Under the pieces are notes generated by a model, which worked only from the letters and a program-made list of their open reading frames with translations, searched no databases and was not told the origin of the DNA. This document shows positions 1 through 39,521 of a stretch of DNA of 39,521 nucleotides, piece after piece (positions within the stretch are counted from its first letter, which is position 1; every line of letters begins with the position of its first letter). The stretch is from Haloarcula marismortui ATCC 43049. GTDB lineage: Archaea; Halobacteriota; Halobacteria; Halobacteriales; Haloarculaceae. The stretch lies in contig NC_006391.1 in the NCBI RefSeq assembly GCF_000011085.1, forward strand, positions 1 through 39,521, written 5' to 3'. A program made the position numbers and the translations under genes.

Positions 1-162
1 AAGTTCACGACAGCCGGCTGCGGCGGCCCGGCTGGCGGGCCGAGCGGCACCGATCACCGCGAGCGGAAGAAAAGTTCCGTTCGTTACGCGCGCGTATCTG
101 GAACAGGAACGGAAGGGGGGACCCCCCTGAACCCTGTTGGAGGTGTGGCTGATGGACAGTGA
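1..162 (+). CDS. C-terminal part of a 70-aa protein that begins at 39471 across the circular junction
   Basis: Frame 1 is open from base 1 to the TGA at 160-162 and carries 53 residues, rich in Gly, Arg and Thr. Joined to the 17 codons at 39471-39521 it gives one 70-residue protein with an ATG start and no frame break. It then overlaps the ATG of the large surface protein (152) by 11 bases, the same style of overlap seen throughout this operon. No membrane segment or known domain is visible. Frame 2 is also open to 130, so coding here rests mainly on the junction argument. Confidence 0.6.
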   Translation, partial: KFTTAGCGGPAGGPSGTDHRERKKSSVRYARVSGTGTEGGTPLNPVGGVADGQ

Positions 163-3100
163 TGACCTGCCACTGTCGAGTGAACAACTGTCGATTGTCG
201 GCATGGCGCTGGCGGTCGTCATCGTGTCCGTCGCCGCGCCGATGCTGTTCGCGCCACAGTCGAACGCACCCGAGGACGCGAACAGTGGGACAGTCTACTC
301 GACGCCGACTGGCGACGACCAACAGGCAGAGTCAGCGTCGACGCCGACCAACCCAGCCAGCAATCCGTTCGACGAACTGAGTACCGCGCCGCGCGACCCG
401 GACGAACCACTGTCGACCGTGCCAGAGACGCACGTCGAGAGTAACACGACCGAACCGTCGCTGTCGGCATCGGCGGGCGCACAGACACTCCGGGCGTCGA
501 CAACGACCGTCGACGGCGAGCCCGCGCTGAATCTGACCGACGACCGCACGCATGACGGCCGCTGGGTCGGCGTCTCGACGGACTGGCTCAAAGACCAGCA
601 CGGGTCGGTGCCAGCCGTCGTCGGTGTCGTGCATGAATCTGGCAAGGTGTATCAAGAAGAGATTCACGTCCGCAACGGCGAAGCACAGTTCTGGGTGAGC
701 GGGTTCTCGACGAACACGATCACGTTCGGCGGGACACTGCAGATCGACGGCCAGCCGGCGACGACCGGCACGACGCACCTGTATGAGGTTCGGGACCTCG
801 ACAGTGCGACAGACCCCGAGATAACGCTGACCGGACAGGTCAACACTGAGCGAGACACGAAACAGGTCATCGGCGCGACCGACGGACAGTCGATCCAGCT
901 GGCGGTCGCTGGCGATAACCTCGCGCCACGGAACCCGGAAGTGACGTTTACGGGCGTCGAACAGACCACGACGGACGCGGGACTGATCTCGACAACGCTG
1001 TCGGACGGTGGGACTGTCGACTACAGCGTCGACGGGAATCAGCCGGCCACAGATGTCTCGGCGACGTTCATCGGCAAGTCAACAACGAGTACAGAGAGCC
1101 TGTCACACAACGGTCTGTCTGACGGGGCGACGATATCCCACACTGTTGATGGCACTATTCCCGCGAACAACGCCGAAGTGACGTTTTCGGGATACTCGTC
1201 TCGGTCGTCGCACTCGATTACCGGAACTACCGGGTCATCGGTTACTCGGTCGCTCCCCATGACCGGGAATCGAGAGCCAACGGACGGGACCGGCAACAAT
1301 CCAACCGTCACAGTGACCGCAAACAGCCCGCCTGTCAAAGAGACAACTGGGAGCAAAACAGGCACTCCGACCACTATCGACGCCACAAGTGGTGGGTCAG
1401 CTAACTTGTCGTGGACTCCCCAAACATCTGGCAAGCTAACACAGGTCTCCTTCGACGTGCAGAGTGCCAGCGGGACGAACGGTAACTTCGAGCGACTTGA
1501 GGTATATGACTCAAGCGGGACCAAAATCGGTGGGATATACGATTCATCAGTGTTGGAGTATCAGACCGGCACACAGACCGTTACTGGATTTGGCAATCCT
1601 GCTGTGTCAGCTGGTGAGACATATGAAATACGGATTACCGAATACTCACGGTCTTATGCAAGTGGGCACGTCGATATTAGCCCGTGGGCCAGTGGCACGG
1701 TCGACACATCGGTAAACTCGGTGTCTATCACAACTAACGACGGCGCAGCAGCCTCATGGGGAAGCCTCTCAAACGGCGAGACCCAAACCAAACGACTCGA
1801 CCTGTCCACAGCAGCGTCATCTGTCGATATATCTACGGACACAACGGGATCGGCATCTGTCGACTACGATATTTCCTATACTGACCGGACTGCCAGCAAG
1901 AACCCGCGCATCGACCTCGATGGCGACGGGAACGCCGATGCCAGCTACAACGGTATCTTGATTGATTCGCAGTCGGCCACCGTGGACGCATCGAACATCC
2001 CGACAGGCTCACACACGGCGACGGTCATGACCGACGGTGGACAGGTCGACGCCGATATCGATTACACCGAGCGGACGGCCACAAAGAACCCGTCGCTCGA
2101 TATCAACAACGACGGGACCGCTGATGCGTCCTATAGCGGCGTCCTGATGGACGGCGAAACGGTCACGCGCTCGGTCACGGATATTTCACCGGGCAGTCAG
2201 ACCGCACAGGTGTCGACTGGCCACGAAGTCGGCGTCGAAGCCGGCTCGACTGTGACGACGGTCACGCAGGACCCGTCGCTTGATATCGACAACGACGGCA
2301 CGGCCGAAGCCGAGTACATCGGCCAACTCAACGATGGCGAATCCCAGACCGTCCAAATCAACGAGTTCGACAGCGCCGTGACAGAGGCACTCGTCGGCAC
2401 GCAATCGGGCGCTGTCGACGTGAATATCGGCTACACCGAGCGGACCGTCACCGAGGACGCTGGCGTCATCATCAACGGCCAGCCGGTGCGGATGTCGGGC
2501 ACGCTCGGGCAAGACGACACGGCGACACTCTCCGCGAATAGCAGCTGGCTACAGTCTGGCCAGAACAACGTCACCGTCGTCGCTGGCGACGGCGACACCG
2601 GCAGCGATGCTCCCGCGCCCACCGTCGAAGTCGACTACCACCACGAACTGACGACACAGCGGGCTGTCACCTTCCAGAACGAAGCGTTCAGCGAGCGCTA
2701 CAATATCTCTCGCACGTACCTCTCCAGCCGCGAGAGTGCCACGCTGACGATTCCCCACGCCGAGAACATCATCTCGCTGCGGACGCTGGAAGTGCGGCTC
2801 GACCAGTCCGGCGGCTGGACCGAAGTGCCGGCGTCGGCCCGGTCTATGCAGGGCACGGAACTGCAGGTCGACATTGCCGCACTGACCGGCGGCACCGTTC
2901 CAGAGGGCACGACCGTCGAACTCCGGTCGGTCGGCTCGAAGATCGACGTGCATAACGGCGCGGTCACGGTCATGCAAGCCACGCCCGTCGGGACCGACCT
3001 GAACTCGCGGGTCCGGCTGGACAGCTGGGCGAGTGATGCCTACATCAGCGTCGGGAATACCTCGCAAGCCCAGCAACTCCATTACGGCGTCAACGAGAGT

Positions 3101-4135
3101 TATTCGGCGGAAGGCGACTATGCCGAACTCTCGACGGGCCACGAACAGCGCGTGCACTTCCCGGAAGCGGTCAGCGGGAGCGAGGTCGGCGTCCGGGCCG
3201 CACCGGTCCAACTCTCGCCGGTCAACGGGACCATTCGGGCGAGCGTGCCCGAACAGCGAACGAACGCCACCAGCCCGGCGTTCACCGTCGACCCGGGCCA
3301 GCGGGCCGGCGAGTCGTTCACTGTCGAATATCTGGGCGCGACCGAAGAGACGTGGTACGGCGTCTATGAGGTAGACACCAGCCAGCGCTTCGACCGTGTT
3401 CAGGGCCGCGAACCGATGACGGTGCCACAGGACAACATCGATTCGGTGGTGCGGGTCAAAACGGCATCGGCACCGACGGCGAACCCCGGCGGCGCGTCGA
3501 CGATCTTCGGCGCGGCCGACCAGGGCAACCTCGTCGGGCTGGTCGCACTATTCGGGTCGATTGCGATGCTGTTCGTGATCGGCCGCCGGCCCGAGCGCTC
3601 GCGCGAGGTTGTCGATTCGCTCGCGACCAGCGCTGGGTCGGCCGCCGGACAGCTGCCCCGCGTCGGCGGGCTCGTCGAGGACGGTGTCGTCAGCGGCATC
3701 GAAGCCCTCGGTGACGCCATCGTCACGCTCGGTGAGAACACCATATTAACGAGCGCCGTCGGCGCGGCGGCACTGGTGGCCGCCATCCAGTCGGGCTACA
3801 TCGATATCGGGCCGGAACTGGGCGCGATGCTGGCCGTCACCGGTCTCGCTATCGGGTCGCTCGTATTCCTGCAGCGGATCGATGAGTTCACGACGGCCCG
3901 GTGGATTGCGATTGTCGGTGTCCTCGGTGTTTTGGCGCTGCAATGGCTCGGTGAGGGCGACCTGCTGACAGCGCTGGTGAACTCCGATGCGTTCGTGATC
4001 GTGCTGGTCATCGCCGGCTACGCGGTCATCCAACTCGTGCGGGAGTACCGCGCGAACAACTCGCCCGATGACGACCAGCCGCAGGTCAATATCATCGCTC
4101 GTGGCAGTGGCGGCAACGGAGGGAGTGACGACTGA
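152..4135 (+). CDS. Large membrane-anchored surface protein with beta-repeat ectodomain and calcium-binding repeats
   Basis: This 1,327-aa protein starts at ATG 152; GGAGGTG at 139-145 is a well-placed ribosome site, so the in-frame TTG at 137 is unlikely. Residues about 13-33 form an N-terminal membrane segment. A long Thr/Ser/Asp-rich ectodomain follows. Near residues 230-350 a module of about 40 residues recurs roughly three times (V-T-F-T/S-G, then a DG-containing stretch). Around 588, 650 and 711 are three DxDxDGxxD-like calcium-binding loops about 62 residues apart, each followed by a YTERT-type strand. From about 1125 onward there are four to five hydrophobic helices and a short Gly-rich tail. 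It heads the right half of the long operon and is probably a cell-surface or particle-surface adhesin or spike. The family is not recognised. Residues about 390-570 have a different codon style, suggesting a swapped module. Confidence 0.85.
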   Translation: MDSDDLPLSSEQLSIVGMALAVVIVSVAAPMLFAPQSNAPEDANSGTVYSTPTGDDQQAESASTPTNPASNPFDELSTAPRDPDEPLSTVPETHVESNTTEPSLSASAGAQTLRASTTTVDGEPALNLTDDRTHDGRWVGVSTDWLKDQHGSVPAVVGVVHESGKVYQEEIHVRNGEAQFWVSGFSTNTITFGGTLQIDGQPATTGTTHLYEVRDLDSATDPEITLTGQVNTERDTKQVIGATDGQSIQLAVAGDNLAPRNPEVTFTGVEQTTTDAGLISTTLSDGGTVDYSVDGNQPATDVSATFIGKSTTSTESLSHNGLSDGATISHTVDGTIPANNAEVTFSGYSSRSSHSITGTTGSSVTRSLPMTGNREPTDGTGNNPTVTVTANSPPVKETTGSKTGTPTTIDATSGGSANLSWTPQTSGKLTQVSFDVQSASGTNGNFERLEVYDSSGTKIGGIYDSSVLEYQTGTQTVTGFGNPAVSAGETYEIRITEYSRSYASGHVDISPWASGTVDTSVNSVSITTNDGAAASWGSLSNGETQTKRLDLSTAASSVDISTDTTGSASVDYDISYTDRTASKNPRIDLDGDGNADASYNGILIDSQSATVDASNIPTGSHTATVMTDGGQVDADIDYTERTATKNPSLDINNDGTADASYSGVLMDGETVTRSVTDISPGSQTAQVSTGHEVGVEAGSTVTTVTQDPSLDIDNDGTAEAEYIGQLNDGESQTVQINEFDSAVTEALVGTQSGAVDVNIGYTERTVTEDAGVIINGQPVRMSGTLGQDDTATLSANSSWLQSGQNNVTVVAGDGDTGSDAPAPTVEVDYHHELTTQRAVTFQNEAFSERYNISRTYLSSRESATLTIPHAENIISLRTLEVRLDQSGGWTEVPASARSMQGTELQVDIAALTGGTVPEGTTVELRSVGSKIDVHNGAVTVMQATPVGTDLNSRVRLDSWASDAYISVGNTSQAQQLHYGVNESYSAEGDYAELSTGHEQRVHFPEAVSGSEVGVRAAPVQLSPVNGTIRASVPEQRTNATSPAFTVDPGQRAGESFTVEYLGATEETWYGVYEVDTSQRFDRVQGREPMTVPQDNIDSVVRVKTASAPTANPGGASTIFGAADQGNLVGLVALFGSIAMLFVIGRRPERSREVVDSLATSAGSAAGQLPRVGGLVEDGVVSGIEALGDAIVTLGENTILTSAVGAAALVAAIQSGYIDIGPELGAMLAVTGLAIGSLVFLQRIDEFTTARWIAIVGVLGVLALQWLGEGDLLTALVNSDAFVIVLVIAGYAVIQLVREYRANNSPDDDQPQVNIIARGSGGNGGSDD

Positions 4136-4437
4136 TGTTCGCCAACGGCGAGGTCGTGCAAGTGCTGGACAGCAGCACCCGCAGGGGCTACCGAACCGGC
4201 GAAGACCTCGAACGACTGGCCGGCGAGGATACGGTGGTGGTCTTGAACGACGACGCTCCGAGTCGGCTGGACCAGTGGCTGCCGTGGCGAGATACGCGGC
4301 CGATGGCTGAGTGGGCACCAGTCGTCGTGATGCGTTCCGACCGTGCGCCCGATCCCGGCGAGCGGATCGACTGGGAGCTGTGTCAGACACCAGTCGAGGG
4401 CGTGTTCGTCCGGGAGTTCCGTGGGGGTAACGACTGA
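4135..4437 (+). CDS. Small soluble hypothetical protein
   Basis: A 100-aa protein whose ATG shares its A with the TGA of the surface-protein gene (TGATG overlap), implying translational coupling. There is no signal peptide or membrane segment. The chain is acidic, with one Cys (in WELCQTP) and the motif VVVLNDD in the middle. It lies between two genes for membrane proteins, so it may be a cytoplasmic partner of the surface protein; that is inference from position only. The family is not recognised. Confidence 0.7.
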   Translation: MFANGEVVQVLDSSTRRGYRTGEDLERLAGEDTVVVLNDDAPSRLDQWLPWRDTRPMAEWAPVVVMRSDRAPDPGERIDWELCQTPVEGVFVREFRGGND

Positions 4438-4742
4438 TGTTCGACTGGTTCGGCGCACTCGTTGCGGAGTTCGGAAAAGAGGTCGCGCTGGTCACAGCCG
4501 TCGTGTACGGCGGGTACAAGTTCCGGCGCATCAAGAGTATCATCGGCGGACTGGTGGCGGCCGTCGGCACGGTCGCGACGTTTGGCGCGCTCACCGTCGG
4601 GGCGCTCGTGCTGGGGATGGCGACGGGCTGGGTCAGCGTCGACGTGGGCCAGATGATCGGTGATATCGTCTCTGGGGCTGGCGCCGCGTGGGACGTGGCC
4701 GGGAAAAGGGCCGTCGACTGGCTCTCAACGGAGGTGCTGTAA
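4437..4742 (+). CDS. Small membrane protein
   Basis: A 101-aa protein starting at an ATG that overlaps the preceding TGA by one base. It has a short hydrophobic stretch near residues 15-26, a basic patch (YKFRRIK), then a long hydrophobic span at about 34-62 rich in Gly, Ala and Val. The C-terminal third is amphipathic. It is one of the many small membrane proteins of this operon. No family is recognised; the positive-inside rule would put the basic patch in the cytoplasm. Confidence 0.7.
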   Translation: MFDWFGALVAEFGKEVALVTAVVYGGYKFRRIKSIIGGLVAAVGTVATFGALTVGALVLGMATGWVSVDVGQMIGDIVSGAGAAWDVAGKRAVDWLSTEVL

Positions 4743-5065
4743 TGACGGACCTCGATGGCGTCGAGGACGACCCGGACTGGGCGGCCTTCGCGAACCTCTC
4801 GCCGGTCGCACAGACCTGCCTGCTGGTGGTCGAAGCCCACGACGGCGACGGCTGGCGCGGACTCATCGCACAGAAAGCGCAGGAGGGACTCGACACGAGT
4901 GACCGCTGGGTCCGGGAACAGCTGTCGGAACTGGAAGCGAAGGGGTTGGTCGAAGCGTCGGGACCGAACAAGCGACGAGAAACGTACTCAGTGACCGAGG
5001 ACGGCCACGAGGTGCTGGCCGGGATGCGGGACAGTCTTGACCGGGCGCTGGGGGAGGACTCGTGA
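4742..5065 (+). CDS. Winged helix-turn-helix protein
   Basis: A 107-aa protein from the ATG at 4742, which overlaps the TAA of the previous gene (TAATG). An in-frame start at 4688 lies inside the upstream gene and is disfavoured. The pattern is a winged helix: a first helix (SPVAQTCLLVV), a recognition region (TSDRWVREQLSELEAKGLV) and a wing (NKRRETYSVTEDG). This matches small haloarchaeal MarR/PadR/ArsR-like regulators. Located at the end of the envelope operon, it may be a feedback regulator; the target is unknown. Confidence 0.75.
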   Translation: MTDLDGVEDDPDWAAFANLSPVAQTCLLVVEAHDGDGWRGLIAQKAQEGLDTSDRWVREQLSELEAKGLVEASGPNKRRETYSVTEDGHEVLAGMRDSLDRALGEDS

Positions 5066-5268
5066 TTGTGCCCGAGGGCTCGTGGGTTGCCGAAGCCCGC
5101 GGCCACCCGCGAAAGCTCGGCGCGTTGGTCGTCGGGCTGGCGCTCGTGGGGATCGGCGGCCCGATGCTGTGGTGGCTGGGGCTCGCGTTGTCGAGTCTTG
5201 CTGTCGGGCAGTTGGTAGCCTACTGGGGCGATGAAACGGACCCGGCCGTCGACCGGAGGGCAATCTGA
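5062..5268 (+). CDS. Small two-helix membrane protein
   Basis: A 68-aa protein with a GTG start overlapping the TGA of the wHTH gene (GTGA). Two hydrophobic helices are visible, roughly residues 19-36 and 38-54, separated by a short turn, with a charged C-terminus. It is the last gene in the tightly overlapping operon that begins at 29080. Function is not recognised. Confidence 0.65.
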   Translation: MIVPEGSWVAEARGHPRKLGALVVGLALVGIGGPMLWWLGLALSSLAVGQLVAYWGDETDPAVDRRAI

Positions 5269-5274
5269 AATAGT

Positions 5275-5808
5275 ATGATACAAGCATTCACAACACTGTT
5301 TTCGACTGTTGCTCAGCAGACTGCTGAGCTGACCGGTTTTGAGTCTGGACTGGCGACTATAGCAGCTATTACCGCACTGGGGTTAGTCGGCTTGCTGGTA
5401 TTGATCCAGACCTTCACCACTCGAAATATCTGGAACTATCTTTCGCGGGTTAATGGAATCGGTGTCGTCGCCATCGGCACGTCGCTATCGGTGCTGTACG
5501 CGGTCGACACACAGAACACCGAGTTGCTACGGGTGTACGGGACACCGATTGCCGGCCTCCTGATCCTCGTGATTGGTATCAAGTCCGAGCGAGTGTCAGG
5601 GCCTGCGGGGCTGTTAGAGTGGCTGACACTGGATGATGCACTGCGGTCAATCATCGTTGCAGCCTCTGGTACAACGCTGATCGGCGTATTCAGACCTGGC
5701 CCCGTGGCGGTGTCTGATTACTTGACCGGGTTTCCAGCAGCAGGTCTGCTGATACTTGGAGTGATCGTAGTAATCCCGGCAAAAAAACTGAAAGAACCAG
5801 ACGACTAG
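5275..5808 (+). CDS. Multi-pass membrane protein
   Basis: A 177-aa protein with about five predicted membrane helices (near residues 27-45, 60-77, 87-101, 121-138 and 150-170) and a basic tail (KKLKE). It starts 6 bases after the preceding gene rather than overlapping it. Its sequence is visibly more AT-rich at third positions than the operon upstream, so it may be an independent or later acquisition. Its stop overlaps the stop of the convergent 45-aa gene at 5805. The family is not recognised. Confidence 0.7.
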   Translation: MIQAFTTLFSTVAQQTAELTGFESGLATIAAITALGLVGLLVLIQTFTTRNIWNYLSRVNGIGVVAIGTSLSVLYAVDTQNTELLRVYGTPIAGLLILVIGIKSERVSGPAGLLEWLTLDDALRSIIVAASGTTLIGVFRPGPVAVSDYLTGFPAAGLLILGVIVVIPAKKLKEPDD

Positions 5809-5942
5809 CGTTCAATCAATTTACCAGTTTTAATCAGTGCCAGTGGGTCGTACCCGTCCTGATAGACCGTATAGAGATAGTACGCAAATGTGAGGAAGAT
5901 AAGCACCGCCACGAAAACAAACCCCTCCATTGCGGAGTTCAT
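5805..5942 (-). CDS. 45-residue single-pass membrane microprotein
   Basis: On the minus strand an ATG at 5942 opens 45 codons ending at TAG 5805-5807, which interlocks with the TAG of the convergent gene. Residues about 7-25 are hydrophobic and aromatic (FVFVAVLIFLTFAYYLY), followed by a polar tail ending GKLIER. A TATA-like ATATATTT on the minus strand near 5967-5974 sits about 27 bases before the ATG, the spacing of a leaderless haloarchaeal transcript. The combination of promoter, membrane helix and clean stop supports a real gene. Function unknown. Confidence 0.6.
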   Translation of the reverse strand: MNSAMEGFVFVAVLIFLTFAYYLYTVYQDGYDPLALIKTGKLIER

Positions 5943-5971
5943 ATCCGATATTACGAACACTCTGAAAATAT

Positions 5972-6142
5972 ATGTTTGGGTCACTCAACGGCTTCGGGGT
6001 GGTCGACGAGATATCCCGCAAGGTCGCTCGGCAGTTCAACACAGTCGGCGAGTTCGTCGCTGCTGACGCTGCGGACCTCAAAGCAATCGATGGTGTTGGC
6101 CCGGAGCGCGCTGAAACCTTGGCGACGGTTGACGCCGAGTGA
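5972..6142 (+). CDS. Helix-hairpin-helix DNA-binding mini-protein
   Basis: A 56-aa product from ATG 5972 to TGA 6140-6142. Residues about 5-30 and 32-54 look like two helix-hairpin-helix motifs; the second contains LKAIDGVGPERAETL, the classic hairpin GVGP followed by a helix. This resembles the (HhH)2 domain of LigA, UvrC or XPF-family proteins. Proteins of those families are far longer, so this is either a stand-alone DNA-binding peptide or the surviving C-terminus of a decayed gene. An in-frame TGA lies just upstream of the ATG. It is divergent from the 45-aa gene, with only 29 bp between the starts. Confidence 0.55.
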   Translation: MFGSLNGFGVVDEISRKVARQFNTVGEFVAADAADLKAIDGVGPERAETLATVDAE

Positions 6143-6806
6143 GGCCACGGCCGTTGCGGTCGTGTTGCCGGTCGTTGCACCGAGTGCTGACACCCCACCG
6201 TTTCCGCTAAAAGAACGCCCCCTGTTTCGAGTGTTGTCCCCGGCCGTCCAGGCGACGATGAGTTCGTTCGATTACGCGCGAAAGTGCCTGTGTTGTGAAC
6301 CTGATAGGATTGCGTCTCTCCCTATGGAGTGTCTACTGTCTGCCCCACTGTGCCCTACGCTGTCTCCAGGGCCCACCACCCCGTGTGCAAGATGACTCTT
6401 CCCACTGATCCTCGAGTCAGTCCACCTCCTCTGTCGCCATGGTGGCCGCCCACCCAGTCGTCGCGATCTCGCTTTCACTTTGGGTTCGCCCCAGCCGACT
6501 GTCCCACCGTCGACGACGTCGACTGTCCGACCTCAGTCTGCACTGCCGGCGGCCCGTTGCTGTGTCACCAGCCTGTCGGTCCCACTGTCGCACCTGTCTA
6601 GCCATCCTGATAGTTCGCCCCTCTTGGGGGTCGCCCCCTTGGCGCTCGTCTGAAGCCCACTTCCGGTCGGCTCTGGCTTCACCTCCGTATTGTCGTATTG
6701 TCCCCCTTCTCTTTGGACAAATACCCCAACAATACGCGAGCCATGAAAAGATTAGAACGCTCTAAATATCCTCTGATTAGCTCTAAATCCGTAAATGCTG
6801 TTGTGA
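6143..6806. other. Non-coding pyrimidine-rich region
   Basis: No convincing gene. The plus strand is markedly C/T-rich between about 6180 and 6720, with recurring CCCACTGT / CGACTGTCC words near 6347, 6398, 6496, 6524 and 6568. A GGGGG-TCG-CCCCC hairpin lies near 6627-6640. After about 6735 the base composition switches abruptly to AT-rich. The proteins that could be read here are Pro/Cys/Ser-rich and unlike haloarchaeal proteins. Confidence 0.5.
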
Positions 6807-7235
6807 TTATTTATTCCGAAAGAAATTGGATGAGAAATGGGATAGAAGGCACTGAGAAGGGTATTCATGGACATTATGGGCGTTTTTGAGGGCTAAGAAC
6901 CATGCTATCAGTGTTGTGATAGCCGCGTAAAGCTGGTATTCGGGTGATTTCGGCATTTCCCCAAATCTGTTACGTAATATTTGCTGATACATTGTTGTGA
7001 TTGCTTCATAAAGTTGGTATTCGGATGATTTCGGTGTTTTCCTATCTTTGAGATAGCTGAAATGAGTAAGCACTGTTGTGATTGCTTCATGAAGTTGGTA
7101 TTCGGATGATTACGGCATTTTCCCATAACTGAGATAGAGCGAATAGATCCATGTTTGAGAAAATGCCGGTATAGCGTCCTGAAACATTGATTTATCAGCA
7201 AAGAGGCTGTTTGAGCCGAAGTGATTATACAATAG
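6807..7235 (-). pseudogene. Decayed AT-rich gene encoding 27-residue repeats
   Basis: On the minus strand one frame encodes at least three exact-period 27-residue repeats (81 bp period; the GGTATTC word falls at 6935, 7016 and 7097 on the plus strand). Units start SSEYQLHEAITT, SSEYQLYEAITT and SPEYQLYAAITT and end in K-x-P-K. A weaker unit lies upstream and ends in P-stop, as if AAA had become TAA at about 7110. Substitutions between copies are more conservative in this frame than in the others. The AT-rich base use is unlike the rest of the replicon. I infer a broken, horizontally acquired repeat-protein gene. The upstream limit is uncertain. Confidence 0.4.
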
Positions 7236-7359
7236 TATGAACTCTAATAGGTTTAGCCGGCAAATCAAGAACGGGAGTGGTCCTACACGAAACCGTGTGG
7301 GCGTAGTGAGCGTCAGAAAGGAAGCACCAGCAACGGACTGGGTTCGGTTCCCGTCTATG

Positions 7360-7674
7360 TCAGGCTTGGTACTGACCCGTGCTGCCACTGTCGTCGAGCT
7401 GGTCGTACATCGACTCGGGGAAGGGCAAGCTCTGGTAGATGTTGTATGGACAGAACGATTTGCCAATGCAGTGCCGCTGCATATCGGGGTTGTCGCAGTT
7501 CATTGGGAGCGGGGCTTCCCCGTCGATTTCACCGTGCCGTAACTCATAACGAGCTTGATAATCAGTAGTTTCCTCGTCGTACCAGTCCCACTTGTTTTCG
7601 AAGAGATCATGGATGTCATCAACTACTGCGTCTTCGCGCTGGGACTTGGGTACTCTTTGAGTGCCAACTGAGTG
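7360..7674 (-). pseudogene. C-terminal fragment of a PriL-like (primase large subunit) iron-sulfur domain protein
   Basis: The minus strand is open from 7674 to TGA 7360-7362 (104 residues) but has no start codon near its beginning; a TAG lies at 7675-7677. Codon use is haloarchaeal. The order is a helical, acidic stretch, then TTDYQARYELRHG, then PMNCDN, RHCIGKSFCPYN and a short tail. This order (T-x-Y-Q, His, then C, C, C-P-Y) matches the 4Fe-4S C-terminal domain of archaeal/eukaryal primase large subunits and related plasmid primase proteins. The N-terminal part is missing, apparently cut where the lipoprotein gene's promoter now lies. Best read as a remnant of a replication gene. Confidence 0.55.
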
Positions 7675-7710
7675 CTAAAAATTCATTATACCTGAATAAG
7701 ATGGAACGGT

Positions 7711-8991
7711 GTGAAGCGACGCAACCTCCTCTCCGCTCTCGGTACCTCCGTTGCACTTGCTGGATGCTCCACGTCGACGAACAGTACAGAGACGAATTCT
7801 GGCACCACGCCAGTGTCTGAGTCCGCATCTGATGCACTCACCGTCGGTGACGCAACGACTGTCAGTGGTATGGAAATCACTGTCACTGATGCACGACTGC
7901 TGAAACGGTTAGAGACTGAGAAAGCGCGGTACTGGGCCGGGTTTGACAAAGCGCAGCTATTGGTCCGTTTCAGAGCTGAAACGACCGCTGATAGTCCAGT
8001 AACGCACCCAAAAACACGATCCATTGTTGCCATTACTGGTAGTTCACAATATGGGGGGAGAACAGCTGAGACATCGCTGACAACACCGGTTGCTGGTTCC
8101 TGGTATTCATCAACCGATGATGCACGACCCGGAATTGTCTCCGAGGGCTGGCTGCTGTTCACAGTCCCTGAAACAACGAGCGAAGCGGTGATCTCTTGGA
8201 GTCGGACGGACGAATCCGGTGCGTCCTGGACCGCTACTTTGGATGCCGAGGACCTGCCGGATCTATCAATTGAATCTGTTGATGCCCCTGAATCAGCTCC
8301 ACGATACACTGATGTAACGCTGACTGTAACCATCGAAAACACTGGGGCAGGGCCTGGTGAGTTGGATTTCCGTGTTGATACGAGATTCCTTGATTCGCCT
8401 GTAGAATCCACTGCCCAAGTGCCAGGGGACGAAACGATAGCACACGAAATCGAAGTGCCATACCCCAGCCATGCCGACGATGAGGCAACGTATGAGATAT
8501 CGATCCCTGAACTTTCTGACCCAATTGAGACGGTTTCAGTCAAATACACACCTCCTGAGCGTCAGTTAGGGAACACCTACACAACACCGGATGGGACTAG
8601 CGTTACAGCATCAGATCTCCGAATAATACCGTCTACAATTACGCCGAAGTATGGGAATTCAGAGGAGCCACCAACTGGTAAGCAGTTCGCGGCTGCCGAA
8701 GTCGCGTTCAAAACCGATTCTGACGGTGGGTACGTACCAACAAACGGAAATTTATACATTGAGTACGATGGTGAAAAGTACGACTACTGGGAATTTAACG
8801 GGTCTCTTGAGCGCCCTGATGCAAACCTTTATGAACAAGATCGGCTCAGTGGCAGTCGGCTGTCCGGAGGGGTGTCTGAGTCTGGACTGATTATTGCTGC
8901 TGTTCCAGAAGACGCAACAGCAGACGAATTATCGGTTCTCTGGGACGGGATCGTCAGGGATAACCGCGAAATGGTTGTCCGATGGGTCTAA
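7711..8991 (+). CDS. Tat-type lipoprotein with DUF4352/CARDB-like domains
   Basis: A 426-aa protein with a GTG start; the nearby ATG at 7701 is in another frame. The N-terminus is MKRRN followed by a hydrophobic stretch and the lipobox LAGC (Cys19), typical of haloarchaeal lipoproteins exported by the Tat pathway and anchored outside the membrane. A Ser/Thr-rich linker follows. Residues about 45-180 and 285-420 look like two related beta-sandwich domains of the DUF4352 type (GMEITVTDARL and GTSVTASDLR starts). A CARDB-like segment (DVTLTVTIENTGAGPGELDF) lies between them. It is monocistronic. Its role is probably an extracellular binding or adhesion function; no catalytic residues are apparent. 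Confidence 0.8.
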   Translation: MKRRNLLSALGTSVALAGCSTSTNSTETNSGTTPVSESASDALTVGDATTVSGMEITVTDARLLKRLETEKARYWAGFDKAQLLVRFRAETTADSPVTHPKTRSIVAITGSSQYGGRTAETSLTTPVAGSWYSSTDDARPGIVSEGWLLFTVPETTSEAVISWSRTDESGASWTATLDAEDLPDLSIESVDAPESAPRYTDVTLTVTIENTGAGPGELDFRVDTRFLDSPVESTAQVPGDETIAHEIEVPYPSHADDEATYEISIPELSDPIETVSVKYTPPERQLGNTYTTPDGTSVTASDLRIIPSTITPKYGNSEEPPTGKQFAAAEVAFKTDSDGGYVPTNGNLYIEYDGEKYDYWEFNGSLERPDANLYEQDRLSGSRLSGGVSESGLIIAAVPEDATADELSVLWDGIVRDNREMVVRWV

Positions 8992-9045
8992 CCGATAGTG
9001 TAGATAAGTAAGCGCTATCTGATTCTCCCGGAAATACAAGCCGAA

Positions 9046-9053
9046 TTTATATA
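9046..9053 (+). promoter_or_regulatory. TATA box of the orc1/cdc6-like gene
   Basis: TTTATATA is centred about 29 bases before the ATG at 9079. With archaeal spacing this puts transcription start within a few bases of the start codon, so the message is leaderless or nearly so. Confidence 0.6.
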
Positions 9054-9078
9054 CTCGTCTATCCTCAGCCAAGACAGA

Positions 9079-10134
9079 ATGATAACAAAAACGCACGTTT
9101 TCGAGGACACATATTTCCCTCGTCGTCTCCGTCATCGCGAAGCCGAGATGGACTTCGTGACGAATGCGTTTGAGCCGGTAGTCCGCGGTCAGCAGGCTGA
9201 CGATATTCTAATTCACGGTCCTCAAGGGGTCGGCAAGACGATTTTTGCTCGGTACGCACTCAATCACCTCACACAGCGTACCGCCGTGCAACACGCACGT
9301 ATTGGTTGTCTGGGAAAGTCGACGGCAGGTATTGTCCGTGCCGTCCTCGAAGATCTCCCGGGACCAGATCCGCACTCGACAATGCCTCGCGAAGATCTCT
9401 GTCTTGAGCTCCAAGAGCGCGTCGACGAGCCGACCATTGTGGTCCTCGACGAGGCTGACGATCTCCCATTCACTCATGCACTGGATCGGCTTGCCGATGT
9501 CGACGGACTCTCGATGGTTGTCGTCTGCCACGATGATGACGGCTGGCTCTCGCACGTCAACGACTCGATTCGGCATCGGTTCGTCGGCAACATCGTTGAT
9601 TTAGGGACCTACGGCGTCGACGAACTCGCGGACATCCTTGAGGAACGTCGGCAGGTCGGCCTTCAGCCCGGCGTGATCGATGAGGACCAGTTGCGGACAC
9701 TCGCTGACATGACTGCAGGGAAGGCTCGGCGAGCAATCTTCGCGCTACGGGCTGCCGCCGAGCTGGCACACGACCGTCGCCATCGCCAGATTCGTAGCGA
9801 GGATATCGACGATTCACTTGACCGAGCAGACCAGCGACTCCGCGAGGAACATCTCGCATCGCTGCCGTTCCATCATCACGTGGTCTACGAACTCGTACGG
9901 CGACACGGGCCACTGGCTCCCTCGGAGCTGCATGATATCTACGAGAAGACAGCTGAGTCTCTGTATCGAAGTACCGAACAAACGCCGATCGGCGAGCGAG
10001 CGCGACGGAATAAGCTCTCGAAGTTGGAAGCGTACGACCTGATCGAGGTCCTCGGAGCAAATCGGCACAGAGAATACCGAGTCTGTGACCGCGCTGTTGC
10101 TTCGGATCTGGAAATCGCACCGTCTGCAAGGTAG
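9079..10134 (+). CDS. Orc1/Cdc6-family replication initiator
   Basis: A 351-aa AAA+ protein. Walker A is GPQGVGKT (residues 47-54) and Walker B is VVLDEADD (121-128). The lid region contains ITAGKARRAI-like sequence (ADMTAGKARRAIFALRAAAE), and the C-terminal 100 residues form a winged helix (LVRRHGPLAPSELHDIY...NKLSKLEAYDLIEVLG). The length and order match haloarchaeal Orc1/Cdc6 proteins, which bind origins and load the MCM helicase. The plasmid also encodes an MCM (35979) and a RepH-like protein (16660), so it may support a second origin. I did not see clear origin recognition boxes beside it. Confidence 0.85.
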   Translation: MITKTHVFEDTYFPRRLRHREAEMDFVTNAFEPVVRGQQADDILIHGPQGVGKTIFARYALNHLTQRTAVQHARIGCLGKSTAGIVRAVLEDLPGPDPHSTMPREDLCLELQERVDEPTIVVLDEADDLPFTHALDRLADVDGLSMVVVCHDDDGWLSHVNDSIRHRFVGNIVDLGTYGVDELADILEERRQVGLQPGVIDEDQLRTLADMTAGKARRAIFALRAAAELAHDRRHRQIRSEDIDDSLDRADQRLREEHLASLPFHHHVVYELVRRHGPLAPSELHDIYEKTAESLYRSTEQTPIGERARRNKLSKLEAYDLIEVLGANRHREYRVCDRAVASDLEIAPSAR

Positions 10135-10150
10135 CTAACCACCTTTGCTT

Positions 10151-10173
10151 GTCCAGTGGCCCGGCCACTGGAC
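10151..10173 (+). terminator. Perfect 10-bp hairpin after the orc gene
   Basis: GTCCAGTGGC at 10151-10160 pairs with GCCACTGGAC at 10164-10173 across a 3-base loop, 16 bases after the orc stop. There is no T-run after it, so it may be a terminator, an mRNA-stabilising stem or a protein-binding palindrome. Confidence 0.4.
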
Positions 10174-10310
10174 GTATGAGTTGTTTGTGAATCTGAAAAC
10201 GACGGGAACGACCTACTTAGAGGTTAAAAACGGGGTAGATAATGCCCGTCAATACTTTGTGTCGGTAGGTAACTAAGTAAGTATGTACGCAAACGGGTAT
10301 GGGACCGAAT

Positions 10311-10469
10311 ATGGCAAAAACAGAACCTAACGAACCAAAGCACCGGACTGAGTCCGTCTCTGAAGTCTTGGCGGAGATGACGGGCAGGCCTGTGTCCGAA
10401 TTCGAAGCCGATGAACACGACTTCCCTGACCTTGACGACCTAGAGACGGTCCCCGAAGACGAGTGGTAA
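10311..10469 (+). CDS. Small acidic hypothetical protein
   Basis: A 52-aa, strongly acidic protein (many Asp/Glu, ending VPEDEW). Start taken at ATG 10311 (MAKTEPN); an in-frame ATG at 10299 would add MGPN. It contains SVSEVLAEMTGRPVSEF, a short helix-turn element that could be an antitoxin-like or adaptor segment. It converges with the gene at 10470, and the two stop codons are adjacent. No family is recognised. Confidence 0.5.
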   Translation: MAKTEPNEPKHRTESVSEVLAEMTGRPVSEFEADEHDFPDLDDLETVPEDEW

Positions 10470-10937
10470 TCAGGGCGAGTAGTACTTTCCAGAGAGGTTG
10501 TTTCTGCGTTCGAAATCGAGAGTTAATCGCCGAGACTTGTCTAAGAGATACAGCTCACAGTGTTTCGGATAGTCGTTGATGGGTTTATTCGGGAAACCAC
10601 GCCGGACCTTATATTTCGTCCCGTCAGGGTCTATCAAATCCAAATGTAGGCCCTCTTGAGTGACATCATGACCGCGTTTTGAATGTGGATTGTGGTCGAA
10701 TCGAGCTAACGGTCCCCAGTCGTTTTTGCCAGGACCGACGAGTGCAACATTGTATTCGAGTTGGATAGTAAACTTCTCGACGTCCCCATTGGCTGTCTCG
10801 ATGTGGACTCGGAGACGAACATACGGCAGGTCAAAATCGTTAACATAGTCTGTCTCCTGCACGCTTTCTCGAAAAACCGGTTTGAGCGGTGTGGGTAAAA
10901 AGTCCCTCATTGAAACGGCTATCAAATAACACAGCAT
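10470..10937 (-). CDS. Hypothetical protein, DUF7718-like
   Basis: A 155-aa protein read leftward. A TATA-like CTATTAATA on the minus strand (10966-10974) places transcription start near 10942, so ATG 10937 fits a leaderless message; ATG 10910 is the alternative. The middle reads as a beta-rich domain (YVRLRVHIE, IQLEYNVALVGPG, ARFDHNPHSKRGH), with His and Asp residues clustered in FDHNPHSKRGHD. This resembles a haloarchaeal uncharacterised family (my recollection is DUF7718). Catalysis is not established. It is convergent with the small acidic gene, a layout sometimes seen for linked modules. Confidence 0.6.
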   Translation of the reverse strand: MLCYLIAVSMRDFLPTPLKPVFRESVQETDYVNDFDLPYVRLRVHIETANGDVEKFTIQLEYNVALVGPGKNDWGPLARFDHNPHSKRGHDVTQEGLHLDLIDPDGTKYKVRRGFPNKPINDYPKHCELYLLDKSRRLTLDFERRNNLSGKYYSP

Positions 10938-10991
10938 CTGTTTCTCGCGGAAATGCAAGGGGGTATTAATAGCCTCCTACCCGTCGGCAAG

Positions 10992-11056
10992 CACTGTATA
11001 CAGCAGTGGACCACCTCGCGCCGTCGTGGGACCTGGCTTGAACAGGTCCCGGCGCG
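10992..11056. other. Cluster of inverted repeats in a short intergenic region
   Basis: CACTG (10992-10996) pairs with CAGTG (11004-11008). CGCGCC (11017-11022) pairs with GGCGCG (11051-11056), enclosing GGGACCTG (11028-11035) with CAGGTCCC (11043-11050) and a 7-base loop. It lies 3' of the leftward gene pair ending at 11154, so it could be its terminator, a small structured RNA or a replication element. Confidence 0.4.
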
Positions 11057-11153
11057 GGGTCGCGGTCAGTCAGTGGGTGAGTTCAGAAACCATCGCAACC
11101 CATGCAAAACACGCACGCAATTGAACAAAAAGGTAGAGGTATCGCTGTCGCGC

Positions 11154-11417
11154 TCAGGCCGTCGCCACGAGATGCTGGTGCTGGTTCTGGGCGGGCGTCG
11201 GCTGGAGCATCAGTCCAGCCAGTGCCAGCTCCCGGAGCACTTCCGGCGGGACACCCTCGGTCTCACGAAGTACGGCATCGAGCGTCCAGGCGTCGTACTC
11301 GGAGCGCACCGGCGGCGTCGTTTCGACTACGGCGGTCGGGGCCGTCTCCCGGAGCGCCCGGGCGGCACGCTGGACTCGCTGGCGGTTCTCGACCGTACAG
11401 CGAACGCTCTTACTCAT
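11154..11417 (-). CDS. Small helical hypothetical protein
   Basis: An 87-aa protein from ATG 11417, which overlaps the TGA of the upstream gene (ATGA). It begins MSKSVRCTVENRQRVQRAAR, a basic helix, followed by an acidic helix-rich middle (DAWTLDAVLRETEGVPPEVLREL) and a His/Gln-rich tail. It is co-transcribed leftward with the gene at 11414. No family is recognised. The paired genes both start with MSKS, which may be coincidence. Confidence 0.6.
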   Translation of the reverse strand: MSKSVRCTVENRQRVQRAARALRETAPTAVVETTPPVRSEYDAWTLDAVLRETEGVPPEVLRELALAGLMLQPTPAQNQHQHLVATA

Positions 11418-11743
11418 GCATTCAGCCTCCGCGCGAGATCGTCGACGAGCGAGCCCCCGACGTGTGGGCCAACGGCCCAGCCGCGTTCGTCCTGCGTGCA
11501 CTCGCACCACCCTGCGAGTGTTTCATAGGGCGTGTCTGCGAGTTTGACCTTCTCGGCGCGGTTGTCGCGAGCGACGACGGCCACGGCGAACTCGTACGAG
11601 TCCCAGTAGTGGGCCGCGCCTTCGCCGTCGACGCCCAAGAACAGTGGGCAGCCCTGCGTGAGCAGTTCACGGGCAATACGTTCCTGCGGATGTGCGTCAG
11701 TCGTGCCGACAGATTTACTAGTCGGCGAAGCAGACTTACTCAT
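11414..11743 (-). CDS. Hypothetical protein with a Cys pair
   Basis: A 109-aa protein starting MSKSASPTSK at 11743. An in-frame ATG at 11845 fits the promoter spacing better and would add 34 residues. The core is compact (LLTQGCPLFLGVDGEGAAHY, then FAVAVVARDN) followed by AGWCECTQDERGW, where the Cys-x-Cys could bind metal. It overlaps the next leftward gene by 4 bases. It is transcribed divergently from the wHTH at 11925 from a shared AT-rich promoter. No family is recognised. Confidence 0.6.
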   Translation of the reverse strand: MSKSASPTSKSVGTTDAHPQERIARELLTQGCPLFLGVDGEGAAHYWDSYEFAVAVVARDNRAEKVKLADTPYETLAGWCECTQDERGWAVGPHVGGSLVDDLARRLNA

Positions 11744-11885
11744 GGTTCGCAGTGGAACCGACGCGCCTGGTGTTCCAGCACCCGGCGCGATTCGCGTTCT
11801 CGAAAGCACGAAATCGCCCAGCGGCGCGTCTGTTCCTATCAAAAACATAGTGCCCCAACCACCATAAAACCTTTCCAACGCTGGA

Positions 11886-11898
11886 ATAATATATTACT
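11886..11898. promoter_or_regulatory. Shared divergent promoter
   Basis: AATAATATATTACTC is a near-symmetric AT box between the leftward gene pair and the rightward wHTH gene. To the right, ATG 11925 is at leaderless distance; to the left, transcription would begin near 11868. Confidence 0.45.
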
Positions 11899-11924
11899 CA
11901 ATGAACTCCAAGAGGGGGCCGAAT

Positions 11925-12128
11925 ATGAAAGGACCAACCGAAAAAGAAGTCCTTCTATTCGTCCGCGAGAACAGTCACCCGTTCGTCACAACCAACGATG
12001 TAGCGGAAGAGTTCTCATCAGTAAGCAAGCGAACCATCAGAAAGCGACTGAACAGCCTTGTAGCGAACGATCAGCTGTCCAAAAGAGAGGTTGGTGCAAA
12101 CTCAGTAGTTTGGCACGACCGTCCTTAG
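11925..12128 (+). CDS. Small helix-turn-helix regulator
   Basis: A 67-aa protein. ATG 11925 is chosen because it lies about 28-30 bases after the AT box; the in-frame ATG at 11901 sits almost on the box. The sequence has a helix-turn-helix (FVTTNDVAEEFSSVSKRTIRKRLNSL) followed by a wing (QLSKREVGANSVVW), as in small haloarchaeal DtxR/MarR-like DNA-binding proteins. Its 3' end overlaps the stop of the convergent wHTH gene by 4 bases. It probably regulates its own divergent promoter. Confidence 0.65.
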   Translation: MKGPTEKEVLLFVRENSHPFVTTNDVAEEFSSVSKRTIRKRLNSLVANDQLSKREVGANSVVWHDRP

Positions 12129-12376
12129 GATTCTGCATCCATCAGGGCCCGCTTGCCTTCGTCACTAAGCCAGTATACTTTGGTTGTACCAACAGTCCGC
12201 ACGTTCAGCAAACCATCCTCTACAAGCTGGTTGAGACGGTTTCTGGTTTGTTTTTGACCCACCTCAACTTCGTCCACGATATCGGATGCAGTCGCAAATC
12301 CTTCTGGCCGAATTCTAATCTGCCTAAGAAATACAATATCGTCATCAGCAGGTTCTGGGCCAGGCACTGCTGGCAA
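12125..12376 (-). CDS. Winged-helix regulator, phiH1-repressor-like
   Basis: An 83-aa protein with a TTG start (12376) or GTG at 12367; no ATG is in frame. The pattern is a winged helix: FATASDIVDEVEVGQKQTRNRLNQLVEDGLL, then a wing (VRTVGTTKVYWLSDEGKRAL). Such proteins are typical small repressors on haloarchaeal plasmids and viruses. Immediately upstream a 17-codon ORF beginning MPNLEEKG ends TAA with the TTG two bases after it, a possible leader peptide. It is divergent from the zinc-finger gene operon at 12563 and is its likely regulator. Confidence 0.65.
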   Translation of the reverse strand: MPAVPGPEPADDDIVFLRQIRIRPEGFATASDIVDEVEVGQKQTRNRLNQLVEDGLLNVRTVGTTKVYWLSDEGKRALMDAES

Positions 12377-12505
12377 TTTTATTCGCCATGTTCAAAGGCA
12401 ATTTTGGTCCCTTTCTCTTCCAAATTCGGCATAGTTCCGGCGTTGGAACTATTAGGGGGGAGCTTATTTAGTAGATATATGCGCGACTTGCCGGGGAGTA
12501 ATAGG

Positions 12506-12549
12506 CTACTAAAATTGAGCCACCGGGGTTGGGGCCCCGCTGACCCGGT
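12506..12549 (+). promoter_or_regulatory. AT box and hairpin before the small-gene operon
   Basis: An AT-rich box (CTACTAAAATTG, 12506-12517) precedes ACCGGG (12522-12527) pairing with CCCGGT (12544-12549), with a GGGGCCCC palindrome (12531-12538) between. The stem ends 13 bases before the ATG at 12563 and could be an operator or a leader-RNA structure. Confidence 0.35.
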
Positions 12550-12562
12550 CGCGTACCGCATT

Positions 12563-12847
12563 ATGACCGAGACAACCAGACCACAAAACGATACCGCACA
12601 GGACCGACAGGAGCGTCGGCTCCAAACCGCGAAACGACTCCTCACCGAAGCCGACACCGACGCCGCTGTCATTGAGGACTGCCAGACCGTCCTTTCCCGG
12701 CCAGGCTACGAACGCAGCCACAGCCAAGCGAGTTTGGATGCGTGTTCGGCGCTGTTGGCACTGGCTCAGGGTGATGAGTCTACAAAACGCACGCGTGAGA
12801 CCAAGCAGGTGCTGACTGCTGTGTCTAGACGAGGAGGTGACTGCTGA
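12563..12847 (+). CDS. Helical hypothetical protein, first gene of the small-gene operon
   Basis: A 94-aa protein from ATG 12563. It is highly charged and helix-rich (QDRQERRLQTAKRLLTEA, then ASLDACSALLALAQ). A longer open frame extends far upstream but crosses antisense genes and non-coding DNA, so the local ATG is used. The next gene starts one base after its stop. No family is recognised; a nucleic-acid-associated role is only a guess from its zinc-finger neighbours. Confidence 0.6.
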   Translation: MTETTRPQNDTAQDRQERRLQTAKRLLTEADTDAAVIEDCQTVLSRPGYERSHSQASLDACSALLALAQGDESTKRTRETKQVLTAVSRRGGDC

Positions 12848-12848
12848 G

Positions 12849-12983
12849 ATGGCCATCGAGAAACGCGGGAACGCGGTCATTGCTACGGGCTGTCCGTTCT
12901 GTGACAGTGATATCGATCCCCAGCAGTCCCTCGCGAAGCACCTCAACAACGACTGCCCAGAGTTTGGCGGTGAGTCAGCATGA
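12849..12983 (+). CDS. 44-residue C2HC zinc-finger microprotein
   Basis: A 44-aa protein: a short beta-rich start, then CPFCDSDIDPQQSLAKHL and a Cys six residues on. The C-x2-C...H-x5-C pattern is a classical small zinc finger with a helix carrying the His. The stop overlaps the next ATG (ATGA). Proteins of this type are frequent in haloarchaeal plasmids and viruses and usually bind DNA or protein. The target is unknown. Confidence 0.65.
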   Translation: MAIEKRGNAVIATGCPFCDSDIDPQQSLAKHLNNDCPEFGGESA

Positions 12984-13498
12984 CCGCTGGCCACGGCAAC
13001 CACTACGATGTTGACGGCCGGTCGCTTGACGAGCGCTGGCCCGACGCCGACGCGGTGGCCGGTATCGGCGGCCCGGTTCGTGAGCTGAAGACTGACGGCG
13101 GGCGCGTCTCCGACGGCGATATCGATGCGATCCTCGACGAACTCAAATCGTTCGAAGGTGTCGACCTTGCCGAAGCAGAACCCGGCACAGTAGAGCAGTT
13201 CTTTAACGCTCAAGACCGGTTGATGGAGGCTATCGATGCCAAGTTGGACGACGACGACCTCCCGCAGGCGACACACATCTGGTGGAACGACCAGGCAGAG
13301 TTCCACCTCTACTGTGCTGACCACTACTTCCCGATTGCCAACGAGCAGTGGACGGGATTCACAGAAGTGGACGATCCACAAGCAGTCACACAGGCTGCAC
13401 GTGACCGGCTGGACAGTGGCGTGCCATGTGAGAAGTGCCACAGTGAGGCGCTGTACGGCCGCCGTGACGAGTTGCTTGAGGAGCGTGATCTGGCATGA
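12980..13498 (+). CDS. Acidic hypothetical protein
   Basis: A 172-aa protein overlapping its neighbours by 4 bases on each side. The N-terminal half is acidic and helical (ERWPDADAVAGIGG, GDIDAILDELKSFEG). The C-terminal half has THIWWNDQAEFHLYCADHYFP and later VPCEKCHSEALYGRRDELLEE, where Cys-x2-Cys-His and the earlier Cys/His could form one metal site. No family is recognised. Confidence 0.65.
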   Translation: MTAGHGNHYDVDGRSLDERWPDADAVAGIGGPVRELKTDGGRVSDGDIDAILDELKSFEGVDLAEAEPGTVEQFFNAQDRLMEAIDAKLDDDDLPQATHIWWNDQAEFHLYCADHYFPIANEQWTGFTEVDDPQAVTQAARDRLDSGVPCEKCHSEALYGRRDELLEERDLA

Positions 13499-13773
13499 GT
13501 ATCAACTACGACGAACTGTCCTACATCGCATCGAGCGCCAACCGAGAAGCCGTCATGGAAACACTCCAGGACGGCCCCGCAGCGCCCTCAACCATCGCCG
13601 AGGAAACCGACCGCGATATCGCGCACATCTCCCGAGCGCTCCAGGAGCTTAGAGAGAAAGGTCACGTCGAATTGCTGGTGTCTGAATCGGTCAAAAAGGG
13701 CCGGTTCTACGGGCTGACCGACAGCGGCGAAGCCCTTGCATCGGAGCTGCCGGAGGTGAACACTGGCCGATGA
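13495..13773 (+). CDS. ArsR/MarR-like winged-helix protein
   Basis: A 92-aa protein. Residues 10-85 form a winged helix: ANREAVMETLQDGPAAPSTI, then DIAHISRALQELREKGHVEL, and a wing (KKGRFYGLTDSGEALA). It has no metal-binding cysteines, so it is a plain DNA-binding regulator, probably of the phage/plasmid repressor type. It is embedded by 4-base overlaps in the small-gene operon and may autoregulate it. Confidence 0.75.
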   Translation: MSINYDELSYIASSANREAVMETLQDGPAAPSTIAEETDRDIAHISRALQELREKGHVELLVSESVKKGRFYGLTDSGEALASELPEVNTGR

Positions 13774-14126
13774 CTGTCCCCGATCGAGACGATCTCCGTC
13801 CGGACGCAACGGAGTGCAACCACCACGCCGAACGAGCGCTGAAACTGCTCTGGGAGAACCCCGACAGTCGAGCGGTCCGGATCGACTCAAATCCGAACCC
13901 GATGTTCGTGACCGTCGAGGCCGGCGACCTCGCGTTCTGGTGCTACAATTACACCTGGAAGTGCCAGGAGCAGAAACCAGTTGCTGGGGCATTTGGGCCA
14001 TTCGAGACCGTCGTCGACCAACTGCACGGCTACGCGAACGATGACTACCCCATCGGGACCGTCTCGAAAGACCGAATCGACACTGAACGGAAGCCTCGGG
14101 CCACTGGACTGGGTGATTTCGCATGA
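13770..14126 (+). CDS. Hypothetical protein
   Basis: A 118-aa protein overlapping both neighbours by 4 bases. The central part (AVRIDSNPNPMFVTVEAGDLAFWCYNY) reads as beta strands, followed by AFGPFETVVDQLHGYAND. Two Cys residues lie in WCYNYTWKCQE. There is no membrane segment. No family is recognised. Confidence 0.65.
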   Translation: MTVPDRDDLRPDATECNHHAERALKLLWENPDSRAVRIDSNPNPMFVTVEAGDLAFWCYNYTWKCQEQKPVAGAFGPFETVVDQLHGYANDDYPIGTVSKDRIDTERKPRATGLGDFA

Positions 14127-14683
14127 CGGTCAAACACGAAATCACGGATCGGCCTGTCGAAGACCTCTCGAAGGCCGCACTCGTCGCTGAGTGGAACGAG
14201 GCGTACGAACAGCTTCAGTCTGGGACGGCTCTTGACCGTGATTCGGTCTGGGATCGGCGACGAGAGCTCTGGACGGAGATGCGGAACCGAACCGATGCAG
14301 AGCCACCAGAGTGTCCTGAGTGTGGCGGCGACCGGTGGAAGCAGTCGATGGGTGGCCCGAAACACTGCTCAGACTGTGGGTTGGCCCTTGGCGAAGATCA
14401 TGCGGAGCTCATCCAGGCGATCGACAGCTACTGGTCGTCGGTCCAAGCGGCAGAGGTCGTCTCGACTGACGGCGGCCAGACTGTCGACGAAAACGGAACT
14501 GTCCGTGCTGACTCCGTTGAGGATGTCAGCGAACACACCAACTCGGAAACCTGTTCCTACGATTGCGAAGATGAAGCGGACTACGACGTGACGATGCGGC
14601 GGAATAGCCGGGAAGCGACGTTTCCGGCCTGCCATTCCTGTGCCGTCGACAACGGGGTCCGTCCCGGTGATTGGGATGTCTGA
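14123..14683 (+). CDS. Zinc-ribbon protein with a second Cys cluster
   Basis: A 186-aa protein. A helical N-terminus (KAALVAEWNEAYEQLQSG, WDRRRELWTEMRNR) precedes a zinc ribbon, CPECGGDRW...KHCSDCG at about residues 55-80. An acidic linker follows, then a second set of cysteines (ETCSYDCEDEAD and FPACHSCAVDNG) at about 142-178. Two zinc sites joined by a disordered acidic linker suggest a nucleic-acid or protein scaffold. Its end overlaps the next gene by 8 bases. Confidence 0.65.
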   Translation: MTVKHEITDRPVEDLSKAALVAEWNEAYEQLQSGTALDRDSVWDRRRELWTEMRNRTDAEPPECPECGGDRWKQSMGGPKHCSDCGLALGEDHAELIQAIDSYWSSVQAAEVVSTDGGQTVDENGTVRADSVEDVSEHTNSETCSYDCEDEADYDVTMRRNSREATFPACHSCAVDNGVRPGDWDV

Positions 14684-14909
14684 GAGCGATACCGGCCCTG
14701 AGATAGTCGAGATGGAAGCCCCAGTTTACCACGTGGATATGCCAAGAGGGATGCCCAACCTGTGGTATCCGGAGCGCGAGTACTCGAAAGCGTTCGAATC
14801 TGCGACTGGCGACCAGATCGAAGACACAGACGGAGAGCACGACGAAGAGTCTCGGATCAGTATTCTCGACTTCGACGGGACAGTGGAGGTGCCAGTTGCT
14901 GATGTGTGA
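14676..14909 (+). CDS. Small acidic hypothetical protein
   Basis: A 77-aa protein from ATG 14676; an upstream in-frame ATG at 14640 lies well inside the previous gene. It contains EAPVYHVDMPRGMPNLWYPE, then an acidic stretch and a beta-like end (ISILDFDGTVEVPVADV). The composition is typically haloarchaeal. It overlaps the previous and next genes by 8 bases each. No family is recognised. Confidence 0.55.
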   Translation: MSESDTGPEIVEMEAPVYHVDMPRGMPNLWYPEREYSKAFESATGDQIEDTDGEHDEESRISILDFDGTVEVPVADV

Positions 14910-15462
14910 GCAGTTTACGGACGGAACTGTGCGGTGCGCACGGTATCCGTTCTGTGACAAGACGGCCGACCTCGTTGTCCCGGCTCCTGACGAGTCAGAC
15001 TACCCGATTTGCCGAGAGTGCTACGAGGAGCCTTGTGGCCGGTGTTTCGACGCCATCGAGAACGACGACAACGTGGCGAAAGGACTCTGTCAGGGCTGCC
15101 GCGACGAGATCCGGATGTGGGGCGGCGACGACGAACGCGGGATTGAAAAGGACCCCGACAGTGAACAGACGACCCTTCTGACTGATGGCGGTACCATTGA
15201 TGACGGGGCCGAATACAGGAACACCGTAACAATATCGTTCATCACCAACTTTGAGGTTGATCCAGACGAGTTTGATCTCCGCGCGGAAAAACCAGACACA
15301 ATCCGAGAAGAGTTGCTGTCGGCGATAATCAGCGGGACGGCAAAACCGCAAATACCAGCCGCGCACGGAGAAACCAGTCTAAAAAACTCGCGAGAGAAGA
15401 TCCGGCAGGCCCACGAGTCAAACACGGAAACCGACAGCTCGGGAGGTCACGATGAGCAGTAA
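14902..15462 (+). CDS. Multi-zinc-finger protein with a variable C-terminal half
   Basis: A 186-aa protein from ATG 14902. The first 75 residues are cysteine-rich: MCEQ, RCARYPFCDKTA, ICRECYEEPCGRCFDA and LCQGCRDE, enough for two or three zinc sites (RING/TRASH-like spacing). After an acidic linker, residues about 100-160 form a beta strand and helix (NTVTISFITNFEVDP, DTIREELLSAIISG). The DNA encoding this part (15220-15420) is more AT-rich than the first half, suggesting a fusion or recent swap. Function unknown. Confidence 0.6.
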   Translation: MCEQFTDGTVRCARYPFCDKTADLVVPAPDESDYPICRECYEEPCGRCFDAIENDDNVAKGLCQGCRDEIRMWGGDDERGIEKDPDSEQTTLLTDGGTIDDGAEYRNTVTISFITNFEVDPDEFDLRAEKPDTIREELLSAIISGTAKPQIPAAHGETSLKNSREKIRQAHESNTETDSSGGHDEQ

Positions 15463-15655
15463 AACTCACGCGGCTGTCACGGTCAAGTGCCCGGGCTGTG
15501 GGGCGACCCATGTTCGGCCCCGACGAGTCGACGTGGAGAATCCCCCAGCGACGATCAACGGCAAGTGCTACGCTCCGCATCCATCTCGGGGCGCTGACTT
15601 CGACGGCTGCGGGGAGACGGTCGAACTCGACGTTATCGAGGTGAGCGAACGGTGA
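15452..15655 (+). CDS. Small zinc-ribbon protein
   Basis: A 67-aa protein with CPGCGATHVRPR (first Cys pair) and later GKCYAP...FDGCGETVEL (second pair), the spacing of a compact zinc ribbon. It overlaps the preceding gene by 11 bases and the next by 4. It probably binds nucleic acid or acts as an adaptor; no family can be named. Confidence 0.6.
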   Translation: MSSKTHAAVTVKCPGCGATHVRPRRVDVENPPATINGKCYAPHPSRGADFDGCGETVELDVIEVSER

Positions 15656-15912
15656 CTGGCGCGCAGGTGGATCAAACACTGACGCCGACCGGTTGGTGCG
15701 TCAACCTCGATAACGGCCACTCCGGGATCTGCTTCGAGTGGGTTTCCGGTCTGACGATGTGTGGGGAATCGTTCGATCCCAGTGATGTCGACCGAGAGTG
15801 GTACGATGGCGCACCAGAATCGCGCGACGAGCCACACGCAACCCAGTGCTTCGACTGTCACAACTGGTCCGCGGCTGCCAGAGATGCAACGCGGGGGCAG
15901 ACTGATGTCTGA
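15652..15912 (+). CDS. Small cysteine-containing hypothetical protein
   Basis: An 86-aa protein with a GTG start that overlaps the previous TGA. Cysteines occur at GWCVNL, GICFEW, MCGESF and QCFDCHNW; the last pair is C-x2-C-H. A zinc-bound fold is likely. It overlaps the next gene by 8 bases. No family is recognised. Confidence 0.55.
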   Translation: MTGAQVDQTLTPTGWCVNLDNGHSGICFEWVSGLTMCGESFDPSDVDREWYDGAPESRDEPHATQCFDCHNWSAAARDATRGQTDV

Positions 15913-16207
15913 CCCAGTCCGCTTGCGGGTCCGTGCTCGTCGCAATCAGCACGGCTCTGTGCTGGAGTGGGTCCCGGAAGACGAAGCTGACGCGAAGGCT
16001 GCACTCGACAGTCCGTGGGCGCTCATTCGTGATCTCTACGGAGCTATCGATAGGTCGACCGTCGCCGACGGCGATCTCGTCGCTGTCGTGGAAGCGTGGC
16101 CCCGATCCGGCGACGTGATCGACGTGATCGTCCTCGACGAACACGCCCGCAGCGAGAGTGCGACTGAACGTCTGCGGATGCAGGTCAGCGCGGAGGTGGC
16201 ACGATGA
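15905..16207 (+). CDS. Hypothetical protein, last clear gene of the small-gene operon
   Basis: A 100-aa protein from ATG 15905, overlapping the previous gene by 8 bases. It starts with a basic strand (VRLRVRARRNQHG), continues EWVPEDEADAKAAL and ends in a helix. No cysteines. Longer in-frame starts upstream lie within the previous gene. The region after its stop loses coding character and becomes rich in inverted repeats. Confidence 0.6.
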   Translation: MSDPVRLRVRARRNQHGSVLEWVPEDEADAKAALDSPWALIRDLYGAIDRSTVADGDLVAVVEAWPRSGDVIDVIVLDEHARSESATERLRMQVSAEVAR

Positions 16208-16659
16208 GAGCCTGCAAATCGTCAGACGCACGTCTGACGCAACCTGTTGCAATAGCCGACGTATTTAACACACAGCCGACCAAACCGATTCAACATCAAG
16301 CACAGAGAAGACACTCACCGCTAATCGGTGAGAGGCAGGATGCCGGGGTCGTGCCACCGACCTCGGCTGAGAAGGTGAGCCGCACTCAACCTGTGCAAGG
16401 TGCGTTGATCTCACCTACTGTTTCTGACCGAGATAGAATAAGCGTTGTGCCCGAACAGCGAGAGCCATCTCTACGCAGTTCGGGTCTGTTCGTGTCGTCA
16501 GAGAGCCGCTAGACCGTCGTGAGCCGCTGATACGAAGATGCACGCCGCAGACTACATACTGACCGGTACGCTTCAGCCCCTCTCGGGAGCGCCACGGGGA
16601 GAGCTGTCGCTCTCCACTGGGCGAAACTCCACCCAGAGAGGGTTCCCAGGAGGGATGCC
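16208..16659 (+). other. Structured non-coding region upstream of repH; candidate origin or RNA
   Basis: Several strong inverted repeats lie in tandem. GTCAGACG-CA-CGTCTGAC is at 16221-16238 and GCAAC-CT-GTTGC at 16239-16250. CTCACCG (16314-16320) pairs with CGGTGAG (16326-16332). A 10-bp stem joins 16342-16351 and 16358-16367 with one G-U pair. AGGTGAG (16373-16379) pairs with CTCACCT (16410-16416), enclosing a CGCA/TGCG stem. GGAGAGC-TGTC-GCTCTCC lies at 16598-16615. A TATA-like GTATTTAACA at 16261-16270 could start an RNA covering the middle stems. Haloarchaeal repH origins lie just upstream of the gene and contain inverted repeats, so this may be the origin. Confidence 0.45.
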
Positions 16660-19600
16660 ATGACGTTCCACGTTGTCGGCTGTTCAGACTGTTCGGCACT
16701 CTGGATCATCGACGAGTCAGGTGACTCGAAAGCCTGCTGTCCAACCTGTGGCCGGACTCACAGCCGGGAGCGCCTCCGTTCACTCGCGTCGGCTGCTGAC
16801 AGGGAGGTCGCAGCGCAGCGACGGTCGGCTATCCTTGCATCACGCCGGGATGAGTCGGATGCTGACCTACGCGCGTACTGGGACCAAGCTACTGATGACC
16901 CAGTCATCGACGATCGAGAGTATCTCGACGGGATGGGTCTTGACGACGATCTCGTCGATAACCTCTGCGGTGAGTCTTCGTCAACGTCGACGACGTCTGA
17001 TTCATCGACAACCCGTCCGGACTCCGGGCCCGACGTAGACGTCGACGTGGCGAACAAACCACAGCTCCGCGGGTCTGCCTATCCAGACGCCGCGGAGGAA
17101 CCGGGAATTGCTCTACTGGACCCTCGGGGTCAGCTCTCGATCACCGGACTCACCTACCATGATGTGGCGCCACAAAGCTCCGAGTGGCTCGGTGATCTCC
17201 TTGCGGACCTCATCCCGATGACGGCACGCTGTGTCCAAGACCTCGCAGTTCTCCATGAAGAGGGACCCGACCCCTCGGACCCGCGCCAGACGAACTACGA
17301 GGTGCCCCGCTTCGTCCAAGAGGTTCTCGCCGGAGAGGTCGCTGGCCTCGAGGCGGCCGACGCTTCTGTCGGGGCTATCGAGGAGGCACGCGCCTACCTC
17401 GACGCGGCGGCCCGCTACGCGCTCCTGTGGGACAACGAGTGTTATCGGGCCCAGCGCGGGTTCAAAGGCACCGAGCAATTCGAGCGGATTCAACGAACGC
17501 TCACCACTACTGGCACGAGTCGTGGGCCGTTCAACGCTGGCGTCGACGCACTCCGACACTCGTTAGTCGCCCTGCACGCTGAACGCGAGACGCCACTGCC
17601 AGTCACGTTCGTTCTCGACGGAGAGGCCTGGACGGCAGCCGACCGAGAGACTGTGAAACGCGCCCTTCGGGTGTTGGATGTCCTTGCCGACGCTCTGGAT
17701 GTGCGCCTCCAGATGTCGCCTGGAGTCCGGCAGCGAGTGCGTCGGCTGACGCTGCGGGCGCTCGACGCCGATGACGAAGCGGACATCCCGGCATGGGCTG
17801 AGCGCTTCTCGTTCCTTACTGAGGCCGGATACTCCTCCCGGCGTGGTGGGGACGTCGACGAGGACTCAGACGAGGGCCAGCTGGACGAGGAAGCCTGGGG
17901 CTGGGTCGATACCAACCGGTCCCAGACAGGCCCGCTGACTGTGCTGGCACATCTCGATACTGACGGTGAGCGCTCCGTTCGCGCTATCAAGCGAGACGAC
18001 GCAATCGCCTATGCAGACGGCAGCATCGACCGCTACGTGTCGTTCCTCGAAGCCGAGGACATCATCACGGTGGATCGCTCACACGCCTCGAATCAGGTCT
18101 CGCTGACCGCTCTCGGCGAAGCAGCACAGCAGTATGTCGACCGAGAGGGTAACCCTGTCCACCCGTCCCAATCCCGGCTGTCGGGGGCGTCTTACGGACA
18201 CCCCTCACGGTCTCGTAAGTGTAGTGTATCCGCCCAGAAGCGCGACCGGTACCCCCCCGCCGAACGGTGGCTTGCCGCGACCGGCTCCGCATCTGAGTCT
18301 GGCTATGTCCAGTGGCTCGGCGACCGCACTGGCTCTCGCGAGGTCGAACCGCCGGTTCTTCACCGCCGGTTTTCCGCCGCGAAACGCGTTGACGGCGTCA
18401 CCTTCGCCGACGGGGACATCCTCGACTGGACGGACGACGATGACGCACCCGACGGCGACGGTCGCGTGTCCTACATCTCGACGTTTGATGACGAAGCGCT
18501 CGTCATCCTGCAGTGGGGCGGGCCCGTCGTAACACTGGGACGTCTGTGTGGTGCCTTATTCAGCAATCGGATGCTCAGTAAGGCATTAAATACGGATGCA
18601 CTGGGGAAACAGTGGAACCGGGCCCACGACGGCGTCGAAACGTTCGAAAACGACCTCCACGATGTCCTCATTCAGGCCAAACAAATCGGCTGGCTTTCCA
18701 GTGACGAACTCGAAGATCTGGACAACTGGCGCGAACGGATCGGCGCAGTGCGGTCCATGCTCCTCTCGCAAGTTGGGGACTTCGACGACCTCGACTCCGG
18801 CCTGCAGGCCCAGCTGATGCGAGACCTCCACGGGCTGCTCTGTAGCGCGATGAACGTCTACGACGCCGCCGGCCTCGACGTAACCATCAACATCCGACTG
18901 CCCGATCCCGATGCGCTCCGGCGTAACGAGAATCAATACGAGAAGTTCCTCGATTTTGCTCGCTACACGATCACCAAACAGGCCGGCTATCGCGATGACT
19001 ACGGCGTCCACAGCTGGTATCGGATGTGCATCGAGGACCGCCCACAGAAACTCCGGGCGCGGTCCGAATACGATATCGACGACACCGATCCCGTTGCTGA
19101 CCTACTGGCGTCGTGGGTCTTCACGGGCCCTGGCGTCTCCGACCTCTTGCCCGACGTCCAGGAGGCCGTCGACGAGGAAGCGACTCGCCTTCGCGAGCGC
19201 GTCGACGCCGGCGTCGAAGACGCCGCCATCCTCGATATCCCGATGGTGGAAGCCAATTCCCACGGCCACATCCGGGGGCTCGTCCGGGAGATTGCCGACC
19301 GCAAGGGGTTCTATGACGGCAATCGCGCGGATCTCGACCGACTCACCCGCTGTCTGGAAGCAGCGCTCGCGGCGGCCGACCGTGGCCCCGACCCCTGCCT
19401 CGTGGCAGATGCCCTCGACAGCCTCGAATCGCGTGATAGCGTGTCCGACCGCCTCGACGTCGACGCCGTTGAGGCCGCGCTGGCCACGCTCCCCAGCGAG
19501 GCGATCTTCCCAACGTTGCCGCCGGCAGCCCGACGGATGCTCTCGGCACTGTTCGCGAGCACCGAGCCACTCGACCGGCAGGACCTCATCGAGATTACTT

Positions 19601-20064
19601 CAGAGAGTTCCTATAACCGCCATCACAAGACGCTGCGGGCGTTCTTCCTCGTGGAAGATACCGGCGAGGGCTTCGTCGCACACCTGGAGCCGTGGTGGTC
19701 GTCGACGTCATCGGTGAGCGAGCCGTACCACGACGACACTCCGTACCCTGGGTCACCGGCCGGCCATCCATCGCACATCCTGCTGGGCCCAGTCTATGAC
19801 TCTGGGCTGCTGGACATCCCGCCGGATGAATACGCCGCCCTCGGATATCTCGACTACCAGGAGCTTCTCGACGAGCTGGGACTCTCGCGATGGCGGCCCA
19901 TCCTGGAGGCGTTCTGTAGCGATTGCCACGAGGCAACTACTACATCGCATGCTGTGGACTCAGAGCTATCTTACTCGGACCACTCAGGGGTTCGAATCGG
20001 GCCGCTGTCCCCGAGTCAGGACGTTGCTCAGACTTCAATTGCGCAAGCCGCCGCTGATGACTAG
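16660..20064 (+). CDS. RepH-like plasmid replication protein with DUF5817-type N-terminal zinc domain
   Basis: A 1,134-aa acidic protein. The N-terminus carries a zinc motif (VVGCSDCSALW, then CCPTCGRTHS) followed by a basic helix, the pattern of the DUF5817 domain at the start of large haloarchaeal replication proteins. A disordered Ser/Asp-rich linker (about 105-130) leads to a long helical body with no Walker motifs. Residues about 430-500 and 960-1010 look like winged helices. The size, single-gene transcription and the repeat-rich DNA upstream fit RepH of pHH1/pNRC100-type plasmids, which initiates replication. Assignment is from pattern memory, not a search. The CRISPR array begins 6 bp after its stop. 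Confidence 0.6.
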   Translation: MTFHVVGCSDCSALWIIDESGDSKACCPTCGRTHSRERLRSLASAADREVAAQRRSAILASRRDESDADLRAYWDQATDDPVIDDREYLDGMGLDDDLVDNLCGESSSTSTTSDSSTTRPDSGPDVDVDVANKPQLRGSAYPDAAEEPGIALLDPRGQLSITGLTYHDVAPQSSEWLGDLLADLIPMTARCVQDLAVLHEEGPDPSDPRQTNYEVPRFVQEVLAGEVAGLEAADASVGAIEEARAYLDAAARYALLWDNECYRAQRGFKGTEQFERIQRTLTTTGTSRGPFNAGVDALRHSLVALHAERETPLPVTFVLDGEAWTAADRETVKRALRVLDVLADALDVRLQMSPGVRQRVRRLTLRALDADDEADIPAWAERFSFLTEAGYSSRRGGDVDEDSDEGQLDEEAWGWVDTNRSQTGPLTVLAHLDTDGERSVRAIKRDDAIAYADGSIDRYVSFLEAEDIITVDRSHASNQVSLTALGEAAQQYVDREGNPVHPSQSRLSGASYGHPSRSRKCSVSAQKRDRYPPAERWLAATGSASESGYVQWLGDRTGSREVEPPVLHRRFSAAKRVDGVTFADGDILDWTDDDDAPDGDGRVSYISTFDDEALVILQWGGPVVTLGRLCGALFSNRMLSKALNTDALGKQWNRAHDGVETFENDLHDVLIQAKQIGWLSSDELEDLDNWRERIGAVRSMLLSQVGDFDDLDSGLQAQLMRDLHGLLCSAMNVYDAAGLDVTINIRLPDPDALRRNENQYEKFLDFARYTITKQAGYRDDYGVHSWYRMCIEDRPQKLRARSEYDIDDTDPVADLLASWVFTGPGVSDLLPDVQEAVDEEATRLRERVDAGVEDAAILDIPMVEANSHGHIRGLVREIADRKGFYDGNRADLDRLTRCLEAALAAADRGPDPCLVADALDSLESRDSVSDRLDVDAVEAALATLPSEAIFPTLPPAARRMLSALFASTEPLDRQDLIEITSESSYNRHHKTLRAFFLVEDTGEGFVAHLEPWWSSTSSVSEPYHDDTPYPGSPAGHPSHILLGPVYDSGLLDIPPDEYAALGYLDYQELLDELGLSRWRPILEAFCSDCHEATTTSHAVDSELSYSDHSGVRIGPLSPSQDVAQTSIAQAAADD

Positions 20065-20070
20065 CACTCG

Positions 20071-23000
20071 GCTTCAACCCCACAAGGGTCCGTCTGAAAC
20101 CCGCCAAGCACTCCGATACCGGGGATGCCTCCCCAACTGCTTCAACCCCACAAGGGTCCGTCTGAAACGGCCGGCGCGTCGACGACGTCCTCTAGGAGGC
20201 TGACGCTTCAACCCCACAAGGGTCCGTCTGTAACTACGCCGTGAGTTGGGCATCGGCGAAGCCCACAGTGCTTCAACCCCACGAGGGTCCGTCTGTAACC
20301 CGTGTGGTGGGACGGCGGTGTATGCAACGGACTACGCTTCAACCCCACGAGGGCCCGTCTGTAACTTCGACCAGGGATGGACCGACGAGCGCATCATGGA
20401 GGCTTCAACCCCACGAGGGTCCGTCTGTAACTTGGCCGTGAGCCAATCCCAGTCATCCGTGTTAATCGCTTCAACCCCACGAGGGTCCGTCTGTAACTGG
20501 CATGGCAGGGATTCATCAATACCGGCTTTGTTGCTTCAACCCCACGAGGGTCCGTCTGTAACTTGCTATCCGAGGGACGATGAGATGGCACGAGACCATG
20601 CTTCAACCCCACGAGGGTCCGTCTGTAACTTGCTATCCGAGGGACGATGAGATGGCACGAGACCATGCTTCAACCCCACGAGGGTCCGTCTGTAACCATC
20701 GCTGACGACGACTTCGATATCGGTGATTTGGCTTCAACCCCACGAGGGTCCGTCTGTAACTCCCAGTGTTCGCCGCGACTAACTGCTATCATGCCGCTTC
20801 AACCCCACGAGGGTCCGTCTGTAACTTTCGCGGAGAACGCCGAAGGGAATCTCTTAGTCGAGCTTCAACCCCACGAGGGCCCGTCTGTAACCAGCGCCGG
20901 GTTTGCGGTATGCTGATTGTTGCATGAGGCTTCAACCCCACGAGGGTCCGTCTGTAACCGGCATCGGCGAGCGCAAAGCCTACGCCGTGTGGTCGCTTCA
21001 ACCCCACGAGGGTCCGTCTGTAACCCAACGCTTGTCCGCCAACGGCGAACAGCCGGACGGCTTCAACCCCACAAGGGTCCGTCTGAAACTCGGCGTGTTG
21101 TTCTCGGTATCGAGCGTCAGCTCGCTTCAACCCCACAAGGGTCCGTCTGAAACCATTGAACAGATGAATCAGGCCTGTGCTGACATGGTTGCTTCAACCC
21201 CACAAGGGTCCGTCTGAAACACGCTACGCTCGTGACTACATGGCGGAGTGCATGGACGCTTCAACCCCACAAGGGTCCGTCTGAAACCACTAAAGGAGGG
21301 CTGCGTAACCGCAGCCGCCCCCCGCTTCAACCCCACAAGGGTCCGTCTGAAACGATTTCTTTCAGCGCGTTCGTCTCGCTCGGATAGACGCTTCAACCCC
21401 ACAAGGGTCCGTCTGAAACCGGCTGACTCCGGTGTGAGCGTGCACGCCCAGCCATCGCTTCAACCCCACAAGGGTCCGTCTGAAACTGGATATCGTCAAT
21501 CTGCGTTTCAAGGACTGGCTTGCTTCAACCCCACAAGGGTCCGTCTGAAACCGATTTTTCACTGAGGGCAGCGAAGAGGTGATCGAGCTTCAACCCCACA
21601 AGGGTCCGTCTGAAACCAAACCCTCCGACGCTGATGGTCGGCGCTTCTGCGGGCTTCAACCCCACAAGGGTCCGTCTGAAACCGGCAGCCATGAGGACAG
21701 CAGCCAGGAGACCAGCGCTTCAACCCCACAAGGGTCCGTCTGAAACCGACAACGGCGAAGACTCGGACAACAATGAGTAAGAAGCTTCAACCCCACAAGG
21801 GTCCGTCTGAAACGGAGACGGACGCCACCGACACGGAGTCCGAGACGGAGCTTCAACCCCACAAGGGTCCGTCTGAAACACCTGACATTGACTTCATCAA
21901 AGTCAACATCCACGGGCTTCAACCCCACAAGGGTCCGTCTGAAACTCGCGACGCTCGGACGGTGGTCGTGCATGAGTGACGCTTCAACCCCACAAGGGTC
22001 CGTCTGAAACCGTTCCTAATCGACATTGCCTGATGCAATTGTTCTTGCTTCAACCCCACAAGGGTCCGTCTGAAACACATAGACACAGAGACGATAAATA
22101 ATGCAGTGCGAGAGCTTCAACCCCACAAGGGTCCGTCTGAAACGAGGGGTTGTATGATGCAAATATCCGGGCCAAGGAGCTTCAACCCCACAAGGGTCCG
22201 TCTGAAACTGGCGTGACGACGAAGATAAAGACGTGTCTGGGATGCTTCAACCCCACAAGGGTCCGTCTGAAACGGACGCCGACGTAGTGCTGCACCACAT
22301 TGCTGAGGGGCTTCAACCCCACAAGGGTCCGTCTGAAACCGAACTCGAAATCTATCCGGAGTCCGATCAACGAGAGCTTCAACCCCACAAGGGTCCGTCT
22401 GAAACGACCCGATGGCACAGTCACAGGCAGAGTGATATGCTGGCTTCAACCCCACAAGGGTCCGTCTGAAACTAGTGGACTGCCCGAGCCCGAGACATAC
22501 AACGACTTAGCTTCAACCCCACAAGGGTCCGTCTGAAACCATCGGGTTGCACAACAGCAGGGTCAGAGGCTCTGCTTCAACCCCACAAGGGTCCGTCTGA
22601 AACTAGTCTTGATAGTGGGGCAACGTGCTCACGCATTTGCTTCAACCCCACAAGGGTCCGTCTGAAACACCGAGTTGATAGTTGACCCTCGATTGTCCAG
22701 TACGCTTCAACCCCACAAGGGTCCGTCTGAAACGGATTTCGCGGCAGGAGTGTCTTTTACCTTATTATCGCTTCAACCCCACAAGGGTCCGTCTGAAACC
22801 GGCGATGCGGCGGTGGGCGTCCTGCCACATCCTGCTTCAACCCCACAAGGGTCCGTCTGAAACGATGGACAAAATCAAGCAGATTCGAGAAGCAAAGGCA
22901 GCTTCAACCCCACAAGGGTCCGTCTGAAACGACGCTGACTGTGCGACCAAAGTCCGACAGCTTCTCGCTTCAACCCCACAAGGGTCCGTCTGAAACCCAC

Positions 23001-23194
23001 TACCTGTAACGGACATAAAGTAACTGTCAACCCGCTTCAACCCCACAAGGGTCCGTCTGAAACCCGCCAACCAACTATGAGCCGACACGACCTCACAGCT
23101 TCAACCCCACAAGGGTCCGTCTGAAACCTTGAGCACGACCTTGTCGATGTTCCACCGGTTCCACGCTTCAACCCCACAAGGGTCCGTCTGAAAC
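20071..23194 (-). CRISPR. CRISPR array: 48 repeats of 30 bp and 47 spacers, two repeat types
   Basis: Repeats begin GCTTCAACCCCAC and end CCGTCTGAAAC as read on the plus strand; spacers are 34-38 bp. The reverse complement (starting GTTTCAGACGG, ending GTTGAAGC) matches the type I-B repeat of Haloarcula/Haloferax, whose crRNA 5' handle ends in TTGAAGC, so transcription is inferred to be leftward from a leader right of 23194. Repeats 1-2 and 16-48 have ACAAGG...GAAAC. Repeat 3 (20205) has ACAAGG...GTAAC. Repeats 4-15 have ACGAGG...GTAAC, and repeats 5 and 13 also have GGGCCC for GGGTCC. Spacers 8 and 9 (20563-20599 and 20630-20666) are identical. No cas gene is present, so processing must rely on Cas proteins encoded elsewhere. 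Confidence 0.98.
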
Positions 23195-23788
23195 CATGCC
23201 GGATCTGGGCAGTACAGCCACTCTATCGGGCGCTTCCACAGCGGTACTTTCGTCGACCGTCAATACCCCCTGAACCCCCGGGGGGTCGATGAAATAGGCG
23301 TGGTGCGAGGTTCCTGCAATTCGACAGTATGCGTAATGAGTGTGATGTCTCTTTTTCCGTTTTCGCGGGCGGCCGGAGAGCCACCCTCTGTATACGGCGG
23401 GGTACCCGCTCGTGCGTCTCGGGAGTTCCGTCCGTCCGCGCAAGGCGGCCTCGCGGTATGTGATTTCCAGCCACAAGTTCCCGTATCCTCGGGAGGGCCA
23501 ACCGCTGTTCGTGTCGTACTATCCGTGCAGCCCCAGCTCTCAATGCTGGTGTTCTCCCCGGGGGTCGGTATGATGTGCGACCGCTATCTCGGCCGATACG
23601 TGGCCTTTGTACAGGGCTCCACGCTTCGTGCCAAGCGTGCCGGCGGGCAGGCATGACGCGTCGTATCGTCAACGACGCGCACGCGGTGAAGCAACCGCGT
23701 CCCAGAACGCGACATATAGCCAGCGTCTGGTTACATCGTCGTTTTCCCCAAAGTATCATAATCATTACGCCCGTCAGCACGGTGGTAG
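23195..23788. other. Presumed CRISPR leader and left flank of the first tnpB element
   Basis: No gene is convincing here; candidate products are Arg/Pro-rich and non-acidic. The first 100-200 bases should be the array leader if transcription is leftward; a CCCCCGGGGGG palindrome lies at about 23275-23285. Nearer tnpB are two hairpins, CGCGTCG/CGACGCG (23657-23663 with 23673-23679) and ACGCGGT/ACCGCGT (23681-23687 with 23694-23700), as expected near an IS200/IS605-type left end. CCAAAGTATCATAATCA lies about 30-40 bases before the tnpB ATG and probably includes its promoter. Confidence 0.4.
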
Positions 23789-24961
23789 ATGCAGACCAGC
23801 ATCACTGAGTTCACTGCTGGCACTGACGAACTCGACATTACCCGGACAATCCGGTGTAAGCTCGCCACCAGCAACGCGAAAAACGAGACTGTCCGTCGTG
23901 GGATCGAGGCCTACCAGCAGGTCGCCAGCCATATGGCTGATGTGCTGCCGTCCTACCCCGCATACGAATGGAACCTCCAGAATACGCAGATGTATCATCA
24001 GGCCAAGCGAGCGCTCCCAGATGATGATGTGCGGTATAAAACCACGCTCGCACAGATGGCCAAGAACGATGTCGTCGAGTCGTTCACTAGCTGGCGTGAA
24101 CGTGGTGAAGACGGGAAGTTGCCTCGTGGTCAATACGGGGACGCTGACTACCTTAGCCTCCGACATGACGACTGCGAGATTCACGAGAACGACAAGGGTT
24201 GGGGCGTCAAAACGAGCTTTATCAGCTACAATCCAGTGTGGTTCCACATCCATGCTGGAGGCTATCAGCGGCAGTTTCTCGAACGCGTGACTAATGAGGA
24301 TAACCCAGCTAGCGCCGGTTCTGCTGAACTCCATCTCCATGATGATGGGACGCTGTACCTCCACCAGACCATCACGTGGCCGGTTGAGGTCTACCAGCCT
24401 GCCGAGGTCAGCACTGCTGTGGGCGTTGACCTCAACGATGATCCGCTGGTCTGTGCGGCTGTCGTCGACGACGAGGATGTCGTGGCTGTCGAACTGGAAT
24501 CCGGGGCGGAGTATCGTCACCATCGCGAGCGGGTGAAGCGCCGCCGGAGTGAAGCGATGGAGCGTAACGACCTCAAGGCGATCAAAGATGCCCGATTACA
24601 GTACAACCGATATACCGATCACATCACCAACGTCGCCAGCAAACGCGTGGTCGACCTTGCTGAAGAGCACGCCCCAGCTGTGATTCATCTAGAAGATCTC
24701 ACCCACTACCGTGAGACTGCAGAGGATCCAATCCACGACTGGCCCTTCGCAGAGATCCAAGAAAAGATTGCGTACAAGGCTCACGAGGCTGGCATCCCGG
24801 TCCAAGCAATCGACCCGCGCAACACGAGTGTAACTTGCCGGAAGTGTGGAGAGACCAATCCAGCGATGCGGGACGGCGATGTCTTCGAGTGCTGGGAGTG
24901 CGGGTACGAGGTCCATGCGGACGTGAATGCTGCGATCAACATCGCGACGACCAATCAATGA
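23789..24961 (+). CDS. tnpB: TnpB, RNA-guided nuclease of an IS200/IS605-family (IS1341-type) element
   Basis: A 390-aa protein with an intact RuvC-like nuclease: Asp214 in AVGVDLNDD, Glu302 in VIHLEDLTH, Asp378 in EVHADVNAAINIA. The zinc finger between the last two is CRKCGETNP...CWECG. This is the TnpB family, transposon nucleases guided by an RNA made from the element's 3' end. No tnpA (Tyr transposase) is beside it, so it is an IS1341-type orphan needing TnpA in trans. The length is normal. The hairpin just after its stop (24968-24987) is the likely right-end/omegaRNA structure. It lies immediately beyond the CRISPR leader side of the array. Confidence 0.9.
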   Translation: MQTSITEFTAGTDELDITRTIRCKLATSNAKNETVRRGIEAYQQVASHMADVLPSYPAYEWNLQNTQMYHQAKRALPDDDVRYKTTLAQMAKNDVVESFTSWRERGEDGKLPRGQYGDADYLSLRHDDCEIHENDKGWGVKTSFISYNPVWFHIHAGGYQRQFLERVTNEDNPASAGSAELHLHDDGTLYLHQTITWPVEVYQPAEVSTAVGVDLNDDPLVCAAVVDDEDVVAVELESGAEYRHHRERVKRRRSEAMERNDLKAIKDARLQYNRYTDHITNVASKRVVDLAEEHAPAVIHLEDLTHYRETAEDPIHDWPFAEIQEKIAYKAHEAGIPVQAIDPRNTSVTCRKCGETNPAMRDGDVFECWECGYEVHADVNAAINIATTNQ

Positions 24962-24967
24962 CATCCT

Positions 24968-24987
24968 CCGCGCCGTGAACGGCGCGG
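24968..24987. other. Right-end hairpin between the two tnpB genes
   Basis: CCGCGCCG (24968-24975) pairs perfectly with CGGCGCGG (24980-24987) around TGAA, starting 7 bases after the first tnpB stop and ending 21 bases before the second. In IS605-type elements such a hairpin marks the right end and is part of the guide RNA scaffold. Here the two genes converge on a single hairpin. Confidence 0.6.
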
Positions 24988-25008
24988 TTTCCTCTGTAGG
25001 AGTCTCGG

Positions 25009-26358
25009 CTATGCTGATTCCCCGGAAGCAACATTCCCGTCACGGTGGACGGTACTCGGGTCTGTGCGCTGTTCTTTGGGACTTTCGAGAGAGCGTGGTG
25101 ACTCCGACCATTCGTGGTCGTCCCACTCGAACCGCACGGGCCGTGCCATCGGCCTGACTTCTTTGCTCGTATGCCGCTTCAGGAACGTTTCTGACGCCGT
25201 AAGGTCGGCGTGCCCCTCGAATCCACACGGACAGGTGAGCGTGTCCTGATGCCGTGTCGTCCGGTCTGTCGAACCACACTGTGGGCACTCTTGACTGGTC
25301 CACGCTTCCGACCGGACTTCGACCGAGATACCGTATTCGTCTGCGGTACACGCCAGTCGCTCGGTGAACTGCTTGAACGCCCAGAAGTTGTGCGTCTTGG
25401 CGTTCGTCTCGACCGACCAGTGTGTGTCCAGCACGTCGGCCAAGCCTCCGATATACACCGTGTCCACACCGTCCTCGTAGAGTCGTTCGAGCAGGTCACG
25501 ACACAGTGCCTCTTGTGCGTGGTCGCGGCGACGGGTTCGCTTTCGGTACAACCGCCGAATACGCTCGCTACTGTATCGGCCTTCCCGTAGCTTGGACTGT
25601 AACCGGGCGATTTCTCGTGTCGTCTCACGGAATCGCTGAAACAACTCGCGGCCTTCGTACAGGTATTGTTTGCCGGTCGTCGTGGTACAGGCGACGAGAT
25701 TGTTCGCACCAATGTCCAGAGCGGCCTTGTGGTCGGCCAGTGGAGTCCCCCGTGCATCGTCAGAAACAGTGACGGGTTGCGAAGCTCGGAAGGTGCTGTC
25801 AGTCTCGTCGTACCACAGTTCCAACCGGCCTTGGTCCTCGTAGTCAGGCCAGTTCGGGTCGCCAACGATTTCGAGCCGAAGACGGCTTTTCGGGCTGTTG
25901 TGCCTGTCTCGGAGTTCTTTGCCGACGATAATCTCAAGTCGAGAGCGGTCGCCCCATTCAACGGTGTAGGCGTCCTTTCGGACGACGCCTTTGAGAACAC
26001 GTCCGTCATCTTCGTTGCCACGGAAGCCCGGCGGTTCCGGGTGTTCCGTGACCGACGTGTTCGATTTGTCGTGATACGCCTTCTTGTTCTCGAAGAACGA
26101 CCGCCACGCTTCGGTGTTTGCTCGCCGGACAGTTTGAGCGGTAGACGCGCCGAGAACGCCTTTGTATTTGCCTTCAAGAGCGCCGGTATCGGCGTCCCAC
26201 ACGTCTTCGCCCTCAAAGCCGTTCTCGTCGTTGTAGCGCATGAGGCGCTGGTAGTTAATCTCGTTCCAGAGAGCGGCAGAAGCGTCCAACAGATCCCGTA
26301 GCACCTGCTCACCATCGTCGGTGAGCGGTCGCACGGCGAACGTGTTGGTGCGCTTCAT
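25009..26358 (-). CDS. tnpB: Second TnpB, haloarchaeal subgroup, RuvC-II glutamate absent
   Basis: A 449-aa protein read leftward from ATG 26358 ([11 protein letters not shown]); seven more in-frame residues upstream are unlikely. RuvC-I is ALDIGANN (Asp215) and RuvC-III is [14 protein letters not shown] (Asp385), with a zinc finger CPQCG...CPCG before it. At RuvC-II, where TnpB normally has Glu in an h-h-E-D-L strand, this protein reads [11 protein letters not shown] (about residues 301-311), with no acid at the expected position. The rest of this segment ([16 protein letters not shown]) is typical of a haloarchaeal TnpB subgroup. It may be nuclease-inactive or use a rearranged site. It is divergent from a small gene at 26386 and convergent with the first tnpB. 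Confidence 0.85.
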
Positions 26359-26385
26359 CCAAAGTATAATCAGTCCCAATGTCTA

Positions 26386-26541
26386 ATGAGTCCACCGATG
26401 AGGCCAAACATCGACATTGACTGGGCAATCCACGGACGAATCAAAGACTACGCAGAAGCGAACGACCTGAACCTCTCGGAAGCCTATGCAGAAGTGTTAG
26501 AAGCTGGTCTGGAAGTGTTGGAGACTCAAGACCAGCAGTGA
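26386..26541 (+). CDS. Small ribbon-helix-helix-like protein linked to tnpB
   Basis: A 51-aa protein (ATG 26386; in-frame ATG 26398 would give 47 aa). The middle reads as IDIDWAIHGRIKDYAEANDL and then NLSEAYAEVLEAGLEVL, a strand and two helices as in small RHH/CopG-like proteins. Small genes of this kind often accompany haloarchaeal tnpB genes. The tnpB ATG is 27 bases away on the other strand and the TATA-like AAAGTATAATC at about 26361-26371 lies between them. It could control the divergent promoter. Confidence 0.55.
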   Translation: MSPPMRPNIDIDWAIHGRIKDYAEANDLNLSEAYAEVLEAGLEVLETQDQQ

Positions 26542-26946
26542 CATGGCGGTTTCTTACCGGAGCTTACGCGATTCACTCCCGCCCTGTTCGCTCCTCGGTT
26601 CCGACTAAGCGTCGGAACGCTCGTCACTCACGGGAAGGGCGGGATTCTCTCGCTGAATCAAGATAGTACTGCCGCGACAGTGGTCAGTCCAGGACCGGAG
26701 ACCTCGTGCTGGTCCTAACTCTAGGCTCCGGGCTGTCACAGGACGCCCGCAACATTTGCCCGGTAGCGTTCAGGGTCGATATCAACTATCCACCCTTGAT
26801 GGCTGCTTCGGAGGTGCCCTCCCCGGAGTAGCGTCGTACTCAGGCGGAAGCCGATCCATGCTTCCCGTACAGCGGCGGTCCGGGTAAAACTGGTGGTGCT
26901 TATTAGAGTAATACAAACCTAATCGCAAAACCAGAATTTCGGCGTT
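26542..26946. other. Intergenic region with strong RNA-like structure
   Basis: No gene. CCCGCCC (26578-26584) pairs with GGGCGGG (26637-26643), enclosing GTTCCGAC (26598-26605) with GTCGGAAC (26611-26618) and loop TAAGC. This resembles the right-end hairpin of a haloarchaeal IS1341-type element. Downstream, GACAG (26676-26680) pairs with CTGTC (26733-26737) and encloses AGGACC (26691-26696) with GGTCCT (26711-26716) interleaved with GGAG (26697-26700) and CTCC (26726-26729), a possible pseudoknot. The rest up to 26946 shows nothing further that I can name. Confidence 0.4.
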
Positions 26947-27072
26947 TCAGGTACTGTGTGTCTGAATATTCGGGCTTCCTGTGTCTGATAAAGTCTATGT
27001 AGCTATATAAATTTCCGCCGCTCGGCCAATCTGTGTCTTTGTCATTCAGGCGTCTGACGGATGTTTATGCGC
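26947..27072 (+). promoter_or_regulatory. parA promoter region with repeated TGTGTCTG words
   Basis: TATATAAAT at about 27003-27011 is a good TATA box, giving a leader of roughly 95 bases before the parA ATG. GTGTCTGA occurs twice near 26957-26985 and CTGTGTCTTT near 27030, with GCGTCTGAC at about 27050. Their complement, CAGACACA, lies in the leader. These may be operator sites for ParA or its partner. Confidence 0.45.
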
Positions 27073-27122
27073 CACAGGAACAACAGACACAACATAGGTC
27101 ACAGAGACCACAGAGATAACAG
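27073..27122 (+). repeat. Centromere-like motif, copy 1, in the parA leader
   Basis: CACAGGAACAACAG (27073-27086) is followed, with starts 25 bases apart, by GTCACAGAGACCACAGAG (27098-27115). The same two blocks with the same 25-base spacing recur twice inside the downstream partner gene. The strand contains almost no T. I infer a partition-complex binding site. Confidence 0.55.
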
Positions 27123-27131
27123 GGAAAACAG

Positions 27132-28001
27132 ATGACAAATAGACTCACAGTAGCAAGCGCGAAAGGAGGGGTAGGCAAGACGACTGTTGCTATCAACCTC
27201 GCCGGCGCGTTGAATCATCGCGACCACGACGTTCTCCTCGTCGACATGGACCCGCAGGGAGTCGCAACCGAGGGTTTGGGACATGCGGAGGCCTACGACG
27301 CAGAACCACCGACGCTGGCCGACACACTTCTCGCCGGCGACCGCAGACACTTGGCCCAGGATCTTCTTTTGGATCATCCCGAGATGGACCTCCTGCCCAG
27401 CAACGTCGATCTCCTCAACACAGAACGCGACCTCACGCTCTCCGACGTTGCTGCGGACCTCCAGGCCCGCGGCGTCGACGCCACATCGGTAATCCAGAGC
27501 GGGACCCTCCTGGAGGACTCCTGTCTCGACGAGGACCTGCCCCACGCTCGCTACCAGCTCGACAAAGTACTCCGCGAGGTTGAGGACGATTATGACTACG
27601 TCATCGTCGACTCGCCGCCATATTACGGCGAAATCCTGGACAACTGCCTCTACGCAGCTCCGAACGTCGTCATCCCAGCACTTGCCGAAGGCACGTCTCA
27701 GCGAGCTGTCGAACTGCTCTATGATGAACTCGACGCGATGGAACGTGAGACAGACGTCCGTTGTATCCCTGCGCTCGCAGTCGCCAATCGCATCCGGGCG
27801 TCGACGAACGAGGCTAAGGAAATGCTGGAGTGGTTCGACGCGGCATTCGCGGAGACTCCGCTTATCGAGATCCGCGAACGCGTGGCCCTGCAGTACTCCT
27901 TCAATGCCGGCCGAACGCTATTCGAGTACGAGCCAGGCAACGATATGACCGACCGGTTTACTGACGCCGCGAAATACGTGGAGGACTTCTTCAATGAGTG
28001 A
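27132..28001 (+). CDS. parA: ParA-type partition ATPase
   Basis: A 289-aa protein with the deviant Walker A KGGVGKTT (residues 11-18), the A' motif LLVDMDPQG at about 37-45 and Walker B VIVDSPPYY at about 157-165. These define the ParA/Soj family of Walker-type ATPases that move plasmids over the nucleoid. There is no N-terminal DNA-binding domain, so this is the short (type Ib-like) form. It overlaps the next gene by 8 bases, forming a two-gene partition operon. A specific motif lies in its leader and again in the partner gene. Confidence 0.9.
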   Translation: MTNRLTVASAKGGVGKTTVAINLAGALNHRDHDVLLVDMDPQGVATEGLGHAEAYDAEPPTLADTLLAGDRRHLAQDLLLDHPEMDLLPSNVDLLNTERDLTLSDVAADLQARGVDATSVIQSGTLLEDSCLDEDLPHARYQLDKVLREVEDDYDYVIVDSPPYYGEILDNCLYAAPNVVIPALAEGTSQRAVELLYDELDAMERETDVRCIPALAVANRIRASTNEAKEMLEWFDAAFAETPLIEIRERVALQYSFNAGRTLFEYEPGNDMTDRFTDAAKYVEDFFNE

Positions 28002-28464
28002 CGACACCGACACCGAGAAAGACATGGACCGCGCTGCACGAATTGGCTCACGAAATCACGACCGTCGCCAGCGCCGCGACGACTCACAGGAACAACAGGA
28101 ATCACAGAAGTCACAGAGACAACAGAGACCAGAACAACAGGCCGAGTCCGCGGATAGTAAATCTGTGGAACAACAGGAATCACAGAAGTCACAGAGACAA
28201 CAGAGGCCAGAACAACAGCCAGTAACGGAACGTCGCCACGACACCTACTACCTTCGGGATGACCTCCGTAAGGAGGTGAATCGATTGGCTGTCGGCACGT
28301 TTGCGGAGGTTGAGGCTACCCAGAGTGTGGATCTCGACACGAACCGCCATCGGCGCCCGTTGCTACTCTTGCTTGGCGCAGAGAGGATTGCCGAGATGGA
28401 TGATGACGAGATTCTGAGTAAGCTTGTTGATGAGGACATCCTCGACGATCCCTATCTCTCTTAA
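27994..28464 (+). CDS. Partition partner (ParB-like role) with Gln-rich repeats
   Basis: A 156-aa protein co-transcribed with parA. Residues about 30-76 contain two near-identical Gln/Ser/Arg-rich segments (QQESQKSQRQQRPEQQ), encoded by a 52-bp direct repeat. The C-terminal half is ordered: TYYLRDDLRKEVNRLAVGTF, then a helical stretch (RPLLLLLGAERIAEM) and an acidic end, reminiscent of the small dimeric partners of archaeal and plasmid ParAs rather than canonical ParB. I infer that it binds the centromere and stimulates ParA. The repeat seems retained for its DNA sequence, since the same motif lies in the parA leader. Confidence 0.65.
   Translation: MSDDTDTEKDMDRAARIGSRNHDRRQRRDDSQEQQESQKSQRQQRPEQQAESADSKSVEQQESQKSQRQQRPEQQPVTERRHDTYYLRDDLRKEVNRLAVGTFAEVEATQSVDLDTNRHRRPLLLLLGAERIAEMDDDEILSKLVDEDILDDPYLS
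28085..28218 (+). repeat. 52-bp direct repeat carrying the centromere-like motif (copies 2 and 3)
   Basis: Segments 28089-28140 and 28167-28218 match with one mismatch, offset 78 bp (26 codons). Copy 2 has CACAGGAACAACAG at 28085-28098 and GTCACAGAGACAACAGAG from 28110. Copy 3 has the equivalents from 28163 and 28188. The block spacing of 25 equals that in the parA leader. Confidence 0.75.
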
Positions 28465-28474
28465 CTAATTTCGA

Positions 28475-28876
28475 TCACTTCAGCCGAAGATCGTCACGAC
28501 GGCTTGGCGAGACGAGTTCGTAGTCGACGACGCTCTGGTCGCGATCAAATTCAGAATTATAAATAAAATCGCCATCGATCCCGTGGAGTTTCCGCAATCC
28601 TGCTGGAATCGAAAACTGAATTGCGGTTTGGATATCGACAAACTTCACGTCAAACCTACCTGGAGGATCTTCCACTGTACTGAAGTCCTGATCTATGTGT
28701 AGACGAACTGTAACGCTCCGATCTTCCTGTTTCAGGCGCTCAAGACGAGCCGTGCCATCGACTGAGAGGCCAGACTCCTGAATCCAGTCCTGACTGATAG
28801 ACAAATAACAGGAGTATGGCCCACGTTGGACGACTTCTCTCCCGATCGTGACCGTACGCCGGGTGGTTTGCGACAT
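28475..28876 (-). CDS. AbrB/SpoVT-like DNA-binding protein
   Basis: A 133-aa protein from ATG 28876 (MSQTTRRT). A TATA-like GTTTATCTAG on the minus strand lies about 28-30 bases upstream, giving a leaderless message. Two segments resemble swapped-hairpin AbrB folds: SCYLSISQDWIQESGLSVDG near residues 20-40 and IQFSIPAGLRKLHGIDGDF near 88-106, the latter with the usual I-P-x-x-L-R...G-x-x-G-D pattern. AbrB-like proteins are DNA-binding transition regulators or antitoxins. It is convergent with the partition operon and divergent from the long envelope operon, so it is a candidate regulator of the latter. Confidence 0.6.
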   Translation of the reverse strand: MSQTTRRTVTIGREVVQRGPYSCYLSISQDWIQESGLSVDGTARLERLKQEDRSVTVRLHIDQDFSTVEDPPGRFDVKFVDIQTAIQFSIPAGLRKLHGIDGDFIYNSEFDRDQSVVDYELVSPSRRDDLRLK

Positions 28877-28920
28877 ACCAATCAAATACAGGTTTTACTA
28901 GATAAACTCGTCGGGCGACC

Positions 28921-28990
28921 ACCCCTACAAACCCCTACAATCCACATACAGACCCTAACAAATCCCTACTCTACCCCTACACTCCATACA
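28921..28990. repeat. Helically phased CCCCTACA-type direct repeats
   Basis: CCCCTACA or close variants start at about 28922, 28932, 28942, 28953, 28964, 28974 and 28984, one per 10-11 bases, that is once per helical turn. The plus strand is nearly free of G. It lies between the AbrB-like gene and the envelope operon, upstream of both. It is likely a cooperative regulator-binding array, a bent-DNA element or iterons. Confidence 0.55.
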
Positions 28991-29037
28991 CAAACCATTA
29001 AAAAATTCTGACATCGATTAAAAGAGGGTGCAGACCA

Positions 29038-29086
29038 CGCGCATGTCGGTCCAAACGGACCGCTCAGGTACCCCTACCCATGCGCG
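29038..29086 (+). promoter_or_regulatory. Nested hairpin that includes the start codon of the operon's first gene
   Basis: CGCGCATG (29038-29045) pairs with CATGCGCG (29079-29086), which contains the ATG at 29080. Inside, CGGTCC (29047-29052) pairs with GGACCG (29057-29062) around AAAC. TATA-like CATTAAAAAATTC (about 28996-29008) and GATTAAAAG (about 29016) lie upstream. If transcription starts near 29028, the mRNA could fold and hide the start codon. Confidence 0.45.
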
Positions 29087-29259
29087 AACACGACCCCGGT
29101 GACCGACAATCGCCGGACAACGCGGCCAAGCCCGCGTATCAACCGTATCGAACCGAATGGCATGATATCGACGAGCAGCGGCGCGCGCGAGACTGGCATG
29201 AGTCGGCTGGAGCGAGCCGCGATCTCCCCACCGCCGAACTGGTCGGAGGTGGCGTGTGA
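29080..29259 (+). CDS. Small hydrophilic protein, first gene of the envelope operon
   Basis: A 59-aa protein from ATG 29080. It is rich in Arg, Asp and Trp (AYQPYRTEWHDIDEQRRARD) with no membrane segment. Its TGA overlaps the GTG of the next gene (GTGA), which supports coding. The start codon is within a potential 8-bp stem. No family is recognised. Confidence 0.55.
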   Translation: MREHDPGDRQSPDNAAKPAYQPYRTEWHDIDEQRRARDWHESAGASRDLPTAELVGGGV

Positions 29260-29882
29260 TCGACATCGAAGTCGACAGCGTCCGACGGGCAGACCTCTCA
29301 GTGCTGGGCTGGCTCGGCATCGGACTCACGGTCTCCGGGCTGGCCTATGCTGGGTGGACGATCATCACCTCACTGACCGTCGGCGGCGGTGTCGTTGACG
29401 GACTAGTTGTCGGCGCTGGTGCCGCTCTTATTGGCGGGCTCGTTGCCTACGGCAACGCAATCCCGGAGATGGATGCCATCTGTGACCATTGTGGCGACCG
29501 CATTATCGCACACTCCAGTCGCGACGGTCACGACGAGTCCATCGAAGTCCTCTGCAGTTCGGACCCGCGACGGGGGCGATTAGGGCCGCTGTCGGTGGTA
29601 CTGCAGCGCCGGACGGACACCTACCACTACTGTTCGGGCGAGTGCGCGGCGGCCGACGCCGAACGACGGCGGCTGCAGAGCCCGTCCCAGACTGACACGG
29701 AGTCGACTGCAGCCGGCCGTCTCGCAGCGACCGACGGCGGCACCCACCGGCTCGACCAGCTCATCGACGCCGTCGACCAGGAAGGCAGCGGTGCCGTCCG
29801 TGACGATGCCCTTCTCGACGCGCTCGAATCGGCACGCAACCAGGGCGTTCCCCAGCCCGAAACCGGGGATTCAGACCTATGA
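29256..29882 (+). CDS. Membrane protein with cytoplasmic zinc-binding domain
   Basis: A 208-aa protein with a GTG start. Two hydrophobic helices lie at about residues 15-38 and 44-66. A cysteine cluster follows: AICDHCGDRII near 74-77, VLCSSDP and YHYCSGECAAAD near 122-128, resembling a treble-clef/TRASH-type zinc site. The last 60 residues are acidic and probably disordered. The layout suggests a membrane anchor with an internal zinc module that could bind nucleic acid or a partner ATPase. It overlaps both neighbours by 4 bases. The family is not recognised. Confidence 0.65.
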   Translation: MIDIEVDSVRRADLSVLGWLGIGLTVSGLAYAGWTIITSLTVGGGVVDGLVVGAGAALIGGLVAYGNAIPEMDAICDHCGDRIIAHSSRDGHDESIEVLCSSDPRRGRLGPLSVVLQRRTDTYHYCSGECAAADAERRRLQSPSQTDTESTAAGRLAATDGGTHRLDQLIDAVDQEGSGAVRDDALLDALESARNQGVPQPETGDSDL

Positions 29883-30457
29883 TAGGACCATTTTCGACTG
29901 ACAAGAACAGTTCACGACCGATTGCACTGCTGCTGGCTGGCCTTATTTGTGCCAGCATGGCCGTCGCTGGCGTCGGTGGCGCGGCCGCACAGACGACCGC
30001 CACGCCAACACCGACCTCGACCTCGGACACGCTGGCGGACAAGACCGTCGCCGTCAACAACCAGACCCAGCAGGTCTACCTCGAAGTGACGAACACGAGT
30101 GCCCAGAGCGTCGATTACACGGTCTATGGCGTGTCTGACGGCATCACAACGCAGGTTGACTCCGGCATGGTGTCGGCGGCCAGCGGCGAGACCACGGAGA
30201 AGACCTTCGCCGTTGACTCGTCGGAGTACGACGACTATCGCATTGTCGTCGAAGAGGACGGGACCGACAGCGACAACGAAACTGCTGAGTCTATTGAGAT
30301 CGGCGAGATCGTCCAGCAGTCTTCGGGCGGGGCCATCTTCGGCGGCGGCGGTGACGGCATATTCACGCCGATGAACATCCTCATCGCGGCGCTGCTGGGG
30401 GCGGCGGCGTTCCTGCTGGGGCTGTTCGACCCGATCAAGCGCCGGATAGCGGGGTGA
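29879..30457 (+). CDS. Secreted domain with signal peptide and C-terminal membrane anchor
   Basis: A 192-aa protein. The N-terminus has a hydrophobic core at about residues 15-31 and a likely cleavage site near AAAQ (about 38). A Thr/Pro-rich linker and a beta-sandwich-like domain follow (QQVYLEVTNTSAQSVDYTVY, TEKTFAVDSSEYDDYRIVV). After a Gly-rich stretch, a C-terminal helix (ILIAALLGAAAFLLGLF) and basic end (DPIKRRIAG) anchor it. This is a type I membrane protein facing outward, the topology of haloviral spikes and pilin-like surface proteins. Similar topology appears in the 1,327-aa protein. Identity unknown. Confidence 0.7.
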   Translation: MIGPFSTDKNSSRPIALLLAGLICASMAVAGVGGAAAQTTATPTPTSTSDTLADKTVAVNNQTQQVYLEVTNTSAQSVDYTVYGVSDGITTQVDSGMVSAASGETTEKTFAVDSSEYDDYRIVVEEDGTDSDNETAESIEIGEIVQQSSGGAIFGGGGDGIFTPMNILIAALLGAAAFLLGLFDPIKRRIAG

Positions 30458-30463
30458 GACCGA

Positions 30464-30949
30464 ATGTCCTCATCCGCTGATCTGGACCTCGGCGACGGCA
30501 GCGGGAAAGAGTCGTTGAGTGGCATCACGAACTTCCTGCAGGCTGATGGCGACGCGGGACGAGTCTTGTCGGCGTCGATTATCGGGTTGATCGTGTCGCC
30601 AGTCGTTGCGGTCATCGACGTGATCAACGCGGTGGCGAACTTCTTTTCCCAGCCGTTCAACAGCGCTGGGGACGCGATTGGGTCGCTGTTGCGAGGGCTC
30701 TTCGAGGCACCTGGGAACCTCCTGATTGCGGGAGCAGATGTCTCGGAAACCGTGTTACGCTCAATCTTTAGCGATACGCTGGCTGGACTCTTGGCGTTCC
30801 CAGTGACTGCCGGGCTGGTGATGATCGTGCTGTACATGGTCGTGCTGTATCTCCGCGAGGATGAGACTGGCGACGTGCTGCCGGGCCTGCCTATCGACGT
30901 GCCAACGGATATCTTCGGCGTCGAAGAGGAGGACACGATAGACGAATGA
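30464..30949 (+). CDS. Membrane protein, paralog A of a tandem pair
   Basis: A 161-aa protein with hydrophobic segments at about residues 35-60 (SASIIGLIVSPVVAVIDVI) and 105-130 (LAGLLAFPVTAGLVMIVLYM), and an amphipathic middle containing ANFFSQPFNSAGDAIGSLL. The acidic tail ends EEEDTIDE. The next gene ends QEDTVDE, and both are followed by an identical junction (GACGAATGACGGCTCGCCAG), so the two are probably diverged duplicates. It overlaps the next gene by 4 bases. Confidence 0.65.
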   Translation: MSSSADLDLGDGSGKESLSGITNFLQADGDAGRVLSASIIGLIVSPVVAVIDVINAVANFFSQPFNSAGDAIGSLLRGLFEAPGNLLIAGADVSETVLRSIFSDTLAGLLAFPVTAGLVMIVLYMVVLYLREDETGDVLPGLPIDVPTDIFGVEEEDTIDE

Positions 30950-31266
30950 CGGCTCGCCAGTATGAGGCATTAGGCTATCTGGTGGTGCTGGTTGGGCTGC
31001 CCGCCGTGGTCGTCGCAACTGTCGATGCCAGTGCAGCTGTGTCGGCGCTGCTAACCCGACCATTCGCCGCCAGTGCTGACGCGGTGGCTACCTTCGTTTC
31101 ACAGCCATTTGCGAATCCTGCGCTGGCTGGGGGCATCACTGCCATCTTGGGTCTTGCGTCTTTGCTGTTGAGGACCGCCATGCGCAAACGTGATCCTGTG
31201 GACCCATACCAGGAGTTTCCCCTGCCTCCCAACGGTCTCGACCAGGAGGATACGGTCGACGAATGA
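30946..31266 (+). CDS. Membrane protein, paralog B of a tandem pair
   Basis: A 106-aa protein starting MTARQYEAL. Hydrophobic helices lie at about residues 8-32 and 62-80, with TFVSQPFANPALAG between, matching FFSQPFNSAG of the preceding protein. The C-terminus ends EDTVDE. The sequence spanning its stop repeats the sequence spanning its own start, evidence of a tandem duplication. Function unknown; part of the envelope operon. Confidence 0.65.
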   Translation: MTARQYEALGYLVVLVGLPAVVVATVDASAAVSALLTRPFAASADAVATFVSQPFANPALAGGITAILGLASLLLRTAMRKRDPVDPYQEFPLPPNGLDQEDTVDE

Positions 31267-31310
31267 CGGCTCGCCAGCCCCACAACTCGGAGGTCACTGC
31301 CAATGGCTGA
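31263..31310 (+). CDS. 15-residue ORF, possible duplication relic
   Basis: ATG 31263 opens MTARQ, identical to the first five residues of the previous gene, then diverges and stops at 31308-31310. It overlaps the previous stop by 4 bases and the next ATG (31303) by 8, as real genes here do. It may be a coupling peptide or the stub left by unequal recombination. Confidence 0.3.
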   Translation: MTARQPHNSEVTANG

Positions 31311-31737
31311 TGACTCGGGGCTGACGGGCTTTATTAGGAACTCAGAGTCGTTTGCAGGCTACCAGATTGTCGACACGGCGAACCCGGTCAACTGGTCCGG
31401 CGCTGGCGCGTCGATATTCCTGTCGGCGGTCGCGACGGTGTACATTGGCTTTCGGAAGTTCATCGACGAACTGGTTGGCATCCCGGAGCGGCTCATCGAG
31501 GGCGCAACGTCGTTCGTCGGGGACGTGACGACCGGCGAGACGCCGACGGGATCGGGCGTGCTGGGGGAGTTGTTTGTCCCGATTCTGCAGTGGTATCGAC
31601 AGGACCTCTGGGCTGGCAGCGTCGACCAGTTCGGACTCTGGGGCTATCTGGTTGCGCTGGGGTTCACGCTGGTGACGCTGTTCGTCGTCGTGCGTGGCCT
31701 TCGTGAAGGTGCCCAACGGCTCGCAGGAGGTGACTGA
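31303..31737 (+). CDS. Two-helix membrane protein
   Basis: A 144-aa protein with hydrophobic helices at about residues 34-52 (GASIFLSAVATVYIGF) and 113-132 (LWGYLVALGFTLVTLFVVV), separated by an amphipathic loop (ELVGIPERLIEGATSFVGDV) that resembles the central loop of the preceding paralogs. No family is recognised; structural membrane component by context. Confidence 0.65.
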   Translation: MADDSGLTGFIRNSESFAGYQIVDTANPVNWSGAGASIFLSAVATVYIGFRKFIDELVGIPERLIEGATSFVGDVTTGETPTGSGVLGELFVPILQWYRQDLWAGSVDQFGLWGYLVALGFTLVTLFVVVRGLREGAQRLAGGD

Positions 31738-31739
31738 TA

Positions 31740-32198
31740 GTGTCGACATCGGGCGGTGGCGGCGGTGGTGGTTTCGTTCTCCCGCCCGCCCTGAGGGCAT
31801 TCGCGGCCTCGCCGACTGGATTCATCCTCGGGCTCATCTTGACGCCACTGCTGAACGGCGTCGAGGGCGTCGTTGAGAAAGTCCTCTGGGCCATCAACTA
31901 CGTGTTTTTCGGCGATTCGCGGTCGTCAACACTCGGGGACCTCGGGCTCGTGGATGTGCCGGTCGTCATCGCAAACACGCTCATCGACGCTGGGTCGGCA
32001 ATTGGCGACCCGGTGCTCACGGTCATCGGTTCTGGTGTCCAGTTGCTCATCGACTTTTTCAACTGGACGGGACCGGCGGGACTGCTGGGCGCGGCGATTG
32101 TGTTCGCGATTGTTGTGGTCGCGTACTCGTCGGCAATACGGACAGCCATCGAGATTGCGCTGGACTTCATTCCCGGGGGAGGTGCCTTCATCAACTGA
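31740..32198 (+). CDS. Gly-rich-headed membrane protein
   Basis: A 152-aa protein with a GTG start two bases after the previous stop. A Gly-rich N-terminus (seven consecutive Gly) precedes hydrophobic segments at about residues 25-42, 75-105 and 113-135. The loop GVEGVVEKVLWAINYVFF is amphipathic. The end (IPGGGAFIN) abuts the next ATG with one shared base. Function unknown; member of the membrane-protein run. Confidence 0.65.
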   Translation: MSTSGGGGGGGFVLPPALRAFAASPTGFILGLILTPLLNGVEGVVEKVLWAINYVFFGDSRSSTLGDLGLVDVPVVIANTLIDAGSAIGDPVLTVIGSGVQLLIDFFNWTGPAGLLGAAIVFAIVVVAYSSAIRTAIEIALDFIPGGGAFIN

Positions 32199-32482
32199 TG
32201 TCGCTCAAAGAGTTCCTTACCCACCCAGCGAGTGCGGCAACGGCAACGGCGACGACGCTGTTCGGGGCGTTCCAGTTCGACGTGCTGGCGGTGCTGCTGC
32301 AGTGGGGCTGGGCGAACCTCGGACAGCTGTTCTACGGGGCGACGTTGCTGGTCAGCTCCGCGCCGGTCCTGCCGATCACCAAGACGGCGGCGTCGAAGAT
32401 CGTCGCTGGGCTGGCGGCGTTGCTGTTGCTGAAACTCCTGCTGAAAGCTCGTGAACAGATTGACAACCGAACGGACGGCTAA
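32198..32482 (+). CDS. Small membrane protein
   Basis: A 94-aa protein whose ATG shares a base with the previous TGA. Ala/Thr-rich N-terminus, then hydrophobic stretches at about residues 28-55 and 68-84 and a charged tail (KAREQIDNRTDG). No family is recognised. Confidence 0.65.
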   Translation: MSLKEFLTHPASAATATATTLFGAFQFDVLAVLLQWGWANLGQLFYGATLLVSSAPVLPITKTAASKIVAGLAALLLLKLLLKAREQIDNRTDG

Positions 32483-32486
32483 ACTC

Positions 32487-32567
32487 ATGATTCAGAACGA
32501 ACATATCAAGCGGACGTATCGAACAGGAACAGCGGACAGCCCGGAGGTGGGCCGATGCCAGAGGTGA
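32487..32567 (+). CDS. 26-residue ORF in the operon
   Basis: ATG 32487 lies 4 bases after the previous stop and opens 26 codons (MIQNEHIKRTYRTG, Arg-rich end) that overlap the next gene by 13 bases. It may be a translated coupling peptide that carries ribosomes to the next start (32555). Weak evidence. Confidence 0.3.
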   Translation: MIQNEHIKRTYRTGTADSPEVGRCQR

Positions 32568-32914
32568 CGACGGCGACGGCGACCGGCTGGGCCATCATGG
32601 TCATGGTGTTCTACGTGATCGGCGAGTACACGTCGGTGCTGGCAAAGACGGCCTACCCGATTAAGTGGTTCAAAGGCCGCCCGGCCCGGCTGACGACGGG
32701 ACTGGTGGGCGGCTTTTTCGGTGGCGTGTATGCCGGCGGATTCCTCTGGAGCGCGGCGGCGTCGTTCATCGGCGCTGGCGCGCTGGCCGGCGGTGGCACG
32801 GTGGTCCTCGGGCTGACGGGCAAAGAGACGCTGGTCGTGTTCTTGGCGGCGCTGGTCGTGGGGCTGGCGCTGTACACGGGCGCGGCGGCAGAGGAGGCGG
32901 TGGATGCAGATTAA
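32555..32914 (+). CDS. Three-helix membrane protein
   Basis: A 119-aa protein with hydrophobic helices at about residues 10-28, 46-80 (Gly-rich, GLVGGFFGGVYAGGFLWSA) and 92-112. A basic loop (KWFKGRPARL) sits between the first two. It overlaps the next gene by 11 bases. Function unknown. Confidence 0.65.
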   Translation: MPEVTTATATGWAIMVMVFYVIGEYTSVLAKTAYPIKWFKGRPARLTTGLVGGFFGGVYAGGFLWSAAASFIGAGALAGGGTVVLGLTGKETLVVFLAALVVGLALYTGAAAEEAVDAD

Positions 32915-33038
32915 CATCTCCGGCTGGGGCGCGGTCCTGCTGGCGGTGGTCGGCATTGTGGCCGTTCTGATGTTCACCGCGCCGGAGGCAACGACGGACT
33001 ACGTCAACGGCGTAGCAAGCGCTCTTTCGGGGGGCTAA
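32904..33038 (+). CDS. 44-residue single-pass membrane microprotein
   Basis: ATG 32904 to TAA 33036-33038. It reads MQINISGWGAVLLAVVGIVA, then a short polar end. One membrane helix at about residues 8-28. It overlaps the previous gene by 11 bases and ends 2 bases before the next start, so it is well embedded in the operon. Tiny membrane proteins like this occur in haloviral particles and secretion systems. Confidence 0.6.
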   Translation: MQINISGWGAVLLAVVGIVAVLMFTAPEATTDYVNGVASALSGG

Positions 33039-33040
33039 CC

Positions 33041-34864
33041 GTGCCCGGACACGCACTTTCGGGAGGTGATAGGGCCGCCGTCGCCGCGGTTAGTGTTGCG
33101 GTCGTCCTCGTCGCTGTCACCGTGGCGGGCGCGTTCGCGATGCCCGCATCGGCAGCGGTGGCCGACGGACACTACCAGACTAACGCGACCAACGGCACGA
33201 GTGCCACCGACGACAGCCAGTCGAGCGACTGGACCGCGCCGGGGCCGTTCGGTATCGACGAGCTGCGGACGGGCGGCGACCAGATATCGAGCGGCGGTTC
33301 GCAAGGCCCGCCGGAGTCGACGCGGATGCTCCCGACCGGCGGGATCGTGCTGAAGTACCTGCCGTTGAACCCGGCCCAGTCGAGCTATCAGCCGCTCGGT
33401 CGGAATCAGGCACTCAAAACAGACTACCTGCTGGCGTACACGTCCGCGTTCGGCGAGAGTGTCGGTGACTACGAGTTTGTCGTCGTGTTCTGGCAGGAGC
33501 AGACGACACGAGTCAACGGGACACAGCGGGCCTACGCGGCGAATCAGAGCGTCCAGCGGATTAGCTTCGAGGCAGAGAACGGCTACTCGGCGTCGAAACT
33601 GAAACTGCAGTCCCATTACGACCAGCAGTGGCAGGCAACGGCGTGGCTGGAACAGGACGGCAGCCGCGTCGAGGGCGCACGCTGGCGATTCGGCCACCAG
33701 ACCAACCCGCTGACGGCGTCACCGGCATACCCGACGAACTCGAAAGGCGACCTCTGGCGTTGGGGGGCGCTGAACCTGATTATCCCGGCGATTTGTGGCA
33801 TCATGTTCTCCGGGGCGTCGGCCAAACACATCCTCTCGCGAACGATTGTCGGGACGCTGAAAGGCGTCACGTACTGGGCCGGTGTCGTCGCGGTCGTGGT
33901 CGGCATCGCGGCGATAGTTGGGACGTGGCAAACGTCGATTATCCTCGCGAACGCGCCGATTGCGGTCGGCATTCTCATCGGCCTGCTGGCGCTGCCGGTG
34001 ATGCTGTCGATTCGGGACAGCGACCTCTCGAAAGCCGGCTTTTTCCGGCGGCAACTCCGGCAGGGCGCTATCTCGCCCAGCGGGGATGAGACGGTCGGCA
34101 CGCGGCGGGTGGCGAACAAAATCAAGTCCGTGTACCGACACGGCGAACAGTTGTATGCCCCAGTGTCCGGCCTACGGCCGATGCTGGCCCGCTACTGGGC
34201 GGACCCGGCGAAGATACCGACCGAGGACTGGAAGTCCTACGATAGTGGCGACGGCGACCTCGACCAGCTCTTCGAGGTCGACCCAGAGTCCGACAAGGTG
34301 CTACGGCACAAACCGGCGCGACTCAAGTTCGCGCCGTCGCTGACGAAAGCGGTTGCCGACGAGGACCTCGCGGACCCGCCCGAAGCCGACGGCATTGCGG
34401 CACTGCCGGCGGCTATCTCGGCGGCGGTGTCGAACTGGTTCGCCCGTCGCAACTGGCGGTTCATCGGCATCGCACTCGGTGGTGGCGCGCTGGTCTACCT
34501 CGGGACAGTCGCGGCGCTGGGCTCGTCGATTATCGGGCTGGGGCTGGCGACGTTGCCGGCGTTGATCGACGGCCACGAAGCTCGCGATGGCTCGCTCGAA
34601 GTCGACTGGGGGCCGTCCCACTGGAACGACGTGCAGGCACAGGTCCAGACCGAGCGCCACGAGTACGAAGAGCGCAAGACCTTCGACCAAGTTCTCGAAG
34701 CGGTCACCGAACTGGAATGGTCTGACCACGAGCAAGGCCAGCAAATCGTCGACCGCGTTCGCACGGAGATTCAGAAAGCGCTCGACGACGAACACGGCGG
34801 GAACAACCCGTCAACGAACCTCTCGCCGTCGTCGCCACAACAGGGGGTTGATGCGGATGACTGA
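33041..34864 (+). CDS. Large multi-domain membrane protein
   Basis: A 607-aa protein with a GTG start. A signal-like hydrophobic segment (about residues 13-35) precedes an extracellular domain of about 200 residues (Thr/Gln-rich, beta-like: DYEFVVVFWQEQTTRV). Two or three membrane helices follow at about 243-320 (LWRWGALNLIIPAICGIMF, VTYWAGVVAVVVGIAAIV, PIAVGILIGLLALPVML). A cytoplasmic region (about 325-465) leads to another helical pair (about 470-508) and a charged cytoplasmic tail with a coiled-coil-like stretch (ERHEYEERKTFDQVLEAV). It links outside and inside and lies next to the MCM and ATPase genes, so it may be a channel or scaffold. The family is not recognised. Confidence 0.7.
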   Translation: MPGHALSGGDRAAVAAVSVAVVLVAVTVAGAFAMPASAAVADGHYQTNATNGTSATDDSQSSDWTAPGPFGIDELRTGGDQISSGGSQGPPESTRMLPTGGIVLKYLPLNPAQSSYQPLGRNQALKTDYLLAYTSAFGESVGDYEFVVVFWQEQTTRVNGTQRAYAANQSVQRISFEAENGYSASKLKLQSHYDQQWQATAWLEQDGSRVEGARWRFGHQTNPLTASPAYPTNSKGDLWRWGALNLIIPAICGIMFSGASAKHILSRTIVGTLKGVTYWAGVVAVVVGIAAIVGTWQTSIILANAPIAVGILIGLLALPVMLSIRDSDLSKAGFFRRQLRQGAISPSGDETVGTRRVANKIKSVYRHGEQLYAPVSGLRPMLARYWADPAKIPTEDWKSYDSGDGDLDQLFEVDPESDKVLRHKPARLKFAPSLTKAVADEDLADPPEADGIAALPAAISAAVSNWFARRNWRFIGIALGGGALVYLGTVAALGSSIIGLGLATLPALIDGHEARDGSLEVDWGPSHWNDVQAQVQTERHEYEERKTFDQVLEAVTELEWSDHEQGQQIVDRVRTEIQKALDDEHGGNNPSTNLSPSSPQQGVDADD

Positions 34865-35657
34865 CCCGATGGCGGCCGACGGACATCACGCGCTCAAATG
34901 GCTCGCGAGCGACGACGGGTCGGTCGACCGCTCGTTCGCAGCTGGGCTCGACTCGCTTCGCGCCCAGCAGCGCCACCTGCAACAGTCCCTTCGCGATGGC
35001 TTCCAGACCCGCACTGAGGTCTTGGAGTGGTGCCACGCGGTCGACGTGGTGTCGGGCGGGCAAACCCCGGAAACGTGGCACGAGGACCTCGTGAAAGACC
35101 GCTGGGAAGTCGCTTGCCTCATGGCAGAAACGGACGACCGGATCGCAATCTGTGACCAGGCACCCCGCGACGACGAGACTGCCGATGCGTTCCGGCGGCG
35201 GCTCATTCGGAAGGTGCTGCTGCCGGCGTTTCAGGACGCCACTGAGATGCTGCGTGAGCGGGTCGGAGAGTTCTCCGATGAGGAAGGCGTCAAAGACGCC
35301 GAACGGATTCAGTACGTCGCTGGGCGGCCACGATTGCATCAGCGCGCGGTCGAACAGCACGGGATGCTGCGGCGGACGCTACGGGACCCGCCCGGCGTCG
35401 AATCGGAGGTCATGGCGTGGGCAGAGGATATCATCCACATGACCGAGGGCCACGTCCGCAGCGGGTTCATCGAGGACGTGCTGGACCGGCACGGCAACTG
35501 GTGGCACTCGCTGACTCGCGGGCCGTCAGTCCGGCTTGAGTGGCTGCTGGCCGGCGAGATATTCCCGGCGATGAATGCCACGCTCTCAGAGTTAGTGACC
35601 AACAGCAACGAACTGGCCGACGTTGCTGGCCGCGCAAAGGAGGTGCCGCCGGGATAA
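34857..35657 (+). CDS. Soluble helical hypothetical protein
   Basis: A 266-aa protein from ATG 34857 (MTDPMAADG), overlapping the previous gene by 8 bases; ATG 34851 is an alternative. It is almost entirely helical and charged (ALKWLASDDGSVDRSFAAGL, RRRLIRKVLLPAFQDATEML). There are no nucleotide-binding or membrane motifs. It lies between the large membrane protein and the MCM and is probably a cytoplasmic partner. The family is not recognised. Confidence 0.65.
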   Translation: MTDPMAADGHHALKWLASDDGSVDRSFAAGLDSLRAQQRHLQQSLRDGFQTRTEVLEWCHAVDVVSGGQTPETWHEDLVKDRWEVACLMAETDDRIAICDQAPRDDETADAFRRRLIRKVLLPAFQDATEMLRERVGEFSDEEGVKDAERIQYVAGRPRLHQRAVEQHGMLRRTLRDPPGVESEVMAWAEDIIHMTEGHVRSGFIEDVLDRHGNWWHSLTRGPSVRLEWLLAGEIFPAMNATLSELVTNSNELADVAGRAKEVPPG

Positions 35658-35986
35658 TGGATATCGAAGCCATCCGGGCGGCCCGGGCTCGCGAACAGGA
35701 CGCGGCGTCACTCGTGGCACTGGCCGAACCGACGATCTTCGAGCGCGTCCAGAACGCCGTCGACGACGGAGAGATCGACACCGAGGACGCGGCGCAACTG
35801 ACAACCGAACTGGCCGACGAGCGGGCCGGGAAGCTCCTGAAACTGGCGTCGTTCCGGGCCGCGGGCATGGCGGTCAACTGGGACGGCGTCACCGAACAGG
35901 AACGCGCGCTCGTCGAGGACCTCGTTGCCCGACTCGAAGAGTGGCGCGACTCGGTGACGCCGGCCACGGAGGACAGCGATGAGTGA
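35657..35986 (+). CDS. Small helical acidic protein
   Basis: A 109-aa protein from ATG 35657 (TAATG overlap). It begins MDIEAIRAARAREQDAASL and is helical throughout with heptad-like Leu/Ala spacing, suggesting a coiled coil. It overlaps the MCM gene by 8 bases. It could be an MCM accessory subunit; that is only inference from position. Confidence 0.6.
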   Translation: MDIEAIRAARAREQDAASLVALAEPTIFERVQNAVDDGEIDTEDAAQLTTELADERAGKLLKLASFRAAGMAVNWDGVTEQERALVEDLVARLEEWRDSVTPATEDSDE

Positions 35987-37928
35987 CGAGTTGTCCGACC
36001 GGGTCGCTCAGTATCTCCGCTGGCAGGTCAGCGACAAGGTGGCGCTGCTGGCCCAGCGCTATCCCGACGACACGTCGCTGACGCTGGACTGGACGGACCT
36101 CGCTCGGTGGGACCCAACGCTGGCCGAAGATATCCTCGATGCGCCCGATTCGATGCTTGAATACGTGGAACGGGGGATTCGGGACACGCCGCTGCCGGTC
36201 GACACGTCGCTGGGGCAGGCGACACCGCGCTTCGAGAACCTGCCCGAGTCACACACGACCGCGCCGGGCGAGTTCTCACCGTCGGATCGGCGCGGGCAAC
36301 TGCTGGCGCTGGAAGGGCAGGTCGCGAAGCGAACGCAGGTGCAACCACGGCTTGTCGAAGCGGCCTTCGAGTGCCAGCGCTGTGGCACGCTCACCCGGAT
36401 ACCATTCGAGCCCGGGCAGTTCATCGAGCCCTTCGAGTGCGTCGGCTGCGAGACGAAAGGGCCGTTCCGCATCAACCCGGACCAGTCCCGCTACGAGGAC
36501 TATCAGAAGCTCCTGTTAGAGAATCCCAGCAGCGCGGCGCTGGGTGGCGATACCTCGGATATCATCGCGCACCTGCAGGGCGACCTCGCGGGACACGGCG
36601 CTATCGCGAACTGTCAGGACGTGGTGCTCGTTGGTGAACTGCAGTTCCGCGGTGGCGGGCCGATTCCCGAGCCACAGGTCGTCGTGAACTCCGTGCAAGC
36701 GGCCGGCCAAACCTATCAAGACGCGGAGTTCACGGCTGACCAGCGGGACCTCTTCGAGCGCCTTCGCGAGCGGCCGGAGTCGTTCGACGTGGATATCGAG
36801 GACCCGTCGACGGCCGATGTGCTGATGGCGGCCGCAGCGCCGAAGTTCGTGTCGGGCTCGCACCCACGGGACCGGCAGGTCGTTCGCGGCCTGGTCCTAC
36901 AGCTGGTCAGCGCGTCGACGTTCGACGGACCGGACGGCTCGCACTATCGGGGCGACGTTCACGTCCTGCTGCCGGGTGACCCGGGGACAGGGAAGTCCGT
37001 ACTGGCGAAGTGGGCCGCGGCGGTCGCGCCCCGGTCGGCGTTCGCGAGCGGCGAGCGCGTGTCGGGGCCGGGGCTGACCGCGGCGGCGGTGAAAGACGAC
37101 TTTTCCGACGGCGGATTCAGCATTGAGCCCGGCGTGCTGGTCCGCGCCCACGAGGGCATCGCGGTCGTCGACGAACTGGACAAGGCCGGCGATGATGCCA
37201 TCGAGAAGATGCACTCGGCGCTGGCCGACCAGATTTTGCCGCTGTCGCTGGGCGGGCAGTCGATGACGCTGCCAGCCGAGTGCGGGCTGCTGGGCGTGTG
37301 CAACCCGCTCGGCGGTCACTTCGCTGGTGACGAGTCGCTGGTCGACGCGCTGGGCATCAACAGCCCGCTGCTGTCGCGGTTTGACCTTATCATGCAGATG
37401 CGGTCGAAACAGGACCGCGAACACGTCCGAGAACTGGCCGAGTCGATGATACGGACGTGGTCGGCATCGCTGAAAGACGCGACTGGGCAGGCACTCGACA
37501 CGGCTGACGCCGATACTATCGACCCAGTGCTGTCGATGGACCAGTACCGCGCGGTCCTGCTGCGGGCGCGACAGTTGCATCCCACACCCGCGAACGACAG
37601 GGTCATCGAGGCGCTGGCGGCGTGGTTTGAAGAGCAAAAGATGGCGCTGCCCGAGCGCTATCGCGATGCGCTCGCGGACGCGGATGGGCAGTACCACGGG
37701 CCGCCCGTGCCCGTGACCGCCCGGAAACTCGGGGCCGCACGCCGTGTCGCACAGGCGGCCGCTCGGGCGAACCTGCGTGAAGAGATTACGATGGCGGATG
37801 TCGAGGTGGCGAAGGAACTGGTCAGCCGGTCGCTGGCCGACCTCGATATCCCGATTGTCCACAACGCCGGACTCGGCGGTGGTGACGTAAACCGCCGTGA
37901 ACCGGCTGATTTGTCTGGAGTGAGCTAA
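35979..37928 (+). CDS. mcm: MCM-family replicative helicase
   Basis: A 649-aa protein. The N-terminal domain has an OB-fold region with a zinc site (FECQRCG near 130 and FECVGCE near 153). The AAA+ core has Walker A GDPGTGKS (333-340), Walker B VVDELDK near 397-403, sensor 1 in GVCNPLGG near 440 and the arginine finger LLSRFDL near 465. A C-terminal winged-helix-like segment follows. All catalytic motifs are intact. It is somewhat shorter and diverged from chromosomal MCM, like copies in haloarchaeal integrated elements. It unwinds DNA at replication and could work with the plasmid Orc1/Cdc6. Its presence inside an envelope operon is unusual. Confidence 0.85.
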   Translation: MSDELSDRVAQYLRWQVSDKVALLAQRYPDDTSLTLDWTDLARWDPTLAEDILDAPDSMLEYVERGIRDTPLPVDTSLGQATPRFENLPESHTTAPGEFSPSDRRGQLLALEGQVAKRTQVQPRLVEAAFECQRCGTLTRIPFEPGQFIEPFECVGCETKGPFRINPDQSRYEDYQKLLLENPSSAALGGDTSDIIAHLQGDLAGHGAIANCQDVVLVGELQFRGGGPIPEPQVVVNSVQAAGQTYQDAEFTADQRDLFERLRERPESFDVDIEDPSTADVLMAAAAPKFVSGSHPRDRQVVRGLVLQLVSASTFDGPDGSHYRGDVHVLLPGDPGTGKSVLAKWAAAVAPRSAFASGERVSGPGLTAAAVKDDFSDGGFSIEPGVLVRAHEGIAVVDELDKAGDDAIEKMHSALADQILPLSLGGQSMTLPAECGLLGVCNPLGGHFAGDESLVDALGINSPLLSRFDLIMQMRSKQDREHVRELAESMIRTWSASLKDATGQALDTADADTIDPVLSMDQYRAVLLRARQLHPTPANDRVIEALAAWFEEQKMALPERYRDALADADGQYHGPPVPVTARKLGAARRVAQAAARANLREEITMADVEVAKELVSRSLADLDIPIVHNAGLGGGDVNRREPADLSGVS

Positions 37929-37930
37929 CG

Positions 37931-39478
37931 ATGTCACAGAGAAAACCAAAGGCAGAACAGGACGGATTCACCGAACAGACACGACAGGGCGCACAAGTCG
38001 TCCACGGATGCGACCCGCCCGGTGACTGGGATGACGACGCCGAGATGATTCGGACGCGGTTCGATATCCCAGCGTTTGATCCAGAAGCGTTCTATCCACG
38101 GGAGGGGGCGGCGCTGTCGGGTGTGTACCCGGATTTCCTCGTGCATATCGAAAGCGCATCGGACGGCCCGTCGACGGTGAACTCCCCGGGCGCATCACTG
38201 ACGATGGTCGAAGCGCCGAAGGGCTCGGGCAAGTCCACAGCTGCCGACCAGTTTGCCACATACCAGATGGAACACAACGACGAGCGCGTCGTCAGGAACG
38301 GCCGGCAGAAAAGCTCGGACTGGCGGCGGATGGCTGACTGGACGACGCTGTGGCTCCCCAGCGGCGTCGACGTTGACGGTCGGTGGATGGAAGCCGTCGA
38401 CCGCGACGACCCCGATCCCGACGAACTCTGCCGGGATGTGCGATATTACTCGGATGTCCTCGAACTTGTCGAGCGGCTGCAGAACCACCCGAAAGGAACG
38501 TACAACGTCGTGTTCCCGGACCCGTACTTCCGCAAGTGCGAGGACGCGCTGTCGACGGCGGACACAACGGTCGAACACCCGACGTTCGTCCCCAAGAACG
38601 AGCCGAACCCGACGCCGGCATCGCACTGGTGGTTCGGCTTCCTCGCGGCACGCACGTTCGACGGCCTGCGTGTTGATAGCGATGGCGACCGCAACTGGAT
38701 GACCGCCCACATCGACGAGTTTGGGATGCTGGCACCGGAGTCAGCGCCGGGTGGCGAGTCCGGCCACTGGACGCATCAGTGTATCAAAATCATGGCCGAT
38801 ATCGCGAAGGAAATGCGTTCGGCCGGCCTGTCGCTGGTCGGCTACGGCCATCATGAAGAAGATGTTCACAACCACTGGCTCAAAGAGTTCGATTTCTGGG
38901 TCGAACTCTCGAACCACGACCGCGGGAACCGGACGACCAAGGCTGAAGCACCGAAGCCGTTCCGGGACCTCGAACAAGACCAAGACCTGCTGTCGAAGCG
39001 ACCGAAGGGCTTCGGACTGTGCTACACCGGCAGCCGGTTCTCGGAGTTTCAGTTCTCCGACCTGGGCTACCCACACGACACGCCGGAGTTCCAGCTGCGG
39101 CTCGGTATCCCGTCGTCGGTCGACGTGTCGACCAGCGACGACGGCGGCATGATCGTCGAGGACCTCCAGGTGGCGACCGACGACGATGACCAGCCGACAA
39201 TTCTCAACGAGTACCGCGCGGCCGGTGGCGCTGTGCACGAGCTGCGTGTCCTCGCGCCCGGCGACGGCATCATCGATATCTCTGGTGACGAGCCTGAGGT
39301 GCTCGAGCAACTTTCGAGCCCGTATGCCGATGGCACGTTCCCGGAGAACCCGATCACAACGACCCAGAATCACTATGATATCATGTTCAACCCCGACAGT
39401 AGCACGGAGATCGTGGCGGCGCGCATCCCGAGACGCACTGGGCCCGGCGCGACAACGGAGGTCATGGCCGATGACTGA
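37931..39478 (+). CDS. P-loop ATPase of the HerA/FtsK-like type (transfer or packaging motor candidate)
   Basis: A 515-aa protein beginning 2 bases after mcm. Walker A is EAPKGSGKST near residues 95-104; Walker B is TAHIDEFGML near 257-266. After Walker B, a segment KEMRSAGLSLVGYGHHEEDV ends in the position of the sensor/Q motif of DNA-pumping ATPases. The N-terminal 90 residues are hydrophilic and there is no membrane helix, so it would need a membrane partner such as the 607-aa protein. HerA/FtsK-type motors translocate DNA or pack it. Other P-loop roles cannot be excluded. It overlaps the gene at 39471 by 8 bases. Confidence 0.7.
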   Translation: MSQRKPKAEQDGFTEQTRQGAQVVHGCDPPGDWDDDAEMIRTRFDIPAFDPEAFYPREGAALSGVYPDFLVHIESASDGPSTVNSPGASLTMVEAPKGSGKSTAADQFATYQMEHNDERVVRNGRQKSSDWRRMADWTTLWLPSGVDVDGRWMEAVDRDDPDPDELCRDVRYYSDVLELVERLQNHPKGTYNVVFPDPYFRKCEDALSTADTTVEHPTFVPKNEPNPTPASHWWFGFLAARTFDGLRVDSDGDRNWMTAHIDEFGMLAPESAPGGESGHWTHQCIKIMADIAKEMRSAGLSLVGYGHHEEDVHNHWLKEFDFWVELSNHDRGNRTTKAEAPKPFRDLEQDQDLLSKRPKGFGLCYTGSRFSEFQFSDLGYPHDTPEFQLRLGIPSSVDVSTSDDGGMIVEDLQVATDDDDQPTILNEYRAAGGAVHELRVLAPGDGIIDISGDEPEVLEQLSSPYADGTFPENPITTTQNHYDIMFNPDSSTEIVAARIPRRTGPGATTEVMADD

Positions 39479-39521
39479 CCCAGCAACGCCGCTGGTCATG
39501 ACCGATATCGAACGGCCTTTT
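39471..39521 (+). CDS. N-terminal part of the 70-aa protein that continues at base 1
   Basis: ATG 39471 overlaps the ATPase stop by 8 bases and is open for 17 codons (MTDPATPLVMTDIERPF) to the last base of the window. The codon phase is exact, so base 1 begins the next codon, and frame 1 there stays open to 162. This supports circularity. Confidence 0.6.
   Translation, partial: MTDPATPLVMTDIERPF

Follow-up and report, generated by a model that had tools for sequence, protein, structure and literature searches.

We describe a cassette of genes for small membrane proteins, a HerA-like ATPase and a large spike that marks a family of haloarchaeal mobile elements, apparently not described before, and probably encodes a module for envelope-spanning DNA transfer. 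Established here are the synteny of the cassette, the selection on its genes, the integration of its relatives at tRNA sites and the absence of detectable homology to representatives of known systems. The preliminary description had suspected an undescribed transfer or particle system; the cassette is apparently undescribed, as judged from the open-access papers searched, conserved (25 syntenic loci) and mobile (tRNA-site elements).

Organization of the operon

The window, i.e. the whole stretch of 39,521 nucleotides that was analysed, is almost certainly the replicon pNG300 of Haloarcula marismortui, here in the laboratory strain ATCC 43049. Positions 22090–30359 of the relative pNYT2 correspond to window positions 31244–39521, and positions 30362–31443 to window positions 3–1084. 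Since this match runs over the contig junction with no break, the window is a closed circle. Twenty co-directional genes (+ strand) occupy 29080–39478 and, past the junction, 143–5808. Overlaps of 1–8 bases join eleven adjacent pairs, and the others are separated by 2–6 bases, apart from four wider intergenic gaps of 36, 72, 126 and 185 bases. The genes are as follows.

29080–29259, + strand: p59, small protein, first operon gene; homologues in the same place in loci L003, L035, L059 and L061
29256–29882, + strand: p208, membrane protein with a cysteine-rich segment; kept in the window-type clade and L069–L071
29879–30457, + strand: sig192, secreted domain with signal and C-terminal helix; phrog_13810, E 1.4e-13; dN/dS 0.16
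30464–30949, + strand: m161, two-helix membrane protein; 51 profile matches, often two tandem copies per locus
30946–31266, + strand: m106, small, fast-evolving membrane protein; phmmer match in pNYT2 only; dN/dS 0.36–0.58
31303–31737, + strand: m144, m161-related membrane protein (profile matches, locus comparison)
31740–32198, + strand: m152, two-helix membrane protein (predicted helices, profile matches, locus comparison)
32198–32482, + strand: m94, membrane protein (predicted helices); dN/dS 0.13
32555–32914, + strand: m119, two-helix membrane protein (predicted helices); dN/dS 0.16
33041–34864, + strand: MP607, core protein with signal helix, Ig-like ectodomain (residues ~68–225), four more predicted membrane helices and a cytoplasmic tail
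34857–35657, + strand: P266, core cytoplasmic protein; after MP607 in 25 of 25 loci; dN/dS 0.11
35657–35986, + strand: GINS-like protein of 109 aa, likely MCM partner; window-type clade only
35979–37928, + strand: MCM helicase, accessory replication gene (Pfam MCM, E 1.5e-47)
37931–39478, + strand: HerA-like P-loop ATPase, core motor; invariant G-K-T and D-E motifs
143–4135, + strand: spike of 1,330 aa with signal helix, beta-domain ectodomain and four predicted C-terminal membrane helices
4135–4437, + strand: p100; found here and in Haloarcula sebkhae only
4437–4742, + strand: m101, membrane protein 3' of the spike (profile matches, locus comparison)
4742–5065, + strand: winged-helix-like regulator; on pNG100 and pNG200 it also adjoins the orphan ATPase
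5062–5268, + strand: m68, membrane protein (profile matches, locus comparison)
5275–5808, + strand: m177, membrane protein, last operon gene; kept in L036 and L059

The roughly 16-kb operon of about twenty co-directional genes in the preliminary description is real, but its end was placed at 5268, short of the last gene, and the 1- to 13-base overlaps were slightly generous. The count of about ten small membrane proteins agrees with the predicted helices, and the MCM helicase is confirmed by its Pfam match. The 607-aa membrane-spanning protein has five predicted helices, and the spike is present with 1,330 rather than 1,327 residues. An open reading frame read as 356 aa probably starts at 34857, giving a product of 266 aa.

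Compared with close relatives, most operon genes have a dN/dS of ~0.06–0.3, small p59 and m106 being the exceptions; together with the 25 syntenic loci, this shows that the operon is not a product of chance. Purifying selection is strong on MP607, P266 and the ATPase, and the spike evolves faster than these three. In the core, several small membrane proteins come first, and MP607, P266, the ATPase and the spike follow in that order; m161 is the founder of a small paralogous family present throughout the related loci. MCM is missing from 11 of the 25 loci and occupies three different positions where present, which rules it out as a core part. The truncated protein immediately 5' of the pNG300 MCM, pNG3052, was previously named as a C-terminally truncated GINS homologue (PMC3972481).

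Distribution and integration of the relatives

The cassette is syntenic in at least 25 haloarchaeal loci. Among 377 good haloarchaeal genomes, MP607 is found in 69 (24 of 86 genera), and it is confined to the order in a phylum-wide sample. Host families are no more clustered in the ATPase tree than with shuffled labels; the distribution is patchy and host-independent.

The related cassettes lie on plasmids or on integrated elements that carry a tyrosine integrase (PF00589) and sit at the 3' ends of tRNA genes. Exact direct repeats at the tRNA 3' ends measure 29 bp in genome G172, 17 bp in G146 and 15 bp in G125 and G004. The G172 element spans 44 kb, and the same flanks lie ~107 bp apart in the sister species G103 (97–98% identity). 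With an integrase, a repeat at the tRNA 3' end and a near-empty site in a relative, these are tRNA-integrating elements. The window, a free circle, contains no integrase of this type. It also encodes ParA, Orc1/Cdc6, a DUF5817 protein and a CRISPR array; no full-length match of the CRISPR spacers to related loci was found. One relative, the Halosegnis element, encodes a family-B DNA polymerase.

A nucleotide search of phages gave no match, and an NCBIfam search gave nothing relevant. Homologues of the ATPase, MP607 and sig192 were not found in IMG/VR by a scan that needs a conserved peptide and, for MP607, reaches close relatives only; an ATPase homologue was likewise not found among INPHARED phages. 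Two cassette proteins, sig192 and the ATPase, match PHROG families that have no assigned function (phrog_13810 and phrog_22963, the latter with E 1.5e-9). These matches hint at viral or proviral relatives, and the origin of the family members was sought in INPHARED and not found there.

The ATPase

The ATPase is colinear with haloarchaeal HerA/DUF87 over 215 columns (profile probability 61%, a medium score). Of the HerA/FtsK motif set, Walker A, the D-E of Walker B and the arginine are present, and the glutamine of the last motif is replaced by H in window-type proteins. The enzyme is probably of the DNA-translocase type. It has no VirB4 or T4CP family match in Pfam. A weak PADLOC match to mad8 was set down to general P-loop similarity.

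The p12_10p protein of the Pyrococcus plasmid pP12-1 is homologous to the ATPase (phmmer 1.3e-8; profile probability 99% over ~300 residues, with a profile built without p12_10p itself) and is the only informative outside relative. The ATPase gene also occurs without the rest of the cassette on pNG100, pNG200 and pNG400, which share the cell with pNG300, and on pHsi55. An integrase lies near it on pNG200, pNG400 and pHsi55, and the regulator on pNG100 and pNG200.

MP607 and the spike

The structure model of MP607 has a pLDDT of 70.8, and its ectodomain matches generic beta-sandwiches in PDB/BFVD (Z up to 7.4). The spike contains a hypervariable block (~1088–1859) that is unalignable between flanks of 80–90% identity. 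A model of a relative's spike (pLDDT 62) matched generic beta domains in fold searches of PDB/BFVD (Z up to 9.5) and, with weak scores, looks similar to Ig-like pilin/adhesin domains arranged in chains. Among the structure matches of MP607 and the spike, none to a known fusogen or pilus protein was conspicuous, which carries little weight at these model confidences, and the spike profile matched no PDB sequence, fusexin included. In locus L071, a protein that combines a WD40/PQQ propeller, carboxypeptidase-regulatory domains and membrane helices takes the place of the spike; these are domain types also reported in pR1SE ORF6 (PMC10818511) and in pT26-2 t26-5p (PMC6972569).

Comparison with known systems

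Our yardsticks were single representatives: pHTUR05 (an apHPV, picked by gene order), HRPV-1, HGPV-1, His2 and pMEFER01. As the preliminary description stated, no capsid, portal, relaxase or VirB4 is found in the cassette, and no processing enzyme (relaxase or packaging nuclease) was recognised. The large cassette proteins match no Pfam family of a conjugative T4SS relaxase, VirB4 or coupling protein. Within this genome, the TrwB family occurs on contig C5 only.

pR1SE and the apHPVs, haloarchaeal plasmids carried in plasmid vesicles, share with the cassette a large spike with a variable part, many small membrane proteins, a HerA/VirB4-like ATPase, an MCM that is often nearby, and a plasmid or integrated state in haloarchaea only (PMC10818511). 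They differ in having an ORF7 S8 protease beside ORF6 and two clusters, the cassette being a single cluster without an S8 protease; we found no S8 serine protease match among cassette proteins longer than ~125 aa. Comparing cassette profiles (up to 29 members) with pHTUR05 core proteins by hhalign gave at best a probability of ~29%, for 21 residues within a membrane helix. The proposed resemblance to pR1SE stands for the general logic; kinship with pR1SE-like plasmids is not supported, pHTUR05 giving no credible profile match.

The pT26-2 family of Thermococcales and Methanococcales, for which DNA transfer was proposed, resembles the cassette in uniting an ATPase with small membrane proteins, a membrane protein of 650 aa and a surface protein of the PEGA/carboxypeptidase-regulatory type in one block, and in integrating into chromosomes; its core comprises seven genes (t26-5p, 6p, 7p, 11p, 13p, 14p and 15p) (PMC6972569). 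None of the four profiles compared (ATPase, MP607, P266 and spike) resembled a protein of pMEFER01, one representative of that family. pP12-1 (12 kb) differs in that, besides the ATPase, no cassette gene is recognised.

Pleolipoviridae share a co-directional cluster with a spike, small membrane proteins and an ATPase. Comparison of the cassette profiles with VP3, the VP4 spike, ORF6, ORF7 and the ATPase of three genera (represented by HRPV-1, HGPV-1 and His2) revealed no credible match, the cassette ATPase resembling HGPV-1 ORF7 in the P-loop only (67% and 53%); the kinship to pleolipoviruses considered earlier is not upheld. With regard to the V-shaped fold of the pleolipovirus spike, fold searches with the relative's spike model (pLDDT 62) gave generic beta domains, a result of little weight at this confidence. 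Ced resembles the cassette in having small proteins of two helices, a polytopic protein and a HerA-like ATPase and in lacking a relaxase, but is chromosomal in Crenarchaeota and serves import, and no sequence link was found (PMC11868833). Small cassette proteins have the two-helix topology of CedA1-type pilins and lack a sequence match to solved structures. Integrated haloarchaeal elements carrying Fsx1 also combine a surface protein with a HerA-type ATPase, but homologues of VirB4 and TraG/VirD4 and a fusexin have been reported on them (PMC9259645).

Proposed function and alternatives

On balance, we read the cassette as a module by which haloarchaeal plasmids and integrative elements of one family transfer themselves. 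A membrane complex would be built from MP607 and the small two-helix proteins; P266 and the HerA-like ATPase would dock on its cytoplasmic side, and the ATPase would drive the double-stranded DNA of the element through it. Recognition of recipient cells may fall to the spike, in whose ectodomain a block is swapped among relatives. The recipient would then copy the DNA, using MCM/GINS on some elements and other replication genes elsewhere, and an integrase, if present, would insert it at a tRNA 3' end. The reading draws on the synteny, the patchy distribution, the tRNA-site integration, the purifying selection with a faster spike, the colinearity of the ATPase with HerA and the domain types in the spike slot of L071. 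Against it stand the medium HerA score and the H in the last motif, the generic beta-sandwich folds of the structure models, the lack of a recognised processing enzyme and the lack of the relatives' integrase in the window. That DNA is what is transported, how the parts assemble in sequence and how release occurs are inferred. By analogy with pR1SE, release of DNA in membrane particles is slightly favoured over contact transfer; the preliminary description's leaning towards vesicles rather than conjugation stays a guess, as Ced too works with a HerA-like ATPase and proteins of two helices.

Haloarchaea also swap DNA by cell fusion, a process that requires no pilus. This speaks against a contact-dependent, conjugation-like transfer, which is possible though not probable and in which a pilus or channel of the CedA1/VirB2 type would be made of the two-helix proteins, with MP607 as a VirB6/CedA-like channel, the ATPase as the DNA pump and the spike as an adhesin. 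The inventory of Ced (two-helix CedA1/CedA2, multi-helix CedA, HerA/VirB4-type CedB and no relaxase; PMC11868833) is similar by topology, and the pilin-like domain chains of the relative's spike model fit an adhesin, but the m161 family and two other small proteins match no solved pilin by sequence and the ATPase gives no VirB4/T4CP family match. A separate family of pleomorphic viruses or proviruses, with the spike and membrane proteins as virion proteins, is distinctly unlikely: the pleolipovirus core also follows the logic of spike, small membrane proteins and ATPase (PMC10599561), and the Halosegnis polymerase and the two PHROG matches point the same way, but the three pleolipoviruses lack profile similarity, the IMG/VR scans, which need a conserved peptide and for MP607 reach close relatives only, and the INPHARED search for the ATPase were negative, and ParA, Orc1/Cdc6, the DUF5817 protein and the CRISPR array are plasmid cargo.

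The large adhesin-like spike and multi-protein membrane complex would also suit a host-kept, plasmid-borne surface machine for protein secretion, adhesion or contact-dependent competition, and secretion was raised as an alternative for the analogous pT26-2 core module (PMC6972569). We consider this very unlikely, given an ATPase probably of the DNA-translocase type, a cassette in which neither a toxin nor an effector was seen, and an ATPase gene that travels alone near an integrase (pNG200, pNG400 and pHsi55), which fits DNA mobility better than secretion.

Significance

DNA exchange among haloarchaea is large-scale, and few transfer machines are known. If the self-transfer reading is true, the cassette would be a major missing DNA vehicle, carried by mobile elements in 69 of the 377 sampled species. 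It is doubtful, if conceivable, that the family is an independent lineage of self-spreading archaeal plasmids, found in about a fifth of haloarchaeal genomes, with satellites of its own, pNG100, pNG200, pNG400 and pHsi55, that use the pNG300 machine as phage satellites use a helper. The cassette would also represent a third lineage of archaeal plasmids after the pR1SE and pT26-2 types, and since all three are built from one set of parts (spike, small membrane proteins and ATPase) with no detectable shared sequence, the cassette would offer a test of convergence versus a deep common origin.

Replicon and operon extent

The genome comprises nine contigs, of which the window is C3 (39,521 bases). 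In pNG300 as published, pNG3052 and pNG3053 are a GINS-like gene and MCM (PMC3972481); in agreement with this, a GINS-like gene directly precedes MCM in the window, which we take to be pNG300. The end and start of the window are contiguous in the Haloarcula taiwanensis plasmid pNYT2, and the operon thus truly spans the contig ends. It contains 20 genes (29080-39478, then 143-5808), which bears out the preliminary description of an operon of about 20 genes and 16 kb across those ends. An Orc1/Cdc6-like protein and ParA (9079-10134 and 27132-28001), the replication and partition genes of the plasmid, lie outside the cassette.

A CRISPR array (20071-23194) has 48 repeats, with repeat variants and one duplicated spacer; no cas gene was recognised among the window proteins scanned, and pNG400 has a similar array. 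A 4.1-kb segment (15904-20063), which encodes a 1,134-aa DUF5817 protein, shares 95-96% identity with both pNG400 and pHsi55. Since the adjoining sequence is not comparably identical, this suggests recent exchange of the segment among plasmids. Transposon genes follow the array:

23789-24961 and 25012-26358 (-), two TnpB-type transposon proteins (Cas12f-like TNB domain), back to back, one with OrfB_IS605

Cassette conservation

Iterated profile searches recovered the order small membrane proteins, MP607 (607-aa membrane protein), P266 (266-aa protein), HerA-like ATPase and spike in 25 loci from at least 12 genera, located on plasmids, contigs and chromosomes. In the window type, MCM lies between P266 and the ATPase; elsewhere it separates the ATPase from the spike or comes after the latter, and eleven loci lack it. 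No spike homologue was recognised in three loci (L069-L071). In L069 and L071, another large protein with membrane helices is encoded downstream of the ATPase, that of L071 having a WD40/PQQ propeller and carboxypeptidase-regulatory domains. The MP607 profile matches 69 of 377 good-quality genomes of the class (24 of 86 genera); across the phylum, 13 of 247 sampled genomes are positive, all from the same order. Full-text searches of open-access papers gave no description of the cassette, in line with the preliminary description, in which it looked undescribed.

Individual loci differ in their surroundings. In Halosimplex carlsbadense (L069, 14315-16586), the cassette is followed by a tandem array of four genes for type IV pilin-like proteins (DAVSPVIGVILMVAI motif), and a family-B DNA polymerase lies near the spike in a Halosegnis marinus element (L055, 4686-6812). 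In Haloarcula sebkhae, about 1 kb has been cleanly lost (L059 5976-5985 versus window 32856-33909), taking with it the end of m119, a small membrane protein, and the N-terminal part of MP607; this locus appears to be a decaying copy.

Selection and predicted structures

When the window is compared with close relatives, MCM has a dN/dS of about 0.06; MP607, P266 and the ATPase are each at about 0.1, and the spike lies at 0.2-0.3. Within the spike, a block at about 1088-1859 is unalignable between relatives at the DNA level while its flanks are 80-90% identical, a pattern expected of a putative recognition region. Conservation across the operon is lowest in m106, which encodes a small membrane protein and is bracketed by a 40-base direct repeat (30921-30960 and 31238-31277; 88% identity); it may have arisen by local duplication.

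In its model (pLDDT 70.8), MP607 combines an Ig-like ectodomain with four further predicted membrane helices and a helical tail; the spike of a relative was modelled (pLDDT 61.9) as a chain of beta-domains with C-terminal helices. Neither model indicates a function.

ATPase and orphan copies

No Walker A or B residue varies among 12 ATPase members. Pfam gave only generic P-loop matches; in a profile comparison with haloarchaeal HerA (DUF87), the alignment spanned the entire core with its arginine motif (61% probability). The sole informative outside homologue is p12_10p of Pyrococcus plasmid pP12-1. The ATPase is probably of the DNA-translocase type.

The same ATPase (87%) occurs on two H. marismortui ATCC 43049 plasmids, NZ_CP039133 (33,297 bases) and NZ_CP039132 (33,451 bases). 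Orphan copies with a nearby integrase are present on pNG200, pNG400 and pHsi55. On pNG100 (L049, 11069-12265), a spike C-terminus stub, the small membrane protein m68 and the winged-helix-like regulator adjoin an intact orphan ATPase; this set is a degraded cassette, and it shares its cell with the window. A further idea is that ATPase-only plasmids are satellites of pNG300.

Mobility of related elements

Upstream of the cassette, several relatives encode a tyrosine integrase of only 198 aa (PF00589). Repeats of a tRNA 3' end flank elements in four genomes (29 bp in G172, 17 bp in G146, 15 bp in G125 and G004); the shorter ones are each weaker evidence alone, and all begin at the tRNA 3' end. 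When the sequences on either side of the 44-kb G172 element were joined and compared with sister genome G103, two matching segments (97-98% identity) lay about 107 bp from each other, marking a nearly empty site. In the ATPase tree, host families are as mixed as under shuffled labels, which, given the few host labels, supports rather than proves transfer. Near 760400 of G166:C11, a 23-bp copy of the tRNA-Lys 3' end lies about 100 bases after the tRNA and towards the cassette, apparently an attachment site that is small or nested.

Comparison with known systems

The preliminary description likened the logic of the set to vesicle spread of plasmids (as for pR1SE) or to a pleomorphic virus more than to conjugation, and assigned it to neither. 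Kinship with pR1SE-like plasmids or pleolipoviruses was not supported: cassette profiles gave no credible match beyond P-loops in pHTUR05 (classed as pR1SE-like by gene order: large ORF6, S8 protease, later cluster), HRPV-1, HGPV-1 or His2, nor in pMEFER01, a pT26-2 relative, these targets being single sequences that leave room for very deep homology. In IMG/VR and INPHARED, the only cassette gene tested that had a match was MCM, a common gene of tailed viruses of haloarchaea.

The combination of a membrane complex, a probable DNA-translocase ATPase and a variable spike on tRNA-integrating elements is best explained as a putative DNA-transfer module. By analogy, such a module may act through particle release, as in pR1SE, or through contact transfer, as in the DNA-exchange system Ced.
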